Assembly (NCBI GenBank): GCA_905142475.1
Contig: LR990730.1
Span: 2,852,001-2,916,000, forward strand
Source of the DNA: Xanthomonas hydrangeae
GTDB taxonomy: Bacteria; Pseudomonadota; Gammaproteobacteria; Xanthomonadales; Xanthomonadaceae
Reading direction: 5' to 3'
DNA length: 64,000 nucleotides
Shown piece after piece: positions 1 to 64,000 of the stretch (positions within the stretch are counted from its first letter, which is position 1; each line of letters begins with the position of its first letter). The position numbers and the translations under genes are program-made. The notes beneath the pieces are model-generated. The model did no database searches, was not told where the DNA came from, and saw only the letters and a program-made list of their open reading frames with translations.

Positions 1-2
1 CC

Positions 3-188
3 GCCACCGACTTCCAGGAGCCGGTGGAGGTCACCATGGACACCGCCCTGGCTGACTTGCCTGAGTGGGATTCGCTCTCAGCGTTGGGGGTAATCGTCAT
101 GTTCGACGTGGATTACGGAAAGGTCATTACCGGCGAAGATCTCAAGAACTGCGCCACCTTAAACGATCTTCACAAACTGCTGGGGTAA
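3..188 (+). CDS. acyl carrier protein, C-terminal part (5' truncated by window edge)
   Basis: The frame is open from the first bases to TAA at 186-188. It encodes the C-terminal two thirds of an acyl-carrier-protein-like domain. The segment PEWDSLSALGVI carries the DSL motif whose serine receives the 4'-phosphopantetheine arm, followed by the acidic helix II/III region. The real start lies upstream of the window, although an internal ATG exists at 36. It ends 4 bp before a FabH-like ketosynthase gene, which suggests a dedicated carrier for a short acyl chain made by this cassette. Identity rests on the DSL context and the neighbour; only about 60 residues are visible. Confidence 0.75.
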   Translation, partial: ATDFQEPVEVTMDTALADLPEWDSLSALGVIVMFDVDYGKVITGEDLKNCATLNDLHKLLG

Positions 189-192
189 CGCC

Positions 193-1230
193 ATGGGACT
201 GTCCACTCTTAGCAATGTCCGTTTTGCGGGCATGGCGAGTTGCGTGCCCAAGCGGATCATTTCCAACCTGACCGATTGCCCGCCGAAGATGCGCTCAGAA
301 CGCGAGCGTCTGGTGCGTAACATCGGCATCGAGTTTCGTCGCATTTGCCCAAGCTGGCAGACATTTTCCGATCTGGCGCTCATCTCCGCGGAAAAGCTGC
401 TTGCAGAGCTGCAATGGGCCAAGGATGAAATCGATGCACTGATTGTCGTAACGCAATCACCCGATTACCCCATCCCGGCCACGGCCATCATCATGCAGCA
501 CCGGCTGCAATTGCCGCAGACCGCTATCGCCTTTGATGTCAATCTCGGCTGCTCCGGCTATCCCTTTGGCCTGCACCTGGTGGGCAGCATGATTGCGGCT
601 GGCACCATCAAAAAAGCGCTTCTGCTGGTCGGCGACCGCTCCGCCACACTTCTGGACCCATTGTTCTCCGACGCGGGCACCGCCACGGCGCTGGAGTTCG
701 ACAAAAATGCACCTCCCATGCATTTCGACCTGAACAGCGACGGTAGCGGCTACCGGGCCATCATGTTGCCCATAGGTGGGCATCGTGAGCCTTACGGACC
801 CCAACATATCTCTCCTACACGTGACGAGAACGGTGTGCTGCACTGGCCAGGTGAACTCATTCTCGATGGCCCGGCCGTGTTGAGTTTCTCGACCCAGCGA
901 GTGCCTCCAGCGGTGGAAAGATTGCTTGAGTATTCTGGTGTTGCTAAGGACAGCGTTGATTTTTTTGTTTTTCATCAGGCCAACAAAATGATCAACGAAA
1001 CCATCCGCAAGAAGTTGGCGCTGCCGACAGAAAAAGTTCCGTCAACCTTGCGGGACTTCGGCAATACCAGTGGAGCTTCCCTGCCCATCACCATGACCGT
1101 CCGTCTGAACGATACGCTGATCAATGCCAGGCACCGACTGTTGCTTGCCGGCTTCGGTATCGGCTTGTCATGGGGTACGGCCATCGTGGACGTCGAGAAC
1201 GCAGCTTTTCCAGCGCTGATCGAAGCATGA
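193..1230 (+). CDS. 3-oxoacyl-ACP synthase III (FabH-like ketosynthase)
   Basis: This 345-residue protein has the thiolase fold of KAS III. The Cys-His-Asn triad is visible: Cys120 in DVNLGCSGYPFG, His261 in FVFHQANKM and Asn291 in FGNTSGAS. Members condense an acyl-CoA with malonyl-ACP to a 3-oxoacyl-ACP. Because it sits between an ACP gene and two SDR reductases and far from a fab operon, it more likely makes a special short acyl group (for example a 3-hydroxyacyl decoration of a sugar) than housekeeping fatty acids. Its stop overlaps the next start as ATGA. Base composition is AT-richer than the flagellar genes downstream. The family call is firm; substrate and product are inferred. Confidence 0.88.
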   Translation: MGLSTLSNVRFAGMASCVPKRIISNLTDCPPKMRSERERLVRNIGIEFRRICPSWQTFSDLALISAEKLLAELQWAKDEIDALIVVTQSPDYPIPATAIIMQHRLQLPQTAIAFDVNLGCSGYPFGLHLVGSMIAAGTIKKALLLVGDRSATLLDPLFSDAGTATALEFDKNAPPMHFDLNSDGSGYRAIMLPIGGHREPYGPQHISPTRDENGVLHWPGELILDGPAVLSFSTQRVPPAVERLLEYSGVAKDSVDFFVFHQANKMINETIRKKLALPTEKVPSTLRDFGNTSGASLPITMTVRLNDTLINARHRLLLAGFGIGLSWGTAIVDVENAAFPALIEA

Positions 1231-1991
1231 ACGCCGAGCGTGATCCGTTTTCCCTAGAAGGCAAGCGCGTCCTGGTGACTGGCGCTTCATCGGGTATTGG
1301 TCGTCAAATTGCAATCACTTGTTCACAGATGGGAGCGAGCGTTGTCATCACCGGACGCAATACCGAGCGCTTGCAAGCCACATTCAACCAACTGGAAGGC
1401 CAAGGCCACACGCAAGTGGTGGCGGACTTGGCGGTACAGGAGGGTATTGACCACGTAGTGGCTGCGAGCGGTGTCATCAACGGCTTGGCGCACGCAGCTG
1501 GCATGTCCAAGCTGACCCCCTTTCGAATGATCGGCCATGCGCACCTGGACGAGACATTTGCAAGCAACACCTATGCACCCATGCTACTGACGCGAGGCCT
1601 GTTGGCGAAGAAGCAGATCGCGCCGGGCGGCTCCCTGCTATTCATTGCCTCAATTGCCTCGCATATCGGCCCGCTGGCGAGCAGCGCATACGCTGCCAGC
1701 AAAAGCGCCCTGCTGGGCATGATGCGCTCACTCGGCATGGAAGTAGCCAAGCAAGGCATGCGCGCCAACTGCATTGCACCGGGTTATGTACGCACTCCCT
1801 TGCTGGATGGCTTGCAGGGAAGCGGCGGCAATATGGACAGCCTGTTTGAATTGACGCCACTTGGCATGGGCGAGCCAGAAGACGTGGCTTATGCAGCAGT
1901 GTTCTATCTTTCCGATGCCAGCCGCTGGATCACGCGCAACCACTTCATTCTTGATGGCGGTTTTTCTGTACCGATGGACATCTACGCATGA
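1227..1991 (+). CDS. short-chain dehydrogenase/reductase (3-oxoacyl-ACP reductase-like)
   Basis: This is a 254-residue classical SDR. The N-terminal cofactor motif is TGASSGIG (about residues 18-25) and the active site YAASK lies near residue 155. The usual C-terminal region with a D-G-G turn follows. I chose the start at 1227 because the ATG overlaps the preceding stop (ATGA); a longer frame reaches back to 1170 but runs inside the ketosynthase gene. The likely role is NAD(P)H reduction of the 3-oxoacyl group made by the neighbouring FabH-like enzyme, or oxidoreduction of a sugar nucleotide. It is a diverged paralogue of the next gene, so the pair may act on successive intermediates. Confidence 0.85.
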
Positions 1992-2722
1992 CCAACGCGG
2001 CGCAACGCGCTTTTTCACTGGATGGCAAGACCATTTTGGTCACAGGTGCTTCATCGGGCATCGGCAGGCAAATCGCCGTTTCCTGCGCGCGGCGTGGGGC
2101 GCGCCTGGTCATCACCGGGCGGGATGCAGAACGCCTGTACGAAACCTACAACTTGTTGAATGGCCAAGGCCACCTCCAAGTGCTGGCCGACCTGACCGAA
2201 GCCGAAGATCGTGAACGACTGGTACAGGGCATTTCCAGCCTAGATGGCTTGGTCCACTGCGCTGGCAGGCAGCGCTTGAGCCCTATCAGGCAGTTGACCG
2301 AGAAGCTCATGACCGATGTCTATGCGGTCAATTTCCTGGCCCCTGTCATGCTCACCCAGCGGCTGTTGCAGGCCAACGCTCTTGCGCCTCAAAGTTCCAT
2401 CGTCTTCATGCTTTCCACTGCGGCCCATATCGGCACACCCGGAGTAGGACCATATTCGGCCATGAAGTCAGCCCTGCTCGGCATCATCCGCTGCCTGTCC
2501 ATGGAGCAGGCCAAACGCAAGATCCGGGTCAATGGCATGTCTCCCTCTGCAGTCGTGACGCCCATCTGGGACACAACCCATCTGGAAGCACAGCAAAAAC
2601 GCCATCCGCTTGGATTGGGCACCCCAGAGGACGTAGCGAACGCTGCGATCTATCTCTTGTCCGATGCCAGCCGCTGGGTAACCGGGACCAGTTTGGTGAT
2701 GGACGGTGGGGCTGTCCTGTGA
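1988..2722 (+). CDS. short-chain dehydrogenase/reductase, second copy
   Basis: This 244-residue classical SDR is related to the gene before it. TGASSGIG is near residue 18 and the catalytic YSAMK motif lies in the middle. It overlaps the previous gene by ATGA and the next by GTGA, so the genes are probably translationally coupled. The N-terminal 60 residues closely resemble those of the upstream SDR, while the substrate loop differs. This suggests tandem duplication followed by a split of function. Likely role: reduction of a 3-oxoacyl or keto-sugar intermediate in the cassette. The substrate is not readable from sequence. Confidence 0.85.
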
Positions 2723-3372
2723 CCTATTCCGTGCTCATCGTCGGCGCGGGCGGCTGGGGCCGGGAGGTCCTTGAGCAAATGCAAGGTGATGTGGCGCATC
2801 GCAAGGAATGGGAAGTCACCGGATTCCTGGACAGCCGCAAGCATATTCTCGATGGCTTTGATGTTGGGGTACCCATCGTCGGTGACCCTTTGACATACGT
2901 GCCGCGTGGCAACGAGGCTTTTGTCTGCGCGCAGGGCGGCCCATTGGAACGGCATAAATACATTCAACCGCTGCTTGCACAGGGGGCCGTGTTCATCCCG
3001 ATCTGCACAGAGGCGCATCTCAGTCGCCGCGTGCGTCTAGGCACGGGTTGCTTTCTCGGCAACCAGGTGCACGTTGGCCCCGATGTGTGGATCGGGGATT
3101 TTGCCAATCTTCTCACTTGGTCGGTAATTGGACACGATGTCCGCATTGGTAATTATGCGCATGTGGGCGCACAGGTTTTCATGGGCGGCGGCGTGCAGAT
3201 AGGCGACTTCGCAATCGTGCACCCGCGTGCCACGCTGGTGCCTGGCGTCAAGGTAGGTGAGCACGCTGTTGTCGGCACCGGTGCGGTCGTGCTGAAGGAT
3301 GTGCCGGCGGGCGCCACGGTGTTTGGCAATCCGGCCAAGATCGTATTCCACAAGAACATCAAGATGGACTGA
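2719..3372 (+). CDS. NeuD/PglD-family sugar acyltransferase
   Basis: This 217-residue protein begins at GTG 2719, which overlaps the SDR stop as GTGA. The N-terminal half is a small Rossmann-like domain ([11 protein letters not shown] near the start), as in the UDP-sugar-binding part of PglD/NeuD. The C-terminal half is a left-handed beta helix of hexapeptide repeats (for example IGDFANL, IGNYAHV, IGDFAIV) that ends in the typical turn before FGNPAK. Such enzymes transfer acetyl or other acyl groups to an amino sugar. Here the donor could be the acyl-ACP made by the upstream genes. The family is firm; donor and acceptor are inferred. Confidence 0.85.
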
Positions 3373-3375
3373 TCC

Positions 3376-4521
3376 ATGCGCTCCAGGATGCACCCCAAGT
3401 ATTACTTGTCGCAGGAAATCTTTGATCGCGAGCAGCGCAGGATCTTCCGCAGGGTCTGGTTGTTCGCAGGACTCAAGACGCTGCTGAAGGACCACAATTG
3501 CTTCATCACTCGCAAGATCGCTGGCATTCCCTTGGTGATCCAGAACTTCCACGGCCAAATCCGTGCGTTCGAGAACGTCTGCCTCCACCGCAGTGCACTG
3601 ATTCAAACCGGTGCTCTCGGTTGCCGGCCTTTGGTATGCCCCTACCACGCCTGGAGTTACGACGAACAAGGCCGGGTAAAGAACATCCCGGACTGCGATG
3701 CGATCTACCACCTGGACAATAGTGAAAAGGCCAACTTGAAGCTGCGCGAATTCTCACTTCGCGCCATCGGCAACCTGTTGTTCGTCAACCTCGATCCAGA
3801 CCCCATGCCAATCGAGGAGCAGTTTTCGGCAGACTTCATCGCCTTGCTGGAAAGTAGTTCCAACGCCTATGACACTGAGGTCATGGTGACCACATGGCAT
3901 GGCCGGTACAACTGGAAGCTGGCCTACGAGAATCTGCGGGACGCCAACCACCCGCGCTTTGTCCATCCCAAGACCCTGGCCAAAAGCGTCAACTTCACTC
4001 CCCAGGTAAACGAGGAACAAGCCAAGGAGTCCATGGAGGCCTTGCAGGACACATCGCCCGCAGCGCTGAGGCGCGAGATGCGCCGCTTCAGTTTCGGCGG
4101 CCCGGAAGCCACCATCCCCAACCTTAAACATTTTGGCTGGCACGCTAAAGTGGAACGCTGGGGCAAGCAGGACGCCTACTTTAACTGGCTTGCCTTCCCG
4201 AATTTGCATATCGCGAGCGCCAACGGGGGCTATTCCTTCACGCTGGAACACCACATCCCCGTCGCACCGGACCGGACCGACCTGGAAATCTATTGGTTTA
4301 GCGCACGCAAGAAACAGCCTTACGGTTCTTCCAGCCAAGTGCTGCTTGCGCAGATGCACGGCAGCAAGGTGGTAGTGGGAGAAGACGTGGACATCATGGA
4401 GCGGGTGCAGGCGGCACTGCATACAGACGCCCCGCTACCCACCCAGGGAGCCTATGAATCCATGAATCGCCTGGTTGAGCGCTGGTACACGGTGCTGATG
4501 GAGACCGAACATGAGATCTAG
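3376..4521 (+). CDS. Rieske non-heme iron oxygenase (alpha-subunit type)
   Basis: This 381-residue protein has an N-terminal Rieske [2Fe-2S] domain with the ligand pair C69-x-H71 (CLH) and C88-P-Y-H91, 16 residues apart. The C-terminal catalytic domain carries D189-x2-H192-x4-H197 (NLRDANHPRFVH), which fits the bridging Asp and mononuclear-iron histidines of ring-hydroxylating oxygenases. No ferredoxin or reductase gene is nearby, so electrons would come from a partner elsewhere. In this acyl-sugar cassette the likely job is hydroxylation, or another oxidation, of the acyl chain or sugar. The start at 3376 is 3 bp after the previous stop; a second ATG at 3388 is possible. It overlaps the next gene by 11 bp. 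Confidence 0.85.
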   Translation: MRSRMHPKYYLSQEIFDREQRRIFRRVWLFAGLKTLLKDHNCFITRKIAGIPLVIQNFHGQIRAFENVCLHRSALIQTGALGCRPLVCPYHAWSYDEQGRVKNIPDCDAIYHLDNSEKANLKLREFSLRAIGNLLFVNLDPDPMPIEEQFSADFIALLESSSNAYDTEVMVTTWHGRYNWKLAYENLRDANHPRFVHPKTLAKSVNFTPQVNEEQAKESMEALQDTSPAALRREMRRFSFGGPEATIPNLKHFGWHAKVERWGKQDAYFNWLAFPNLHIASANGGYSFTLEHHIPVAPDRTDLEIYWFSARKKQPYGSSSQVLLAQMHGSKVVVGEDVDIMERVQAALHTDAPLPTQGAYESMNRLVERWYTVLMETEHEI

Positions 4522-5134
4522 GTGGATCATCGGCGGCAGCGAATACCTCGATCTGGCCTTTCACGCCTGGAAGCACGCGCGTCAGGACGAGACGGTCATC
4601 AGGATCGATGTACCACAAGACGCGGAACACGAATTCGATCTGGACGTGCTGGATGGACTGAATCCGACTGACGGGGCCATGTTCGTGGCTTTTGACGAAC
4701 GCTTCGGCAACTTCAAGCGCATGGAACTGATGCAGGCAGCGATGGAACGTGGCTTCAAGCTCGAGCCCTTCATCCACCCAAGCGCAGCCATCGACTCTGA
4801 CACGGCCATTGGGCTCAACGCATTCGTGGGTGCCAATGCTGTCGTTGGGCACGGGTGCAGGATCGACTACAACACCGTCATCCATGCCGGCACGCACCTC
4901 GGACCCGCATGCCGCGTTAAATCTTCATGCTGGATAGAGAATGGTGTGCAAATCGGCGCGGGCGTCGAGATCGGCAGCAATAGCATCCTGCGAACCGGCG
5001 CCATCGTGCGTGGGGGCGTCAAGGTTGGGCGAAGCTGCGAACTTGGCTGGCCACGTGTCTACTGCGAGGACGTGCCGTCCAAGACCTATTTCCACGCCCG
5101 CTACGACACTCCAATCCATGTTTATGAAGCCTAA
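4511..5134 (+). CDS. hexapeptide-repeat acyltransferase
   Basis: This 207-residue protein has an N-terminal alpha/beta part of about 85 residues that may bind a nucleotide sugar. A left-handed beta-helix domain follows from about residue 85 (IHPSAAI, IGLNAFV, VGHGCRI, IGAGVEI, IGSNSIL). It is the second acyltransferase of the cassette and differs from the NeuD-type one in its N-terminal domain, so the two may acylate different positions. The gene starts inside the end of the Rieske gene. Acceptor and donor are unknown. Confidence 0.75.
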   Translation: MRSRWIIGGSEYLDLAFHAWKHARQDETVIRIDVPQDAEHEFDLDVLDGLNPTDGAMFVAFDERFGNFKRMELMQAAMERGFKLEPFIHPSAAIDSDTAIGLNAFVGANAVVGHGCRIDYNTVIHAGTHLGPACRVKSSCWIENGVQIGAGVEIGSNSILRTGAIVRGGVKVGRSCELGWPRVYCEDVPSKTYFHARYDTPIHVYEA

Positions 5135-5148
5135 GCCGGGGACCAATC

Positions 5149-6366
5149 ATGCAGACCGCTATCCAATTCAAACTAAATATCGACCCGCAGGCATCGGAAG
5201 AGACGTTTCAGGTCGCCGCCGAGGGCCTGACTGGTGATCCGATGTTCGGTATTCCCAAGGACGTTCGCCACCTCATTGCCAAATTTGGCGACGAAGTCAA
5301 GGTGATCGTTTTAGGAACCGGGGGGTTCGGCGCGCACTTGCTGAACCTGAAGCAGGACCGGCACTGCAATGTGATCGCCTCGGTGGACGACTTCCGCTAT
5401 CACTCCGGTGCGCTGTATTACGGCACTCCGATCATCTCGACGGACAGGTTCATCGAACTGGCCAAGTCTGGCGACATCATCGCCCTCAACACGTGCCGAT
5501 ATGACGGACCCAAGCGATTTTTTGACCAGGTCTGCAGGCAGCACGGGATTGCTCATATCAACTTTGAACAGGCCGTTCGCGCTTTCGGTCTACAGGGGCG
5601 TGTAGATTTCCGGGTGGACGATTGGGGAAGGGAGATCGTGCGCAATATTCCCAGGTTTCAGCGCCTGGCAAAACGCTTTTCCGATGCCTACTCGGCACAA
5701 ACCCTGTTCTCTGTCCTCAATTTCCACCTGACCTGTGACCCCGAGTACTACCACGAAATCGAGCGCCCCTACACCACGTTGTACTTCCGCTCCGGCCTGC
5801 TGCAATTCGGTGGCGGAGAAAAGATGGTTGATTGCGGCGCCTCGATTGGCGAGTCGCTCGCAGGCCTGATTGGCGCCACCAAAGGCCAATTCTCGCGTTC
5901 TTGGATGATTGAACCCGATCGGATCAACGTCGGCACACTCAAGAACGTACTACGCCGCTACGAAGGCACGGCTCTGGCGTCCAGAATCAGTCTGCATGAC
6001 TGCGGCGTAGGCGAGACAAAAGGCAGGGTTCCATTCAACCATGAGGGTGGCCACGGCGGCTTCGTCAAGCCTTCGAGTGAGGATTGCGAACCGGCAGACA
6101 TGATCGACGTATGCTGCATCGACGATGTCATCGACGATGCACCCACCTTCATCAAAATGGATATCGAGGGGTCGGAACTTTCGGCACTGAAAGGTGCGCA
6201 GAGTGCGATTGTTCAGTGCAAGCCCAAAATGGCGATCTCCGCCTATCACAGAGCTACCGACCTGCTAGATCTAAGCGATTTCGCCCTATCTCTGAACCCG
6301 GATTACAGGATCGGCCTGCGCCATCACACGCCGGATCGCTGGGATACCTGCCTTTATTTTTATTAA
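5149..6366 (+). CDS. FkbM-family SAM methyltransferase with N-terminal nucleotide-binding domain
   Basis: This 405-residue protein has two parts. Residues about 45-140 form a Rossmann-like domain resembling the PglD/NeuD N-terminus (VIVLGTGGFGAHLL). Residues about 215-400 are an FkbM methyltransferase, with the SAM-site motif VDCGASIGES and the family motif FIKMDIEGSELSAL. FkbM enzymes O-methylate sugars and polyketides. The extra N-terminal domain may hold the nucleotide part of the sugar substrate. It is the eighth gene of the cassette and starts 14 bp after the acyltransferase. Methylation of the flagellin sugar is an inference from the neighbourhood. Confidence 0.82.
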   Translation: MQTAIQFKLNIDPQASEETFQVAAEGLTGDPMFGIPKDVRHLIAKFGDEVKVIVLGTGGFGAHLLNLKQDRHCNVIASVDDFRYHSGALYYGTPIISTDRFIELAKSGDIIALNTCRYDGPKRFFDQVCRQHGIAHINFEQAVRAFGLQGRVDFRVDDWGREIVRNIPRFQRLAKRFSDAYSAQTLFSVLNFHLTCDPEYYHEIERPYTTLYFRSGLLQFGGGEKMVDCGASIGESLAGLIGATKGQFSRSWMIEPDRINVGTLKNVLRRYEGTALASRISLHDCGVGETKGRVPFNHEGGHGGFVKPSSEDCEPADMIDVCCIDDVIDDAPTFIKMDIEGSELSALKGAQSAIVQCKPKMAISAYHRATDLLDLSDFALSLNPDYRIGLRHHTPDRWDTCLYFY

Positions 6367-6381
6367 CGCTCTGCCTTAAAA

Positions 6382-7764
6382 ATGAGCGGATCGATGACTG
6401 ACCCAAGCAAGATTTTCCTTTTCAACTCAGCCCTTCCTGAATCCCTGGAAATGTCGGATTTCCTGAAAGGCATGGGGCCATCCCAAGACAATGTCAGAGG
6501 CCAGAATATAGGAAACGGCTATATCGCCTATGGTTTTTTGAAAGCACTGTTCGGGTGCCCGGTGAAAGTTGACCACATCTCCAACGCACTTGAGGCAAAG
6601 CTTTCCGATCAACTTGCAGAAGAGATCAACCAAAAATACTCGCATCTTGTCTGGACGATGAAGGATGACATCCGGGAGGACTTCGCAGGCCTTCCTATTG
6701 AGAGAATCACGCACTTTCTTGAAAAAATCACGATCCCGATCGTGCCGGTGAGCCTTTGCGCGAACTCATTCAATGGCTACGACCCGAACTTGGCCGAGCG
6801 CCTCAGCCCCAATCAAAAGCGAAACTTCTCCCTTCTCTCTGAAAAATCCAAGCTGATTGCTGTTCGCGGAAATTATTCCGCCGAGATCCTGAATAGCCTT
6901 GGCATAAAGAACGTCAGAGTGATTGGCTGCCCGAGCTACTTTGAGAACGGACCCACCCGGGCTCTGCAAAAAAAGCCGTGGGATGCGGACAAGGTCATCA
7001 CTACGGCCACATTCTTCAATTCCGGGCTGCCGAGGACATCCCATCTGCTGCAGGATGAATTGTATTTCATCAACTTGCTCTATCTTGAAAAAGCACTGCC
7101 ATCGACCCGCAACATCACAGCGCAACCTTTCAATCTCGACGAAATACCCACGTCCTTCCAACTATTGGCCAAGGCCATGGCTGGACGACTGGAATTTTTC
7201 TCTGATTACAGCCGGTGGGCCACGTTCTTCAAAAGCAACGACCATTGCCTCACGATTGGAACCCGACTTCACTCCGGAATTCTCTCGATTAATAGCGGCG
7301 TCCCCGCCATTGTGACCAATCCGGATTCCAGGGCCAGGGAAACTTGCGAATACCTCCGCATCCCTTATGACCCTACCATTCACAGCCGAAGCAACATCCG
7401 TGAAGTTTTCGAGAACCTCGACCTCTCTGAAATGAACAACGCCTACCCGGTTTTGTACAAGGAATTTCTTGATTTTCTCGACGCAGTCGACCTTGTTCCT
7501 TGCACTGTGCCTCATGACAAACCCTGCTTTGAATTTCCGGATCTAAAGAAAAGCACTAGCCCCTCGGTTGCAGCTGAGCTACATGAAGCTTACACCGAAC
7601 TCGTAGAGAATCTAGACCGCGAAGTCGTTGTTCGGAGAGAGCATGGCGGAGAGAGGTCTCGGCGCTTGGTAGATAAATTCCAACTCCTCAGACGGCGCTA
7701 TCCAGGGCTGACGCGCAAAGAGTATTTGGATTATCTCAGCCGATCTACGGGTAAAGCCAAGTGA
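6382..7764 (+). CDS. polysaccharide pyruvyltransferase-family protein
   Basis: This protein has 460 residues from ATG 6382, or 456 from a second ATG at 6394 that has a slightly better ribosome site. Family features are the N-terminal segment GQNIGNGYIAYGFL and the C-terminal motif TIGTRLHSGILSINSGVPAI. Members add pyruvate ketals to sugars or form part of glycan-processing machineries. The last 60 residues are charged and helical and unlike the core. Base use is clearly more AT-rich than the gene after it, and the gene ends by a GTGA overlap with that gene. The reaction is not certain: many family members are of unproven activity. Confidence 0.75.
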   Translation: MSGSMTDPSKIFLFNSALPESLEMSDFLKGMGPSQDNVRGQNIGNGYIAYGFLKALFGCPVKVDHISNALEAKLSDQLAEEINQKYSHLVWTMKDDIREDFAGLPIERITHFLEKITIPIVPVSLCANSFNGYDPNLAERLSPNQKRNFSLLSEKSKLIAVRGNYSAEILNSLGIKNVRVIGCPSYFENGPTRALQKKPWDADKVITTATFFNSGLPRTSHLLQDELYFINLLYLEKALPSTRNITAQPFNLDEIPTSFQLLAKAMAGRLEFFSDYSRWATFFKSNDHCLTIGTRLHSGILSINSGVPAIVTNPDSRARETCEYLRIPYDPTIHSRSNIREVFENLDLSEMNNAYPVLYKEFLDFLDAVDLVPCTVPHDKPCFEFPDLKKSTSPSVAAELHEAYTELVENLDREVVVRREHGGERSRRLVDKFQLLRRRYPGLTRKEYLDYLSRSTGKAK

Positions 7765-10700
7765 AATTGAATCTAGTCAGCATCGTCATGCCGACCTACA
7801 AGCCGCGCTATGTCGCGCAGGCGCTGGACAGCGTGCTGGCCCAGACCTACACGGCGCTGGAGCTGGTGATCTGCGACGACAATGGCGATGGCGCGATTGA
7901 ATCCATCCTGGCGCCGCGCCTGGCGTCCACCGCCTTCCCAATCCGCTACCACCGCAATCCGACGCGACTGGGCGAACTCGGCAGCACCATCAAGGGCATC
8001 GGCCTGGCGCAAGGCGAGTACGTCAAGTTCCTGCACGACGACGATGTGCTGGCGCCGGACTGTGTTGAGCAGCTGGTGGCAGCGATCGAGCGCAACCCCG
8101 GCACCGCACTGGCGTCCTCGCGCCGGCTGCGCATCGACGATGACGGTGCGCCGTTGCCCGACATCCTGGCCACCAGCTTTCCGTTCGGCGAGGACGTGCT
8201 GATCGATGGGCCGGAGCTGGTGTCGTTCCTGGCCGACCACGCCATCAACTTCATCGGCGAGCCGAGTTGCGTGCTTGCACGGCGCGCCGACCTGGTGGCG
8301 CTGGGTGGCGAGCTGATGATGTTGAATGGCAAGGCCATCCACTGGGTCGGCGACCTGGCGATCTACGTCAAGCTGCTGCGTCGCGGCAACCTGGCCTTGC
8401 TGTCCAGCCCGCTCACGCACTTTCGCGTGTCAAGCGCGCAGTTCAGTCAGGCCGGCCGCGATCAGGTGGGGGTCGGCGACCAGGGCCACGAAGACCTGCG
8501 CCATGGCATCCGCCAACTCGGCTGGCGGCGCGAGAGCGGCGACAACCGCCAGGTGCGCGTCGCCCCGCTCAGCCCGCACAAGGCGCGGGTATTCAAGTCG
8601 GTGGATCTGGTCAATGCGCTGATGCAAAGCGCCGGCATGGCCGAGCGGGTGTCGCCGGCCACCTGGCTGGGCGTGCGGCATCCGAGCGAGGTCCAACGCG
8701 CCTTGATCGATGCGCGCCTGCAGGCCCACGCGCGCGGTCCGCGGATCGCAGTGATGGTGGTCGACAGCGACGGCGATGCGGCAGCGGTGGCCGCCACCCA
8801 GTCCAGCCTGGCGGCGGTGGCGTGTTATCCGAATCAGCAGAGCTGGGTACTCAGCAGCTCGCCGCAGCAGGCTGCCGAGCACGGCGAGCGCGGTGTGTTG
8901 ATCGGCCTAGACGGGCTGTTGCCCACACTCAATCGGACCATCGCCGCACAACAGTCCATCGACTGGGTGCTGCTTGTCCAGGCCGGCAGCCTGTTCACCG
9001 CCAGCGGCCTGCTGATGCTGGCGCTGGAGATGCTCGCGCTGCCGGACGCGTGTCAGGCCGTTTACGCCGATGAAGTGGTCGCGCTGGATGGCGGCCAGCT
9101 GGGGCTGGCGATGCGGCCGGCGCTGTATCTGGACATGCTGTTGAGCGCGCCGTCGACGATGTCGCGGCATTGGCTGTTCCGGCACCAAACGCTAGTGGCC
9201 GATGGCGGCTTTGCAACCGAAACGAGCGACGCCTTCGAACTGGATTACCAGCTTGGGCTGGTCGAGCGTTACGGCCTGGCCTGCATCCAGCACATCGCCG
9301 AACCCTTGCTGGTGGCATCGGCCACCACGCGGCATGGCGACGAGGACGAGCAGCGCGCCATCAGCCGCCATCTTGCCGCGCGCGGGTACGTGGACGCGGT
9401 GGTGAGCAGCACCGGCCCCGGCCGGCATGCGGTGGATTACCAGCATGCACAGCAGCCGCTGGTCAGCATCCTGGTGTTGGTGGATGGACGCCTTGCGCAG
9501 CTGCAACGCTGCCTGGAAAGCGTGCTTGCCAACACCGGCTACCCACACTACGAGCTGCTGTTGCTGGATCGCGGCGACAGCGCCGAGCCGGCGTTGCGCG
9601 ACTGGCTGGCGGGCATCGACAACCTTGGCCTGCAGCAGATCCGCGTGCTGCGCTTCGATGGTGCGCCCTCGCGCGAGGCGGCCTGCAATGCGGCGGCCGG
9701 GCAGGCTCGTGGGGAGCTGCTGTTGTGGCTGGCAGCGGGCGCCGCGGCGATCAAGGCCGATTGGCTGGCGCAGCTGCTCAACCACGCGCTGCGTCCGGAG
9801 GTCGGCGCGGTGGCCGGCAAGCTGCTGCGCGGCGACGGCACCGTGCATCACGCCGGCTTGTTGCTGGGCCTGGGCGCACCGGCAGCACGCGCCTTCGAAG
9901 GTGCGGCGTTCGACGAATCGGGCTATCTGCAGCGCCTGCAGCTGGATCAGAACTACAGCGCGCTCAGTGGCGAATGCCTGATGCTGCCGCGCCAGCTGTT
10001 CCTGGACGCCGGCGGCTTTGCACAGGAACCGGCATTGGCGCAATGGAGCGATGTCGATCTGTGCCTGCGCCTGCAGCAGGCCGGCTATCTCAATGTCTAC
10101 GCCGCGCGCGCACAGCTGCTGATCGACCCGCCCGACACAACACCCGCCACTGCACTCGACGAAGAAGCGATGTATGCGCGTTGGCTGCCGGTGATGGCCA
10201 ATGACCCGGCCTACAACCCGGGTTTTTCGCTGGATCCCGGCGCCGGCTTCAAACTGGCCGATCCGCGCGCCAGCTGGCGGCCGTTGCAGTCGTGGCGACC
10301 GCTGCCGCGCGTATTGGCGCTACCGGCCGATATCGAAGGGTGTGGGCATTACCGGGTGATCCAGCCATTGCGCGCCCTGCGCGAAGCCGGCATGGTCGAA
10401 GGCGTGCTGTTCAACGGCTATCTGGAGATCAGCGAGCTGGCGCGCCAGGATCCCGACGTGGTGATCCTGCAACGCCAGGTCGGCGAGCCGCGACTGGAAG
10501 CGATGCGGCGGATGAAGGCGCTGTCACGTGCATTCAAGGTCTACGAGCTGGACGACTACCTGCCCAACCTGCCGCTGAAGAACGCCCATCGCGAGCACAT
10601 GCCCAAGGACATCCTCAAGACCGTGCGGCGCGGGCTGGGCATGGTGGACCGCTTCGTGGTGTCCACTCCGGCGCTGGCCGAGGCCTTCGCCGGGCTGCAT

Positions 10701-11297
10701 AGCGACATCCGCGTGGCTGAAAACCGTCTGCCGCCGCATTGGTGGGAGCAGCTGCCGGCACGGAGCGAACGTGAGGAACGCCAGGGCGGCAAGCCGCGTA
10801 TCGGCTGGGCCGGCGGTGCCAGCCATACCGGCGACCTGGAGCTGATTGCCGACGTGGTGAAGGAGCTCGCCGATGAGGTCGAATGGGTGTTCATGGGCAT
10901 GTACCCGTTCGCGTTGCGCCAGCACATCCATCAGTTCCAGCCCGGCGTGCCGATCGATCACTATCCCGCCGCGCTGGCCGCGCTGGACCTGGATCTGGCG
11001 CTGGCACCGGTGGAGCAGAACCTGTTCAATGAGTGCAAGAGCAATCTGCGCCTGCTCGAGTACGGCGCCTGCGGCTACCCGGTGATCGCCAGCGACGTGC
11101 GCTGCTATCAGGGCAACCTGCCGGTGACGCTGGTGAAGAACCGTTACCGCGACTGGATCGGCGCGATCCGCGAGCACCTGGCCGACCCAGCCGCTGCGGT
11201 GGCAAAGGGCGCGGCATTGCGTGAAGTGGTGCGCCGCGACTGGATGTTGACCGGCAGCAATCTCGATCGGTGGAGTAAGGCGTGGTTGCCGGATTAG
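7761..11297 (+). CDS. large multi-domain glycosyltransferase, likely flagellin glycosyltransferase
   Basis: This 1178-residue protein starts at GTG 7761. Four modules can be seen. Residues 1-250 are a GT2 (GT-A) domain with IVMPTYKPR and the DXD-like HDDDV. Residues about 330-500 are a degenerate GT-A-like domain. Residues about 565-790 are a second GT2 domain (SILVLVDGR, then the late SDVDLCLRLQQAGY segment). Residues about 850-1170 are a GT-B domain (ADIEGCGHYRVIQPL, then NLRLLEYGACGYPVIAS). There is no signal peptide or membrane segment, which fits a cytoplasmic enzyme that builds a short glycan on flagellin before export. High-GC codon use matches the flagellar genes, not the cassette it overlaps. 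The target is inferred from position. Confidence 0.82.
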   Translation: MKLNLVSIVMPTYKPRYVAQALDSVLAQTYTALELVICDDNGDGAIESILAPRLASTAFPIRYHRNPTRLGELGSTIKGIGLAQGEYVKFLHDDDVLAPDCVEQLVAAIERNPGTALASSRRLRIDDDGAPLPDILATSFPFGEDVLIDGPELVSFLADHAINFIGEPSCVLARRADLVALGGELMMLNGKAIHWVGDLAIYVKLLRRGNLALLSSPLTHFRVSSAQFSQAGRDQVGVGDQGHEDLRHGIRQLGWRRESGDNRQVRVAPLSPHKARVFKSVDLVNALMQSAGMAERVSPATWLGVRHPSEVQRALIDARLQAHARGPRIAVMVVDSDGDAAAVAATQSSLAAVACYPNQQSWVLSSSPQQAAEHGERGVLIGLDGLLPTLNRTIAAQQSIDWVLLVQAGSLFTASGLLMLALEMLALPDACQAVYADEVVALDGGQLGLAMRPALYLDMLLSAPSTMSRHWLFRHQTLVADGGFATETSDAFELDYQLGLVERYGLACIQHIAEPLLVASATTRHGDEDEQRAISRHLAARGYVDAVVSSTGPGRHAVDYQHAQQPLVSILVLVDGRLAQLQRCLESVLANTGYPHYELLLLDRGDSAEPALRDWLAGIDNLGLQQIRVLRFDGAPSREAACNAAAGQARGELLLWLAAGAAAIKADWLAQLLNHALRPEVGAVAGKLLRGDGTVHHAGLLLGLGAPAARAFEGAAFDESGYLQRLQLDQNYSALSGECLMLPRQLFLDAGGFAQEPALAQWSDVDLCLRLQQAGYLNVYAARAQLLIDPPDTTPATALDEEAMYARWLPVMANDPAYNPGFSLDPGAGFKLADPRASWRPLQSWRPLPRVLALPADIEGCGHYRVIQPLRALREAGMVEGVLFNGYLEISELARQDPDVVILQRQVGEPRLEAMRRMKALSRAFKVYELDDYLPNLPLKNAHREHMPKDILKTVRRGLGMVDRFVVSTPALAEAFAGLHSDIRVAENRLPPHWWEQLPARSEREERQGGKPRIGWAGGASHTGDLELIADVVKELADEVEWVFMGMYPFALRQHIHQFQPGVPIDHYPAALAALDLDLALAPVEQNLFNECKSNLRLLEYGACGYPVIASDVRCYQGNLPVTLVKNRYRDWIGAIREHLADPAAAVAKGAALREVVRRDWMLTGSNLDRWSKAWLPD

Positions 11298-11454
11298 CTG
11301 GTCAAGTGCGCGGATGCATGCACTACTGTTTGGACACGTTGTCATCGAAACCAAACCCGCCGACTCAATCAGCTCACAGCTGCAGAGATATCGAGTCGTA
11401 GCGTCGTTTAGACAGTCAAATGAATAGATCAAAGGCCTGGTCGGTCGAGCGCGC

Positions 11455-11550
11455 GGTGCCCTCGCCGCCTGCGGGACACGCCGCAAGTACGTCCATGTAG
11501 GCTCGGTGGCGGCATCCATGCCGCCACACGGTCCCGCAAGCGGCGAGGAC
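11455..11550 (-). repeat. diverged copy of the 135-bp palindromic repeat, opposite orientation
   Basis: On the minus strand this segment follows the same layout as the two copies downstream. A CCGC/GCGG-rich outer arm flanks the conserved core CGCAAGTACGTCC, and an inner hairpin GGCGGCATCCATGCCGCC follows. Outer arms CTCGCCGC and GCGGCGAG can pair. Confidence 0.65.
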
Positions 11551-11678
11551 ACCGCACCAGAGAGTTTGCAGGCTGCTTTGTTGAGAGCCTGCTCGTTGCT
11601 CGGCCTTCGTTGGGAATCGGTGCGCGGTTATCAGAACAACGCACCTCATGCCCGCTTGCAACCATGCACACCGACCGT

Positions 11679-11813
11679 CTCGACTGGTCCTTGCCCGCTC
11701 ACCGTCGCGGGACCTTACGCGGCATGGATGCCGCGTAAGAGCTTACAAGGACGTACTTGCAGCGTGTCCCGCGATGGTGAGCGGGCAAGGGCCTTGCAGC
11801 CAAGCCGCAGATC
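11679..11813 (+). repeat. 135-bp palindromic repeat, copy 1
   Basis: The outer arms TTGCCCGCTCACC and GGTGAGCGGGCAA can pair, and an inner hairpin TTACGCGGCATGGATGCCGC with its partner GCGTAA lies within. Compared with copy 2 it differs at two positions that I can see. It has the layout of a REP/MITE-like intergenic element, and no transposase is near. Confidence 0.85.
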
Positions 11814-11887
11814 CCGCCGCTCCGCAACTGATCTATCCGCACTGCGGACGCCCTCAAGACACAGCGCATACCGCGCACACCAACCAC

Positions 11888-12022
11888 CTCGACTGGTCCT
11901 TGCCCGCTCACCGTCGCGGGACCTTACGCGGCATGGATGCCGCGTAAGAACTTACAAGGACGTACTTGCAGCGTGTCCCGCGATGGTGAGCGGGCAAGGG
12001 CCCTGCAGCCAAGCCGCAGATC
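11888..12022 (+). repeat. 135-bp palindromic repeat, copy 2
   Basis: This is a direct repeat of 11679-11813 with the same outer and inner inverted arms. The 74 bp that separate the copies are unrelated to the element. The near identity suggests recent duplication or gene conversion. Confidence 0.85.
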
Positions 12023-12230
12023 AGTCGCTCTTCGCCAGACAGGCCCGCGCCTTGCCTAGACAAACCGGCTGAACAAACGCGCGCCCTGTCGACAAGGCCA
12101 GGCTAAAGAAGCACCCAACTCAACACTAGGTGCCCGCCTCGCTAGCGCAGAGAAAGTTGCACCCGCAGATCACACTCAGCCCAGCTACGGCAGTCCTCCC
12201 CGCCCCGGCGCCGGAATCCCGGCGCGGTTT

Positions 12231-12246
12231 CGGCACGCCGCTTGCA
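12231..12246 (+). promoter_or_regulatory. sigma-54 promoter for fliE operon
   Basis: CGGCACGCCGCTTGCA has GG at -24 and GC at -12 with exactly 10 bases between them. Predicted transcription start is near 12257, 23 bp before the fliE ATG. Confidence 0.85.
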
Positions 12247-12279
12247 TTGGTGTGGATGCCTCCCTGGCTGACCGCACCC

Positions 12280-12660
12280 ATGAGCGATTCCGTTACCTCC
12301 ATCCTCTCGCAGATCCGCAGCTACCAGACGCAGATGGGCCAAGGCCCGATGGGCCCGATGGGCGCGGTGGGCGATGCGGCGCGCGGCAATCAGATCCAGG
12401 GGCTGGCCGGCACGCAGGGAACGCCGGCCACCCAGGCACCGAGCTTCAGCGAGACCTTGCGCGGCGCCATCGGCGGCGTCAACGAGGCCCAGCAGAAGTC
12501 CGGTGCGCTGGCCAAGGCCTTCGAAATGGGCGACCCCAGTGCCGATCTGGCACGGGTCATGGTCGCCTCCCAGCAGTCCCAGGTGGCCTTCCGCGCCACC
12601 GTGGAAGTCCGCAACCGTCTCGTCCAGGCTTATCAGGACGTCATGAACATGCCGCTGTAA
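12280..12660 (+). CDS. fliE: flagellar hook-basal body protein FliE
   Basis: This 126-residue protein joins the MS ring to the rod and is needed early in export. The conserved C-terminus (VASQQSQVAFRATVEVRNRLVQAYQ and on to MNMPL) is typical of FliE. I start it at 12280 because the frame extension back to 12130 would cross the sigma-54 promoter. A glycine/methionine repeat (GPMGPMG) in the N-terminal third is an unusual insertion. It is the first gene of the fliEFGHIJK operon and is followed by fliF after 13 bp. Confidence 0.92.
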   Translation: MSDSVTSILSQIRSYQTQMGQGPMGPMGAVGDAARGNQIQGLAGTQGTPATQAPSFSETLRGAIGGVNEAQQKSGALAKAFEMGDPSADLARVMVASQQSQVAFRATVEVRNRLVQAYQDVMNMPL

Positions 12661-12673
12661 GGGTTGACGACAC

Positions 12674-14404
12674 ATGGCACTCGCGATTTCCAAAGAAAAC
12701 ATCAACCAGAACGCCGAGAAGGCCGGGCAATGGTTCGACCGTGTCCGCAGCCTGCAGATCACCCGCAAGCTGACCATGATGGCGATGATCGCCGTGGCGG
12801 TGGGGGCCGGTCTGGCGGTGTTCTACTGGTCGCAGAAACCCGGTTACCAGTCGCTGTACACCGGCCTGGACGACAAGGGCAATGCCGAAGCGGCCGACCT
12901 GCTGCGCACCGCGCAGATCCCGTACAAGATCGACCAGAACACCGGCGCCATCTCGGTGCCGCAGGACCGTCTGTACGACGCCCGCCTGAAGCTGGCCGGC
13001 TCCGGCCTGACCGGTAAAGAGACCGGCGGCGGCTTCGAGCTGATGGAAAAGGACCCGGGCTTCGGCGTCAGCCAGTTCGTGGAAAACGCCCGCTACCAGC
13101 ACGCCCTGGAAACCGAACTGTCGCGCACCATCGGCACCCTGCGCCCGGTGCGCGAGGCCCGCGTGCATCTGGCCATTCCCAAGCCCAGCGCCTTCACCCG
13201 TCAGCGCGATGTGGCCAGCGCCTCGGTGGTGCTGGAGCTGCGCGGCGGCCAGGGCCTGGAACGCAACCAGGTCGACGCCATCGTCAACCTGGTCGCCTCC
13301 AGCATCCCGGACATGACCCCCGAGCGCGTCACCGTGGTCGACCAGAGCGGCCGCATGCTCTCCATCGCCGACCCCAACAGCGACGCCGCCCAGCACGCCG
13401 CCCAGTTCGAACAGGTGCGCCGCCAGGAAAGCTCCTATAACCAGCGCATCCGCGAGCTGCTCGAGCCGATGACCGGCGCCGGCCGGGTCAACCCGGAAGT
13501 CAGCGTGGACATGGATTTCTCGGTGGTCGAAGAAGCCCGCGAGCTCTACAACGGCGAGCCGGCCAAGCTGCGCAGCGAGCAGATCAACGACACCAGCACC
13601 AGCGCCACCGGCCCGCAGGGCCCGCCGGGTGCCACCAGCAACAGCCCCGGCCAGCCGCCGGCCCCGGCCGCCAACGCCACTGCCGGCGCACCGGGCACTC
13701 CGGCCGCTGCCAATGGCCAGGCCGCCGCGCCTGCCGCGCCGACCGAAAGTTCCAAGAGCGCCACCCGCAATTACGAATTGGACCGCACCTTGCAACACAC
13801 CCGCCAGCCGGCCGGCCGCATCAAGCGGGTGTCGGTGGCGGTGCTGCTGGACAACGTGCCGCGCCCCGGTGCCAAGGGCAAGATCGTCGAGCAGCCGCTG
13901 ACCGCCGCCGAGCTCACCCGCATCGAGGGCCTGGTCAAGCAGGCCGTGGGTTTCGACGCGGCACGTGGCGACACGGTGTCGGTGATGAATGCCCCGTTCG
14001 TGCGTGAAGCGGTGGCCGGCGAAGAGGGCCCGAAGTGGTGGGAAGACCCGCGCGTGCAGAACGGTCTGCGCCTGCTGGTCGGTGCGGTGGTGGTGCTGGC
14101 GCTGCTGTTCGGTGTGGTGCGCCCCACCCTGCGTCAGCTCACCGGCGTGACCGTGGTCAAGGACAAGCAAGGCAAGGGCGGCAAGGATGGCACTCCGCAG
14201 AGCGCGGATGTGCGGATGGTCGACGATGACGACCTGATGCCGCGCCTGGAAGAAGACACCGCCCAGCTCGGTCAGGACAAGAAAGTCCCGATCGCCCTGC
14301 CGGACGCCTACGAAGAACGCATGCGGGTCGCACGCGAAGCCGTCAAAGCCGATTCAAAACGTGTCGCACAAGTCGTGAAGGGATGGGTTGCCAGTGAAGC
14401 CTGA
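12674..14404 (+). CDS. fliF: flagellar MS-ring protein FliF
   Basis: This 576-residue protein forms the MS ring in the inner membrane. The first membrane segment is at about residues 35-55 (MMAMIAVAVGAGLAVFYW), followed by YscJ/FliF ring-building domains. A long Pro/Ala/Gly-rich periplasmic linker sits at about 315-360. The second membrane segment is at about 478-498 (LVGAVVVLALLFGVV), and the cytoplasmic tail that binds FliG comes last. Length matches the family. The end overlaps the likely fliG start by 11 bp. Confidence 0.95.
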   Translation: MALAISKENINQNAEKAGQWFDRVRSLQITRKLTMMAMIAVAVGAGLAVFYWSQKPGYQSLYTGLDDKGNAEAADLLRTAQIPYKIDQNTGAISVPQDRLYDARLKLAGSGLTGKETGGGFELMEKDPGFGVSQFVENARYQHALETELSRTIGTLRPVREARVHLAIPKPSAFTRQRDVASASVVLELRGGQGLERNQVDAIVNLVASSIPDMTPERVTVVDQSGRMLSIADPNSDAAQHAAQFEQVRRQESSYNQRIRELLEPMTGAGRVNPEVSVDMDFSVVEEARELYNGEPAKLRSEQINDTSTSATGPQGPPGATSNSPGQPPAPAANATAGAPGTPAAANGQAAAPAAPTESSKSATRNYELDRTLQHTRQPAGRIKRVSVAVLLDNVPRPGAKGKIVEQPLTAAELTRIEGLVKQAVGFDAARGDTVSVMNAPFVREAVAGEEGPKWWEDPRVQNGLRLLVGAVVVLALLFGVVRPTLRQLTGVTVVKDKQGKGGKDGTPQSADVRMVDDDDLMPRLEEDTAQLGQDKKVPIALPDAYEERMRVAREAVKADSKRVAQVVKGWVASEA

Positions 14405-15404
14405 AACACCGCCGATGACCGGAGTACAGCGCGCCGCCGTGCTGTTGCTGTCGCTTGGGGAAAGCGACGCCGCCGAAGTGCTCAAGCATATGGACCCCAA
14501 GGAGGTGCAGAAGATCGGCATCGCCATGGCCACCATGACCGGCATCTCGCGCGACCAGGTCGAGCGGGTGATGGACGACTTCAACGGCGAACTGGCCGGC
14601 AAGACCTCGCTGGGTGTGGGCGCCGACGACTACATCCGCAACGTGCTGATCCAGGCGCTGGGCGCCGACAAGGCCGGTGGCCTGATCGACCGCATCCTGC
14701 TCGGCCGCAACACCACCGGCCTGGACACCCTGAAGTGGATGGACCCGCGCGCGGTCGCCGACCTGGTGCGCAACGAGCACCCGCAGATCATCGCCATCGT
14801 CATGGCGCATCTGGACAGCGACCAGGCCGCTGAAGCGCTGAAGCTGCTGCCCGAGCGCACCCGCGCCGACGTGCTGCTGCGCATCGCGACGCTGGACGGC
14901 ATTCCGCCGAATGCGCTGAGCGAGCTCAACGACATCATGGAGCGCCAATTTTCCGGCAACCAGAATCTCAAGTCGTCCAACGTGGGCGGCATCAAGGTGG
15001 CCGCCAATATCCTCAACTTCCTCGACACCGGCGCCGACCAGGGCGTGCTGGGCGAGATCGGCAAGATCGACGCCGACCTGGCCGGCAAGATCCAGGACCT
15101 GATGTTCGTGTTCGACAACCTGGTGGACCTCGACGACCGCGGCCTGCAGACGCTGCTGCGCGAAGTCTCCGGCGAGCGCCTGGGCCTGGCCCTGCGCGGC
15201 GCAGACACCAAGGTGCGCGAGAAGATCACCCGCAACATGTCCCAGCGCGCCGCCGAAATCCTGCTCGAAGACATGGAAGCGCGTGGCCCGGTACGCCTGG
15301 CCGACGTGGAAGCGGCGCAGAAGGAAATCCTCACCATTGTCCGCCGCCTGGCTGACGAAGGCGCCATCAGCCTGGGCGGCGCCGGTGCGGAGGCGATGGT
15401 ATGA
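14394..15404 (+). CDS. fliG: flagellar motor switch protein FliG
   Basis: FliG is the rotor protein that couples stator torque to the MS ring. The N-terminal domain begins [20 protein letters not shown], the middle domain holds [14 protein letters not shown], and the C-terminal torque helix lies near the end. Possible starts are TTG 14388, GTG 14394 and ATG 14415. I prefer GTG 14394 because a GGGATGGG ribosome site lies just upstream, giving 336 residues; the ATG would give 329. It is translationally coupled to fliF and overlaps fliH by ATGA. Confidence 0.93.
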
Positions 15405-16021
15405 ACGACATCGTCACCCGCTGGCTGGCCCCCGACCTGCACATGGCCCCGGCGCTGCCGGAAACCGACTTCGACGAACCGGCCGTCTACGAGCCGGTGC
15501 TGCGTCCGCCGACCCTGGAAGAGATCCAGGCGATCGAAGACGCCGCCCAGCAGGAAGGCTTTGCGCGCGGCCATGCCGAAGGCTTTGCCCAGGGCCAGTC
15601 CGAAGTGCGCCGCCTGACTGCGCAGATCGACGGCATCCTGGACAACTTCACCCGCCCGCTGGCGCGGCTGGAGAACGAAGTGGTCGGCGCGCTCGGCGAA
15701 CTGGCCGTGCGCATCGCCGGCTCGCTGGTCGGGCGCGCCTATCAGGCCGACCCGCAGCTGCTGGCCGAGCTGGTGCAGGAGGCCGTCGATGCGGTCGGCG
15801 GCGCCGGCCGCGAGGTGGAAGTGCGCCTGCACCCGGACGACATCACCGCGCTGCTGCCGCATCTGGCGCCCAGCAGCACCACCCGCGTGGCCCCGGACCT
15901 GAGCCTGAGCCGCGGCGACCTGCGCGTGCACGCCGAAAGCGTGCGCGTGGACGGAACACTGGACGCGCGCCTGCGCGCCGCGCTGGAGACCGTGATGCGC
16001 AAATCCGGAGCCGGCCTGTGA
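15401..16021 (+). CDS. fliH: flagellar export ATPase regulator FliH
   Basis: This 206-residue protein binds FliI and docks it to the export gate. The sequence shows an acidic N-terminal part, a glycine-bearing coiled coil ([15 protein letters not shown], the GxxxG-type repeat of FliH/YscL at about residues 48-66) and the C-terminal FliI-binding domain. It overlaps fliG (ATGA) and fliI (GTGA), as expected for subunits made together. Confidence 0.9.
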
Positions 16022-17400
16022 GCGACCTGTTGGGCACCACCCCGGCCCCGGCCGACTGGCTGGACGCGCGCAACCTGCGCCTGGCCACCCGCCTGGGCGG
16101 GCTCGGGCTGGAACCCACGGCCGGGCGCACCCTGATCCGCGAAGGCATCCTGCGTCGGGCGGTTGGCCTGACCCTGGAAGCCACCGGCTGCGAGGCGCCG
16201 ATGGGCGCGACCTGCAAGGTCGAAGTCGACGGCGGCTGGGTCGATGCCGAAGTGGTCGGCTTTGCCGGCGAACGCACCTATCTGATGCCCAGCGCCGAGC
16301 TGCATGGCCTGCTGCCGAACGCCCGCGTGGTGCCCTCGCGGCGGCGCGGCGGCGTGGAAGTGGGCGAAGGCCTGCTCGGCCGCGTCATCGACAGCGACGG
16401 CACTCCGCTGGACGGCAAGGGCCCGATCCGCGGCGAAGGCAGCGTCAGCATGGCCGGCGTGTCGATCAATCCGCTGGCGCGCGAGCCGATCACCACCTCG
16501 CTGGATGTCGGCGTGCGCGCGATCAACGCGCTGCTGCCGATCGGCCGCGGCCAGCGCGTGGGTCTGTTCGCCGGCTCCGGCGTCGGTAAATCGACGCTGC
16601 TCGGCATGATGACCCGCTTCACCTCGGCCGACGTGATCGTGGTCGGGCTGATCGGCGAACGTGGTCGCGAAGTGCGCGATTTCGTCGAAACCACCCTGGG
16701 CGAAGAAGGCCTGCGCCGCGCCGTGGTGGTGGCCGCCCCGGCCGACCGCCCGCCGTTGGCGCGTTTGCACGGCGCCTACCGCGCTACTGCCATCGCCGAA
16801 TGGTTCCGCGACCAGGGCTTGAACGTGCTGCTGCTGATGGACTCGCTGACCCGTTTTGCCCAGGCGCAGCGCGAGATCGGCCTGTCGGTCGGCGAGCCGC
16901 CGACCACCCGCGGCTACCCGCCGTCGGTGTTCGCCAAATTGCCGGCGCTGGTGGAACGGGCCGGCAACGGCGCCAAGGGCCGCGGCTCGATCACCGCCTT
17001 CTACACCGTGTTGACCGAAGGCGACGACCCGCAGGACCCGATCGCCGACGCCGCGCGCGCCATTCTCGACGGCCACATCCTGCTCTCGCGTCGGGTTGCC
17101 GACAGCGGCCTGTACCCGGCCATCGACGTGGAATCCTCGGTCAGCCGCGTGGTGCAGGACATCGCCGACGACACCTGGCGCCTGCGCATCCGCAAGCTCA
17201 AGCGGCTGTTGTCGGCCTACACCGCCAACCGCGACCTGATCGCCATCGGCGCCTACCAGCGCGGCAGCGATCCTGCCACCGACGAAGCCTTGGCGCGTTG
17301 GCCGGAGATCGTCGAATTCCTCGGCCAGGACGTCCACCGGGCCGCCGACCTGCCCGACAGCCTGTCCGCGTTGCAGCGGCTGGTCGAACCCGAGAACTAA
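16018..17400 (+). CDS. fliI: flagellum-specific export ATPase FliI
   Basis: This 460-residue ATPase belongs to the F1-beta/type III secretion family. Walker A is GSGVGKST near residue 187, Walker B is in [12 protein letters not shown], and the arginine-finger region lies further on. I start it at GTG 16018, which overlaps the fliH stop. A longer frame back to 15283 runs inside fliG and fliH and is alanine/arginine-rich shadow sequence. The enzyme forms a hexamer with FliH and FliJ under the export gate. Confidence 0.94.
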
Positions 17401-17403
17401 TCC

Positions 17404-17859
17404 ATGATGCAATCCAAACGGATCGACCCCCTGCTGCGCCGCGCCCAGGAGCAGGAAGACAAGGTCGCGCGCGATCTGGCCGAGCGCCAGCGCGCCCTGG
17501 ACACGCACCAGTCGCGCCTGGAAGAACTGCGCCGCTACGCCGAGGAATACGCCAACAGCCATATGGCCGGCACCAGCGCCGCGGCGTTGACCAACCGCCG
17601 CGCCTTTCTGGACCGGCTCGACAGCGCCGTGCTGCAGCAGGCGCAGACCGTGGAAAGCAACCGCAACAAGGTGGAGGCCGAACGTACCCGCCTGCTGCTG
17701 GCCAGCCGCGAAAAACAGGTACTGGAGCAACTGGCTGCCAGCTACCGCGCACAGGAGAACAAGGTGATCGAACGCCGCGACCAGCGTGAGATGGACGACC
17801 TCGGCGCGCGTCGTTCGCGCCTGGCCCGCAGCGAAGACACCCACGGAGAATCCGCATGA
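17404..17859 (+). CDS. fliJ: flagellar export chaperone FliJ
   Basis: This 151-residue, almost wholly helical protein is rich in charged heptads, which fits the antiparallel coiled coil of FliJ that sits in the centre of the FliI ring. It starts 3 bp after fliI and overlaps fliK by ATGA. Sequence identity within the family is low, so the call relies on the coiled coil, size and position. Confidence 0.88.
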   Translation: MMQSKRIDPLLRRAQEQEDKVARDLAERQRALDTHQSRLEELRRYAEEYANSHMAGTSAAALTNRRAFLDRLDSAVLQQAQTVESNRNKVEAERTRLLLASREKQVLEQLAASYRAQENKVIERRDQREMDDLGARRSRLARSEDTHGESA

Positions 17860-19157
17860 ACCCCCTGTCCGCTTTTGCCGCCGGCCTTGGCGCGCTTGCC
17901 GGCACCGGCAAGAAATCCAGCTATAGCGACCCGTCGTCCGAGCCGGACGCCGGCCAGGACCAGTTCGCGCGCATGCTCAATCCGGCCAACACGCCGAACC
18001 AGGCCCCGCCGCAGGCGCCCGAGCGCGTGCCGGCCAAGCAGGCCGCGCCCAAGCCCAGCCAGTCCGACAAGCAGCGCGACGACAACGATAACGGCGACGA
18101 TGCAGCAGGCGATGCCACTGCACGGCCGCGTGCGCAGGACGGCGACGGGAAGGCCGCAAAGCCCGCCAAGTCCAGCTCCACCAAAGAATCAACGACAGCC
18201 GAGAGTAGCTCTGCCGCAGGCACCGCCAAGACCGGCAAGAACGCAAAACCCGCGACTGCCAGCGAAGACGCACCTGCCGAGGCAGCCACGGCGACCGATT
18301 CCACCTGGCCACCGCCAGGTCTGGGCGGTTTCGGTATGGGCCTGCTGGCGCAAGCCCTGCCCGGTGGCGAAGTGCTGGCTGCCGCGGCAGCGGCCCTGAC
18401 CGCCAGCATGGCCGGGGCAGCAGGCGGCACGGCGAGTGCAACCGCCCTGCCCACCGATGCCGCCGCACCTACCGCCACGGCAACCGCCGGCACCGCCCTG
18501 CCCTCGTTGGGCGCACTGGCGCCGGCTGCCGCCGCAGGCGCCAAGCCCACTTCCGTCACCGCCTTGAGCGGCGACGCCCAGACGGCCGCGCTGATGAGCA
18601 TGGCCACCAAGGCACTGGACCCGAGCGCCGACGACTCCGCAGGCCCGGCAGCCCCGGACGCCCCGGCGTTCGTGCTGCCGACCACCACGGCCGCCACGCT
18701 CGGCCGCCTGCAGGATCCGTCGCCGGTGTTCAGCGCCTCGCCCACCCCGACCCCGGAAATGGGCAGCGACACCTTCGACGACGCCATCGGTGCGCGTATG
18801 AGCTGGCTGGCCGACCAGAAGATCGGCCATGCGCACATCAAGGTGACCCCGAACGAGATGGGTCCGGTCGAGGTGCGTCTGCATCTGGATGGCGACAAGG
18901 TCAGCGCCAGCTTCACCTCGGCCAACGCCGAGGTGCGCCAGGCGCTGGAACAAAGCCTGCCGCGGCTGCGCGAAATGCTCGGCCAGAACGGCTTCCAGCT
19001 GGGCCAGGCCGATGTGGGCCAGCAACAGCAGGGCCAGGCCGGCAACCGCAACGGCAGTGGGCGCGATGGCAACGGCCTCACCCTGGACGAGAGCCCGCCC
19101 GTCGGAATTCCGTCGGTGGTGTTACGCCAGCGTGGATTGCTAGACGCCTACGCCTGA
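17856..19157 (+). CDS. fliK: flagellar hook-length control protein FliK
   Basis: This 433-residue protein measures the hook and triggers the switch in export substrate. The N-terminal 270 residues are low-complexity Ala/Pro/Thr/Lys-rich ruler sequence. The C-terminal Flg_hook domain (about 310-390) contains the conserved stretch ITPNEMGPVEVRLHLDG in slightly changed form (VTPNEMGPVEVRL) and a Q/N-rich tail follows. It is the last gene of the fliE operon and is followed by an intrinsic terminator at 19227. Confidence 0.9.
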   Translation: MNPLSAFAAGLGALAGTGKKSSYSDPSSEPDAGQDQFARMLNPANTPNQAPPQAPERVPAKQAAPKPSQSDKQRDDNDNGDDAAGDATARPRAQDGDGKAAKPAKSSSTKESTTAESSSAAGTAKTGKNAKPATASEDAPAEAATATDSTWPPPGLGGFGMGLLAQALPGGEVLAAAAAALTASMAGAAGGTASATALPTDAAAPTATATAGTALPSLGALAPAAAAGAKPTSVTALSGDAQTAALMSMATKALDPSADDSAGPAAPDAPAFVLPTTTAATLGRLQDPSPVFSASPTPTPEMGSDTFDDAIGARMSWLADQKIGHAHIKVTPNEMGPVEVRLHLDGDKVSASFTSANAEVRQALEQSLPRLREMLGQNGFQLGQADVGQQQQGQAGNRNGSGRDGNGLTLDESPPVGIPSVVLRQRGLLDAYA

Positions 19158-19226
19158 GCCCGCGCGCCGGGAACATCCCGGCGCGGCCGAAAACCGCGTA
19201 TCGGCACGTGCCGGCACCGTCCGCAG

Positions 19227-19257
19227 ACCCTCGCAGCGCAAGGCTTGCGGGGGTTTT
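19227..19257 (+). terminator. intrinsic terminator after fliK
   Basis: A 9-bp stem (ACCCTCGCA with TGCGGGGGT, one G-T pair) is followed at once by TTTT. A second hairpin, GCGCCGGG/CCCGGCGC, lies just after the fliK stop. Together they separate fliE-K from fliL. Confidence 0.75.
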
Positions 19258-19298
19258 GTCGTTGAACCTCCACGCGCGCCAGGAAACCGTCGCGGGAT

Positions 19299-19314
19299 TG
19301 GCATGCCAATTGCA
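19299..19314 (+). promoter_or_regulatory. sigma-54 promoter for fliL operon
   Basis: TGGCATGCCAATTGCA has GG and GC separated by 10 bases. Predicted start of transcription is near 19325, 23 bp upstream of the fliL GTG, the same spacing as for fliE. Confidence 0.85.
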
Positions 19315-19347
19315 TCCACTGGGTGAGCATTCCCCCTGGAGCAGACT

Positions 19348-19872
19348 GTGGCAGCCGCGGAAAAACCCAAGAAGACCGAAGACAAAGACGACAAGGGCGA
19401 CAAGAAGAAAGGCGGCAAGAAACTTTTGCTGATCGCCGTCGGGGTCGTGGTGCTGGCCGCGGCCGGTGGCGGCGCCTGGTTCTTCTTCGGCCACAAGGGC
19501 GAGGAGAAAGGCGGCAAGCACGCCGCGCCCAAGGTGGCCGAGGTGCCCAAGCCGGCGCAGTACTTCCCGATGGATCCGGCGATCGTGGTCAACCTGGCCG
19601 ACCCCGGCGACGGCCCGCAGTACCTGCAGGTCGAAGTGCAGCTGGTCACCCGCGACCCGGAAGAGCTCAAGCTCATCACCGAAAACGCCCCGGCCATCCG
19701 CGCGCATCTGCTGATGCTGCTGTCGCAGACCAAGGCCACCGACGTGGCCGACCTGGTCGGCAAGCAGAAGCTGCAGAAAGCCGCCCTGGCCGAAGCACAG
19801 AAGGTCATGACCGGCGAGACCGGCAAGAAGTGCGTCGAAGAACTGCTGTTCACCAGTTTCGTCACCCAGTAA
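19348..19872 (+). CDS. fliL: flagellar basal body-associated protein FliL
   Basis: This 174-residue single-pass inner-membrane protein surrounds the stator. A lysine-rich cytoplasmic tail (residues 1-25) leads into the membrane segment LLLIAVGVVVLAAAGGGAWF (about 28-49) and a periplasmic FliL domain. It starts at GTG 19348 with GGAG seven bases upstream. First gene of fliLMNOP. Confidence 0.9.
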   Translation: MAAAEKPKKTEDKDDKGDKKKGGKKLLLIAVGVVVLAAAGGGAWFFFGHKGEEKGGKHAAPKVAEVPKPAQYFPMDPAIVVNLADPGDGPQYLQVEVQLVTRDPEELKLITENAPAIRAHLLMLLSQTKATDVADLVGKQKLQKAALAEAQKVMTGETGKKCVEELLFTSFVTQ

Positions 19873-19882
19873 GGCCTGCCCC

Positions 19883-20896
19883 ATGAGCGTCAGCGATCTG
19901 CTTTCCCAGGATGAAATCGATGCCCTGCTGCACGGCGTGGATTCGGGCGTGGTCAACACCGAGCCGGAGCCGTTGCCCGGCGAGGCGCGCCAGTACGACC
20001 TGTCCAGCCAGGACCGCATCATCCGTGGCCGCATGCCGACCCTGGAAATGGTCAACGAGCGCTTCGCGCGGCTGTGGCGCATCGGCCTGTTCAACCTGAT
20101 CCGGCGCTCGGCCGACCTGTCGGTGCGCGGCATCGACCTGGTCAAGTTCAACGAGTACATGCACTCGCTGTATGTGCCCACCAACCTCAACCTGATCCGC
20201 TTCAAGCCGCTGCGCGGCACCGGCCTGATCGTGTTCGAACCCACGCTGGTGTTCACCGTGGTGGACAACTTCTTCGGCGGCGACGGCCGTTACCACACCC
20301 GGATCGAAGGCCGTGAATTCACCGCCACCGAGATGCGCGTGGTGCAGCTGATGCTCAAGCAGACCTTCGCCGACCTGAAGGAAGCCTGGGCGCCGGTGAT
20401 GGAAGTGGACTTCGAGTACATCAACTCGGAGATCAACCCGCACTTCGCCAACATCGTCACCCCGCGCGAGTACGTGGTGGTGTGCCGCTTCCATGTGGAG
20501 CTGGAAGGCGGCGGCGGCGAGATCCACATCACCCTGCCGTACTCGATGCTGGAGCCGATCCGCGAACTGCTCGATGCCGGCATCCAGAGCGACCGCAACG
20601 ACCGCGACGACTCCTGGAACGTGATGCTGCGCGAGCAGCTGGACACCGCCGAGGTGACCCTGTCCAGCGTGCTGGCCAGCAAGCGCATGAGCCTGCGCCA
20701 GCTCACCGGCCTGAAGATCGGCGACATCCTGCCGATCGACCTGCCCGCACAGGTGCCGTTGTGCGTGGAAGACATCCCGTTGTTTACAGGCGAATTCGGC
20801 GTTTCCAATGGCAACAACGCCGTCAAGATCACTGCCGTACGCCCGCCCGGCGTGCAAGCCCCGCGTGCCGTTCCATCCCAGGACCCCAGCAAATGA
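19883..20896 (+). CDS. fliM: flagellar motor switch protein FliM
   Basis: This 337-residue C-ring protein binds CheY-P through its N-terminal peptide, seen here as LLSQDEIDALLHG (residues 5-17). The middle CheC-like domain contains the FGGDGRYHTRIEGREFT region, and the C-terminal SpoA domain begins at about residue 250. It overlaps fliN by ATGA. Confidence 0.95.
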   Translation: MSVSDLLSQDEIDALLHGVDSGVVNTEPEPLPGEARQYDLSSQDRIIRGRMPTLEMVNERFARLWRIGLFNLIRRSADLSVRGIDLVKFNEYMHSLYVPTNLNLIRFKPLRGTGLIVFEPTLVFTVVDNFFGGDGRYHTRIEGREFTATEMRVVQLMLKQTFADLKEAWAPVMEVDFEYINSEINPHFANIVTPREYVVVCRFHVELEGGGGEIHITLPYSMLEPIRELLDAGIQSDRNDRDDSWNVMLREQLDTAEVTLSSVLASKRMSLRQLTGLKIGDILPIDLPAQVPLCVEDIPLFTGEFGVSNGNNAVKITAVRPPGVQAPRAVPSQDPSK

Positions 20897-21231
20897 TCAA
20901 CTCCGACATCCTTGACGCCGCGCCCGCCACCTTCGACAGCCTGCAGGCCGAGCGCGATCTGAATGCCACCGACCTCAATCTGGACGTCATCCTGGACGTG
21001 CCGGTGACGCTGTCGCTGGAAGTGGGCCGCGCGCGCATCCCGATCCGCAACCTGCTGCAGCTCAACCAGGGCTCGGTGGTGGAACTGGAGCGCGGCGCCG
21101 GCGAGCCGCTGGACGTGTACGTCAACGGCACCTTGATCGCGCATGGCGAAGTGGTGGTCATCAACGACCGCTTCGGTATCCGGTTGACCGATGTGGTCAG
21201 CCCCAGCGAACGGATCCGGAGGCTGCGGTGA
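20893..21231 (+). CDS. fliN: flagellar motor switch protein FliN
   Basis: This 112-residue C-ring protein has a single SpoA domain (LDVPVTLSLEVGRARIPI, then GEPLDVYVNG and GEVVVINDRFGIRLTDVV). I start it at ATG 20893, overlapping the fliM stop; a longer open frame upstream is a shadow of fliM. It overlaps fliO as GTGA. Confidence 0.94.
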   Translation: MINSDILDAAPATFDSLQAERDLNATDLNLDVILDVPVTLSLEVGRARIPIRNLLQLNQGSVVELERGAGEPLDVYVNGTLIAHGEVVVINDRFGIRLTDVVSPSERIRRLR

Positions 21232-21635
21232 TCGGCCTGCTGGCCACTGCCGCGCCGGTCGCGGCCAAGGCCACCCAGGTCGGCGCGCAGGCGCCAGCCT
21301 CGCCCAGCCTGTTTGGCGCGGTCTTTGCATTGCTGCTGGTGCTGGCGCTGATCGTCGGCCTGGGCTGGTTGCTCAAGCGCATGCCCGGCAGCGGTTTCCG
21401 CAATAGCGAGGGCCTGCGGTTGGTGACCAGCCTGGCAGTAGGTGCCAAGGAGCGCGTGGTCGTGGTGGAGGTGAACGGCCAGCAATTGCTGCTCGGCGTC
21501 ACCGCTGGCGGCATCAGCACCTTGCACACCCTGTCCGAACCGCTGCCGTCCACACCCGCCCCCACCCTGCCCAACTTCAAGCAACTTCCCAATTTCGCCC
21601 AGCTGCTGGCACAGAAGCTGCGCAAGGACCCGTGA
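21228..21635 (+). CDS. fliO: flagellar export apparatus protein FliO
   Basis: This 135-residue protein aids assembly of the FliP ring. There is one membrane segment (AVFALLLVLALIVGLGWLL, about residues 26-45) and a small cytoplasmic domain with SLAVGAKERVVVVEVNGQQLLLGV, the FliO signature. Start GTG 21228 overlaps the fliN stop. Confidence 0.88.
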   Translation: MIGLLATAAPVAAKATQVGAQAPASPSLFGAVFALLLVLALIVGLGWLLKRMPGSGFRNSEGLRLVTSLAVGAKERVVVVEVNGQQLLLGVTAGGISTLHTLSEPLPSTPAPTLPNFKQLPNFAQLLAQKLRKDP

Positions 21636-21636
21636 C

Positions 21637-22482
21637 ATGTTGAGTCGTTGGAACCGCTGGGGGCGCAGCCTGCGCCTGATCCTGATTTTGCTGGTGATGA
21701 GCTGCCCGCTGCTGGCCGCCGCCACACCTGCCGCGTTGCCGGCCATGGCCCAGGCCGCCGCTCCCGCCGCAGCGCCGGCGGCCGCTCCGGCCGGCGCCAA
21801 CCAGTTGCCGTCGTTGCCGAACGTGAGCGTCGGCCGCATCGGCGACCAGCCGGTGAGCCTGCCGCTGCAGACCTTGCTGCTGATGACGGCGATCACCCTG
21901 CTGCCGTCGATGCTGCTGGTGCTGACCGCCTTCACCCGCATCACCATCGTGCTGGGCCTGCTGCGCCAGGCGCTGGGTACCGGCCAGACCCCGTCCAACC
22001 AGGTGCTGCTGGGGCTGTCGATGTTCCTGACCGCGCTGGTGATGATGCCGGTGTGGCAGAAGATGTGGGGCGCCGGGCTGTCGCCGTACCTCAACAACCA
22101 GATCGATTTCCAGACCGCCTGGACGCTGACCACCCAGCCGCTGCGCGCCTTCATGCTGGCGCAGATCCGCGAGACCGATCTGATGACCTTCGCCGGCATG
22201 GCCGGCGACGGCAAGTACGCCGGCCCGGACGCGGTGCCGTTCCCGGTGCTGGTGGCCTCGTTCGTGACCAGCGAGCTGAAGACCGCGTTCGAGATCGGCT
22301 TTCTGATCTTCATCCCGTTCGTGATCATCGATCTGGTGGTCGCCAGCGTGCTGATGTCGATGGGCATGATGATGCTGTCGCCGATGCTGATCTCCGCGCC
22401 GTTCAAGATCCTGCTGTTCATCCTGGTGGACGGCTGGGTGCTGGTGGTCGGCACGCTGGCGGCGAGCTTCAACGCGTCGTAG
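21637..22482 (+). CDS. fliP: flagellar type III export gate protein FliP
   Basis: This 281-residue protein forms the core of the export gate with FliQ and FliR. It begins with a cleavable signal peptide (about residues 1-30), a trait of FliP. An Ala/Pro-rich stretch and four membrane segments follow. Conserved parts are LLTAFTRITIVLGLLRQALGT and PFVIIDLVVASVLMSMGMMM. It ends the fliL operon; a terminator-like hairpin lies at 22692. Confidence 0.94.
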   Translation: MLSRWNRWGRSLRLILILLVMSCPLLAAATPAALPAMAQAAAPAAAPAAAPAGANQLPSLPNVSVGRIGDQPVSLPLQTLLLMTAITLLPSMLLVLTAFTRITIVLGLLRQALGTGQTPSNQVLLGLSMFLTALVMMPVWQKMWGAGLSPYLNNQIDFQTAWTLTTQPLRAFMLAQIRETDLMTFAGMAGDGKYAGPDAVPFPVLVASFVTSELKTAFEIGFLIFIPFVIIDLVVASVLMSMGMMMLSPMLISAPFKILLFILVDGWVLVVGTLAASFNAS

Positions 22483-22691
22483 CCGCGCGGTTGCACGCGC
22501 GCCTGCCTGCGACCCGGCCTGCCGCTCCGATACAAGGTCCCAAGGCCGGGCAGCAAAAATGCCGACGCTGCCGCAGAGCAAACAGCAGCCGCGCCAGCCA
22601 GTGCAGCCAATGGCAGCCGAAGCCAGCAGCCGAGCAACGACCCAGCGGAGCCACACAACACGCGTGGCTTCGCCTCGTACCCTCACCCCAA

Positions 22692-22722
22692 CCCCTCTCC
22701 CGCTGGAGAGGGGCTAGTTTTT
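22692..22722 (+). terminator. hairpin plus T-run after fliP
   Basis: CCCCTCTCC pairs with GGAGAGGGG over a 4-base loop, and TTTTT follows after CTAG. The sequence also looks like a common dispersed REP hairpin, so terminator function is likely but not certain. Confidence 0.6.
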
Positions 22723-22772
22723 GCAGGCCGCACGCTCGTCAGATCACACACCGCTGCACCAGCTCCAATCTC

Positions 22773-22910
22773 ATTCCCGATTTCCCGATTTCCCGATTTC
22801 CCGATTTCCCGATTTCCCGATTCCCCATTCCCGAATCCCGAATCCCGATTCCCGATTCCCGATTCCCGATTCCCGATTCCCGATTCCCCAATTCCCCATT
22901 CCCGATTCCC
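22773..22910 (+). repeat. tandem short-unit array (TTTCCCGA x about 6, then CGATTCC-type heptamers)
   Basis: The array starts with an 8-base period (TTTCCCGA) and changes to a 7-base period (CCCGATT) with some interruptions. It ends seven bases before the sigma-54 promoter of fliQ. Related arrays occur at 32101-32151 and, inverted, at 42156-42207. Confidence 0.9.
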
Positions 22911-22916
22911 ATCCTC

Positions 22917-22932
22917 TGGCACCCCACTTGCA
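22917..22932 (+). promoter_or_regulatory. sigma-54 promoter for fliQ
   Basis: TGGCACCCCACTTGCA has the exact GG-N10-GC spacing. The predicted transcription start (about 22943) lies only two bases before the fliQ ATG, so the mRNA would be nearly leaderless. Confidence 0.8.
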
Positions 22933-22944
22933 TCCCCACACCCC

Positions 22945-23214
22945 ATGAGCCCTGAAATCGCCCTGACCGAATTGCGTGGTGGCCTGGTCACCGTCCTGTG
23001 GATTGCCGGGCCGATGTTGCTGGCGGTGCTGGTGGTCGGCGTGGTGATTGGTGTGGTGCAGGCGGCCACCCAGTTGAACGAACCGACCATCGCCTTCGTC
23101 GCCAAAGCTGTCGCATTGACAGCGACCTTGTTTGCCACCGGCAGCATGCTGCTGGGGCATCTGGTGGAGTTCACCATTGCGCTGTTCCAGCGCATTCCGC
23201 ATCTGATCGGTTAG
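22945..23214 (+). CDS. fliQ: flagellar export gate protein FliQ
   Basis: This 89-residue protein has two membrane segments (about 14-38 and 48-74), with the conserved QAATQLNEPTIAFVAK between them. The size is exactly that of the family, so the start at 22945 is secure. No ribosome site of the usual kind is visible in the few bases available if transcription begins at the predicted sigma-54 site. fliR follows after 13 bp. Confidence 0.93.
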   Translation: MSPEIALTELRGGLVTVLWIAGPMLLAVLVVGVVIGVVQAATQLNEPTIAFVAKAVALTATLFATGSMLLGHLVEFTIALFQRIPHLIG

Positions 23215-23227
23215 CAGGCCAGACCGG

Positions 23228-24019
23228 ATGGATGCCGCCACCCAGATGGTGATCGACGGCCAGCGCGCGTTTGCGATGGTCGGGGCGATCATGTGGACGA
23301 TGCTGCGCACCGGCGCGTTGCTGACCGCGATGCCGTTGATCGGCACGCGTGCGGTGCCCGGGCGGGTGCGGGTGATGCTGGCCGGGACCTTGTCGATGGT
23401 GCTGGCGCCGCTGCTGCCGCCGGTACCGGAGTGGGATGGCTTTACCGCGCAGGCGGTGCTCAGCGTGGCACGCGAGCTGGCGGTGGGCGCGAGCATGGGC
23501 TTCATGCTCAAACTGATCTTCGAAGCCGGCGCGTTGGCCGGCGAGCTGGTGTCGCAATCCACCGGTCTGTCGTTTGCGCAGATGTCCGATCCGCTGCGCG
23601 GGGTGACCTCCGGCGTGATCGCACAGTGGTTCTACATCGGGTTCGGGCTGCTGTTCTTCGCGGCCAACGGACACCTGGCGGTGATCTCGCTGTTGGTGGA
23701 CAGCTACAAGGCCCTGCCGATCGGCACCGCAGTGCCGGATGCGGCCGCCTTTGCCGAAGTGGCGCCGACGCTGTTCCTGCAGATCCTGCGCGGCGGGCTC
23801 ACCTTGGCGTTGCCGATGATGGTGGCGATGCTGGCGGTCAACCTGGCGTTCGGCGCATTGGCCAAGGCGGCGCCGGCACTGAATCCGATGCAGTTGGGCC
23901 TGCCGCTGACGGTGCTGCTGGGCCTGTTTCTGCTGTCCAGCTTCGCCAGCGAATTCGCGCCGCCCGTGCAACGCATGTTCGACACGGCGTTCGACGCCGC
24001 CAGAGCATTGACGACGTAA
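23228..24019 (+). CDS. fliR: flagellar export gate protein FliR
   Basis: This 263-residue protein has six or so hydrophobic segments. It caps the FliP-FliR gate complex. Characteristic stretches are MWTMLRTGALLTAMPLIGTRAVPGRVR near the start and the middle ELVSQSTGLSFAQMSDP. It forms a two-gene unit with fliQ. The intergenic region after it contains a sigma-28 promoter for the GGDEF gene. Confidence 0.92.
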   Translation: MDAATQMVIDGQRAFAMVGAIMWTMLRTGALLTAMPLIGTRAVPGRVRVMLAGTLSMVLAPLLPPVPEWDGFTAQAVLSVARELAVGASMGFMLKLIFEAGALAGELVSQSTGLSFAQMSDPLRGVTSGVIAQWFYIGFGLLFFAANGHLAVISLLVDSYKALPIGTAVPDAAAFAEVAPTLFLQILRGGLTLALPMMVAMLAVNLAFGALAKAAPALNPMQLGLPLTVLLGLFLLSSFASEFAPPVQRMFDTAFDAARALTT

Positions 24020-24031
24020 GTGTGAACTGCC

Positions 24032-24058
24032 TCAAGTTTTTGGCCGGCAAGCCGTCAA
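24032..24058 (+). promoter_or_regulatory. sigma-28 (FliA) promoter for the first GGDEF gene
   Basis: TCAAGTTT-N11-GCCGTCAA differs from the pseudomonad consensus TCAAGTTT-N11-GCCGATAA at one or two positions. Predicted transcription start is near 24065, 62 bp upstream of the start codon. Confidence 0.75.
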
Positions 24059-24126
24059 CGCCACAGGATCACTGACGGCGCCAATCGCCAGTCATCACAT
24101 TCTCATTGCCACGCCTGCGGGAACCG

Positions 24127-27075
24127 ATGCCCAACCTGTCTGCGCTGTTCGCCCGTCCTGCCGTGCGCAGTATTGCGCCATGGCCATGGCTCTGCCTGCT
24201 TGTGACCGGCCTGGCCAGTATCGCGAGCGTGCAGGCGCAGAGTTACAGCATCCGCGATTACGCCCAGGCCGATGGCCTGCAGGGCATGACCATCACCGGG
24301 CTGGTCGAGGATCGCCGCGGTGTGGTGTGGGTAGCCACCGAACTGGCGTTGCACCGGTTCGAGCGCGAGCGCTTCATTGCCGTCGGCCAGGATCAGGGCC
24401 TGGACGCGCGCTTTACCCGCGGCCTGACGCTGGATAGCGCCGGGCGCCTGTGGGTGGCCACCGCCAATGGCGTGTTCGTGCGCGACGGCGAGCAGTTCGT
24501 CCAGGTGCTGCGCGAGGGCAAGCGCATTCGCGCCGATGCCGGCAATGTGATCGCCGCCTACCGCGATGGGGTCGCGGTGATCAGCGCAGGGGCGCTGCTG
24601 GCGGTGACACCGGGCGCGGGCAAGCAATGGCAGGTGCAACCGCTGCCGCTGCGTACGCCCGATGGAATCCTCCAGCCATCGGGCAGCACCCTGCTGGCCG
24701 ATGGGCAGTTTCTGTGGGCGTCGTGCGGCGCTGGCGTCTGCCGGTTAGATGCAGCCGGCAAGGTGGTCGAATCCCTCTCCGAAGCCGATGGCGTGCCAGC
24801 GCGCCGCTGGCGGGTCATCTTTCGCGAACGCGGCGGTCGGCTGTGGCTGCGTGGCGGCGGCGCCATCGTGTCGCGCGAGCCGGGCGCACGCCGCTTCCAA
24901 ACCCATCCGGCCAGTGCACACAGCAGCTTCAGCACCATGTCCGGTGCCACCACCATGGTGGAGGATGCGCGCGGGCGCATGCTGACCCGTTCCGATCATG
25001 GCCTGGTGCGCTGGGACGGCACCCATTGGCACGACATCGGCCCCGACCAGGGCCTGCAGCTGGATGCCATGGTCGGCCCACTGCTGTTGCAGAGCAACGG
25101 CACCTTGTGGATCGGCACGCGTGGGCTTGGGGTGCAACGCCTGCTCGGCTACGGCAGCATCGAGCATCTGACCGAGCCGCAAGGCATGCCATCGGCGCCG
25201 ACCTGGGCGATGCAGCGCCTGCCCAACGGCATGCTGGCGGTTGGTGCAGATGGCGGCGCCGCCCTGCTGCCCCGGCATGCCCAGCGCGCCCAGCCGTGGT
25301 TGCTGGAAAACGGCAAGCCGTTGTCGCAAACGCTCAGCCTTGCGGTGGCACCGGATGGCGCGGCCTGGGTGTCGTACTTTTCCGGCGCCATTGCCCGGCG
25401 CGATCCGCACACCGGGCTGACCCGCGTGGTGATGGACATGCCCAGGCCGGGCTACAAGCTGTTGTTCGACAACGCCGGTTCGGTCTGGATCTCGACCCCG
25501 CGCGGGCTGGCACGCGGTCAGACCACCCCGCCCTATGCGCTGAACTTCGAGCCGGCACTGCAAGGCAAGTTTGTCGGCGACATCGATGTCGACCGCCAGG
25601 GGCGACTGTGGGCGGCGACCAGCGACGGGCTGTATCGCCGCGAGGGCGCGCAGTGGGTGCGCGTGCCGGTGCGCGGCTCGCTGCCCAGCCAGGACATGTT
25701 TCAGATCGATTTCGCACCGGACGGGGAAATCTGGCTGTCGCTACGCGAGGCCGGGCTCTGGCACGGTCGCCTGCAGGCCGACGGCGGTGTGTCGGTGCAG
25801 ACGGTCGACGACCCGCTGATCTCCAAGGTGATGCCCTTCATCCTGCGCCACGACCGCAAGGGCCGGCTGTGGGTCGGCAGCAGCCAGGGGCTGGATCTGT
25901 ATCAGCAAGGCCGCTGGTCGCGCATCACGCGCAGCGAGGGTCTGCTGTGGGACGACCTGTCGTCCAACGCGTTTCTGGAAGACGACGACGGCAGCCTGTG
26001 GATCGGCAGCAGCCGCGGGCTGAGCCACTTGCTCGACCCGCAGCGGTTGTTTGCCGCACAACCGCTGCAGGTGGAGATCGCGCACGTGCGGCGCGGCACC
26101 GAGACGGTACGCGCCGGGGCGGCGCTGGAGTGGTCCGACATTCCGCTGGATATCGATCTGGCCACGCCCGGCGTGGAAGGCGGCGCCGACCGGATCAGCT
26201 TCCGCTACCGGGTGGAAGGCCATCAGGCGCGCTGGACCACCACCTCGCTCAGCCACCTGACCTATCCGCTGCTGCCGCCCGGCACCTACACGCTGGAAGT
26301 GCAGGTGCTGGACGCCTATCAACGCAGTAGCAGCCCGATCACGCGCTTTCGTTTTGTGCTGCATCCGCCGTGGTGGCGTGGCATTCCCGCATTGATCGGC
26401 TACGTGCTGCTGGGCATCGCAGCCGTGGTCGTGCTGCTGCGCTGGCGCACGCGCAAACTGCTGCGGCGCAAACGCGAGCTGGAGCAACTGGTGGCCGAAC
26501 GCACCGCCGAGCTGGAGCAGGACAAGCGCGAGCTGGAAGTCGCGCGCGCCGAACTGGCGCTCAAGGCCACCCACGACGAGCTGACCGGCCTGCTCAATCG
26601 CGCCGGCATCTTGCACGCGCTGCGCGGCATGCTGGCGCGTGCCACGGTCCAGGCGCAGCCGTTGGCGGTGGTGCTGATCGATCTGGATCACTTCAAGCTG
26701 GTCAACGACCAACACGGCCATCTGGCCGGCGATGCGGTGCTGGCCGAGGTCGGCCGGCGCCTGGATACGTTGGTGCGCGGCGACGACCGGATCGGACGCT
26801 ACGGTGGCGAGGAATTGCTGGCGTTGCTGCCCGATCTGAATCCCGACTCCACGCATCGCTTGCAGGCCTTGCATCGCGGCATCTGCGGCGATTACCCGAT
26901 CGACGGCAGCGTGCTGGCGGTGACCTGCTCGATCGGCGTGGCCTGGTTTCAGCCGGGCGAAACCCTGGAACAGTTGCTGGCGCGCGCGGACGCGGCGCTG
27001 TATCGCGCCAAACGCAGTGGACGCAATCGCATCGACTACGACCACACCGCGCCGGAGCACGCCCCCGACAGTTGA
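24127..27075 (+). CDS. diguanylate cyclase with periplasmic two-component-regulator-type propeller (Reg_prop/Y_Y_Y-GGDEF)
   Basis: This 982-residue protein has a signal peptide ending near residue 36 (SVQAQ). A periplasmic beta-propeller made of Reg_prop repeats (motifs such as LWVATANGVF, LWIGTRGLGVQRL, LWIGSSRGLSHL) spans about 45-640. A Y_Y_Y domain (about 650-745), a membrane helix (about 755-775), a coiled coil and a GGDEF domain follow. The active loop is GGEEL at about residue 893, and RGDD five residues upstream fits the inhibitory I-site. It should make c-di-GMP in response to a periplasmic ligand. I start it at ATG 24127; a TTG at 24106 is less likely. Confidence 0.88.
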   Translation: MPNLSALFARPAVRSIAPWPWLCLLVTGLASIASVQAQSYSIRDYAQADGLQGMTITGLVEDRRGVVWVATELALHRFERERFIAVGQDQGLDARFTRGLTLDSAGRLWVATANGVFVRDGEQFVQVLREGKRIRADAGNVIAAYRDGVAVISAGALLAVTPGAGKQWQVQPLPLRTPDGILQPSGSTLLADGQFLWASCGAGVCRLDAAGKVVESLSEADGVPARRWRVIFRERGGRLWLRGGGAIVSREPGARRFQTHPASAHSSFSTMSGATTMVEDARGRMLTRSDHGLVRWDGTHWHDIGPDQGLQLDAMVGPLLLQSNGTLWIGTRGLGVQRLLGYGSIEHLTEPQGMPSAPTWAMQRLPNGMLAVGADGGAALLPRHAQRAQPWLLENGKPLSQTLSLAVAPDGAAWVSYFSGAIARRDPHTGLTRVVMDMPRPGYKLLFDNAGSVWISTPRGLARGQTTPPYALNFEPALQGKFVGDIDVDRQGRLWAATSDGLYRREGAQWVRVPVRGSLPSQDMFQIDFAPDGEIWLSLREAGLWHGRLQADGGVSVQTVDDPLISKVMPFILRHDRKGRLWVGSSQGLDLYQQGRWSRITRSEGLLWDDLSSNAFLEDDDGSLWIGSSRGLSHLLDPQRLFAAQPLQVEIAHVRRGTETVRAGAALEWSDIPLDIDLATPGVEGGADRISFRYRVEGHQARWTTTSLSHLTYPLLPPGTYTLEVQVLDAYQRSSSPITRFRFVLHPPWWRGIPALIGYVLLGIAAVVVLLRWRTRKLLRRKRELEQLVAERTAELEQDKRELEVARAELALKATHDELTGLLNRAGILHALRGMLARATVQAQPLAVVLIDLDHFKLVNDQHGHLAGDAVLAEVGRRLDTLVRGDDRIGRYGGEELLALLPDLNPDSTHRLQALHRGICGDYPIDGSVLAVTCSIGVAWFQPGETLEQLLARADAALYRAKRSGRNRIDYDHTAPEHAPDS

Positions 27076-27236
27076 GCGTTAGCGCCGAAGCGCCTTGAAA
27101 TACATCGAAAGCGGCGTTCCAGTGAACGCACAACTCGATCCAACTGCGCTGCCGGCAAACCGGTACCAGCGCCTGTCGAGCTCGCATGCAATCGACTGCC
27201 GGGGCGGCAATCACGCCATCGTGTTGCTGCGCGTAT

Positions 27237-27264
27237 TAAAGAAACACACGTGAACAGCCGTTAG
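27237..27264 (+). promoter_or_regulatory. candidate sigma-28 promoter for the second GGDEF gene
   Basis: TAAA is followed after 16 bases (one more than the ideal 15) by GCCGTTAG, the same -10 octamer as in front of the STAS gene at 56131. Predicted start near 27271 lies 27 bp before the ATG. Confidence 0.5.
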
Positions 27265-27297
27265 TCGGTTTACTGCGGCCTACTATGGGGGCCGCCC

Positions 27298-30288
27298 ATG
27301 GCAAGCGTGAGACACCCGCGCAAGGCGCGGACCACACCTGCCGACGCGTGGGAGAGTGCAACGCTCGTGGGGTGTGAGTACCGCCAGTGGAGGTCGTCGA
27401 ACCGGCGCGCGCCGTTTGCCGCGGTGCTGCTGCTGGCGTTGCTGTCGTTGGCCGATCTGGCCGGCGCGCAGAGCGCGAGCATTCGCCGCTACGCCCATGA
27501 CCAGGGCCTGCTCGGGCTGGCCGGTACCTGCCTGCTGCAGACCCGCGCCACGTTGCTGTGGGTGTGCACCGAAAGCGGCCTGTATCGCTTCAATGGGCGC
27601 AGCTTTCAGCAGGTGGTGCTGGATGGCCTGCGCAACGAATCGATCAGCTCGATGACCGAAACCGCCGACGGTACGTTGTGGGTGGCCGGCTTCCAGACGC
27701 TGTTCGTCGGCAACGAACACGGCTTCCGCAGACTGGCGCCGTACGAGGCCGAGCATCTGCAGGAAGGCATGCTGCTGGCCAGTCCGCCGTGGGGCACGGT
27801 GCTGGCAAACGGCGGCACGCTGGAGCGGCTGAGTGCACGCAGCAACGGCCGCTGGCATAGCGAGCCGCTGCTGGATACCGCCACCCGCGTGCGCGTGCCC
27901 GAGTTATCCAAGGTGTTGAGCCTGTCGGTGGATGGCGACACCTTGTGGGCCGGCTGTGCCAAGCGGCTATGCGCCATCGATGCGCAGCGCAAGGTGCAGG
28001 TGTACGGGCCCGAGCAAGGCGTGCCGGAAGATCGCTGGTACAGCGTGCTGCGCGACCACGACGGCGCATTGTGGGTACGTGGCACCGGCACCCTGCTCTA
28101 CCGCGCACCGGGCGCGGCCACCTTCAGCGTGCGGCCGCTGCCGTTGCTGGATGGCAGCACCGTCGGGCAGCAGGCGCCGCTGGTGCTCGACCGCGAGGGA
28201 CGTGTGCTGGTGCGCCGCAACGACGGACTGGTGCGCTGGGAAAACGGCCAGTGGCGCAGTTTCGGCACCGAAAACGGGCTGCCGCCGGGCAGCAGCGATG
28301 CCATCGTGGTGGACCGCGACGGCGATATCTGGATGACCGTGGACGGCGAAGGCCTGGTGCGCTGGGCCGGCTACGAGTGGATCGAGAACTGGGACGCCTC
28401 GCAAGGCATGCCGGTGGCGCCGACCTGGTCGATCGCCCGCGATGCGCAGGGCGCGCTGCTGGTCGGCAACGAACATGGCGTGGGCCGCCAGGCCAACCCC
28501 AACGCACGCTTCGTGCCCGCGCTGCTCGCCTCCGGCATTCAGGTGGTGGGTATGGCGCGCAGCGCCGACGGCAGCCTGTGGACGTTGAACTCGGCCGGCT
28601 TCGTGCGCCGCAACTGGCCGGATGGGCGCAGCGCCGAGGTCGCCAAACTTCCGCGTACCGGGCGGCGTCTGATCATCGACCGCCAGGGCCGGCTGTGGGT
28701 GCTCACTGCCGGTGGCCTGTTTGCGCTCGAACGGCCGCTGGACGGCGGCACGCTGCAGATGGTCAGCCAGATGCCGGCCATCGCCTACACCGATATCCAG
28801 CAGACTGCCGACGGCACGTTGTGGGTCTCCAGCGCCAATGGCCTGTTCCGGCTGCAGGGCGCGCACTGGTCGAAGGTGAAGGTAAAGGTCAATGGCGGCG
28901 CCTCCGACCCGTGGATCAGCAAATTCCATATCAGCGACAGCGGCGAAGTGTGGCTGGCGTTCTATCGCGCCGGGCTATGGCACGGCCTGTTGCTGGACGA
29001 AGAAGTGGATCTGCAGGCGGTCAGCGATGAAGCGCTCGCCGACGTCAGCGTGTACCTGTTGCGCGGCGACAGCGTCGGCCGGGTCTGGGTGGGTCACGCA
29101 CGCGGCGTGGAGGTCTACGACGGCGAGCATTGGGCGCATCTGTCGCAGTCGCAGGGGCTGTTGTGGGACGACGTGTCCGAAGCGGCGTTTGCCGAAGATC
29201 CCGATGGCTCGGTGTGGATCGGCACCGCGCGCGGGGTGAGCCATCTGCGCGACCCGGCGCGCCTGTTCGACCAGCGCCAGCCCAGCGTGCGTATCGACAG
29301 CGTCAGCCGCGGTGGGGTGCCGGTGCAGCGCGGTCAGTTGCTCGGCTGGAGCGACAGACCATTGCATATCGAGCTGTCCAGCATGGAGGTCTACGACGAT
29401 CCCAGCCGGCTCACGGTGCGCTATCGCCTGCTCGGTCTGCACAACGAATGGATCCAGAGCGACACGCTGTCGATCGACCAACCGCCGCTGCCGTCCGGGC
29501 ATTTCCGCCTGCAGGTGCAGCTGCTGGACCGCTACCGACGCACCACCTCGCCGATCGCCGACCTGCCGTTCGCGGTGGCACCGCTGTGGTGGCGCAGCCC
29601 GCCGGCAATCGCGCTGTATCTGCTGATCGGCGGCGCCCTGCTGGCCGGTTTGTGGCGCTGGCGGCACCGTCATCTGGTCGCGCGCGAGCGCATGCTCGCC
29701 GAGCTGGTCGCCGAGCGCACCTATCAGCTGGAGCGCGAAAAACGCGAGCTGGAAAGCGCCCGCGCGGCGCTGGCACTGAAGGCCAGCCACGACGCGCTGA
29801 CCGGCCTGCTCAATCGCTCCGGCGTGCTCGAGGCGATGGCCGAAGAACTGCAGGCCTGCGCCCACGGTGCGCATCCGTTGGCGGTGGTGCTGATCGACCT
29901 GGACCACTTCAAGCTGGTCAACGACGAACATGGGCATCTGGTCGGCGATGCGGTGCTGGCCAAGGTCGGCGCGCGGCTGACCGCCTGCCTGCGCGATTCG
30001 GACCGCGTGGGCCGTTACGGCGGCGAAGAGTTGCTGCTGTTGCTGCCGGGCATGTCGCAACACAGCCAGCACCGGCTGCGCGCCATCCACGAAAAACTCA
30101 GCGTGGCCCCGTACGAAGTGGGCGCCGCCCGCCCGCTACCGGTGACCTGTTCGGTCGGTGTGGCCTGGTTCCGGATCGGCGACACGGCGGCCACGCTGCT
30201 GGCGCGCGCCGACGAGGCGCTGTACCGGGCCAAGCGGCACGGACGCAATCGCATCGAACCGGAGGAGCCTGCGTCGTCGGTGGCATGA
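27298..30288 (+). CDS. diguanylate cyclase with periplasmic propeller, paralogue of the preceding gene
   Basis: This 996-residue protein has the same layout as its neighbour. An N-terminal extension of about 38 residues precedes the hydrophobic export segment (APFAAVLLLALLSLADLAGA). The propeller repeats (LWVCTESGLYRF, LWVSSANGLFRL, VWIGTARGVSHL) and a Y_Y_Y domain follow. A membrane helix lies at about 766-786, then a coiled coil. The GGDEF domain carries GGEEL (about residue 907) and I-site RDSD. The start at 27298 has GGGGG upstream. The C-terminal 230 residues are very similar to the neighbour, while the sensor is more diverged, so the two may sense different ligands. Confidence 0.86.
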   Translation: MASVRHPRKARTTPADAWESATLVGCEYRQWRSSNRRAPFAAVLLLALLSLADLAGAQSASIRRYAHDQGLLGLAGTCLLQTRATLLWVCTESGLYRFNGRSFQQVVLDGLRNESISSMTETADGTLWVAGFQTLFVGNEHGFRRLAPYEAEHLQEGMLLASPPWGTVLANGGTLERLSARSNGRWHSEPLLDTATRVRVPELSKVLSLSVDGDTLWAGCAKRLCAIDAQRKVQVYGPEQGVPEDRWYSVLRDHDGALWVRGTGTLLYRAPGAATFSVRPLPLLDGSTVGQQAPLVLDREGRVLVRRNDGLVRWENGQWRSFGTENGLPPGSSDAIVVDRDGDIWMTVDGEGLVRWAGYEWIENWDASQGMPVAPTWSIARDAQGALLVGNEHGVGRQANPNARFVPALLASGIQVVGMARSADGSLWTLNSAGFVRRNWPDGRSAEVAKLPRTGRRLIIDRQGRLWVLTAGGLFALERPLDGGTLQMVSQMPAIAYTDIQQTADGTLWVSSANGLFRLQGAHWSKVKVKVNGGASDPWISKFHISDSGEVWLAFYRAGLWHGLLLDEEVDLQAVSDEALADVSVYLLRGDSVGRVWVGHARGVEVYDGEHWAHLSQSQGLLWDDVSEAAFAEDPDGSVWIGTARGVSHLRDPARLFDQRQPSVRIDSVSRGGVPVQRGQLLGWSDRPLHIELSSMEVYDDPSRLTVRYRLLGLHNEWIQSDTLSIDQPPLPSGHFRLQVQLLDRYRRTTSPIADLPFAVAPLWWRSPPAIALYLLIGGALLAGLWRWRHRHLVARERMLAELVAERTYQLEREKRELESARAALALKASHDALTGLLNRSGVLEAMAEELQACAHGAHPLAVVLIDLDHFKLVNDEHGHLVGDAVLAKVGARLTACLRDSDRVGRYGGEELLLLLPGMSQHSQHRLRAIHEKLSVAPYEVGAARPLPVTCSVGVAWFRIGDTAATLLARADEALYRAKRHGRNRIEPEEPASSVA

Positions 30289-31925
30289 GCAGTCACTCCC
30301 ACCACCCCAGTGCCGCGAACGGCTGCCGGGCCGATGTGCGCGGTATGCCGCAACCGCCGTGCATGCGTGCGCACTGCATCCCAGCCGACGGCAAGGCTGC
30401 CGCGCATCTCGCGCCAGCGAGTCTCTGCGTCGCCACAACCGGCGCACAGTTGCCGTTGTCATGGCTGACCGCAGTAGTGGTGGTGGTGACGCTGGCCTTG
30501 CTGGTGTTGGCGCTGGTGATCTCGGTGCTGTCGCGGCGCTTCCAGCAGCGCACCGATGTGCTGGCGCAATCGCTGGCGCAGGCCAATGCCGAGCTGGTGC
30601 TGGCCGCGCTGCACGACCCGCTCACCCGCCTGCCCAACCGCGTGCTGCTGCACGAACACGTGCTGCAGAGCATCGACCGCGCCCAGCGCGACGGGCAGCG
30701 CTTTGCGGTGATGCTGATCAATCTGGATGGCTTCAAGGCGGTCAACGACGGCTACGGGCATCAGTTCGGCGACCAGCTGCTGGTGGCGGTGGCCGGGCGT
30801 ATGAGCGCGCACCGCCGCGCCAACGGCAGCCTGGCGCGGCTGGGCGCCGACGAGTTCGCGCTGGTGTCCGACATCGCCGACCCCGAGGACGCCGCCGCGG
30901 TCGCCGCGCATCTGCTGCAGGCGCTGGCGGTGCCATTCCTGGTCGGCGACCAGGAGCTGCGCCTGAGCAGCAGCGTCGGCATTGCGCTATATCCCGAAGA
31001 CGCCGGACCGGACGACGCCGGCAGCGAGCATCAACTGATGACCCATGCCGATGCGGCGATGCGCCACGCCAAACAGGCCGGGCGCAACCGCTACAGCTTC
31101 TTCGAGCGTTCGATGACCGGCACCACCCGCGAGCGCCTGCGGCTGCTGCAGGACCTGCCGCGCGCGCTGGAGTTGGGCCAGTTCGTGCTGCATTACCAAC
31201 CCAAATACTGCACCGAGGATGGCCGCCCGATCGGCGCCGAGGCGCTGATCCGCTGGCAGCATCCCGAACGCGGCCTGGTGCCGCCGGACAGCTTCATCCC
31301 GCTGGCCGAACGCAGCGGCATGATCGGCCCGCTCGGCAGCTGGGTGCTGCAGCAGGCCTGCCGGCAGATGCGCGCCTGGCGCGAGGCCGGGCATGGCGAC
31401 TGGCGGGTGGCGGTGAACCTCTCGGCCACGCAGTTGGCCTCGCCCAGCCTGCTGGACGAAGTAGCCACCACCCTGGCCGAGCATATGATTCCGCCCGGCC
31501 AGCTCACCCTGGAAATCACCGAAACCATGGCCATGCGCGATGCCGATGCCTGCCTGCGCACGCTCGGCCAGCTCAACGCGCTGGGCGTGCGCATCGCCAT
31601 CGACGATTTCGGCACCGGCTATTCCAACCTGCTCTACCTGCGCAAGCTGCCCGCGCACGAACTCAAGATCGATCGCAGCTTCGTGCAGGCGATGGACACC
31701 TGCCCCGAAGACATCGCCATCGTCGCGGCCGTCGTGGCGCTGGCCCACACCATGCGCCTGCAGGTAGTGGCCGAGGGCGTGGAGACCGCCGCCCAGCGCA
31801 ACACCCTGGAACGGCTGGGCTGCGACCAGCTGCAGGGCTATCTGCTGGGCCGGCCGATGGACGCAGAGCGCTTTATCGCCACGGTGGTCGCCCAGCGCGA
31901 TGGCGTGCGCCGCCAGGCCAGCTGA
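30285..31925 (+). CDS. membrane GGDEF-EAL protein, probable c-di-GMP phosphodiesterase
   Basis: This 546-residue protein starts at ATG 30285, overlapping the upstream stop as ATGA. A membrane helix lies at about 59-83 (WLTAVVVVVTLALLVLALVI). The GGDEF-like domain has GADEF at 187-191 in place of GG(D/E)EF, so cyclase activity is doubtful. The EAL domain looks complete: EALIRW at 319, VAVNLSATQL, TLEITE, DDFGTGYSNL, LKIDRSF and EGVET. The likely net role is degradation of c-di-GMP made by the two upstream cyclases, perhaps with the GADEF domain binding GTP as a regulator. Last gene before the flhB promoter. Confidence 0.88.
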   Translation: MSSHSHHPSAANGCRADVRGMPQPPCMRAHCIPADGKAAAHLAPASLCVATTGAQLPLSWLTAVVVVVTLALLVLALVISVLSRRFQQRTDVLAQSLAQANAELVLAALHDPLTRLPNRVLLHEHVLQSIDRAQRDGQRFAVMLINLDGFKAVNDGYGHQFGDQLLVAVAGRMSAHRRANGSLARLGADEFALVSDIADPEDAAAVAAHLLQALAVPFLVGDQELRLSSSVGIALYPEDAGPDDAGSEHQLMTHADAAMRHAKQAGRNRYSFFERSMTGTTRERLRLLQDLPRALELGQFVLHYQPKYCTEDGRPIGAEALIRWQHPERGLVPPDSFIPLAERSGMIGPLGSWVLQQACRQMRAWREAGHGDWRVAVNLSATQLASPSLLDEVATTLAEHMIPPGQLTLEITETMAMRDADACLRTLGQLNALGVRIAIDDFGTGYSNLLYLRKLPAHELKIDRSFVQAMDTCPEDIAIVAAVVALAHTMRLQVVAEGVETAAQRNTLERLGCDQLQGYLLGRPMDAERFIATVVAQRDGVRRQAS

Positions 31926-32100
31926 GCAAAAATCATCAAAAAACGACCGTAGACCGGCATCCACGCTCGACGACCCGCCAACCGAGCCGAGCACCAGCCT
32001 GCAGTTGGTCAGCCCTCGCGCCCGATTCCCGACCTGCGGCCTCCCCGCTAACCACCCAACTACAGGACCCCGCCAGCGGCTCCACGCGCGGCCGCTGCGT

Positions 32101-32151
32101 CCCGATTCCCCAATCCGAATCCCCAATCCCGATTCCCGACTCCCCAATCCC
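32101..32151 (+). repeat. short-unit array of CCCGATT / CCCCAAT type
   Basis: Imperfect units of 7-8 bases related to the array upstream of fliQ. It ends 12 bases before a sigma-54 promoter, as does the first array. Confidence 0.75.
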
Positions 32152-32163
32152 AGCCCCACCAAC

Positions 32164-32179
32164 TGGAACGCCGCTTGCA
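32164..32179 (+). promoter_or_regulatory. sigma-54 promoter for flhB-flhA
   Basis: TGGAACGCCGCTTGCA has GG and GC 10 bases apart. Predicted start near 32190 is 22 bp before the flhB ATG. Confidence 0.82.
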
Positions 32180-32211
32180 TGAGCCAGGGCTGACAAGTCA
32201 CCGGCACCTCC

Positions 32212-33342
32212 ATGTCCGAGTCCGAAGACGGCGGCGAACGCACAGAGCTTCCCACCGAAAAACGTCTGCGCGAAGCCCGCGAGCAGGGCAACATCCCGCA
32301 ATCGCGCGAGTTGTCCACCGCTGCGGTGTTCGGGGCCGGCGTGTTCGCGCTGATGGCCCTGGCGCGCGGCATCGGCGACGGCGCCAGCGTCTGGATGAAG
32401 ACCGCGCTCAGCCCTGACCCGAAGATGCGCGAAAACCCGATGGCGCTGTTCGGCCACTTCGGCGATCTATTGCTGCAACTGTTGTGGGTAATGGTGCCGC
32501 TGATCGGCATCTGCCTGGCCGCCGGCCTGGCCGGCCCGCTGTTGATGAGCGGACTGCATTTTTCCGCCAAGGCGATCATGCCCGACCTCACCAAGCTCAA
32601 CCCGGCCAACGGGATCAAGCGCATGTGGGGCAGCAACAGCCTGGCCGAGCTGGTCAAGTCGGTGCTGCGGCTGCTGTTCGTCGGACTGGCCGCCAGCCTG
32701 TGCATTTCCAAGGGCCTGCAAGGCCTGCGCTCGCTGGTGAACCAGCCGCTGGAACAGGCGGTGGGCAACGGCCTGGACTTCACCAAGAGCCTGCTGTTCT
32801 ACACCGCCGGCGCGCTGGTGCTGCTGGCCGCCATCGATGCGCCGTACCAGAAGTGGAACTGGCTGCGGAAGCTGAAGATGACCCGCGAAGAGATCAAGCG
32901 CGAGATGAAGGAAAGCGAGGGCAGCCCGGAGGTCAAGGGCCGCATCCGCCAGATGCAGATGCAGATGTCGCAGCGGCAGATGATGGAAGCGGTGCCCAAG
33001 GCCGACGTGGTGCTGATGAATCCGACCCACTACGCGGTGGCGCTCAAGTACGAGGGCGGCAAGATGCGCGCCCCGATCGTGGTGGCCAAGGGCGTGGACG
33101 AAATGGCCTTCCGCATCCGCGAAGCCTGCGAACAGCACCGCGTGGCGATCGTCACCGCCCCGCCTTTGGCACGCGCCTTGTATAGAGAAGCGCAAATCGG
33201 CAAGGAAATTCCCGTGAGACTCTACTCGGTCGTGGCCCAGGTGCTGTCCTACGTCTACCAGCTGCGTGGCTGGAACGGCGGCCCGATGCCGGAATTGCCG
33301 TCGCTGGACGTGGATGAGTTCGGCAAGGGAGCCGGCGCATGA
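32212..33342 (+). CDS. flhB: flagellar export protein FlhB
   Basis: This 376-residue export-gate protein has four membrane segments (about 32-330 bp into the gene onward) and a cytoplasmic domain with the self-cleaving motif N270-P271-T272-H273. Cleavage after Asn270 allows the switch from rod/hook to filament substrates. The N-terminal SEDGGERTELPTEKRLREAR is the usual FlhB opening. It overlaps flhA by ATGA. Confidence 0.95.
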   Translation: MSESEDGGERTELPTEKRLREAREQGNIPQSRELSTAAVFGAGVFALMALARGIGDGASVWMKTALSPDPKMRENPMALFGHFGDLLLQLLWVMVPLIGICLAAGLAGPLLMSGLHFSAKAIMPDLTKLNPANGIKRMWGSNSLAELVKSVLRLLFVGLAASLCISKGLQGLRSLVNQPLEQAVGNGLDFTKSLLFYTAGALVLLAAIDAPYQKWNWLRKLKMTREEIKREMKESEGSPEVKGRIRQMQMQMSQRQMMEAVPKADVVLMNPTHYAVALKYEGGKMRAPIVVAKGVDEMAFRIREACEQHRVAIVTAPPLARALYREAQIGKEIPVRLYSVVAQVLSYVYQLRGWNGGPMPELPSLDVDEFGKGAGA

Positions 33343-35432
33343 GCGCCCAACCCGCCCCGATGAATGCCCGGCGCGTCATGGAGTTGCTGCGCAATGGCCT
33401 GGGCGCGCCGCTGGCGCTGATGGCCATGCTGGCCATGCTGATGGTGCCGCTGGCCGCACCGGTGCTGGATGCCCTGTTCACCTTCAACATCGCCATCTCG
33501 CTGATGGTGCTGCTGGCGGTGATCTACGTGCAGCGCCCGCTGGAATTCACCATTTTCCCGATCGTGCTGCTGATGACCACGATGCTGCGCCTGGCGCTGA
33601 ACGTCGCCTCCAGCCGCGTGATCCTGATCAACGGCCAGGACGGCCACGCTGCGGCCGGCAAGGTGATCGAAGCGTTCGGCCAGTTCGTCATCGGCGGCAA
33701 TTACGCAGTCGGCATCGTGGTGTTCGCGATCCTGACCATCATCAACTTCGTGGTCATCACCAAGGGTGCCGGGCGCGTGTCGGAAGTGACCGCGCGCTTC
33801 ATCCTCGACGCCATGCCCGGCAAGCAGATGGCGATCGACGCCGACCTCAACGCCGGTTTGCTGACGCGCGAGGAAGCCAAGGCCCGCCGCGAAGAAGTCC
33901 GCGAGGAAGCCGACTTCTACGGCGCGATGGACGGTGCCAACAAGTTCATCCGCGGCGACGCCATCGCCGCCATCATGATTTTGTTCATCAATCTCATCGG
34001 CGGTATGGCGGTGGGCATGTTCCAGCACGGCATGAGCTTTGTGGATGCCGCTTCCACCTACACCCTGCTGTCGATCGGTGACGGTTTGGTGGCGCAGCTG
34101 CCGGCCTTGCTGGTGTCGTCCTCTGTGGCCTTGCTGGTCACCCGCGCCTCGCGTGCGCAGGACATGCGCGGGGCCATGATCAGCCAGGTGTTCGGCCAGC
34201 ACCGCGCCCTTGCGGTGGCTGCGGCCATCCTGGGCCTGGTCGGCCTGGTGCCGGGCATGCCGAACGTCGCGTTTTTGACGCTGGGCCTGATCCTGGGCGT
34301 GATCGCCTGGAAAATGTACAAGCGCAGCCTGGTCGTCGCCCCGACCGGCGACCCCGCTACCGACCCCAAGGCCGCTGCGGCCGCCACTGCCGCCCAGGCC
34401 AGCTCCGAGCTGAGCTGGGACGAGCTGCGCCCGATCGACCCGCTGGGCCTGGAAGTGGGCTACCGGCTGATCCCGCTGGTGGACAAGAACCAGGGCGGCG
34501 AGCTGATGGCGCGCATCAAGGGCGTGCGCCGCAAGCTCACCCAGGACATCGGCTTTCTGGTGCCGCCGGTGCATATCCGCGACAACCTGGAGCTGTCGGC
34601 CAACGCCTACCGCTTGTTGGTACACGGCGTACCGGTGGCCACCGCGGAAATCTATCCCGACCGCGAACTGGCACTGGACCCGGGCGGCGCACTTGGCCAG
34701 CTCGACGGCATTCCCGGCAAGGACCCCGCGTTCGGCCTGGACGCCACCTGGATCCAGCCGCATCAACGCGCCTACGCCGAATCGATGGGCTACACGGTCG
34801 TCGACCCGGCCACCGTGGTCGCCACCCATCTGTCGCACCTGATCCGCGAACACGCCCCGGAACTGCTCGGCCACGAGGAAGTGCAGCAACTGCTGGCGAC
34901 CCTGGCCAAGACCGCGCCGAAGATGGTCGAGGACCTCACCCCCAAGGCGCTGCCGCTGTCGGTAGTGGTGCGCGTGCTGCAGAACCTGCTGATCGAACGC
35001 ATCCCGGTACGCCAGCTGCGCAAGATCGTCGAAGCGCTGGTCGAACACGCCCCGCACAGCCAGGACCCCACCACCCTCACCGCCGCAGTGCGTACCTCGC
35101 TGGGCCGCTTCATCGTTCAGGAGATCGCCGGCATGTCGGCCGAGCTGCCGGTCTACACGCTGGCTCCGCAGCTGGAGCGCGTGCTGCAGGAATCCACCCA
35201 CGGCAACGGCGTGGCGCTGGAACCCGGCCTGGCCGAGCGCCTGCACCAGAGCCTGGCCGATTGCGTCGGCAAGCAGGAAGCCCGCAACGAACCGGCGGTG
35301 GTACTGGTACCCGGCCAGGTCCGCGCCGCGCTGGCCCGCCTGGTCCGCCACAGCGTGCCGACCCTGTCGGTACTGGCGTACAGCGAAGTGCCGGAAGACA
35401 AGCGCCTGAAGCTGGTCGGCACGATCAGCTGA
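33339..35432 (+). CDS. flhA: flagellar export protein FlhA
   Basis: This 697-residue protein has eight membrane segments in the first half, the conserved loop GRVSEVTARFILDAMPGKQM, and a large cytoplasmic domain that forms the nonameric docking ring for substrates and chaperones. Length is as usual for the family. The long gap that follows contains REP-like repeats and the flhF promoter. Confidence 0.95.
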   Translation: MSAQPAPMNARRVMELLRNGLGAPLALMAMLAMLMVPLAAPVLDALFTFNIAISLMVLLAVIYVQRPLEFTIFPIVLLMTTMLRLALNVASSRVILINGQDGHAAAGKVIEAFGQFVIGGNYAVGIVVFAILTIINFVVITKGAGRVSEVTARFILDAMPGKQMAIDADLNAGLLTREEAKARREEVREEADFYGAMDGANKFIRGDAIAAIMILFINLIGGMAVGMFQHGMSFVDAASTYTLLSIGDGLVAQLPALLVSSSVALLVTRASRAQDMRGAMISQVFGQHRALAVAAAILGLVGLVPGMPNVAFLTLGLILGVIAWKMYKRSLVVAPTGDPATDPKAAAAATAAQASSELSWDELRPIDPLGLEVGYRLIPLVDKNQGGELMARIKGVRRKLTQDIGFLVPPVHIRDNLELSANAYRLLVHGVPVATAEIYPDRELALDPGGALGQLDGIPGKDPAFGLDATWIQPHQRAYAESMGYTVVDPATVVATHLSHLIREHAPELLGHEEVQQLLATLAKTAPKMVEDLTPKALPLSVVVRVLQNLLIERIPVRQLRKIVEALVEHAPHSQDPTTLTAAVRTSLGRFIVQEIAGMSAELPVYTLAPQLERVLQESTHGNGVALEPGLAERLHQSLADCVGKQEARNEPAVVLVPGQVRAALARLVRHSVPTLSVLAYSEVPEDKRLKLVGTIS

Positions 35433-35446
35433 GGCTGACGCACCTC

Positions 35447-35511
35447 GTAGGACGCACCCGGGCGCGACGGGCTCTACCGGGACGGCCCGTCGCGCCCAAG
35501 GGCGCTCCTAC
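35447..35511 (+). repeat. REP-like palindrome, copy 1 (GTAGGA...TCCTAC)
   Basis: It begins GTAGGACGC and ends GCGCTCCTAC, with an inner pair CGCGACGGGC / GCCCGTCGCG. One base is missing in the left arm relative to copy 2. GTAG at the stem foot is the hallmark of REP elements handled by RAYT transposases in xanthomonads and pseudomonads. Confidence 0.8.
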
Positions 35512-35566
35512 AACACGCCGGACAATCCGACGACATGCTGCGGACCAGGCAAGGTCGCCGACACCT

Positions 35567-35631
35567 GTAGGAGCGCACCTGGGCGCGAGGGCTTTACCAG
35601 GACGGCCCGTCGCGCCCAAGGGCGCTCCTAC
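35567..35631 (+). repeat. REP-like palindrome, copy 2
   Basis: It begins GTAGGAGCGC and ends GCGCTCCTAC, a full-length arm pair. It lies 55 bp after copy 1 in the same orientation. Confidence 0.8.
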
Positions 35632-35933
35632 GAACCCACCCGCGCTGGCCCTCTCGCTGCAGACAGGAGACCGACCACCGCGTCGGAAAGCCGCCACTCG
35701 TCCAAACCTCCAATCGATTGCACGACGCCAGCCGTTTCGAGGCTTTCCGGGCGCTCCAGGCTCGACCTCCCACCCGCCAGCGCATCCACCCGCACAGTGG
35801 ATGCCAACGCATTGCGCCCCTATAGAAAAGTCAATCGAACCAGTGACTTGGAATCTTGCAGCCGGGCCGATCGCACAGCTCCAGCCTGTCCCAACCCTCC
35901 AGATCCCCGCGCCGGAACCCTGGCACCGCGTTT

Positions 35934-35949
35934 TGGCACGCCGCGTGCA
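35934..35949 (+). promoter_or_regulatory. sigma-54 promoter for flhF-fleN-fliA
   Basis: TGGCACGCCGCGTGCA has GG-N10-GC. The predicted start near 35960 leaves a leader of about 150 bp before flhF, much longer than at the other four sigma-54 sites. Confidence 0.8.
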
Positions 35950-36109
35950 TTAGCTCTGGCGAGACCGCAGTCAGCTTGATCGCTGCGGGGCGAGCAGCAG
36001 CACTTGGAACAACCGAACGGGACAGGCAACTCATGACGCTGGCAACACACCCACATTCATCGCGCACCCGTCCGGCGTCCGGCGGGTCCCGTTCCTGGAG
36101 GCACTTGCC

Positions 36110-37795
36110 ATGAAGATCAAACGCTTCGTTGCCCCGGACATGCGCACCGCATTCCGCATGGTGCGTGAAGAACACGGCCCGGACGCCGTGATCCTGTCCA
36201 ACCGCCGTACCGTCGAAGGCATCGAGATCGTCGCTGCCAGCAACTACGACGAAGAACTCGTGCAGCGTGCTCTGGAAACCGCGCGCTCCGAGACTCCGGC
36301 CGCTGCGACGGCACAGATCGAACAAGCACCTGTCCAGCATGCGTCGGTCCAGCAGGCCCCGGCCGGGCCGGCCGCGCCGTTCCACGCCCCGCTGAAGCCG
36401 GCCGGCGACACCGGCAGCAGCCAGCGTCAGCGTGTTGCCAGCGCCGCAGACGACATGATCGCCGCGATGGCGCTGCGCCAGCCGGTCAACGTGCCGCGCT
36501 CGGCGCCGGCCGCCGTACCGGTGCGGACCGCCGCCGTCCCGTCTGCCGCCGCTCAAGCATTGGCCCACGCCGTTGCGGTTACCGCCGCACCGCGCCAGGA
36601 ACATGCGCTGTCGGCAGTGCCGGAACAGCTGTTCGCCGACTTCCTGACCACCGCACCGGTACAGGCTCCGGTGCACGCTGCCCCGGTGCAGGCACGCACG
36701 CCGATCATGGCCGCCGCGCTCGCCACCCACGCCGCTTACGGGCAGGACGACGACGAGCAGGACGACGACGGCTTCGACATGGACGACGCGCTGCCGCAGA
36801 TCCTGCCGCCGGCCGCGTTGCCGCCGCTGGTGGTCGCCCCGCCGGCGCTGGCCGCGGTGCCGGTCGCCGCCGCCCCGGCGCCGCAGAACGACGAAGAACT
36901 CAAGCAGTTGCGCGGCGAACTGGCGCTGATGCGTCAGATGATCGAGCGCGAAATGAACCGCCTCACCGACGAGCGCCTGCGTGGCTCCCCGGTGCGTGCG
37001 CAGGCCCTGGAGCTGATGGACGACTACGGCTTCGACGCCGGTCTGATCCGCGATGTGGCCCTGCAGATCCCGGCCGATACCGAATTGCACCGCGGCCGCG
37101 GGCTGATGCTGGGCCTGCTGTCCAAGCGTCTGCCGGTGGCGCCGATCGACCCGCTGGAACGCGGCGGCGTGATCGCCCTGGTCGGCCCGACCGGTGCCGG
37201 CAAGACCACCACCATCGCCAAGCTCGCCCAGCGCTTCGCCGCCCAGCACGCCCCGCGCGACGTGGCCCTGGTCACCACCGACACCCAGCGCGTCGGCGGC
37301 CGCGAGCAGCTGCACAGCTACGGCCGTCAGCTCGGCATCGCCGTGCACGAGGCCGACAGCGCCGAGAGCCTGCTGGAACTGCTCGAGCGTCTGCGCGACT
37401 ACAAGCTGGTGCTAATCGACACCGCCGGCATGGGCCAGCGCGACCGCGCCCTGGCCGCGCAGCTGAACTGGCTGCGCGCCGCGCACCAGGTCACCTCGCT
37501 GCTGGTGCTGCCGGCCAACGCCCATTTTTCCGACCTCGACGAGGTCGTACGCCGCTTCGCCCACGCCAAACCCCAAGGCGTGGTGCTGACCAAACTCGAC
37601 GAGACCGGCCGCTTCGGCAGCGCCTTGTCGGTGGTGGTCGACCACCAACTGCCCATCACCTGGGTGACTGACGGACAGCGGGTCCCCGACGACCTGCACC
37701 GCGCCAATGCCGCCAGTCTCGTTCTTCGCCTTGAAGATTTGCGGCGCGCTGCCGATAAGCCCTGTACTCCGGAGCACAACCATGCAGTCGCGTGA
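36110..37795 (+). CDS. flhF: flagellar biosynthesis GTPase FlhF
   Basis: This 561-residue SRP-type GTPase sets the polar site of flagellum assembly. Residues 1-60 form the basic N-domain (MKIKRFVAPDMRTAFRMVREE). Residues about 65-260 are an Ala/Pro-rich linker with an acidic patch (DDDEQDDDGFDMDD). The NG domain has the P-loop GPTGAGKTTTIAKLA near residue 358, then DTAGMGQRD. The linker is long for the family. fleN overlaps its end by 14 bp. Confidence 0.94.
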   Translation: MKIKRFVAPDMRTAFRMVREEHGPDAVILSNRRTVEGIEIVAASNYDEELVQRALETARSETPAAATAQIEQAPVQHASVQQAPAGPAAPFHAPLKPAGDTGSSQRQRVASAADDMIAAMALRQPVNVPRSAPAAVPVRTAAVPSAAAQALAHAVAVTAAPRQEHALSAVPEQLFADFLTTAPVQAPVHAAPVQARTPIMAAALATHAAYGQDDDEQDDDGFDMDDALPQILPPAALPPLVVAPPALAAVPVAAAPAPQNDEELKQLRGELALMRQMIEREMNRLTDERLRGSPVRAQALELMDDYGFDAGLIRDVALQIPADTELHRGRGLMLGLLSKRLPVAPIDPLERGGVIALVGPTGAGKTTTIAKLAQRFAAQHAPRDVALVTTDTQRVGGREQLHSYGRQLGIAVHEADSAESLLELLERLRDYKLVLIDTAGMGQRDRALAAQLNWLRAAHQVTSLLVLPANAHFSDLDEVVRRFAHAKPQGVVLTKLDETGRFGSALSVVVDHQLPITWVTDGQRVPDDLHRANAASLVLRLEDLRRAADKPCTPEHNHAVA

Positions 37796-38666
37796 ATACG
37801 CCAAGCTGACCAACGCCTTCCCCCTGACGGCGACCCGTCCCGAGCCGCTGGGCCCGGTGCGCACCATCGCCGTGACCGGTGGCAAGGGCGGCGTGGGTAA
37901 AACCAACATTTCCGCCAACCTGTCCGTGGCCCTCGCCGAGATGGGCAAGCGCACCTTGCTGCTCGACGCCGACCTTGGCCTGGCCAACCTGGACGTGGTC
38001 CTGGGCCTGTCGCCCAAGTACACCCTGGCCGACCTGATCGCCGGCCGCTGCACGCTGGACGAAGTCATCATCGAAGGCCCCGGCGGTGTATTGGTGGTGC
38101 CGGCCGCCTCCGGCCGCCGCCACATGGCCGAACTGGCCCCGGCCCAGCACATCGGCCTGGTCAACGTGTTCTCCGAGCTGGAACGCGACCTGGACGTGAT
38201 GGTCATCGACACCGCCGCCGGCATCACCGACAGCGTGCTGACCTTCTGCCAGGCCGCCCAGGACACCGTGGTGGTGGTCTGCGACGAACCGGCCTCGATC
38301 ACCGACGCCTACGCGCTGATCAAGGTGCTCTCGCGCGAACGCGGCGTGGACCGTCTGCAGATCATCGCCAACATGGTGCGCGACCCCAACGAAGGCCGCC
38401 TGCTGTACGACAAGCTGTCGCGGGTCTGCGAGAAATTCCTCGGCGACGTGTCGCTGAACTACCTCGGCCATGTGCCGCAGGACGACTGGTTGCGCTTGTC
38501 GGTACAGCGTCAGCAACCCGTCATCAAGGCCTACCCCGCCAGCCCCTCGGCGCTGGCCATCGCAGAAATCGCGCGGCGTACCTCGCGCTGGCAGGCACCC
38601 ACGGTGCCGCGCGGCAACGTCGAGTTCTTTGTCGAACGCATCATCCAACGGGGAGTCGCCGCATGA
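37782..38666 (+). CDS. fleN: flagellar number regulator FleN (FlhG), MinD-like ATPase
   Basis: This 294-residue MinD/ParA-like ATPase limits flagellar number, together with FlhF and the FleQ activator. The deviant Walker A GGKGGVGKT lies at residues 33-41, Walker B is in LDVMVIDTAAGI, and a C-terminal amphipathic helix is plausible. I start it at ATG 37782 because GGAG lies eight bases upstream; the frame extends to 37707 without support. It overlaps fliA by ATGA. Confidence 0.92.
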   Translation: MQSREYAKLTNAFPLTATRPEPLGPVRTIAVTGGKGGVGKTNISANLSVALAEMGKRTLLLDADLGLANLDVVLGLSPKYTLADLIAGRCTLDEVIIEGPGGVLVVPAASGRRHMAELAPAQHIGLVNVFSELERDLDVMVIDTAAGITDSVLTFCQAAQDTVVVVCDEPASITDAYALIKVLSRERGVDRLQIIANMVRDPNEGRLLYDKLSRVCEKFLGDVSLNYLGHVPQDDWLRLSVQRQQPVIKAYPASPSALAIAEIARRTSRWQAPTVPRGNVEFFVERIIQRGVAA

Positions 38667-39436
38667 GTACCGCTACCGCTACCGCAACGACGGCCACAGC
38701 GCAGTACCGTGCAGTACAACGCAACAACGCCAACGACATCGTCACCCAGCATGCCGACCTGGTGCGCCGCATCGCCCACCATCTGGCCGCGCGCCTGCCG
38801 GCGAGCGTGGAAGTGGACGACCTGATCCAGGCCGGCATGATCGGCCTGATCGAAGCCTCGCGCAGTTACGACTCCGACCAGGGCGCCTCGTTCGAAACCT
38901 ATGCCTCGATCCGTATCCGCGGCTCGATGATCGACGAGATCCGCCGTGGCGACTGGGTACCGCGGTCGGTGCACCGCCGCGCACGCGACGCTGCCGCTGC
39001 CGTGCGCAAGATCGAACAGCATACCGGCCGCGCCGCCGCCGCCACCGAAGTGGCCGCCGCGATGGAAATGCCGCTGCCCGATTACCTGCGTCTGATGGAA
39101 GACGCCGCGCGCGGCCAGGTGCTGAGCCTGGAGTCGCGGATCGAAGATCACGGCGAGCTGGACACCACCGCCAAGGGTGGCCCCAACCCACAGCAGATGA
39201 TGGAGCGTGGCGAATTCGGCCGCGAGCTGGGCAAGGCCATCGGCCAGTTGCCCGAGCGCGAGCAGCTGGTGCTGTCGCTGTACTACGAACAGGAATTGAA
39301 CCTGAAAGAAATCGGCGCCGTGCTCGGTGTCAGCGAATCGCGCGTGTGCCAGATCCACGGCCAGGCCGTGGTGCGTCTGCGCGGCCGCCTCAAGGTCTTC
39401 GAACTGGCCGATGCCGGTGTCGAAATTGACGACTAA
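38663..39436 (+). CDS. fliA: RNA polymerase sigma-28 factor FliA
   Basis: This 257-residue sigma factor drives late flagellar and chemotaxis genes. Region 2 contains LIQAGMIGLIEASRSYD and FETYASIRIRGSMIDEIRRGDW; region 4 contains LSLYYEQELNLKEIGAVLGVSESRVCQIH. It is in the sigma-54-driven flhF operon, as expected for the flagellar cascade. Several FliA-type promoters occur in this window. Confidence 0.95.
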   Translation: MSTATATATTATAQYRAVQRNNANDIVTQHADLVRRIAHHLAARLPASVEVDDLIQAGMIGLIEASRSYDSDQGASFETYASIRIRGSMIDEIRRGDWVPRSVHRRARDAAAAVRKIEQHTGRAAAATEVAAAMEMPLPDYLRLMEDAARGQVLSLESRIEDHGELDTTAKGGPNPQQMMERGEFGRELGKAIGQLPEREQLVLSLYYEQELNLKEIGAVLGVSESRVCQIHGQAVVRLRGRLKVFELADAGVEIDD

Positions 39437-39471
39437 TTTTTTCGCGTATTTTTTCGTGTTAGGAGCTTGAT

Positions 39472-39864
39472 GTGAACAAGAACATGCGGATTTTGATCGT
39501 GGACGACTTCTCGACGATGCGACGTATCGTCAAGAATCTGTTGGGCGATCTCGGCTTCACCAATACCGCAGAGGCCGAAGACGGCAACAGCGCATTGGCG
39601 GCGTTGCGGGCTGGCCCGTTCGATTTCGTGGTCACCGACTGGAACATGCCCGGCATGACCGGCATCGACCTGCTGCGCAACATCCGCGCCGACGCCAAGC
39701 TCAAGCACCTGCCGGTGATGATGGTCACCGCCGAAGCCAAGCGCGAGCAGATCATCGAAGCCGCCCAGTGCGGCGTGAACGGCTACATCATCAAGCCGTT
39801 CACCGCGCAAACGCTGGAAGAAAAGCTGGGCAAGGTGTTCGAACGTCTGGCGGCGACCGCCTGA
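39472..39864 (+). CDS. cheY: chemotaxis response regulator CheY
   Basis: This 130-residue single receiver domain has the acidic pair D11-D12, the phosphorylated D56 (VTDWNMP) and K108 (IKPF). It starts at GTG 39472, with AGGAG six bases upstream. Phospho-CheY binds FliM and changes rotation. The 35-bp gap after fliA carries two TTTTTTCG repeats but no clear promoter, so it is probably read through from flhF-fliA. Confidence 0.94.
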
Positions 39865-40490
39865 TGAACGCCACCGTGGAAACCAATGCCGAACGCGCTG
39901 CCTTGATCGACCGCCTGCAAGGCGCGCTCGATGCACTGGAAAGCGGCGACGAAGCCGCCTGGAAGCGCGAGGTCGACCACCTCGCCGCCTTGCGCACTCG
40001 TCCGATGATGCAGGGCCTGAGCCGGCTCGCACGCGAACTCGGTCAGGCGCTGGGCGAACTGCCCACCGTGCCCGAAGAAGCCGGCGAGCTGGACGATGCG
40101 TGTTCGCGCCTGGACCACGTGGTGGAAATGACCGAAAAGGCCAGCCATCGCACGCTGGACCTGGTCGAAGAATGCCGTGAGCTGGCCAACCAGCTGCGCG
40201 ACGGCGGTCTGAATCAGGACCAGGGCGCGCTGATGGACAAGATGCGCCACAACCTGACCGAACTGTCGCTGGCGCAGAGCTACCAGGACCTGAGCGGGCA
40301 GATCATCCGTCGCGTGGCCGGCATCGTGCGGCGCGTGCACGAAGGCTTCGGCGCACTCGGCCTGCCGCCCAAGAGCACCGAGCCGAAGAAAGACGACGGC
40401 GGTCTTGCCGGTCCTGCAGTCAAGGGCCTGGACCGTCACGCGGTGTCGCAGGACGACGCCGATGACCTGCTGTCCGGATTGGGGTTGTAA
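39864..40490 (+). CDS. cheZ: CheY-P phosphatase CheZ
   Basis: This 208-residue helical protein has the catalytic segment QSYQDLSGQIIRRV (Asp and Gln in the same spacing as the active Asp143/Gln147 of the enterobacterial protein). It ends in the CheY-binding tail DDLLSGLGL. I start it at ATG 39864, which shares one base with the cheY stop. It lies between cheY and cheA. Confidence 0.92.
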   Translation: MNATVETNAERAALIDRLQGALDALESGDEAAWKREVDHLAALRTRPMMQGLSRLARELGQALGELPTVPEEAGELDDACSRLDHVVEMTEKASHRTLDLVEECRELANQLRDGGLNQDQGALMDKMRHNLTELSLAQSYQDLSGQIIRRVAGIVRRVHEGFGALGLPPKSTEPKKDDGGLAGPAVKGLDRHAVSQDDADDLLSGLGL

Positions 40491-40492
40491 CC

Positions 40493-42151
40493 ATGAGTGC
40501 TGTTCCAGACGATATTGCTGCCGATTTCATCGTCGAGGCCCAGGAAATCCTGGATCGCCTCGGCGAACAGCTGGTCGCGCTGGAACAGGCACCGGACGAA
40601 GCCGACCAGCTCAACGCGGTGTTCCGCGGTTTCCACACGCTCAAGGGCGGCGCCGGCTTTCTGGCGATCAAGCCCATGGTGGAGCTGTGCCACGCCGCTG
40701 AAGAAACCCTCGGCATGGCACGCTCCGGCCAGGCGGTGTTGCAGGCGCATCACTTCGATGCCGCGCAGCAGTCGCTGGATTATCTGCAGGCGATGCTGGA
40801 TGCGATGGGCTCGGGCGAAACCGTGCCGCACGCACCGGCCTCGCTGATTGCGCAGTTCGATGCCAAGAGCGGCCCGCCGGCGGTCAAGGCCGCACCCAAA
40901 GCCGCATTGGCTGCGGTGGCTAACGCCGCGCACGACGACGGCCACGCACCGGCGCCCGGCGCCAAAGCCGCGCCCAAAGCAGCCGCCAAAGGTGCCGAAG
41001 CCGAACAGACCGTGCGCGTTGATACCAAGCGCCTGGACGCCATCGTCAACCTGATCGGCGAACTGGTGCTCTCGCGCAATCGTCTCAAGACCCTGCGCAC
41101 CCGCCTGCGCGACGAAGAACTCGATCGCGCGGTCAGCGTGCTGGATATCGCCACCGCGCGCCTGCAGACCGCAGTCATGCGCACCCGCATGCAGCCGGTG
41201 AGCAAGGTGTTCTCGCGCTTCCCCAAGGTGGCCCGCGACGTCGCGCGCACCTTGTCCAAGGAGGTGGAGCTGGAACTGATCGGCGCCGAAACGGAACTGG
41301 ACCGTAATCTGGTCGAAGCCCTGGCCGATCCGCTGGTGCATCTGGTGCGCAACGCGATCGACCACGGCATCGAGTCCCCTGCCCTGCGCGAAGCCACCGG
41401 CAAACCGCGCAGCGGTCATGTGCGGCTGTCTGCGCAGCAGGAAGGCGACTACGTCAGCATCGAAATCCAGGACGACGGCGCCGGCATCGACCCCGAGCGC
41501 CTGCGCGAAATCGCCCGCAACAAAGGCCTGATCGACGCCGAAGCCGCTGCCCGTCTGAGCACCGACGAGTGCCTGCATCTGATCTTCATGCCGGGCTTCT
41601 CCACCAAGGCCGAGGTCACCGACATCTCCGGCCGCGGCGTCGGTATGGACGTGGTGCAGTCGCGCATCCGCGAACTCAGCGGGCAGATCCAGATCCAGTC
41701 CGAACTGGGCCGCGGCAGCCGCTTCATGATCCGCGTGCCGCTGACCCTGGCAATCCTGCCCACACTGTTGGTGCAGGCCGGCGAAGCCGTCTACGCTTTG
41801 CCGCTGGCACGCGTGGTCGAAGTGCTGCACGCACCGCAGACCTCGCTGGGCTGGTTCGACGGCCGCGCCGTGCTGGACCGCCGCTCGCACACCCTGCCGC
41901 TGATCGACCTGCGCCGCTGGCTGGGCGTGCCCGCCGAACAACCGCCGCTACTGACCGTGGTGCTGTTGCAGGCCGGCGAAACCCGCTTCGGCCTGGTGGT
42001 GGACCAGGTTCGCGGCCGCGAGGAAGTGGTGATCAAACCGCTACCGCGCGCCCTGCGCGGCCTGCCCGGCTACGCCGGCGCCACCTTGATCGGCGACGGC
42101 CGCATGGCGCTGATCCTGGACGTGGATGGATTGCGCTCCAGCGATCATTGA
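40493..42151 (+). CDS. cheA: chemotaxis histidine kinase CheA, form without P2 domain
   Basis: This 552-residue kinase has an HPt domain with the phosphorylated H48 (RGFHTLKGG). An Ala/Lys-rich linker (about 125-170) stands where the CheY-binding P2 domain would be. Dimerization (LDAIVNLIGELVLSRNRL), ATP-binding (HLVRNAIDHGIE, then the DDGAGID and GRGVGMDVV boxes) and CheW-like domains follow. The second CheA in the window is 666 residues and keeps a middle domain. Lack of P2 suggests slower or less specific phosphotransfer. An intrinsic terminator follows at 42237. Confidence 0.92.
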   Translation: MSAVPDDIAADFIVEAQEILDRLGEQLVALEQAPDEADQLNAVFRGFHTLKGGAGFLAIKPMVELCHAAEETLGMARSGQAVLQAHHFDAAQQSLDYLQAMLDAMGSGETVPHAPASLIAQFDAKSGPPAVKAAPKAALAAVANAAHDDGHAPAPGAKAAPKAAAKGAEAEQTVRVDTKRLDAIVNLIGELVLSRNRLKTLRTRLRDEELDRAVSVLDIATARLQTAVMRTRMQPVSKVFSRFPKVARDVARTLSKEVELELIGAETELDRNLVEALADPLVHLVRNAIDHGIESPALREATGKPRSGHVRLSAQQEGDYVSIEIQDDGAGIDPERLREIARNKGLIDAEAAARLSTDECLHLIFMPGFSTKAEVTDISGRGVGMDVVQSRIRELSGQIQIQSELGRGSRFMIRVPLTLAILPTLLVQAGEAVYALPLARVVEVLHAPQTSLGWFDGRAVLDRRSHTLPLIDLRRWLGVPAEQPPLLTVVLLQAGETRFGLVVDQVRGREEVVIKPLPRALRGLPGYAGATLIGDGRMALILDVDGLRSSDH

Positions 42152-42155
42152 GCTT

Positions 42156-42207
42156 CGGGATTGGGGATTGGGGATTGGGGAATCGGGAATCGGGAATCGG
42201 GAATCGG
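42156..42207 (+). repeat. short-unit array (GGGGATT x 3-4, then GGGAATC x 4)
   Basis: This is a tandem array with a 7-base period just after the cheA stop. It is the reverse complement type of the arrays at 22773 and 32101. Confidence 0.9.
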
Positions 42208-42236
42208 CAAGACGATCTGGTCTGCCTGATTTGACG

Positions 42237-42268
42237 ACAACGGCCGCGTACTGCGGCCGTTGTTGTTT
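42237..42268 (+). terminator. intrinsic terminator after cheA
   Basis: An 11-bp perfect stem (ACAACGGCCGC with GCGGCCGTTGT) over a 5-base loop is followed by a T-rich stretch. Confidence 0.85.
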
Positions 42269-42346
42269 CACTACCAGCATCGCTGCCAATCTATGCCGCT
42301 ACGCGCGCAGGCATGCGGGAGATGGTTTGGCGACGGTCAGGCTGCC

Positions 42347-42386
42347 GTGGAAGTGAACCTGGAACCGTTATTTAGAACCGTTATTT
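42347..42386 (+). repeat. left border repeat: two GAACCGTTATTT units
   Basis: The segment GTGGAAGTG is followed by ACCTGGAACCGTTATTT and, one base later, by a second GAACCGTTATTT. The same sequence in opposite orientation closes the accessory island at 48391-48438. Confidence 0.85.
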
Positions 42387-42423
42387 ACAGCCAATATTTA
42401 AGCACCTTAAACCAGCCCGGGTT

Positions 42424-43533
42424 TTAGAAAAACGGGGGAACATGCGAGCCAGCTGGCGCAAGCATCCCAAGCGCGATATCGTCAACTCCAAAACCCGATG
42501 TTTTATTGATAAACGCGATTGCGGCGACGCGCGTGTCGGCGTTGAAGCCCATGAAGCTACGAACGCCGCCGCCATTTCCATTGCTCCAAGCTATGCTCTG
42601 GCCAGCCGGGTGGACCTTCCGCCAGCCGATACCCATTCTGGTATCGGTGTTATCGCCGGGCCTATCTACAGTCAGCATCATTGAAGCCGCCCGCGAGAGG
42701 GGACCGCTTTCTTTGTTTGTCCAAAGTGTCATGAATTTCGACAGGTCCTTTACCGTCGAAAAAAGGCCGCCTGCCGGCGCTAACGCACCAAATTCCCAGG
42801 GTTGAGCCGAGTGGAAGTCCGCATCGTAACCCCAAATTTCCCGGTGATGCATCGCCGTTGATGGAGTAAGCGTAGTTTCGTCCATACGAAGCGGTTCAAG
42901 AATGCGAGCTCGCAAGAGGTCAGCATATGTTTTGCCAAGGCGCTGTGACAACGCGTAACCCAATAACGCGTAGTCAAAATTCGAGTATTCAAAACTCGAT
43001 CCCGGTAAGCGCGTGAGATGGACACGACCTAAATCAGCACAAAGATCGCTCTCGGTGTAGCCGGCGTAGGGGTTGTCTTGACTGAGGCCGGTGCGACTGG
43101 ATGGCCGAAGTGGTAGCCCACTCGTATGAGTGGCTAAATCGAGAAGCGTGATCTCATTCCCGTCGAAGGTGGCGGGAGGAACTGCAATGTACATTGATAG
43201 TGGATCGACGAGATTCACTTCACCCCGCTGAACGCAATCAGCAAGTAATAGTGCCGTAAATATCTTGGTTAGCGAGGCGATCTGAAATACTGACCGATCA
43301 TTCGGCTGTTGGAGTTTACCTAGGCCAACCGTTCCGTAGTGGAAAGTCTTCAATTCGCCTGCGCGTACCACCCCCAGTACGGCCCCGGTGCCCTGCTTTT
43401 CCTCGGCTACGCGACGGCGAAGGGCCGAGGACACGCTATCAGCTTCAATTCCGGGTTTGGCAAAGCTACGCATCGGCAGGGCCATGGATAATGCCGCAGC
43501 CAAAACAGTGCGGCGTTTAATCGAGGCGACCAT
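42424..43533 (-). CDS. serine hydrolase, class C beta-lactamase/esterase family
   Basis: This 369-residue protein has an N-terminal export signal that starts KRRTVLAAALSMALP, which resembles a Tat signal (twin arginine). The family motifs SxxK (S87-L-T-K90) and YxN (Y183-S-N185) are present. The third motif, often HNGGTGGF, reads SNGNGGGV at 318-325, so the usual His is replaced. Such proteins range from AmpC beta-lactamases to esterases and D-amino peptidases; this one lies outside the canonical AmpC length pattern, so the substrate is open. AGGAG lies six bases before the start. No regulator gene is adjacent. Codon use is lower in GC than the flagellar genes. Confidence 0.82.
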   Translation of the reverse strand: MVASIKRRTVLAAALSMALPMRSFAKPGIEADSVSSALRRRVAEEKQGTGAVLGVVRAGELKTFHYGTVGLGKLQQPNDRSVFQIASLTKIFTALLLADCVQRGEVNLVDPLSMYIAVPPATFDGNEITLLDLATHTSGLPLRPSSRTGLSQDNPYAGYTESDLCADLGRVHLTRLPGSSFEYSNFDYALLGYALSQRLGKTYADLLRARILEPLRMDETTLTPSTAMHHREIWGYDADFHSAQPWEFGALAPAGGLFSTVKDLSKFMTLWTNKESGPLSRAASMMLTVDRPGDNTDTRMGIGWRKVHPAGQSIAWSNGNGGGVRSFMGFNADTRVAAIAFINKTSGFGVDDIALGMLAPAGSHVPPFF

Positions 43534-43786
43534 TTTTACTCCTCACTCCAACATCAGCGTTTGAGCCATGCAGAGGGTATCACCCTGTTCGGACGGATGC
43601 TTCCTGTCCGCATACGCGACGTTGCATGGTGTCGCCACCTCGCAAGACAGAAATCTCTCGCCGGTTTAGTGATACGGCTAAGCGGCGGGAATCGCTTTAG
43701 CTGCTTCGAAACCAGCCTTTCCGCATTCCACCAATCCCGGCCATTCAACAATGCAGCTATTTGTCGAATAACGGGTCCAAACCTCA

Positions 43787-43820
43787 GGGTCAGGTTGACT
43801 TCCTTAAGTGAATCTGACCC
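43787..43820. repeat. imperfect palindrome GGGTCAG...CTGACCC
   Basis: The two 15-base arms pair with two mismatches and a CCTT loop. Elements of this look are common as dispersed REP-like remnants in gammaproteobacteria. Confidence 0.6.
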
Positions 43821-43830
43821 CGTTCTTTTG

Positions 43831-43853
43831 AAGTGACCCTGGAACCGTTATTT
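43831..43853 (+). repeat. internal copy of the GGAACCGTTATTT unit
   Basis: AAGTGACCCTGGAACCGTTATTT matches the left border of the island apart from one or two bases. Confidence 0.8.
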
Positions 43854-43887
43854 CAGGTCAATCGCAAGGCGTCTGGCAGCCGTCGCA

Positions 43888-44304
43888 TCATCGCCGCCTG
43901 CTGCGCGCCTTGGCCGGCACCTCCACCGGCGGCAACACCTCCATCAACAACTGCCCCGCGCTGGCGGTGATGCGCAGCTTGGTGCCGATGGCAAAGCCCA
44001 GTTGTTCCAGCCATAGGCCGCTGAGGCGGACGTGGGGCACGTGCTGGTCGCCGGCGTGGTCGTGGGCGCCGGGGTAGTGGGTGTAGCTGACGGTGCATTG
44101 GCGCGGGCGGCGGGCGCGGCGGGGTGCGCGTAGCGTGCCGGGGCCTTGCGGGGAGGCGTCCGGGTCGGGCGGCAGCATCGGTGGCAGCTTGGTGCGGTCG
44201 GGTTCCACAACAACCCACTGCACCCGCTTGGGCGGCGCGGGGCGCGCACGTTTGCGGGTGGGCCGTGCGCTGGCAGATGCCGTGGGTGGGCGGCGGCGTG
44301 TCAT
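43888..44304 (-). CDS. SymE-like toxin (type I toxin-antitoxin family)
   Basis: This 138-residue protein has a basic Pro/Arg-rich first half. The C-terminal half resembles the SymE/AbrB-like fold (VSYTHYPG, then VPHVRLSGLWLEQLGFAIGT and KLRITASAGQLLMEVLPP). SymE of Escherichia coli is an SOS-induced, RNA-cleaving toxin held in check by an antisense RNA. I start it at the ATG ending at 44304 because GGAGG lies just upstream and the ATG overlaps the stop of the preceding small gene (ATGA). A longer frame runs to 44385. Family membership is good; toxicity is inferred. Confidence 0.75.
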   Translation of the reverse strand: MTRRRPPTASASARPTRKRARPAPPKRVQWVVVEPDRTKLPPMLPPDPDASPQGPGTLRAPRRARRPRQCTVSYTHYPGAHDHAGDQHVPHVRLSGLWLEQLGFAIGTKLRITASAGQLLMEVLPPVEVPAKARSRRR

Positions 44305-44570
44305 GGCGCCTCCGGGTGGTGGCGGGTGATGGATGCGGCGACGCACTGCTGCAACGGCACGGCCCTGCTTGCCGATACGCGGCACCAGGTGTGCGGCAAT
44401 ACACCGAGCTGGCGGCTCAGCGGATGCGCGGTATGGTCTCTCGCCTGCTCAATAGCTGTGCGTGCGTCGAGCCTGCGCAGCACATCGCCCATATCCCACC
44501 GCAGGCGGTGAGCGGAAGCTGGCAACAGATCAACCGGCACAGATGCCGGCATGGATGGTGCGGTAGACAT
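44301..44570 (-). CDS. small protein cotranscribed with SymE-like toxin
   Basis: This 89-residue protein of unknown function is encoded right before the SymE-like gene, with a 4-bp overlap. AGGAGGG lies six bases before the ATG, a strong ribosome site. It contains the stretch LLPASAHRLRWDMGDVLRRLDARTAI and two or three cysteines in the C-terminal part. The coupling suggests a partner, regulator or translational leader for the toxin. A frame extension to 44747 covers the structured leader and is unlikely to be translated. Confidence 0.6.
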   Translation of the reverse strand: MSTAPSMPASVPVDLLPASAHRLRWDMGDVLRRLDARTAIEQARDHTAHPLSRQLGVLPHTWCRVSASRAVPLQQCVAASITRHHPEAP

Positions 44571-44621
44571 GGCAACGCCCTCCTGGAACAACCCAAGAAC
44601 CGCCGCCAACGGCGACGGGAT

Positions 44622-44696
44622 GTCGGGAGGTTCGAAACCGCACGTAGCCGGCGGGCGTATTCCCCTTGCGGGTGTTGTATTAGCCGCCCTCCCGAC
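44622..44696 (-). promoter_or_regulatory. structured 75-nt leader upstream of the SymE-like operon
   Basis: The ends GTCGGGAGG and CCTCCCGAC are perfect inverted repeats that enclose smaller complementary pieces (CGGCGGGCG with CGCCC). It lies about 50 bp before the small gene. It could fold as an mRNA leader on the minus strand or act as an antisense RNA from the plus strand, in the style of SymR or ptaRNA1. The direction of transcription cannot be told from sequence. Confidence 0.55.
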
Positions 44697-44736
44697 GCAG
44701 GCATTGCGTCGGCTTGTACCTGCAGGATGCAGGCAC

Positions 44737-44766
44737 AAAAAACCCACCGGTTTGACGGAGGTGGGT
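44737..44766 (-). terminator. terminator-like hairpin (possible attenuator) before the SymE leader
   Basis: On the minus strand ACCCACC pairs with GGTGGGT across an 11-base loop and is followed by six T. It lies between a weak promoter match and the toxin operon, so it could end a short RNA or attenuate the operon. Confidence 0.65.
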
Positions 44767-44802
44767 ACCGCTACGTGAGGAGTTTCGACGCTCCTTGGGC
44801 TT

Positions 44803-44832
44803 AGATTGCGAGCGCAGGGCGTGGCGTGTCAA
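44803..44832 (-). promoter_or_regulatory. candidate sigma-70 promoter of SymE-like operon
   Basis: The minus strand has a perfect -35 TTGACA (44832-44827) and, 18 bases on, CAATCT as a weak -10. A transcript from here would meet the hairpin at 44766 after about 30 nt and reach the T-run after about 60. Confidence 0.35.
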
Positions 44833-44944
44833 TAGCAGCTCCGGCGAGATCCGACAGCTGTACGTGTAGCTGGCGCCGGCCCACGCGCTACGGAATACTA
44901 AGCAAGGTGCCTGGGCGATGAAGCCGCTAGCCAAAGGAAGCAGA

Positions 44945-45670
44945 ATGAGTTCAGTGGAAGAAGCAGCTGGCGCAACCAGCAGCGGAACAAGCGACGAAGC
45001 CATGATGCTTCCTGACCTGAGTTTTCCAGCGCTCTCTGCAGCGATGGCACGTTACTCACAGGTGACAGAGCAGAGCCGTGCTGGCCCCGTTGAGCGCTGG
45101 AGCTTCGCAATTGGCCTCATGGGCGCCGCTGTTGGAATGCTGTTCGGCACGCTATTGGAAGGCAAGGCAGCATTCTATTGGGCGGCAGCCGGCCTTGCAG
45201 TTGAGTTGATCGGCTTCCTTGTCTCTGCGGTGCTACTTGTCAAACGCGAGCTACCCGGCTTCCGGCGCCCCCATGCTGACCATGCAAGCCAGATGGAGCA
45301 AGAGTTTCACCAATATCACGCCATCGTGGCTGCACTAAGAACGTTTCCATTTGAACAGCGGCGCCGCCGCGAAGCATTTATGCGCGACAGGCGCACCAAC
45401 ATGCACGAGCGCCTAGGTTTGTTTACGGGAGGCATGGAGAAGCTAGGTATCATGCCTGTTCTACTTGCGTTATATCTCCAGCTCAAAGACTGGCGTTGGG
45501 GAGACTGGACGGTACTGAGCAAGATCACCCTGATGCAAGGCGTGTTCGCTTTCCTTCTCTTGTTCGCATATGGGATGTCCTGGCATCTCATCCGGCTACG
45601 CGTTCGCGTGCAGTCCTATGAGCAGTTGCTTGCTGAAGCAAATAGGCAAGATAGCGCCAACTTAAAATAA
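44945..45670 (+). CDS. membrane protein of unknown function
   Basis: This 241-residue protein is of unknown family. Two close hydrophobic segments lie at about 55-75 and 80-102 (IGLMGAAVGMLFGTLL; WAAAGLAVELIGFLVSAVLL). A charged helical part of about 70 residues (rich in Arg, Glu and His) follows, then two more hydrophobic segments near 165-180 and 195-220. The start at 44945 has AAGGAAG before it; an upstream ATG at 44918 is weaker. The 2TM-helix-2TM layout loosely recalls SLATT-type membrane effectors, but no motif proves that. Lower GC than the flagellar genes suggests acquisition with the island. Confidence 0.65.
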   Translation: MSSVEEAAGATSSGTSDEAMMLPDLSFPALSAAMARYSQVTEQSRAGPVERWSFAIGLMGAAVGMLFGTLLEGKAAFYWAAAGLAVELIGFLVSAVLLVKRELPGFRRPHADHASQMEQEFHQYHAIVAALRTFPFEQRRRREAFMRDRRTNMHERLGLFTGGMEKLGIMPVLLALYLQLKDWRWGDWTVLSKITLMQGVFAFLLLFAYGMSWHLIRLRVRVQSYEQLLAEANRQDSANLK

Positions 45671-45783
45671 AAACATCTTTTTCTAACAGCCGTAAGCTCC
45701 GCAGAATCCAAGTCGCTCAGAGGATATGCGTATGCCACCCACTGAGGATGTGCGTTTAGACCACATATCCATAATGGAATCAT

Positions 45784-46362
45784 ATGAAAACACGATTGAC
45801 TATTTTGTGCTTCATGCTTTTAGCGGTGACTGGAGCCAGCAACGCGAAAGATTACAACCCAGAAAAGCTGTCTACTTCAGTGATGAAAGAGGAGTACAAG
45901 TTGCGGAGCCCTTACGTCGCAAAGGCCTCCTCATGGGGCCACAGTTTCACCTACACCCTAAGGCCCGGCATCTATACGCGCACCTTCGAATTGAAAGACG
46001 GCTATATCCTGATTGGCCAAGATAAGAGCTTTGAGCAGTCCGCATTCTGGGAGCCGCGCAACAAACCGGCATGGACTGAGCGCCACGAATTTCAGGGCGC
46101 AATATTTGTTTATACAGAACCTAAACGGGGAGCAAGACCATTGTTTTTTGTCCCCAACTATCTTAGCAACGGGCTCGATCCAAATACGGCTCAAGGCATT
46201 GCCCAACGTACTGCGACAGGCAGTACGGGGGCATCTGCGGCCGGAGGTGCCCTGGGCGGAATCATCGTAAATTCAATTATTTCCAGCCGAACCGGAAAAA
46301 TATCAACGGTAGATGGACTTAATGAAGACCCCGCACTTCGTAGCCTACTAGAAATTAACTAA
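45784..46362 (+). CDS. secreted protein of unknown function with glycine zipper
   Basis: This 192-residue protein begins with a signal peptide (MKTRLTILCFMLLAVTGASNA, cleavage near 21). The mature part has a basic/aromatic core and, at about 146-168, a Gly/Ala/Ser-rich segment (TGASAAGGALGGIIVNSI) that looks like a glycine zipper or membrane-inserting hairpin. I find no family. AT-rich composition points to foreign origin. It is followed after 40 bp by a lipoprotein gene, and the two may act together at the envelope. Confidence 0.65.
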   Translation: MKTRLTILCFMLLAVTGASNAKDYNPEKLSTSVMKEEYKLRSPYVAKASSWGHSFTYTLRPGIYTRTFELKDGYILIGQDKSFEQSAFWEPRNKPAWTERHEFQGAIFVYTEPKRGARPLFFVPNYLSNGLDPNTAQGIAQRTATGSTGASAAGGALGGIIVNSIISSRTGKISTVDGLNEDPALRSLLEIN

Positions 46363-46402
46363 ATCCTTTCTTTATAGCACTGACAATCCCGGCACCTGAT
46401 AA

Positions 46403-46912
46403 ATGCGCAATATTAAATTTACTCCAGCACTGATTGTAAGCATCATATCTCTCAATGGATGTGCCGTCGTCATGAAGTCAGACTACCAACCTAATGCAGC
46501 TGAGCCTACGGCCGACGTGCGCCTCATTGCCGACTCAGATTCAACTGGGATGATGGGCAGGCATTACAGCGTACTGCTATCACGAGACAACATGTGCATG
46601 CGCGGCAGGATGGTCGAGCTCGGTGGAAAGCTCATCGCTGAGGCTCATGAGGAGCTACCTGCCGTTACTATTCCTGCAACAGGCCCAGTTTCTCTTGCCG
46701 TCATATACCGCGAGGGAAGATTTGGGCAGCAACGTTCTTGTGCAAACGTTGTAAGTTTTGCTCCCCTGCCCGGACATAGCTACAACCTTAGGTTTAGGGT
46801 CACAGATCAATCGATGCGTTGCGCAATATTAGCCACAGACAGCCAGCATGGCGTCTTGAATAGCCTGCCATCGGATAATTGCATTGTTCAACGAGGTCAG
46901 GGAGGAACTTGA
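46403..46912 (+). CDS. lipoprotein of unknown function, 3' end cut by an IS element
   Basis: This predicted 169-residue lipoprotein has the lipobox L17-N-G-C20 after a short hydrophobic signal. It contains five further cysteines, spaced as if for disulfides in the periplasm. The stop codon TGA at 46910-46912 uses the first bases of the IS element (46911 onward). Without the IS and its 4-bp target copy, the frame would go on for seven more residues, SPKLLQL, and stop at a TGA just past the IS. The loss is small, so function may persist. No family is recognised. Confidence 0.65.
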   Translation: MRNIKFTPALIVSIISLNGCAVVMKSDYQPNAAEPTADVRLIADSDSTGMMGRHYSVLLSRDNMCMRGRMVELGGKLIAEAHEELPAVTIPATGPVSLAVIYREGRFGQQRSCANVVSFAPLPGHSYNLRFRVTDQSMRCAILATDSQHGVLNSLPSDNCIVQRGQGGT

Positions 46913-46972
46913 TACGCCCAGGGTTTCCTAGACATCTCAAGGCCATGGAAAATGGTCGATTCGGAGGTGTCT

Positions 46973-47245
46973 ATGAGCAGCAAGCGGTATACGGATGAGT
47001 TCAAGATCGAGGCGATCCGGCAAGTGACTGATCGTGGGTTCAAGGTGGCAGAAGTGGCCGAGCGCCTGGGTGTCACCACGCACAGCCTGTACGCCTGGCT
47101 GCGCACGTTCGGCAAGCCTGGCGTGGTGCAGCGCGCCGAGGTGGACCAGAGCGCCGAGGTTCGGCGGCTGAAGGCAGAGTTGCGTCGAGTGACCGAGGAG
47201 CGCGACATCCTAAAAAAGGCCGCCGCGTACTTTGCCAAGGGGTAA
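46973..47245 (+). CDS. IS3-family transposase OrfA
   Basis: This 90-residue protein has a helix-turn-helix (YTDEFKIEAIRQVTDRG, VAEVAERLGVTTHSLYAWL) and a C-terminal leucine-zipper-like coil (VRRLKAELRRVTEERDILKK). The ribosome site GGAGG lies five bases before ATG 46973. AAAAAAG at 47212-47218 lies in the coil, where ribosomes can slip by -1 and go on into orfB to make the full transposase. Confidence 0.9.
   Translation: MSSKRYTDEFKIEAIRQVTDRGFKVAEVAERLGVTTHSLYAWLRTFGKPGVVQRAEVDQSAEVRRLKAELRRVTEERDILKKAAAYFAKG
47212..47218 (+). promoter_or_regulatory. -1 programmed frameshift site of the IS (AAAAAAG)
   Basis: The heptamer A6G lies in the orfA frame as A-AAA-AAG. Slipping one base back moves ribosomes from the orfA frame to the orfB frame, which has no stop before orfB. 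Confidence 0.75.
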
Positions 47246-47262
47246 AGGCAAAGTACGCCTTC

Positions 47263-48117
47263 ATGCAAGCCCACTGCGGGGAATTCAGGGTGTGTGCGAT
47301 GTGCCGGGTATTGCGGGTCAACCGGGCGGGTTATTACGCCTGGTTACGCTCGCCCGACAGTGAGCGCGCCAAGGAAGACCAACGCCTGCTGGGATTGATC
47401 AAGCACCACTGGTTGGCCAGCGGCAGTGTCTATGGGCATCGCAAGATCACTAAGGATCTGCGCGATCTGGGTGAGCGTTGCAGTCGCCATCGGGTGCATC
47501 GGCTGATGCGCACCGAGGGACTGCGTGCTCAGGTGGGCTATGGTCGCAAACCGCGCTTCCATGGAGGAATGCAGTGCAAGGCGGCGGCCAACCTGCTTGA
47601 CCGACAGTTCGACGTGACGGAGCCGGACACGGCCTGGGCGAGCGATTTCACCTTCATCCGCACGCATGCAGGCTGGATGTACCTGGCTGTTGTGATCGAT
47701 CTGTTTTCCCGGCAGGTCGTCGGCTGGGCGATGCGCGATCGGGCCGATACCGAGTTGGTCGTGCAGGCCCTGTTGTCTGCGGTGTGGCGGCGCAAACCCA
47801 ACGCTGGTTGCTTGGTTCACTCGGACCAAGGGTCTGTCTACACCAGCGATGACTGGCGCAGTTTCCTGGCGTCCCATGGCTTGGTGTGCAGCATGAGTCG
47901 GCGTGGCAACTGCCACGACAACGCACCCGTGGAGAGCTTCTTCGGCCTGCTCAAACGCGAGCGGATCAGGCGGCGGATCTATCCCACCAAGGACGCCGCT
48001 CGCGCCGAGGTATTCGACTACATCGAGATGTTCTACAACCCCAACCGCCGCCACGGTTCAACTGGCGACCTGTCCCCTGTAGAGTTTGAACGGCGCTACG
48101 CGCAACGAGGGTCTTGA
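47263..48117 (+). CDS. IS3-family transposase OrfB (integrase core)
   Basis: This 284-residue reading frame from its first ATG has an N-terminal HTH_21-like region and an rve integrase core. The DDE residues are visible: Asp in ASDFTFI, Asp in VHSDQGSVY and Glu in NAPVESFFG, 35 residues after the second Asp. In vivo it is probably made as the OrfAB fusion by frameshift at 47212; the frame is open between that site and 47263. Confidence 0.9.
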   Translation: MQAHCGEFRVCAMCRVLRVNRAGYYAWLRSPDSERAKEDQRLLGLIKHHWLASGSVYGHRKITKDLRDLGERCSRHRVHRLMRTEGLRAQVGYGRKPRFHGGMQCKAAANLLDRQFDVTEPDTAWASDFTFIRTHAGWMYLAVVIDLFSRQVVGWAMRDRADTELVVQALLSAVWRRKPNAGCLVHSDQGSVYTSDDWRSFLASHGLVCSMSRRGNCHDNAPVESFFGLLKRERIRRRIYPTKDAARAEVFDYIEMFYNPNRRHGSTGDLSPVEFERRYAQRGS

Positions 48118-48374
48118 GTGTCTACGGAACCCTGGGCGTATCACTTCTCCGAAATTGCTGCAACTGTGAGTGTGGAACTGCACTAACTATTGGTTCCTGC
48201 TTACGTGGAGAACATTGCGATTGAGCCTCTGATGGATGTCCGCTTCCGGCCAAAAGCGGACGCGGACCGGACGGGAGTCAGAAAGACTCTATTGGCGCGC
48301 AGGGGCCTGCCTGGCCAGTGTTTGCGGCTGTCTTGCTGTCGCGGTGAACTGCTCTGGAAAGCGCCGTGAAATAG

Positions 48375-48438
48375 AAATAGCGGTTCCAAGAAATAACGGT
48401 TCCAGGTTAAGAAATAACGGTTCCAGGTCCACTTCCAC
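48375..48438 (-). repeat. right border repeat: three GGAACCGTTATTT-type units in inverse orientation
   Basis: On the plus strand AAATAGCGGTTCC, AAATAACGGTTCC and AAATAACGGTTCC are followed by AGGTCCACTTCCAC, the complement of the left border's GTGGAAGTG-ACCT. Left and right borders are therefore inverted copies. Confidence 0.85.
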
Positions 48439-48462
48439 TACAGCCCGGCCGTCACCAAACCA

Positions 48463-48499
48463 TCGCGCCCATACCGCCACGCGGCAGGCATGGGCGCGA
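48463..48499 (-). terminator. hairpin downstream of TonB-receptor gene
   Basis: A 10-bp stem TCGCGCCCAT/ATGGGCGCGA with a 17-base loop starts 11 bp after the stop codon. No strong T-run follows, so it may be an mRNA 3'-end hairpin rather than a classical terminator. Confidence 0.45.
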
Positions 48500-48509
48500 C
48501 CCGTTGGCG

Positions 48510-51500
48510 CTAGAACTTATAGGTCAGCCCCAGATACGCCAGCCGGCCTGCGTATCCGCCGGTGTAGAAGCGGGCGCGGGTGTCCTCGCCCAGGTGCGAG
48601 CGGGACTCCTGCTTGGTCAGGTTCAGCACCGAGGCAGTGAGGCTGAGCGCCGGGGTGATGTTGTACGCCGCGTTCAGATCGATCTGGTAGTAAGGCTCCT
48701 CAAAGACGTTCAACCCGTTGACCAGGCCTTGCACCAGCTCGCCGCGACGGTTGTACGAGGCGCGCAGCAGCAGGCTGTCGGTCTCGTAGAACACGGTGAG
48801 GTTGGTCTGGTTTCTGGCGCTGCCCGGCATGGCGGTCTTGCCGGCCTCGGTGCCGTCCTCCAGCCGCACCGCCGCCTTGCTGGCATCGTTGTAGGTGTAG
48901 TTGAACTGCACACCGAGACCGAATGGCAGCGTGTGCTGCGCGTAGAGCTCCACACCCTGCGAGACCGCGTCCTGGCCGCCGGCCTGGGTGCTGTAGTTCT
49001 GCACGGTGACCGGTTGCCCGTCGACCATCATGTTGACGTCGCTGATGACGTCGACCGCAAAGTTCTCCACGTTCTTGCGGAACAGTCCCACGCCCGCCAC
49101 CGAGCCCGGCTGGAAATACCACTCCAGCCCCAGGTCGAACTGGTTGGCCTTGTACGGCTCCAGGTTCTTGTTGCTGCCCGAGCCGTACCAGCCCTGCTCG
49201 CTGGCACCGCCGGTCAGGCGCCGGTCGGCCACGTACTCGGGACTGTAAAACTCCAGGCTGCCAGGCGCGGCGATGTCGTTGTAGCTGGGACGTGCGATCA
49301 CCTTCGCGGCTGCCGCACGCAGCAGCAGGTTCTCGGTCAGGTCGTAGGCCAGGTTGAAACTCGGCAGCACGTCGGTGTAGTTGCGGTCCAGCCCGCTGAC
49401 CACGAACGACTCGGTGCGTTGCACGCTGTCGGACAAACGCCAGTAGCCTTCGGTGCCGCAATAGGTGTCGGCCGGCGCGCCGCCGGGCGTGGCGGCGCCC
49501 TGCTGGCAGGCCAGCGGATTGCCGTCGGCGCCGTCGAAGAAGTAGTCGTTGTAGGCCGTCACCTTGTCGGTGGACTCGGCACGCTGGCCGGTGCGCGCCA
49601 CCCGCACGCCGACGTTGCCACGCAGCCGCTCGGTGTGGAAGTTGAGCTGCAGATAGCTGGAATAGATCTCTTCGTCGACGTTGTAGACAGAGTTGTCTTC
49701 GCTGCGGGTCTGCATCGCGCCGTAGGTCTGGTTCAAGTAGCCGATGTAGCCCGGGAAGTTGATCGCCGGGAACGCGCTGGCGTTGACGCCACCGGCCAGG
49801 TTGTCCTGCGCGAACAGCAGCCCCGGCGAGAACTGCGTGGCGATGGCATTGCAGCGCCCGTTCCAGTAGCGGTTGTCGTAGTCGCTCGGGTCGGTGCCCG
49901 GGCACACCCAGTAGTTGTTGCCGGTACTGCGGTGGATGCCGCCGTCGCGCCGTTTGATGCCGAACTGCAGCGAGTCGAAGACCTCGCCGTCGAAATGCCA
50001 GGTGGTATCGATCTGCGCGTACTGCTGCTGATTGGTGTTGCGGGTCCAGGACGAGCCGGTCGAGCCCAGGTCGACCTGCAGGATGCCGTCGCGCAGGTTC
50101 TGCATCAGCTCTGGCGAGAACGTCATGGACGGCGTGCCGGTCAGGTCCCAGGCGCTGGCGAAGTTGGCGTTGGTCCAGCTGCCGTCGGCGTTCTGCAGGC
50201 GCGGCTTGATCGGCAGGGAAAACTGCAGCTCCGGCCCGCCCTTGGCCCAGGTGCGGCCGGCCTTGAACGCCACGTCCACCTGCTCGCCACGCCATTCGCC
50301 GCCCAGGTCCACCGTCTGCGACTGCGATTTCTCGATGTTGTAGCTGCCGGTGATCTGCGGCGTCGGCACCGTGCAGTCGTCCGAGCCCCAGCCGCCCGGC
50401 GGCAGGCCGGCCGCGGCGGCCTGCGCCTCGCTGCAATAATAGGTCTTGCCCGGACGCAGGCTGTAGGCGGCGCCAGTGACGATGGTGCCGCTGGGATCGA
50501 ACTGCAGCCCGTCGAGCAGACGGCCGCCGCGCCAGTTGCCATCGCCGTTATAGCGGGCAATGTTCCACTCGGGAATCTTGATGGTATTGGTCTGCGAGTC
50601 CTGCGACAGGTCGAAGCGGAAGTAGTTCGCGGTCAGCGTCAGGTCGTCTGTCGGCTTGAACTGCAAGGTCAGTTGCCCGCCTTTGCGCTCGCGCTCCTCG
50701 CGTTTGGCGCCCAGGCTGACCGCGGTCGGCATCATGAAACCGGTGGAGTAATTGCCGTCCTGGGTCCAGAAACCGGTCCCGCCCCACCAGTTGGCATTGA
50801 AGTCCGAGGGATTTCCATTCACGTCGACCGCCGGGCCGACTTCGTCGCGCCCGTACCACTGCCAGCTCTCGGTACTGGCATCGAGCGTGCGCGCGGTGCG
50901 CTTCTGCTGCGTGTAGCCGACGAAGACGCCGAAGCGGTTGTCCTTGTCGTGCCACGAATACGAACCGGAGAACTGGCCGTCGGTCTTCTTGCTGGTATCG
51001 GACCAGGTGCCCTCGGCGGAGACGAAGCCGGAGTTTGGCTCCAGTTCCAGCGGGCGCCGCGTCTGCAGGATCACCGTGCCGCCGATGCCGCCTTCGTCGA
51101 TGCGCGCTTCCGGGGTCTTGTACAGCTCCGCGCTGCCCAGCAGGTTCGACGGCAGCAGCGTGTAGTTGAACGAGCGCGTCGGGTCGCCGTTGGACTCGGC
51201 GGTGGCGATGTAGTTGCCATTCAATTCGGTCAGTACCAGCTCCGAGGACAGGCCACGCACGCTGACATTCTTGCCTTCGCCGCCGTCGCGGCTGATGACC
51301 ACGCCGGGCACGCGCTGCAGCGCATCGGCCACGTTCTTGTCGGGGAACTTGCCCACGTCCTCGGCGGTGATCACATCGACCACGGCGTTGGCGTTGCGCT
51401 TCTGCTCCAGGCTTTTTTCGATCGCGTAGCGGTAGCCGGTCACCGTCACCGCGTTCAGGTCCGTGGCCTGCACCTCGGCCTGGCCCGTGGGCGCCGGCGT

Positions 51501-51617
51501 GCCGTCGGCCTGCTGGGCGGCGGCGGTAGAGACGGCGCTCGCGAACAAGGCAATGGCGATCCCGGCGGACAGCGTGCTGCGGTGGCGTGCGAATGGCATG
51601 CAGTTCATTTCGGTCAT
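48510..51617 (-). CDS. TonB-dependent receptor
   Basis: This 1035-residue outer-membrane receptor has a signal peptide (STLSAGIAIALFASAVSTAAA), a TonB-box-like segment (LNAVTVTGYR), a plug domain (VVDVITAEDVGKFPDKNVADAL, then VPGVVISRDG) and a 22-strand-type barrel that ends in ...LGLTYKF, with the C-terminal Phe needed for barrel assembly. It belongs to the Xanthomonas/Caulobacter class of long receptors that take up sugars or other organics as well as iron complexes. I start it at 51617, with GGGAGA upstream; the frame runs on to 52001 without support. The substrate is unknown. It is the only minus-strand gene among motility genes. Confidence 0.9.
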   Translation of the reverse strand: MTEMNCMPFARHRSTLSAGIAIALFASAVSTAAAQQADGTPAPTGQAEVQATDLNAVTVTGYRYAIEKSLEQKRNANAVVDVITAEDVGKFPDKNVADALQRVPGVVISRDGGEGKNVSVRGLSSELVLTELNGNYIATAESNGDPTRSFNYTLLPSNLLGSAELYKTPEARIDEGGIGGTVILQTRRPLELEPNSGFVSAEGTWSDTSKKTDGQFSGSYSWHDKDNRFGVFVGYTQQKRTARTLDASTESWQWYGRDEVGPAVDVNGNPSDFNANWWGGTGFWTQDGNYSTGFMMPTAVSLGAKREERERKGGQLTLQFKPTDDLTLTANYFRFDLSQDSQTNTIKIPEWNIARYNGDGNWRGGRLLDGLQFDPSGTIVTGAAYSLRPGKTYYCSEAQAAAAGLPPGGWGSDDCTVPTPQITGSYNIEKSQSQTVDLGGEWRGEQVDVAFKAGRTWAKGGPELQFSLPIKPRLQNADGSWTNANFASAWDLTGTPSMTFSPELMQNLRDGILQVDLGSTGSSWTRNTNQQQYAQIDTTWHFDGEVFDSLQFGIKRRDGGIHRSTGNNYWVCPGTDPSDYDNRYWNGRCNAIATQFSPGLLFAQDNLAGGVNASAFPAINFPGYIGYLNQTYGAMQTRSEDNSVYNVDEEIYSSYLQLNFHTERLRGNVGVRVARTGQRAESTDKVTAYNDYFFDGADGNPLACQQGAATPGGAPADTYCGTEGYWRLSDSVQRTESFVVSGLDRNYTDVLPSFNLAYDLTENLLLRAAAAKVIARPSYNDIAAPGSLEFYSPEYVADRRLTGGASEQGWYGSGSNKNLEPYKANQFDLGLEWYFQPGSVAGVGLFRKNVENFAVDVISDVNMMVDGQPVTVQNYSTQAGGQDAVSQGVELYAQHTLPFGLGVQFNYTYNDASKAAVRLEDGTEAGKTAMPGSARNQTNLTVFYETDSLLLRASYNRRGELVQGLVNGLNVFEEPYYQIDLNAAYNITPALSLTASVLNLTKQESRSHLGEDTRARFYTGGYAGRLAYLGLTYKF

Positions 51618-52277
51618 GCTCTCCCAAAGGTGATTGGCTGCGGCGGATGTCTGTCGATCCAGCGATCGGCCAGGAACGCTGCGCGAAGTGACACAAAACA
51701 TCCGTCGCCGTTGCGGCAACCCGCCCCTCCTCTTGCGCCCGCTTCCCCAGGCAGATGCAATTAGATCGTTCCAATGCCGTGGAAAGCTAAGTAGCACAGC
51801 CCATGCGGCAGCGCATTCTGCCGCGCAACAGACCTGCTGCATTGCAAGCCGTCCACGATGGGCGGCCGGCCCGCCACGCTTGCACACGGCACGGTAGGGC
51901 CTGCTGCGTCGCCGGCTGCAGCAGCGTGATCGCTGCAAGCAACACACCCTCGCCCGCAACCGGACGCAAGCGGTTAACCGAAGCGCCAGCACATACCTCA
52001 TTTAAAACCGGGCTCAGCAAGAGACTGGATCGACGTGAGGGCATCGCCCACCACACGCCGCTTGGCGGCCGTCCCCATCGCGATCGCCACACCGAACATG
52101 CGCGCGCTTGATGCCTGCGTGCAGGCGCACAGGCGGCGGGGCCTGCTGCGGGATTGATGACACGCCCTGGCCGGGAACGCATGCGCCGATGACCTGGAAA
52201 CCCTGCACCGACGCCCGAGTAGAAGCGGCCCATGCCGCAAAACGACAACTTTCTGGCGCTCTCGACCATCTGCTCTA
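51618..52277. other. receptor-motC intergenic region
   Basis: About 660 bp between two divergent genes, so it should hold the receptor promoter and the motC promoter. The latter is seen at 52278. I could not identify a Fur box or other operator on the receptor side. Frames in this stretch have no domain. Confidence 0.6.
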
Positions 52278-52304
52278 TCAAGTCCGCCGCGCTCGCGCCG
52301 ATAT
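52278..52304 (+). promoter_or_regulatory. sigma-28 (FliA) promoter for motC operon
   Basis: TCAAGTCC-N11-GCCGATAT is close to TCAAGTTT-N11-GCCGATAA. The predicted transcription start (about 52311) falls one base before the motC ATG, so the message would be leaderless. Confidence 0.7.
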
Positions 52305-52311
52305 CGCTTCC

Positions 52312-53052
52312 ATGGACAGACTCAGCATTATCGGACTGGTGCTTGCGATCGTGGCGATCGTGGGCGGCAGCGTGTTGAAAGGCGCCGGCATTTCGTCGCT
52401 GTGGTCGCCGGCTGCCTTCGTGATCGTCATCGTCGGCACCGTGGCGGCGATCCTGCTGCACACCTCGCCGGCGGTTTTCCGGCGCGCCTTCAAGATCCTG
52501 CGCTGGGTGATCCAGCCGCCGGCCAGCGACCGCCCGCAGCTGCTGGCGCGCATTGTCGAATGGAGCAACATCGCCCGTCGCCAGGGCCTGCTGGGCCTGG
52601 AAGACCAGCTCCCGCGCCAGGACGACGCGTTCCTGCGCAAGGGCCTGCAGATGCTGGTCGATGGCGTGGAGCCCGAATCCATGCGGCACATGCTCGAGAT
52701 CGAAATGGACAACCAGGAGCGTCAGGATCTTGCCGCGGCCAAGGTGTTCGAAGGCATGGGCATCTATGCGCCCACGCTGGGCATCATCGGTGCGGTGCTG
52801 GGGCTGATGGCGGTGATGAAGAACCTGGCCGACCCGGCCATGCTCGGCCATGGCATCGCCGCGGCGTTCACCGCCACCATCTACGGCATCGCCTCGGCCA
52901 ATCTGCTGTTCCTGCCGGTGGCCGCCAAGCTCAAGAGCGTCATCCATTGCAGCACCAACGAGCGCGAAATGGCGATCGAAGGCTTGATCGCGATCGCCCA
53001 GGGCGAGAACCCGCGCAACATCGAGTCGAAATTGGCAGGCTACTTGCATTAG
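52312..53052 (+). CDS. motC: flagellar stator protein MotC (MotA family)
   Basis: This 246-residue protein has four membrane segments, the first in SIIGLVLAIVAIVGGSVLKG and later ones in YAPTLGIIGAVLGLMAVMKN and YGIASANLLFLPVAA. It forms the proton channel of the stator with the MotB-type protein encoded next. I start it at 52312 because the N-terminus MDRLSIIGLVLAIVAIVGG matches the family; upstream in-frame starts (52108 on) precede the promoter. motD follows after 7 bp. Confidence 0.9.
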   Translation: MDRLSIIGLVLAIVAIVGGSVLKGAGISSLWSPAAFVIVIVGTVAAILLHTSPAVFRRAFKILRWVIQPPASDRPQLLARIVEWSNIARRQGLLGLEDQLPRQDDAFLRKGLQMLVDGVEPESMRHMLEIEMDNQERQDLAAAKVFEGMGIYAPTLGIIGAVLGLMAVMKNLADPAMLGHGIAAAFTATIYGIASANLLFLPVAAKLKSVIHCSTNEREMAIEGLIAIAQGENPRNIESKLAGYLH

Positions 53053-53059
53053 CCCCCCC

Positions 53060-54034
53060 ATGGCCCGCCGTCGCAAACACCACGAAGACCATGGCAACCA
53101 CGAAGCGTGGGCGATTCCGTATGCCGATCTGATGACGCTGCTGCTGGCGTTCTTCGTGGTGATGTACGCGATCTCCTCGCTCAACGAGGGCAAGTACAAG
53201 GTCATGGCACAGGCGCTGACCACCGCGTTCGGTGGCTCGTCCACTGCCGCCAGCCCGGTGCAGATCGGCAAGACCCAGACCCTGGGGGCCGATTACGACC
53301 GCCCGTCGGTGATCAAGGCCGGCGCACCGATGGCCGCCTCCAGCGGCCCCACCGACCCCACCCTGCTGCCATCGATGGCCGCGCAGATGCGCATGCCGGT
53401 GTCGCTGCGCAACCAGGCGCAACTGGCGCGTGCGCAGCGGCAGATGGATGCGGTGGCCGCGCAGCTGAGCAAGACGCTGGCGCCGCTGATCGACAAGAAA
53501 CTCATCACCATCCGCCGCAACGATCTGTGGATCGAAGTGGAGATCAACAGCGACATCCTGTTCGGCACCGGCTCGGCCGCCTTGGCCGGCACCGCCCGCG
53601 ACACGCTGTCCACCCTCGCCTCGGTGCTGCGCGATGCGCCCAACGGCGTGCGCGTGGAGGGCTATACCGATAACCAGCCGATCGCCACCGCACAGTTCCC
53701 CTCCAACTGGGAGCTGTCGGCCGCGCGTGCCGCCAGCGTGGTGCACCTGTTTGCCGACGACGGCGTCGCCCCGCAGCGATTGGCGATGGTGGGCTATGGA
53801 GAATTCCGCGCACGTGCCGATAACAGCACTGAGGCGGGACGGAATGCGAACCGGCGCGTGGTGTTGATCATCCTCGCTGATTCGGCTGGCTCACTCGCAC
53901 CCGATCCGCCATCGCAGATGCATGCGACCGCCGCCGGGGCGCCGAAGCTTCCCAAGTCTGACGGCGGCCAAACGGCCGTCACCACCGAAAGCGGCACAAG
54001 TTCCGTCCCCGCCGTAATTCAAGGAGTGCAGTGA
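53060..54034 (+). CDS. motD: flagellar stator protein MotD (MotB family)
   Basis: This 324-residue protein has a basic N-terminus, one membrane helix with the proton-binding D23 (YADLMTLLLAFFVVMYA), a plug/linker and a peptidoglycan-binding OmpA domain (about 165-270, with VEGYTDNQPI and NWELSAARAASVV). The last 50 residues are Ala/Gly/Thr-rich. It forms the second stator gene of the MotCD pair that, in pseudomonads, supports swarming. The next gene follows after 1 bp. Confidence 0.92.
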   Translation: MARRRKHHEDHGNHEAWAIPYADLMTLLLAFFVVMYAISSLNEGKYKVMAQALTTAFGGSSTAASPVQIGKTQTLGADYDRPSVIKAGAPMAASSGPTDPTLLPSMAAQMRMPVSLRNQAQLARAQRQMDAVAAQLSKTLAPLIDKKLITIRRNDLWIEVEINSDILFGTGSAALAGTARDTLSTLASVLRDAPNGVRVEGYTDNQPIATAQFPSNWELSAARAASVVHLFADDGVAPQRLAMVGYGEFRARADNSTEAGRNANRRVVLIILADSAGSLAPDPPSQMHATAAGAPKLPKSDGGQTAVTTESGTSSVPAVIQGVQ

Positions 54035-54035
54035 G

Positions 54036-54818
54036 ATGCGTATCTGGGCAATCGCCAACCAAAAGGGCGGCGTGGGCAAGACCACCACGACGCTGGCACT
54101 GGGTCGCGGCCTGGCCGCGCTCGGCCACCGGGTGCTGTTGGTCGATCTCGATCCGCACTCCTCGCTGACCCGCGCGTTCGGCGTGGCGGTGGACCCGCCG
54201 CCGCGCGGGGTGCTGGACCTGTTCGGCACCCCGCCGAGCGACCTGGCCAGCCTGGCCCACGAAAGCAGCATTCCCGGCCTGTCGTATGTGTGCGCGCAAG
54301 CCGCGCTGGCCACGCTGGAACGCCGTAGCGCCAATCAGCCCGGCCTGGGCCTGGCCCTGCAGAACGCGATGACCCGCCACGCCGGCCAGCACGATTACAT
54401 CCTGCTGGACTGCCCGCCCACGCTCGGCCTGCTGATGATCAATGCCCTGGCCGCCTGCGATCGCGTGGTGGTGCCGACCCAGGCCGAGCCGCTCGCCCTG
54501 CATGGCCTGGCCAGCATGGTGCGCACCGCCGACATGGTGCAGCGCTCGCGTCGCCGCCCGTTGCCGGTGTCGATCCTGCCGACCCTGTTCGACCGCCGCA
54601 CCCGCGCCGGCACCGAGACGCTCAAGGAAATGCAGGCCACTTACGGCGCAGTCGTCTGGGAAGACGCGGTGCCGGTGGATACCCGTATCTGTAACGCTGC
54701 GGCGCTGACCGTTCCCGCCACCGGCGGCGACTACCAGGGCCGTGGCCTGTCTGCCTATCGCCACGCGCTGGAATGGGTGCTGGCCGATGACGCGCTGCCC
54801 ATGGAGCAAGCCGCATGA
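54036..54818 (+). CDS. ParA-family ATPase, ParC-type positioning protein of chemosensory arrays
   Basis: This 260-residue ATPase starts with KGGVGKTT (residues 10-17) and has the other Walker motifs (VDLDPHSS, YILLDCPPTLG). Its place between motD and a CheW-domain gene is the same as in Pseudomonas and Vibrio, where the ParA-like ParC moves chemotaxis arrays to the flagellated pole and binds ParP. It is not next to a parB gene, so plasmid or chromosome partition is less likely. It overlaps the next gene by ATGA. Confidence 0.85.
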   Translation: MRIWAIANQKGGVGKTTTTLALGRGLAALGHRVLLVDLDPHSSLTRAFGVAVDPPPRGVLDLFGTPPSDLASLAHESSIPGLSYVCAQAALATLERRSANQPGLGLALQNAMTRHAGQHDYILLDCPPTLGLLMINALAACDRVVVPTQAEPLALHGLASMVRTADMVQRSRRRPLPVSILPTLFDRRTRAGTETLKEMQATYGAVVWEDAVPVDTRICNAAALTVPATGGDYQGRGLSAYRHALEWVLADDALPMEQAA

Positions 54819-56065
54819 GCAACCACACCGCCAACGGTGAGCTCGACGATTATCTGGAAGGCCTGCTGCACGATGCCGGCGTGGAGATCCCCGCTGCCGC
54901 GACCGTCACTGCCTCTGCCATCACCGCTGCGGTGGCTACTGCCGACATCGCCGCTGCAGCGGCGCCAGCCGAGGCGGACCTCGCGCTGGCAGAGCCACCT
55001 GCGCAGAGCACCGTTGCACCGGAAGTAGGTGCCACCGTCCTCAGTGCCGAAGCGATTGCCGCCGATTTCCTGGCCGAGATGGATGCCGACCCGGCCTTCG
55101 GCCCGCCCGTCGCCGCCGCGCCGAGCGCTGCAGACATCGCCGCCGATTTCCTGGCCGAGATGGATGCCGACCCGGCCTTCGGCCCGCCCGTCGTCGCCGC
55201 ACCGAGCGCTGCAGACATCGCCGCCGATTTCCTGGCCGAAATGGATGCCGACCCGGCCTTCGGCCCGCCCGTCGTTGCCGCGCCGAGCGCTGCAGACATC
55301 GCCGCCGATTTCCTGGCCGAAATGGATGCCGATCCCGCCTTCGCCACCGCCGCGCCCAGCCCGTTCATGAGCACGGCCGATCTGATGGCCGAAATGGACG
55401 CAGACCCGGCCTTCGGCACCGCCGCCTCCAGTGCCGACTTGCTGGCTGCCGATCTGTTGTCGGAGATGGACGCGGACCCGGCCTTCGGTCTTGCCGCACC
55501 AGCCGCGCCGGCACCTGCGCGCGCGGCGCAAGCGCCGATCGCACCGCACCGCGCGCCACCGCCATCGATCTATCCGCAAGGCCTCGAAGCGCTGCTCGCG
55601 CCCGGCCAGGCCGAGCGCATCCATGCCGAACGGCGCGCGGCCGAACGCAGTACGCGTTGGCTGCGCCTGCGCTGCGGCGAACAGACGTATGCACTCGAAT
55701 TGCTCAAGGTGCAGGAAGTGGTCTTGCCGGTGCCGCTGCTGCCATTGCGCGGCACCCCCAGCGCGATGCTCGGCATCATGAATCTGCGTGGCCAGGTGGT
55801 ACCGGTGATGGATCTGGGTATCCATCTCGGTGCATCGGCGGTGGACATGGACCTGCACACCCGCGTGGTGGTGCTGGAAGAAAACGGCGAAACCATGGGT
55901 CTGCGCGTGTCGGCGGTGGAAGACGTCACCAGCCTCACCGATCAGCAGATCGAGCCACCGGACAACGCCCGCCTGTGCCGCATTTCCAACAACCTGTTCC
56001 GCGGCGTCGCGCGCCTGGGTCATCAGCCGATGATCCTGCTCGACGCCAGCCATCTGCTGCATTGA
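54815..56065 (+). CDS. ParP-like CheW-domain protein with N-terminal repeats
   Basis: This 416-residue protein has three parts. Residues 1-20 (GELDDYLEGLLHDAG) resemble the start of ParP. Residues about 70-235 are an Ala/Pro-rich region with six copies of EMDADPAFG, four of them in 27-residue repeats (81 bp each). Residues about 275-416 are a CheW domain (RWLRLRCGEQTYALELLKVQEVV, VPVMDLGIHLG). ParP links ParC to the kinase CheA and MCPs and keeps arrays at the cell pole. The EMDADPAFG copies may be short binding sites. It is the last gene before a sigma-28 promoter. Confidence 0.8.
   Translation: MSNHTANGELDDYLEGLLHDAGVEIPAAATVTASAITAAVATADIAAAAAPAEADLALAEPPAQSTVAPEVGATVLSAEAIAADFLAEMDADPAFGPPVAAAPSAADIAADFLAEMDADPAFGPPVVAAPSAADIAADFLAEMDADPAFGPPVVAAPSAADIAADFLAEMDADPAFATAAPSPFMSTADLMAEMDADPAFGTAASSADLLAADLLSEMDADPAFGLAAPAAPAPARAAQAPIAPHRAPPPSIYPQGLEALLAPGQAERIHAERRAAERSTRWLRLRCGEQTYALELLKVQEVVLPVPLLPLRGTPSAMLGIMNLRGQVVPVMDLGIHLGASAVDMDLHTRVVVLEENGETMGLRVSAVEDVTSLTDQQIEPPDNARLCRISNNLFRGVARLGHQPMILLDASHLLH
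55061..55342 (+). repeat. 81-bp coding repeats in the ParP-like gene
   Basis: Units begin at 55061, 55142, 55223 and 55304, exactly 81 bp apart and nearly identical, the last one incomplete. Two further shorter EMDADPAFG copies follow up to about 55490. Such repeats may vary in number between strains. Confidence 0.92.
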
Positions 56066-56111
56066 TGCGCCGCATAGCTGACGCGCGCATGCACGCGCAG
56101 CGATTCAACGT

Positions 56112-56138
56112 TAAAGCTTTCCCGCCCCCCGCCGTTAG
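56112..56138 (+). promoter_or_regulatory. sigma-28 (FliA) promoter for the STAS-cheY-cheA unit
   Basis: TAAAGCTT-N11-GCCGTTAG fits the FliA pattern TAAAGTTT-N11-GCCGATAA. The predicted start near 56145 lies 24 bp before the ATG, which has GGAG upstream. Confidence 0.75.
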
Positions 56139-56168
56139 TACGCATAGAACCGTCCGTTCGGAGCAACG

Positions 56169-56477
56169 ATGAGCACAGTGACATTGGGTGAGGATCTCGG
56201 CATCGAGACCAGCACCGACCTCAAGCAAAAGCTAGCCGCAGTCCTCGCGGAGGATGGCGACCTGGTGCTTGACGCCGGTGAAGTCCGCCGCATCCACACC
56301 GCCAGCGTGCAGTTGCTCTGCGCCTTCGTGCAGGCCCGCCGCCAGGCCGGGTTGAACACCGAGTTCGATGGCTGCAACGACACTTTTAGAGATGCGGCCC
56401 GTCTGCTCGGCGTCACCGACGCGCTCGGACTTTCCGCATCCAATGACAACCTGAAATCTGTGGAGAACGCCGCATGA
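56169..56477 (+). CDS. STAS-domain protein linked to chemotaxis
   Basis: This 102-residue single STAS domain resembles anti-sigma-factor antagonists and MlaB-type proteins. The stretch VLDAGEVRRIHTASVQLLCAF holds the loop where SpoIIAA-type proteins are phosphorylated on Ser/Thr. It overlaps cheY by ATGA. Similar small STAS proteins occur before cheY and cheA in beta- and gammaproteobacteria; their role is not known to me in detail. No partner kinase of the RsbW type is nearby, so it may act within the chemosensory complex. Confidence 0.8.
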   Translation: MSTVTLGEDLGIETSTDLKQKLAAVLAEDGDLVLDAGEVRRIHTASVQLLCAFVQARRQAGLNTEFDGCNDTFRDAARLLGVTDALGLSASNDNLKSVENAA

Positions 56478-56839
56478 GCGCACGTATCTTGGTGGTGGAC
56501 GATTCGGCGTCAATGCGCCAGATGGTCTCTTTCGCCCTCACCTCTGCCGGCTTTGCCGTCGAAGAAGCCGAAGACGGCGCCGTTGCGCTGGGCCGCGCGA
56601 AGGGCCAGCGCTTCAATGCGGTGGTGACCGACGTGAACATGCCCAACATGGACGGCATTTCGCTGATTCGCGAACTGCGCCAACTGCCGGACTACAAGTT
56701 CACCCCGATGCTGATGCTCACCACCGAATCGGCGGCCGACAAGAAATCCGAAGGCAAAGCTGCCGGTGCCACCGGCTGGCTGGTCAAGCCGTTCAATCCA
56801 GAACAGCTGATCGCCACCGTCCAGAAAGTTCTGGGTTAA
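56474..56839 (+). CDS. cheY: CheY-type response regulator, second copy
   Basis: This 121-residue receiver has D9-D10, the phosphorylated D53 (VTDVNMP) and K105 (VKPF). It differs from the CheY at 39472 across the surface used for FliM binding, so it may be a phosphate sink or serve another output. It lies between the STAS gene and the second cheA. Confidence 0.9.
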   Translation: MSARILVVDDSASMRQMVSFALTSAGFAVEEAEDGAVALGRAKGQRFNAVVTDVNMPNMDGISLIRELRQLPDYKFTPMLMLTTESAADKKSEGKAAGATGWLVKPFNPEQLIATVQKVLG

Positions 56840-56872
56840 TTCTCTCTCGCCTCACCATCGGATTTCGCACCC

Positions 56873-58873
56873 ATGAGCATGGACCTGCAACGTTTCCACG
56901 CCACCTTTTTCGAGGAAAGCCGTGAAGGGCTCGACGCGATGGAGGCCGGGCTGCTGTCCCTTGAAGAGGGCAACCGCGACCCGGAAATCATCAACTCGGT
57001 GTTCCGCGCCGCGCACTCGATCAAGGGTGGCGCTGCCACTTTCGGTTTCGAGGCCGTCGCCGGCCTGACCCACGTGCTTGAGACGCTGCTGGACGAACTG
57101 CGCTCCAACAAGCGCCAGCTCGCACCCAATGCGGTCGATGCCATGCTCGGCTCGGTCGACGTGCTGCGCGCCCTGCTGCGCGAAGCCGAACACGGCACCC
57201 CGGCCGACCCGGCTGCGGTCAAGGCCGTGCACACCCGCTTGAACGCGGTGCTGGCTGGCGAAGCCCCGGTAGCTGCAGTCGTTGCCAAGCCGAAGGAAGA
57301 AGAACCCGAAGCCTGGCACATCGGCTTTACCCCGGCGCCGTCGCTGTTCATGAGCGGCAACGACCCGCTGCGCATCATCCGCGAGCTCGAGCACCTGGGC
57401 CCGCTGCAGATTGCCGCACGTCTGGAGCGCATGCCGGGCTTTGAAAACATCGACCCGCTGGAAGCCTATCTGGCCTGGGATCTGGGCCTGATCGGCAAGA
57501 TTCCGCGCAGCAAGATCGAAGATACCTTTGCCTGGGTGGTGGACGATTGCGAGCTGGATATCCGCCCGATGGCCGTGCCCGGCCCGCCGCCGAGCCTGGC
57601 GGTCGACGCGGCTGACACTGCCGCCGTCGCGGTTGCACCAACGGCCGCTGCAGAACCTGCCGCCGCCGTTGCCACGCCTGCCAAGGCCGCCGCGGCCGAA
57701 GCCGAAAGCTCCATCCGCGTCAGCGTCGACAAGGTCGATGCCCTGATCAACCTGGTCGGCGAACTGGTCATTACGCAGGCCATGCTCAAGCAGGTCTCCA
57801 CCGGCCTGGACCCGGCGCATGCCGAACAGTTGTTTGCCGGTCTGGATCTGCTCGAGCGCAACACCCGCGATCTGCAGGAAGCGGTCATCGGGGTGCGCAT
57901 GCTGCCCGTCGATGCGGTGTTCCGCCGCTTCCCGCGTCTGGTGCGCGACCTCTCCAGCCGCCTCGGCAAGCAGGTGCGTCTGCGCACGATTGGCGAAAGC
58001 ACGGAACTGGACAAGGGCTTGATCGAAAAAATTGCCGATCCGTTGGTGCACCTGGTGCGCAACTCGATCGACCATGGTCTGGAAATGCCCGATGCGCGCC
58101 GCGCCTCCGGCAAGGACGAGACCGGCACCATCACCCTGGCTGCATCGCACCAGGGCGGTCACATCGTGATCGAAGTCAGCGACGACGGCCGTGGCCTCAA
58201 TCGCGCCAAGATCCTGGAAAAAGCGGCCGAACGCGGCATTGCCGTGCCGGACAACCCGACCGATGCGCAGGTGTGGGATCTGATCTTCGCACCGGGCTTC
58301 TCCACCGCTGACGCAGTGACCGATCTCTCCGGTCGTGGCGTGGGCATGGACGTGGTCCGCCGCAACATCCAGGGCCTGGGTGGCGAAGTGCAGCTGGAAA
58401 GCAGCGCCGGTAGCGGTACCCGCGTGCTGATCCGTCTGCCGCTGACCCTGGCCATCCTGGACGGCATGACCGTATCGGTCGCCGGCGAAACCCTGATCCT
58501 GCCGCTGTCCTACGTGCTCGAAGCGCTGCAGCCGGCGCCGGAAGATGTCCGCTCGATGGCCGGCGACGGCCGGGTGCTGCGGGTGCGTGGCGAATATCTG
58601 CCGATCCTGTCGCTCACCGATTACTACGGTTTCGGCGGGCAACAGTCCTCCAAGGAATCGCTGGTGGTGGTGGTCGAAGGCGACGGCCAGAAGATCGCGC
58701 TGGAAGTGGACGAATTGCTTGGCCAGCAGCAGGTCGTGGTCAAGAACATCGAAAACAACTATCGCCGTATCCCGGGCGTCTCCGGCGCCACCATCCTGGG
58801 CGATGGCCGGGTCTCGCTGATCGTGGACATCGGTGGCCTGGTGCGCTCACTGCGCGTACCGCAAGCCGCCTGA
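56873..58873 (+). CDS. cheA: chemotaxis histidine kinase CheA, second copy with middle domain
   Basis: This 666-residue protein has an HPt domain with H48 (FRAAHSIKGG). A middle domain (about 140-235, with AWHIGFTPAPSLF and AWVVDDCELDI) probably binds the response regulator. Dimerization (VDALINLVGELVITQAML), ATP-binding (HLVRNSIDHGLE, DDGRGLN, GRGVGMDVV) and CheW-like domains follow. It has the full set of domains, unlike the CheA at 40493, and is probably the main kinase for the MCPs downstream. The ATG has no strong ribosome site but is 33 bp from cheY. Confidence 0.93.
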   Translation: MSMDLQRFHATFFEESREGLDAMEAGLLSLEEGNRDPEIINSVFRAAHSIKGGAATFGFEAVAGLTHVLETLLDELRSNKRQLAPNAVDAMLGSVDVLRALLREAEHGTPADPAAVKAVHTRLNAVLAGEAPVAAVVAKPKEEEPEAWHIGFTPAPSLFMSGNDPLRIIRELEHLGPLQIAARLERMPGFENIDPLEAYLAWDLGLIGKIPRSKIEDTFAWVVDDCELDIRPMAVPGPPPSLAVDAADTAAVAVAPTAAAEPAAAVATPAKAAAAEAESSIRVSVDKVDALINLVGELVITQAMLKQVSTGLDPAHAEQLFAGLDLLERNTRDLQEAVIGVRMLPVDAVFRRFPRLVRDLSSRLGKQVRLRTIGESTELDKGLIEKIADPLVHLVRNSIDHGLEMPDARRASGKDETGTITLAASHQGGHIVIEVSDDGRGLNRAKILEKAAERGIAVPDNPTDAQVWDLIFAPGFSTADAVTDLSGRGVGMDVVRRNIQGLGGEVQLESSAGSGTRVLIRLPLTLAILDGMTVSVAGETLILPLSYVLEALQPAPEDVRSMAGDGRVLRVRGEYLPILSLTDYYGFGGQQSSKESLVVVVEGDGQKIALEVDELLGQQQVVVKNIENNYRRIPGVSGATILGDGRVSLIVDIGGLVRSLRVPQAA

Positions 58874-58899
58874 CACAAGCTGTCCAAGGGTATGCAGCG

Positions 58900-58922
58900 A
58901 TGCGGCATGGACGCCGCGTAAC
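58900..58922 (+). repeat. fragment of the 135-bp palindromic repeat
   Basis: ATGCGGCATGGACGCCGCGTAA matches the inner hairpin of the elements at 11679 and 11888 (GCGGCATGGATGCCGCGTAA) with one change. The outer arms are missing. Confidence 0.6.
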
Positions 58923-59125
58923 AACGGCAACAACAGCAACATCATGGTGTGATGTTTTCCGGCGGTCTGGGGCCCGCCGGCATCTACGAACCCGCGCGGC
59001 ATGGCACGACCCGCGGTGTGTCTTGGCCCTCGGCCACGTCTGACTCAGCGACCGTCCTAGCGCGCCTGATGCATTGCCAGACGCCAACGGTGCCCATTGA
59101 TCTCTGTCAGCAAGAGATGACTCCG

Positions 59126-61417
59126 ATGAACTGGTTCCGCAATCTCGCCGTCGCACGCAAGCTGGCTGTCGCCTTTTCGTTTACCGCACTGATCACCTTG
59201 AGCCTGGGCGTGTTCGCCCTGGCACGCATGCAAGCCAATGCGCATCTGTTGCGCGAGATCGGCCATACCTGGGCACCGGCGGTGCAGCAGCTCAGCGAAA
59301 TGCGCGCGTTATTAGGCGAATTCCGCACCTACGAGCTTGCGCAACTTGCGCATGCCGACGACCCGAAGGCGGTACAGAACTACTTCGAGCGCATGGACAA
59401 GGCGCGCGGCGAAGTGGATCTGGCACAAGCCGCATACGCCAAGACCACCATGCCCGGCAAAGAAGCCGAGCTGTACGACGGGGTCAAGCAAAAGCTCGCC
59501 GACTACTACAAGGCCAACGCCGCGCTCGGCGCAGCCGTGCGTGCCGGCGATCTGGTCACGGCCAATGCGGTGTCCGACGAACAATCGCGCCCGGCGCGGC
59601 GCGACCTGTTCGCCAAGCTGGTGGAACTGACCAAGTTCAACACCGCGCATATGAATACCGAGATCGCCAGCGCCGAAGCGGCGTACCAGCGCTCGGTGCG
59701 CATCATGATTGCGGCGATGACGCTGGCGGTGTTGCTGGCCGCGTTCGCCGGCTGGTTCATTGCGCGCAGCATCGCCGGCCCGCTGGGTCGCGCCACGCGA
59801 GTGGCCGGTGCCATCGCGCAAGGCAAGCTGGATAACGCCATCCATATCGACAGCCGCGACGAGGCCGGGCAGTTGCTGCAGAGCATGCAGGGCATGCAGC
59901 GTCAGTTGCAGGCCGTGCTCGCCGCACAGTCGGAAATGGCGCAACGCCACGATGCCGGCGAGATCAGCTTCCGCATGGATCAGACCGCGTTCCCGGGCGA
60001 CTACGGCACCATGGTGCACGACACCAACAGCCTGGTCGGCGCGCATATCGCGGTCAAGATGAAGCTCGCGCAGATCATGTCGCGCTATGCGATCGGCGAT
60101 CTGAGCCAGGACATGGATCGCCTGCCAGGCGAAAAAGCCGTGCTCAGCGACACCATGGACACCGTCAAGGCCAACCTGTCGGCGATGAACAGCGAGATCA
60201 AGGTGCTCGCACAGGCCGCCGCCAATGGCGACTTCAGCGTGCGTGGCGATGCGCAGCGGTTTCAGTACGACTTCCACGCAATGGTGGACAGCCTCAATCA
60301 GCTGATGGCCACCGCCGATGCCAATCTGAGTTCGTTGTCGACATTGCTGCAGGCCATCGCCGCCGGCGATCTGACCGAGCGCATGCACGGCCAGTTCAAT
60401 GGCGTGTTCGCGCGCATGCGCGACGACGCCAACGCCACTACCGAACAATTGTCCAGCATCGTCGCGCGCATCCAGCACGCCACCAGCTCGATCGATTCGG
60501 CTGCCAGCGACATCGCGGCCGGCAATCAGGATCTGTCGCAGCGCACCGAGCAACAAGCGGCCAATCTGGAACAAACCGCCGCCTCGATGGAAGAGCTCAC
60601 CTCCACCGTGAAGCAGAACGCCGAGCACGCACGCCAGGCCAATCAACTGGCGATCGGCGCGGCGAACGTCGCCGCGCAAGGCGGCAATGTGGTGGCGCAG
60701 CTGGTCACCACCATGTCGGGCATCGAGGTGTCGTCCAAGAAGATCGCCGAGATCATCAGCGTCATCGACGGCATCGCCTTCCAGACCAATATCCTGGCCT
60801 TGAATGCCGCAGTGGAAGCGGCGCGTGCCGGCGAACAGGGGCGTGGGTTTGCGGTGGTGGCATCGGAGGTGCGCACGCTGGCGCAGCGTTCGGCCGGCGC
60901 TGCGAAGGAGATCAAGCACCTGATCGACGACTCGGTCGGCAAGGTGGCGCAGGGGGCGGCACTGGTGGATCAGGCCGGCAAGACCATGGCCGAGATCGTG
61001 TCGTCGGTGCAGCGCGTCACCGACATCATGGGCGAGATCTCCGCCGCCTCGCAGGAGCAATCGGCCGGCATCGAGCAGGTCAATCTCACTGTGACGCAGA
61101 TGGACGAAGCCACCCAGCAGAACGCCGCGCTGGTGGAAGAGGCCACCGCCGCCGCGCGTGCGATGGAAGAACAGGCCGGGCATCTCTCCGATGCGGTGTC
61201 GATCTTCAAGGTGCAGCAGGCTGCGGCGCTGCCGTCGACGCCAAGCCGCCCGGCGCCGCAGCGTGTGGCAAACGACAAGGCCGCTGTCGCCAAGCGACCG
61301 GCAACCGCGAGCACCACCACTGCCGCTGCAGCCAAGCCCCGGCGCAAGCCGGCAATGGCCGCACGTGCATCGGTCGCAGCAGCGGCCGACGGCGATTCGA
61401 GCTGGCACGAGTTCTGA
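59126..61417 (+). CDS. methyl-accepting chemotaxis protein with multiple HAMP segments
   Basis: This 763-residue receptor has TM1 (about 10-32), a four-helix-bundle-type periplasmic sensor, TM2 (about 192-214), a HAMP domain and further HAMP-like segments ([15 protein letters not shown] and [15 protein letters not shown]), then the signalling domain with the hairpin [19 protein letters not shown]. It ends SSWHEF, a good match to the xWxxF tether for CheR/CheB. I start it at ATG 59126, with AAGAGA upstream; the frame runs on to 58949. The ligand is unknown. An intrinsic terminator follows. Confidence 0.92.
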
Positions 61418-61466
61418 TTTTTCAGCACCTCGCACGGCCGCGGATCTGGCGGCCACCTCGACGAGA

Positions 61467-61494
61467 AGCCCCGGCAGCGATGCCGGGGCTTTTT
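61467..61494 (+). terminator. intrinsic terminator after the first MCP gene
   Basis: A 10-bp perfect stem (AGCCCCGGCA with TGCCGGGGCT) over a GCGA loop is followed by TTTTC. Confidence 0.9.
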
Positions 61495-61692
61495 CATTAT
61501 TGCTGCGCACCGCGCCATGCGTTGACCGGTCTGGCAGCGCCCCTTTGCTCATGCCGCACGTTTCTGCGCGCCGCGCTCGGCGATTTTGCCGCGCCCTGCT
61601 CCGCTTGCTCAGTGCTGACATTGCGCACTCAGCCGCCCGCGCGGACGTCGCGATGACCATGAACGCAAGCGCGCCAGCGAACGCCGGCCAGC

Positions 61693-61719
61693 TCAAGAAG
61701 CTCGGCGAGCGGACGCTAC
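61693..61719 (+). promoter_or_regulatory. candidate sigma-28 promoter for the second MCP gene
   Basis: TCAAGAAG-N11-GACGCTAC keeps the TCAAG core and spacing but has only five of eight bases of the -10 octamer. The predicted start is 33 bp before the ATG. Confidence 0.4.
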
Positions 61720-61758
61720 CGCTGTACCTCTTTTCCTCCCTCCCTCCCAGAGAACACC

Positions 61759-63906
61759 ATGAAATTTCTGCATTCGCTCAACGTCGGGCGACGCCTGGCA
61801 TTGGCTTTCACCTTGTTGATCGTTCTATTGGCCGGCTCCACCAGCCTGGCCTTATACGAGTTCAAGACGGTCAAGAACCAGGTCTCGATCATCATCGAAA
61901 TCAATAACCGCAAGGCGCAGCTGCTCAACCAGATGCGCGAAAGCAACATGCTCGGCGAGCGCTACATCCGCGACTTCCTGCTGGCGACGCCGCAGCAGCA
62001 GCCCGCGATCGACACAGAGCTCAAGACCAATCGCGCCCACTACGCGGAGCTGTGGGCCGCGCTCAAGCGTTTGCCGACCACCACCGAAGGCATGCGCGCG
62101 CGTCAGGTCATCGAAGACAGCCTCACCGCCGCCCGAGCCACCAATAATCGCCTGCTGGGAATGGCCCGCGACGGCGATCTGGAAGGCGCCAAACACCTGT
62201 TGAACGGTGAAGCGCAGCCGCTGCTGGAACGTCGCTCCAACGCGATTGCCGCCGCAGTGGAACTGCAGAACCAACAGAACGCTGCAGGTGCAGCGGCCAT
62301 CCTGGGCAGCGTCGCGCTGGCCAACCGCGCCTTGATCGCTTTCGGCCTGCTGTCGGCGTTCCTCGCTGCCGCACTGGCGTGGCTGATTTCGCGCAGCCTG
62401 GTGCGTCCATTGACGCAAGCCACGCAAGTGGCCGAAGCGATCGCGCACGGCAAGCTGGACAACCCGATCGGCCCGCAGCCCGGCGACGAACCCGGCCAGT
62501 TGTTGACCAGCATGCGTGGCATGCAGGAACAGCTCAAAGCCGTCTCCGCGGCGCAGCAGGACATGGCCCGCCGCCACGACAGCGGGCAGATCAGCTTCCG
62601 CATGGACGAAGCGGCGTTTCCCGGCGAATACGGCAGCATGGTGCGCGACACCAATGCACTGGTCGAATCGCATATTGCGGTGAAGATGAAGCTTGCACGG
62701 ATCATGTCGCGCTATGCGATCGGCGATCTGAGCCAGGACATGGATCGACTGCCCGGCGAAAAAGCCGTGCTCAGCGACACCATGGACGCGGTCAAACGCA
62801 ATCTTTCTGCGATGAACAGCGAAATCAAGCTGCTGGCGCAGGCCGCTGCCAATGGCGACTTCAGCGTGCGCGGCGATACGCAGCGCTTCCAGTACGACTT
62901 CCTCGCGATGGTGGAGAGCCTCAATCAGCTGATGGCCACCGCCGATGGCAATCTGGGCGCGCTGTCCAAGGTGCTGCAGGCGATTGCTGCGGGTGATCTA
63001 ACCGAGCGCATGCACGGCCAGTTCCATGGCGTGTTCGCGCAGATGCGTGACGATGCCAATGCCACCACCGAGCAGCTGTCCGGCATCGTCGGGCGCATCC
63101 AGCACGCCACCGTTTCGATCAACACCGCCGCCAGCGAAATCGCCGCCGGCAACAACGATCTGTCGCAGCGCACCGAACAACAAGCGGCCAACCTGGAAGA
63201 AACCGCTGCCTCGATGGAAGAACTTACCTCCACCGTCAGGCAGAACGCCGAAGGCGCCCGCCAGGCCAACCAATTGGCGATCGGCGCGGCCAGCGTCGCC
63301 TCGCAAGGGGGCGAGGTGGTGAACAAGGTGGTCGCCACGATGGCCGACATCGAGGCATCGTCGAAGAAGATCGCCGACATCATCAGCGTCATCGACGGCA
63401 TCGCCTTCCAGACCAACATCCTGGCCTTGAACGCCGCAGTGGAAGCGGCGCGTGCGGGCGATCAGGGCCGCGGTTTTGCCGTGGTTGCCTCGGAAGTGCG
63501 AACGCTGGCCCAGCGCTCGGCTGGCGCGGCCAAGGAGATCAAGCACCTGATCGACGATTCGGTCGGCAAGGTCGCCGAAGGCTCGCTATTGGTGAATCAG
63601 GCCGGCACCACCATGACCGAAGTGGTCGCCAGCGTGCAGCGCGTGACCGACATCATGGGCGAGATCTCCGCCGCCTCGCAGGAGCAATCCGCCGGTATCG
63701 AACAGGTCAATCTCACCGTGACGCAGATGGACGAAGCCACTCAGCAGAACGCCGCGTTGGTGGAAGAAGCCAGTGCCGCCGCGCGTGCGATGGAACAACA
63801 GGCCGGTGAGCTGTCCGATGCGGTGGCGATCTTCCAGATCCAGCCGAACGCCGCGCTGCCGTCGGCAAGTAGCGCCCCTGCCGCTCGGCGTCTGGTGGTG
63901 GTTTAA
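61759..63906 (+). CDS. methyl-accepting chemotaxis protein, paralogue of the preceding one
   Basis: This 715-residue receptor has TM1 (about 12-32), a 4HB-type sensor (about 33-185), TM2 (about 188-212), the same series of HAMP-like segments ([20 protein letters not shown] is shared with its neighbour) and the signalling hairpin [19 protein letters not shown]. The C-terminus is RRLVVV and lacks the xWxxF tether found in its neighbour. From the first HAMP on, the two are nearly the same, while the sensor parts differ. The ligand is unknown. Confidence 0.92.
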
Positions 63907-64000
63907 GCGTCTGACGGTGCTTTGGCATCTGAAGTGGGTCTAGGCATCAGAGAGTACTTTTGCTCACGAGGCTTTAAGCGCACCAGGCTTCGCCCGTACC

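What the first reader, a model, noticed from the sequence alone, without database searches (positions are those of the whole stretch)
3..7764. Self-contained acyl-sugar cassette beside the flagellar genes: ACP, KAS III, two reductases, Rieske oxygenase, two acyltransferases, methyltransferase
Seen: ten tightly packed genes, most overlapping, AT-richer than the flagellar genes. Known: KAS III + ACP + SDR make 3-hydroxyacyl chains, NeuD/PglD and hexapeptide enzymes acylate amino sugars, FkbM enzymes O-methylate, and Rieske enzymes hydroxylate. Flagellins of related plant pathogens carry modified viosamine with a 3-hydroxybutyryl-type group. Inference: this set makes a new acylated flagellin glycan, with the Rieske oxygenase adding a step I do not recall in the described viosamine pathway.
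Basis: partly seen in the sequence, partly recalled or inferred. Interest (0 to 1): 0.75.

Follow-up and report, generated by a model that had tools for sequence, protein, structure and literature searches.

The report
Flagellin sugar cassette with Rieske oxygenase
A Xanthomonas gene cassette beside the flagellar genes most likely builds an unusual acylated sugar for decorating flagellin, and it carries a conserved oxygenase paired with an acyltransferase-like partner whose job in sugar making is not known.

Summary
The genes are real and correctly placed. The window lies in a Xanthomonas chromosome. It resembles the P. syringae viosamine island, and a ten-gene island in the X. oryzae flagellar cluster (gigX1-10) is already reported to determine flagellin glycosylation. 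"Flagellin glycan" is well supported but not new.

The open part is the Rieske gene. In 35 genus genomes, the 31 that keep the KAS III-SDR-PglD core have a Rieske gene; the 4 without the core lack it. The order ACP-KAS III-SDR-(SDR)-PglD-Rieske-hexapeptide recurs in beta- and gammaproteobacteria. Two Rieske lineages (A, B) occur singly or together. In lineage B the partner gene starts 11 nt inside the Rieske gene in 42 of 50 rows. The partner is PglD-like but conserves no catalytic histidine, so "two acyltransferases" is doubtful.

Best guess: the Rieske enzyme hydroxylates the N-acyl group of dTDP-viosamine, as CMAH does with CMP-sialic acid. Substrate and product are untested. New variant of a known kind.

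The parts
3..188 (+). acyl carrier protein (5' end 34 bases before the window; 73 aa in all)
   Evidence: Ser of the DSL motif (Ser36) in 60 of 60 aligned relatives
193..1230 (+). KAS III (vioS-like)
   Evidence: Pfam ACP_syn_III and ACP_syn_III_C; Cys120, His261, Asn291 in 62 of 62
1227..1991 (+). short-chain dehydrogenase/reductase SDR1
   Evidence: Pfam adh_short_C2; nucleotide-binding and YxxxK motifs in 53 of 55 SDR1 rows
1988..2722 (+). short-chain dehydrogenase/reductase SDR2
   Evidence: Pfam adh_short_C2; motifs in 58 of 63 SDR2 rows
2719..3372 (+). PglD/NeuD/VioB-type N-acyltransferase
   Evidence: TIGR03570 over its cut-off; solved relatives perosamine N-acetyltransferase and VioB; His139 in 51 of 61, Tyr in 10
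3376..4521 (+). Rieske oxygenase, lineage B
   Evidence: Pfam Rieske + Ring_hydroxyl_A; metal ligands intact in 74 of 79 rows, window included; model pLDDT 94.7; fold matches
4511..5134 (+). Hex2, PglD-like hexapeptide protein coupled to the Rieske gene by an 11-nt overlap
   Evidence: Pfam Hexapep; profile match to PglD E 4e-28; overlap conserved in 42 of 50 lineage-B rows
5149..6366 (+). FkbM-family methyltransferase
   Evidence: Pfam Methyltransf_21, TIGR01444 over its cut-off
6382..7764 (+). polysaccharide pyruvyl-transferase-like protein
   Evidence: Pfam PS_pyruv_trans E 4.2e-15
7761..11297 (+). 1178-aa GT2 glycosyltransferase, VioT-like in size and place
   Evidence: Pfam Glycos_transf_2, two stretches; full-length matches in 35 of 35 genus genomes, 34 of them at 85% identity or more, G014 at 49%

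Best explanation
This is a viosamine-type flagellin glycosylation island of a Xanthomonas species (that part alone I put near 0.88). RmlB (elsewhere) and the VioA-type aminotransferase just upstream give dTDP-viosamine (4-amino-4,6-dideoxyglucose). The dedicated ACP, KAS III and SDR(s) make a short 3-hydroxyacyl chain, probably 3-hydroxybutyryl, which the PglD/VioB-type enzyme puts on the 4-amino group. The Rieske oxygenase, working with its translationally coupled PglD-like partner Hex2, then hydroxylates that N-acyl group on the sugar nucleotide, in the way the enzyme CMAH turns CMP-Neu5Ac into CMP-Neu5Gc. Hex2 would hold the nucleotide sugar rather than transfer an acyl group. FkbM (O-methyl) and the pyruvyl-transferase-like protein tailor the sugar, and the large glycosyltransferase places it on the flagellin glycan. 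Shown here: the genes, their motifs, the predicted fold of the Rieske protein, the position and the conservation. Inferred: every reaction, the flagellin target in this strain, the Rieske substrate and the role of Hex2. The confidence given is for the whole chain.
For: Gene set and order; RmlB elsewhere; slot between fleQ and fliE in the genus; Rieske present in all 31 genus islands with the KAS III-SDR-PglD core and absent from the 4 without it; same order in 31 of 35 further loci found by their Rieske gene; intact metal sites in 74 of 79 rows; Rieske fold with nearest solved relatives being monooxygenases of small aliphatic substrates; 11-nt gene overlap with Hex in 42 of 50 lineage-B rows; Hex derived from the PglD family without a conserved His; P. 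syringae mutants show that acylated viosamine is transferred to flagellin rhamnose; CMAH precedent.
Against: No chemistry was tested. The nearest solved folds are N-demethylases of quaternary amines at about 20% identity, which fixes no substrate. Loci L056 and L119 hold a Rieske-Hex pair without the acyl genes nearby. No reductase is encoded in the cassette. Loss of the His does not prove loss of acyl transfer, and 10 of 61 PglD rows have Tyr at that place too. The 31-to-4 split comes from one genus with shared ancestry. Window proteins were not compared directly with P. syringae or gigX sequences. Homology to CMAH was not tested; it is a functional analogy.
Confidence: 0.4

Rival explanations
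1. Hydroxylate, then acylate: the Rieske enzyme makes a new hydroxyl group and Hex2, still an active acyltransferase, esterifies it with a second acyl group. Tandem A and B pairs would add two such groups.
For: Hex2 matches LpxD- and PerB-type acyltransferases and always sits next to the Rieske gene where the contig allows in the genus (30 of 31); the dedicated ACP could serve both acyltransferases.
Against: No His column in the Hex family exceeds 32 of 69 rows; at the PglD His139 position only 6 of 69 have His.
Confidence: 0.2
2. The Rieske enzyme acts on another place: a ring carbon of the sugar, an O- or N-methyl group (demethylation), or the acyl-ACP before transfer.
For: Nearest solved folds are demethylases (stachydrine demethylase, CntA); methyltransferase genes are frequent in the islands.
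Against: The Rieske gene stays with the acyl core while the FkbM and other tail genes vary; this argues weakly against a role tied to one methyl group.
Confidence: 0.22
3. The cassette serves lipopolysaccharide, exopolysaccharide or a secreted metabolite and merely sits beside the flagellar genes.
For: Several loci outside Xanthomonas have no Xanthomonas-like flagellar gene within the stretch examined.
Against: Same flagellar slot in the 31 genus islands; published flagellin role of homologous islands; fliC-like genes beside the module in L114, L115 and L121; GT41-TPR neighbours in 5 of 6 other loci probed.
Confidence: 0.07

Closest known systems
Viosamine island of Pseudomonas syringae pv. 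tabaci 6605 (vioA, vioM, vioT, vioS, vioB, vioR, acp; PMC3927599)
   Same: By annotation: aminotransferase, ACP, KAS III, reductase, VioB-type acyltransferase, a methyltransferase and a very large glycosyltransferase (1,173 aa there, 1,178 aa here), at a flagellar gene cluster.
   Different: The published island has no Rieske gene, no Hex2, no second SDR and no pyruvyl-transferase-like gene; the gene order differs; the methyltransferase here is FkbM type and much longer (405 against 241 aa). No direct sequence comparison was made.
gigX1-10 island of Xanthomonas oryzae pv. oryzae (Yu et al. 2018, doi 10.1111/mpp.12543, not held)
   Same: Ten genes in the flagellar cluster under RpoN2/FleQ, needed for flagellin glycosylation (reviews). 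The gene count would fit VioA, ACP, KAS III, two SDRs, PglD, Rieske, Hex, a methyltransferase and the glycosyltransferase (my guess).
   Different: Its gene content could not be read or aligned here; it may already discuss the Rieske gene.
Flagellar region XCV2000-2013 of Xanthomonas strain 85-10 (table in PMC3826837)
   Same: Listed order glycosyltransferase ... Rieske 2Fe-2S family protein, acetyltransferase, two short chain dehydrogenases, 3-oxoacyl-ACP synthase, ACP, aminotransferase, FleQ.
   Different: A gene list with presence/absence only; the passages seen give no function.
Stachydrine demethylase (3vca, 4qur) and carnitine monooxygenase CntA (6y9c)
   Different: About 20% identity; their substrates are quaternary amines; here the gene sits in a sugar cassette.
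CMAH, CMP-Neu5Ac hydroxylase
   Same: Works like the proposed step: hydroxylates the N-acyl group of a nucleotide-activated amino sugar (PMC8227644, passages).
   Different: Homology not tested; a different sugar, nucleotide and acyl chain; that CMAH is a Rieske-type protein is recalled (the paper's one use of the word was not shown to me in that sense).

Membership tests
Viosamine-type flagellin glycosylation island | VioA-type aminotransferase with the cassette | tested here: met
   DegT family E 1e-99, ends 98 bases before the window; best solved relatives include 4-aminotransferases of the perosamine type. Regiochemistry not tested.
Viosamine-type flagellin glycosylation island | dedicated ACP, KAS III and reductase | tested here: met
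Viosamine-type flagellin glycosylation island | VioB/PglD-type acyltransferase | tested here: met
   TIGR03570 over cut-off; VioB 7txp and PerB 4ea7 among the best solved relatives
Viosamine-type flagellin glycosylation island | large VioT-type glycosyltransferase at the flagellar cluster | tested here: inconclusive
   A 1178-aa GT2 protein precedes fliE, but it was not compared with the VioT sequence itself.
Viosamine-type flagellin glycosylation island | flagellin carries the acylated viosamine | not testable with these tools
   needs mass spectrometry
gigX1-10 island | same genes in the same order | not tested
Rieske non-haem iron oxygenase, alpha subunit | CxH...CxxH cluster ligands and His-His-Asp iron site | tested here: met
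   window residues C69 H71 C88 H91 D189 H192 H197 D337
Rieske non-haem iron oxygenase, alpha subunit | fold | tested here: met
PglD/NeuD N-acyltransferase (for Hex2) | family profile score | tested here: not met
   TIGR03570 at 85.5 bits against a cut-off of 160.8; relationship clear by profile comparison
PglD/NeuD N-acyltransferase (for Hex2) | His at the catalytic position | tested here: not met
   Pro132 in the window; His in 6 of 69 rows at that column
CMAH-like N-acyl hydroxylase | hydroxylates the N-acyl group of a sugar nucleotide | not testable with these tools
   proposed by analogy only

The most novel reading that the evidence does not exclude
A previously undescribed enzyme pair: a trimeric Rieske oxygenase coupled to a retired, PglD-derived left-handed beta-helix trimer that holds dTDP-N-acyl-viosamine, together hydroxylating the acyl group. 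Two versions of the pair (A and B) are exchanged or stacked at one locus to change the flagellin glycan, a bacterial counterpart of the Neu5Ac/Neu5Gc switch.
Probability: 0.3. Interest if true: 0.78.

Novelty: new variant of a known kind. Interest (0 to 1): 0.52.

Why it matters
Flagellin O-glycans are thought to shield flagellin from release of its immunogenic peptides in plants (review PMC8364246, passages read). A Rieske step would add a new chemical layer to these glycans, conserved through most of the Xanthomonas genomes examined and found with the same neighbours in Pseudomonas and Acidovorax-type bacteria. It would also be a bacterial case of an iron-sulphur oxygenase in acyl-sugar assembly, and of an acyltransferase fold turned into an oxygenase partner. 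The natural A-only, B-only and A+B islands at one locus make a ready comparison set.

Tried and rejected
Fused SDR1-SDR2 proteins seemed present in L058, L059 and L064; one search showed that the first half was an out-of-frame extension, so this was dropped. A first AlphaFold2 model from 12 sequences was poor (pLDDT 63.1) and was replaced by one from 85 sequences (pLDDT 94.7). A sigma-54-like pattern in L032 gave 15 matches against 8.87 expected (6 of 200 shuffles reached 15), none in the fleQ-VioA gap: uninformative. A class-wide search for the KAS III matched only the window's own genome (1 of 369 at E <= 1e-70), so a wide test for acyl cores without a Rieske gene could not be built from it. 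The idea that the aminotransferase type separates sugar from acyl roles was dropped: the second type is DesI-like, which (recalled) makes the same 4-amino sugar.

Literature. Searches in the held library: (2 of 2 papers listed; 20 of 152; 20 of 90; 12 of 12; 20 of 26; 15 of 19; 11 of 11; 15 of 21; 5 of 5), 98 (12 of 54). No listed title, abstract start or passage that I opened assigns the Rieske gene a function in a flagellin glycan. Unlisted rows were not seen and the gigX paper is not held, so this does not show that it is unpublished.

Tree caveats. Of 79 rows, L112_6085 is a false pick of an FkbM neighbour; L124_11453, L130_9508 and L133_9115 have very long branches and their place is unsure. 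They stayed in the tree and in the counts, and were left out of the alignment for the second model.
Full report
Where it is. The window is bases 2852001-2916000 of contig C1 in a 5.58-Mb genome. The nearest named relative of its Rieske gene is in Xanthomonas sp. Leaf131, at 99%, and an sRNA-Xcc1 match fits Xanthomonas. I fetched the stretch upstream. It holds flagellin, fliD, rpoN, fleQ and then a DegT/DnrJ/EryC1 aminotransferase that ends 98 bases before window base 1.

What is in the cassette. In order: VioA-type aminotransferase, ACP, KAS III, SDR1, SDR2, PglD/VioB-type acyltransferase, Rieske oxygenase, Hex2 (second hexapeptide protein), FkbM methyltransferase, pyruvyl-transferase-like protein, then a 1178-aa GT2 glycosyltransferase and fliE-fliF. 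Five of the nine junctions from ACP to the glycosyltransferase overlap. G+C is 0.504-0.595 in the window's cassette genes and 0.671 in the glycosyltransferase. Catalytic residues are kept across relatives: ACP Ser36 in 60 of 60 rows, KAS III Cys120/His261/Asn291 in 62 of 62, SDR motifs in 53 of 55 and 58 of 63, PglD His139 in 51 of 61 with Tyr in the other 10. RmlB, which would supply the sugar precursor, scores over its cut-off at C1:4416001-4416996. I did not search for RmlA.

What it works like. The P. syringae pv. tabaci viosamine island has seven genes: vioA, vioM, vioT, vioS, vioB, vioR and acp. Mutants and mass spectra showed a terminal viosamine with an N-(3-hydroxybutyryl) and a 2-O-methyl group (PMC3927599: abstract, part 1 of 3 of section 4, section 7 and passages read). 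Counterparts of all seven, by annotation, are here; I made no direct sequence comparison. Two reviews state that gigX1-10 of X. oryzae determine flagellin glycosylation, shown by MALDI-TOF, and are controlled by RpoN2/FleQ (PMC6859632 and PMC8657755, passages read). The original paper is not held. Reference lists name a further X. oryzae acetyltransferase needed for flagellin glycosylation (PXO_00987; title only). A figure legend in PMC7280030 puts vioA next to fleQ in X. campestris (passage). A table in PMC3826837 lists XCV2000-2013 in the same order with a 'Rieske 2Fe-2S family protein' in the flagellar region (passages). So the flagellin role is expected and the gene list is in print.

The Rieske gene in the genus. 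One search covered 100 genomes, 35 of them of the genus, the window's own included. 24 of the 35 have the window's type (lineage B, 70% identity or more), 7 have only a type about 34% identical (lineage A), one of the 24 (G034) has both, and 4 have neither. I fetched the slot in all 35 and mapped it. In 31 the KAS III-SDR-PglD core and a Rieske gene are both present. Thirty of these have the ACP too; in L036 a gap has taken rpoN, fleQ, VioA and ACP. In the other 4 (L080-L083) both core and Rieske are missing, while a glycosyltransferase relative and at least part of VioA remain. Hex follows the Rieske gene in 30 of the 31; in L065 the contig ends first. The right part of the island (FkbM, pyruvyl-transferase-like and other genes) varies. 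So the Rieske gene travels with the acyl core rather than with the variable tail. One genus shares ancestry, so these are far fewer than 31 independent events.

Further loci. A scan of genome contigs, capped at the best 80 of 582 candidates, gave 79 loci. I examined L084-L133 (50 of the 79): 17 repeat genomes already counted; the other 33, with L056 and L064, make 35 further loci, six of them also from bacteria named Xanthomonas or their close kin. 31 of these 35 have ACP, KAS III, SDR and PglD beside the Rieske gene; L056, L119, L129 and L131 do not. The loci were found by their Rieske gene, so this is no test of co-occurrence, but the recurring order is informative. L134-L162 (29 loci) were not examined for context. 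Hosts include Pseudoxanthomonas, Pseudomonas, Oxalicibacterium, Variovorax, Pseudacidovorax, Methylobacillus, Massilia, Acidovorax/Paracidovorax, Methylomonas and Bordetella. In the eight loci with clear A and B genes on one strand (L040, L107, L109, L114, L115, L116, L118, L124) A precedes B; in L103 and L104 A lies on the other strand. L098, L131 and L133 have fragmentary or weak second matches. A tree of 79 rows sets 48 rows, nearly all B, apart (100/82) from 28 A rows (87/88, weak); four rows are not to be trusted. The aminotransferase is of VioA type in some loci and DesI-like in others, below the DesI cut-off.

Target. Flagellar genes flank the module in Xanthomonas and Pseudoxanthomonas, and fliC-like genes adjoin it in L114, L115 and L121. 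For six loci without such genes I chose one or two large neighbours each: five (L099, L105, L109, L116, L118) have a GT41-TPR protein, a type known from protein O-glycosylation (recalled); the one L107 neighbour had no hit. This favours a protein target over LPS.

Hex2. A profile comparison links Hex (69 rows) to PglD (61 rows), E 4e-28. PglD His139 aligns to Hex column 132, where His occurs in 6 of 69 and the window has Pro. In a separate alignment no column has His in more than 32 of 69 rows, so the conclusion does not hang on one register. In one search the same position reads His, Asn and Ala in three deposited perosamine acetyltransferase chains, so others have probed it; its loss here is suggestive, not proof. 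In lineage B the Hex start lies 11 nt inside the Rieske stop in 42 of 50 rows; five rows had no Hex called and three had other spacings. Lineage A shows overlaps of 37 or 4 nt in most rows, with uncertain starts. Rieske alpha3 oxygenases and beta-helix acyltransferases are both three-fold symmetric trimers (recalled), which makes a 3:3 complex a natural but untested idea.

Mechanism. I propose that the pair hydroxylates the N-acyl group of the activated sugar. The precedent is CMAH, which hydroxylates the methyl group of the N-acetyl moiety (PMC8227644, passages read). Support is circumstantial: the Rieske gene goes with the acyl genes, and its partner derives from the enzyme that handles the acylated sugar. 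Against it: the closest folds are demethylases, and two loci have the pair without the core.

Verdict.

Noticed in passing
L036:2559-4336 (same record as L084, Xanthomonas arboricola pv. juglandis CFBP 2528): A shortened fliD runs straight into a shortened KAS III; rpoN, fleQ, VioA and ACP are missing in between. Described only.
   Followed up: no
L080:9502-13425 (G007:C5): In the slot where other species have the acyl cassette, VioA is cut short and an unrelated large ORF scores to Pfam TAL-effector repeats; possibly a contig misjoin in a 410-contig draft. Described only.
   Followed up: no
window 11471-12022: Between the glycosyltransferase and fliE: two 95%-alike copies of a 153-nt unit (11661-11813, 11870-12022) and 54-nt inverted arms at 11471-11524.
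   Followed up: no
window 42155-48428: AT-richer stretch (G+C down to about 0.52) with a PF00144 beta-lactamase-family protein (42424-43533 -), an integrase-core protein (47263-48117 +) and an sRNA-Xcc1 match (44614-44696 -); short repeats containing GAACCGTTATTT and its reverse complement lie at 42362-42387 and 48373-48428, perhaps the ends of an inserted element.
   Followed up: no
window 55058-55351: In-frame-length tandem repeat, period 81, 3.6 copies at 95% match.
   Followed up: no
L056:8079-9846 and L119:8001-9768: A lineage-B Rieske-Hex pair with the 11-nt overlap but with no acyl genes or Xanthomonas-like flagellar genes found nearby; these genomes also carry a lineage-A island at the flagellar slot (L064, L128).
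   Followed up: partly
L034 (G030:C18:643866-644042): A short, stop-containing remnant of a second glycosyltransferase copy upstream of the intact one.
   Followed up: no
L061, L062, L063, L121, L127, L130: Lineage-A islands with a single SDR gene instead of two, which may tell which reductase step is optional.
   Followed up: no
L098 and L131 (Candidatus Burkholderia verschuerenii): The module looks partly decayed: fragmentary Rieske and Hex matches and an Asn for the last iron-ligand Asp. Described only.
   Followed up: no
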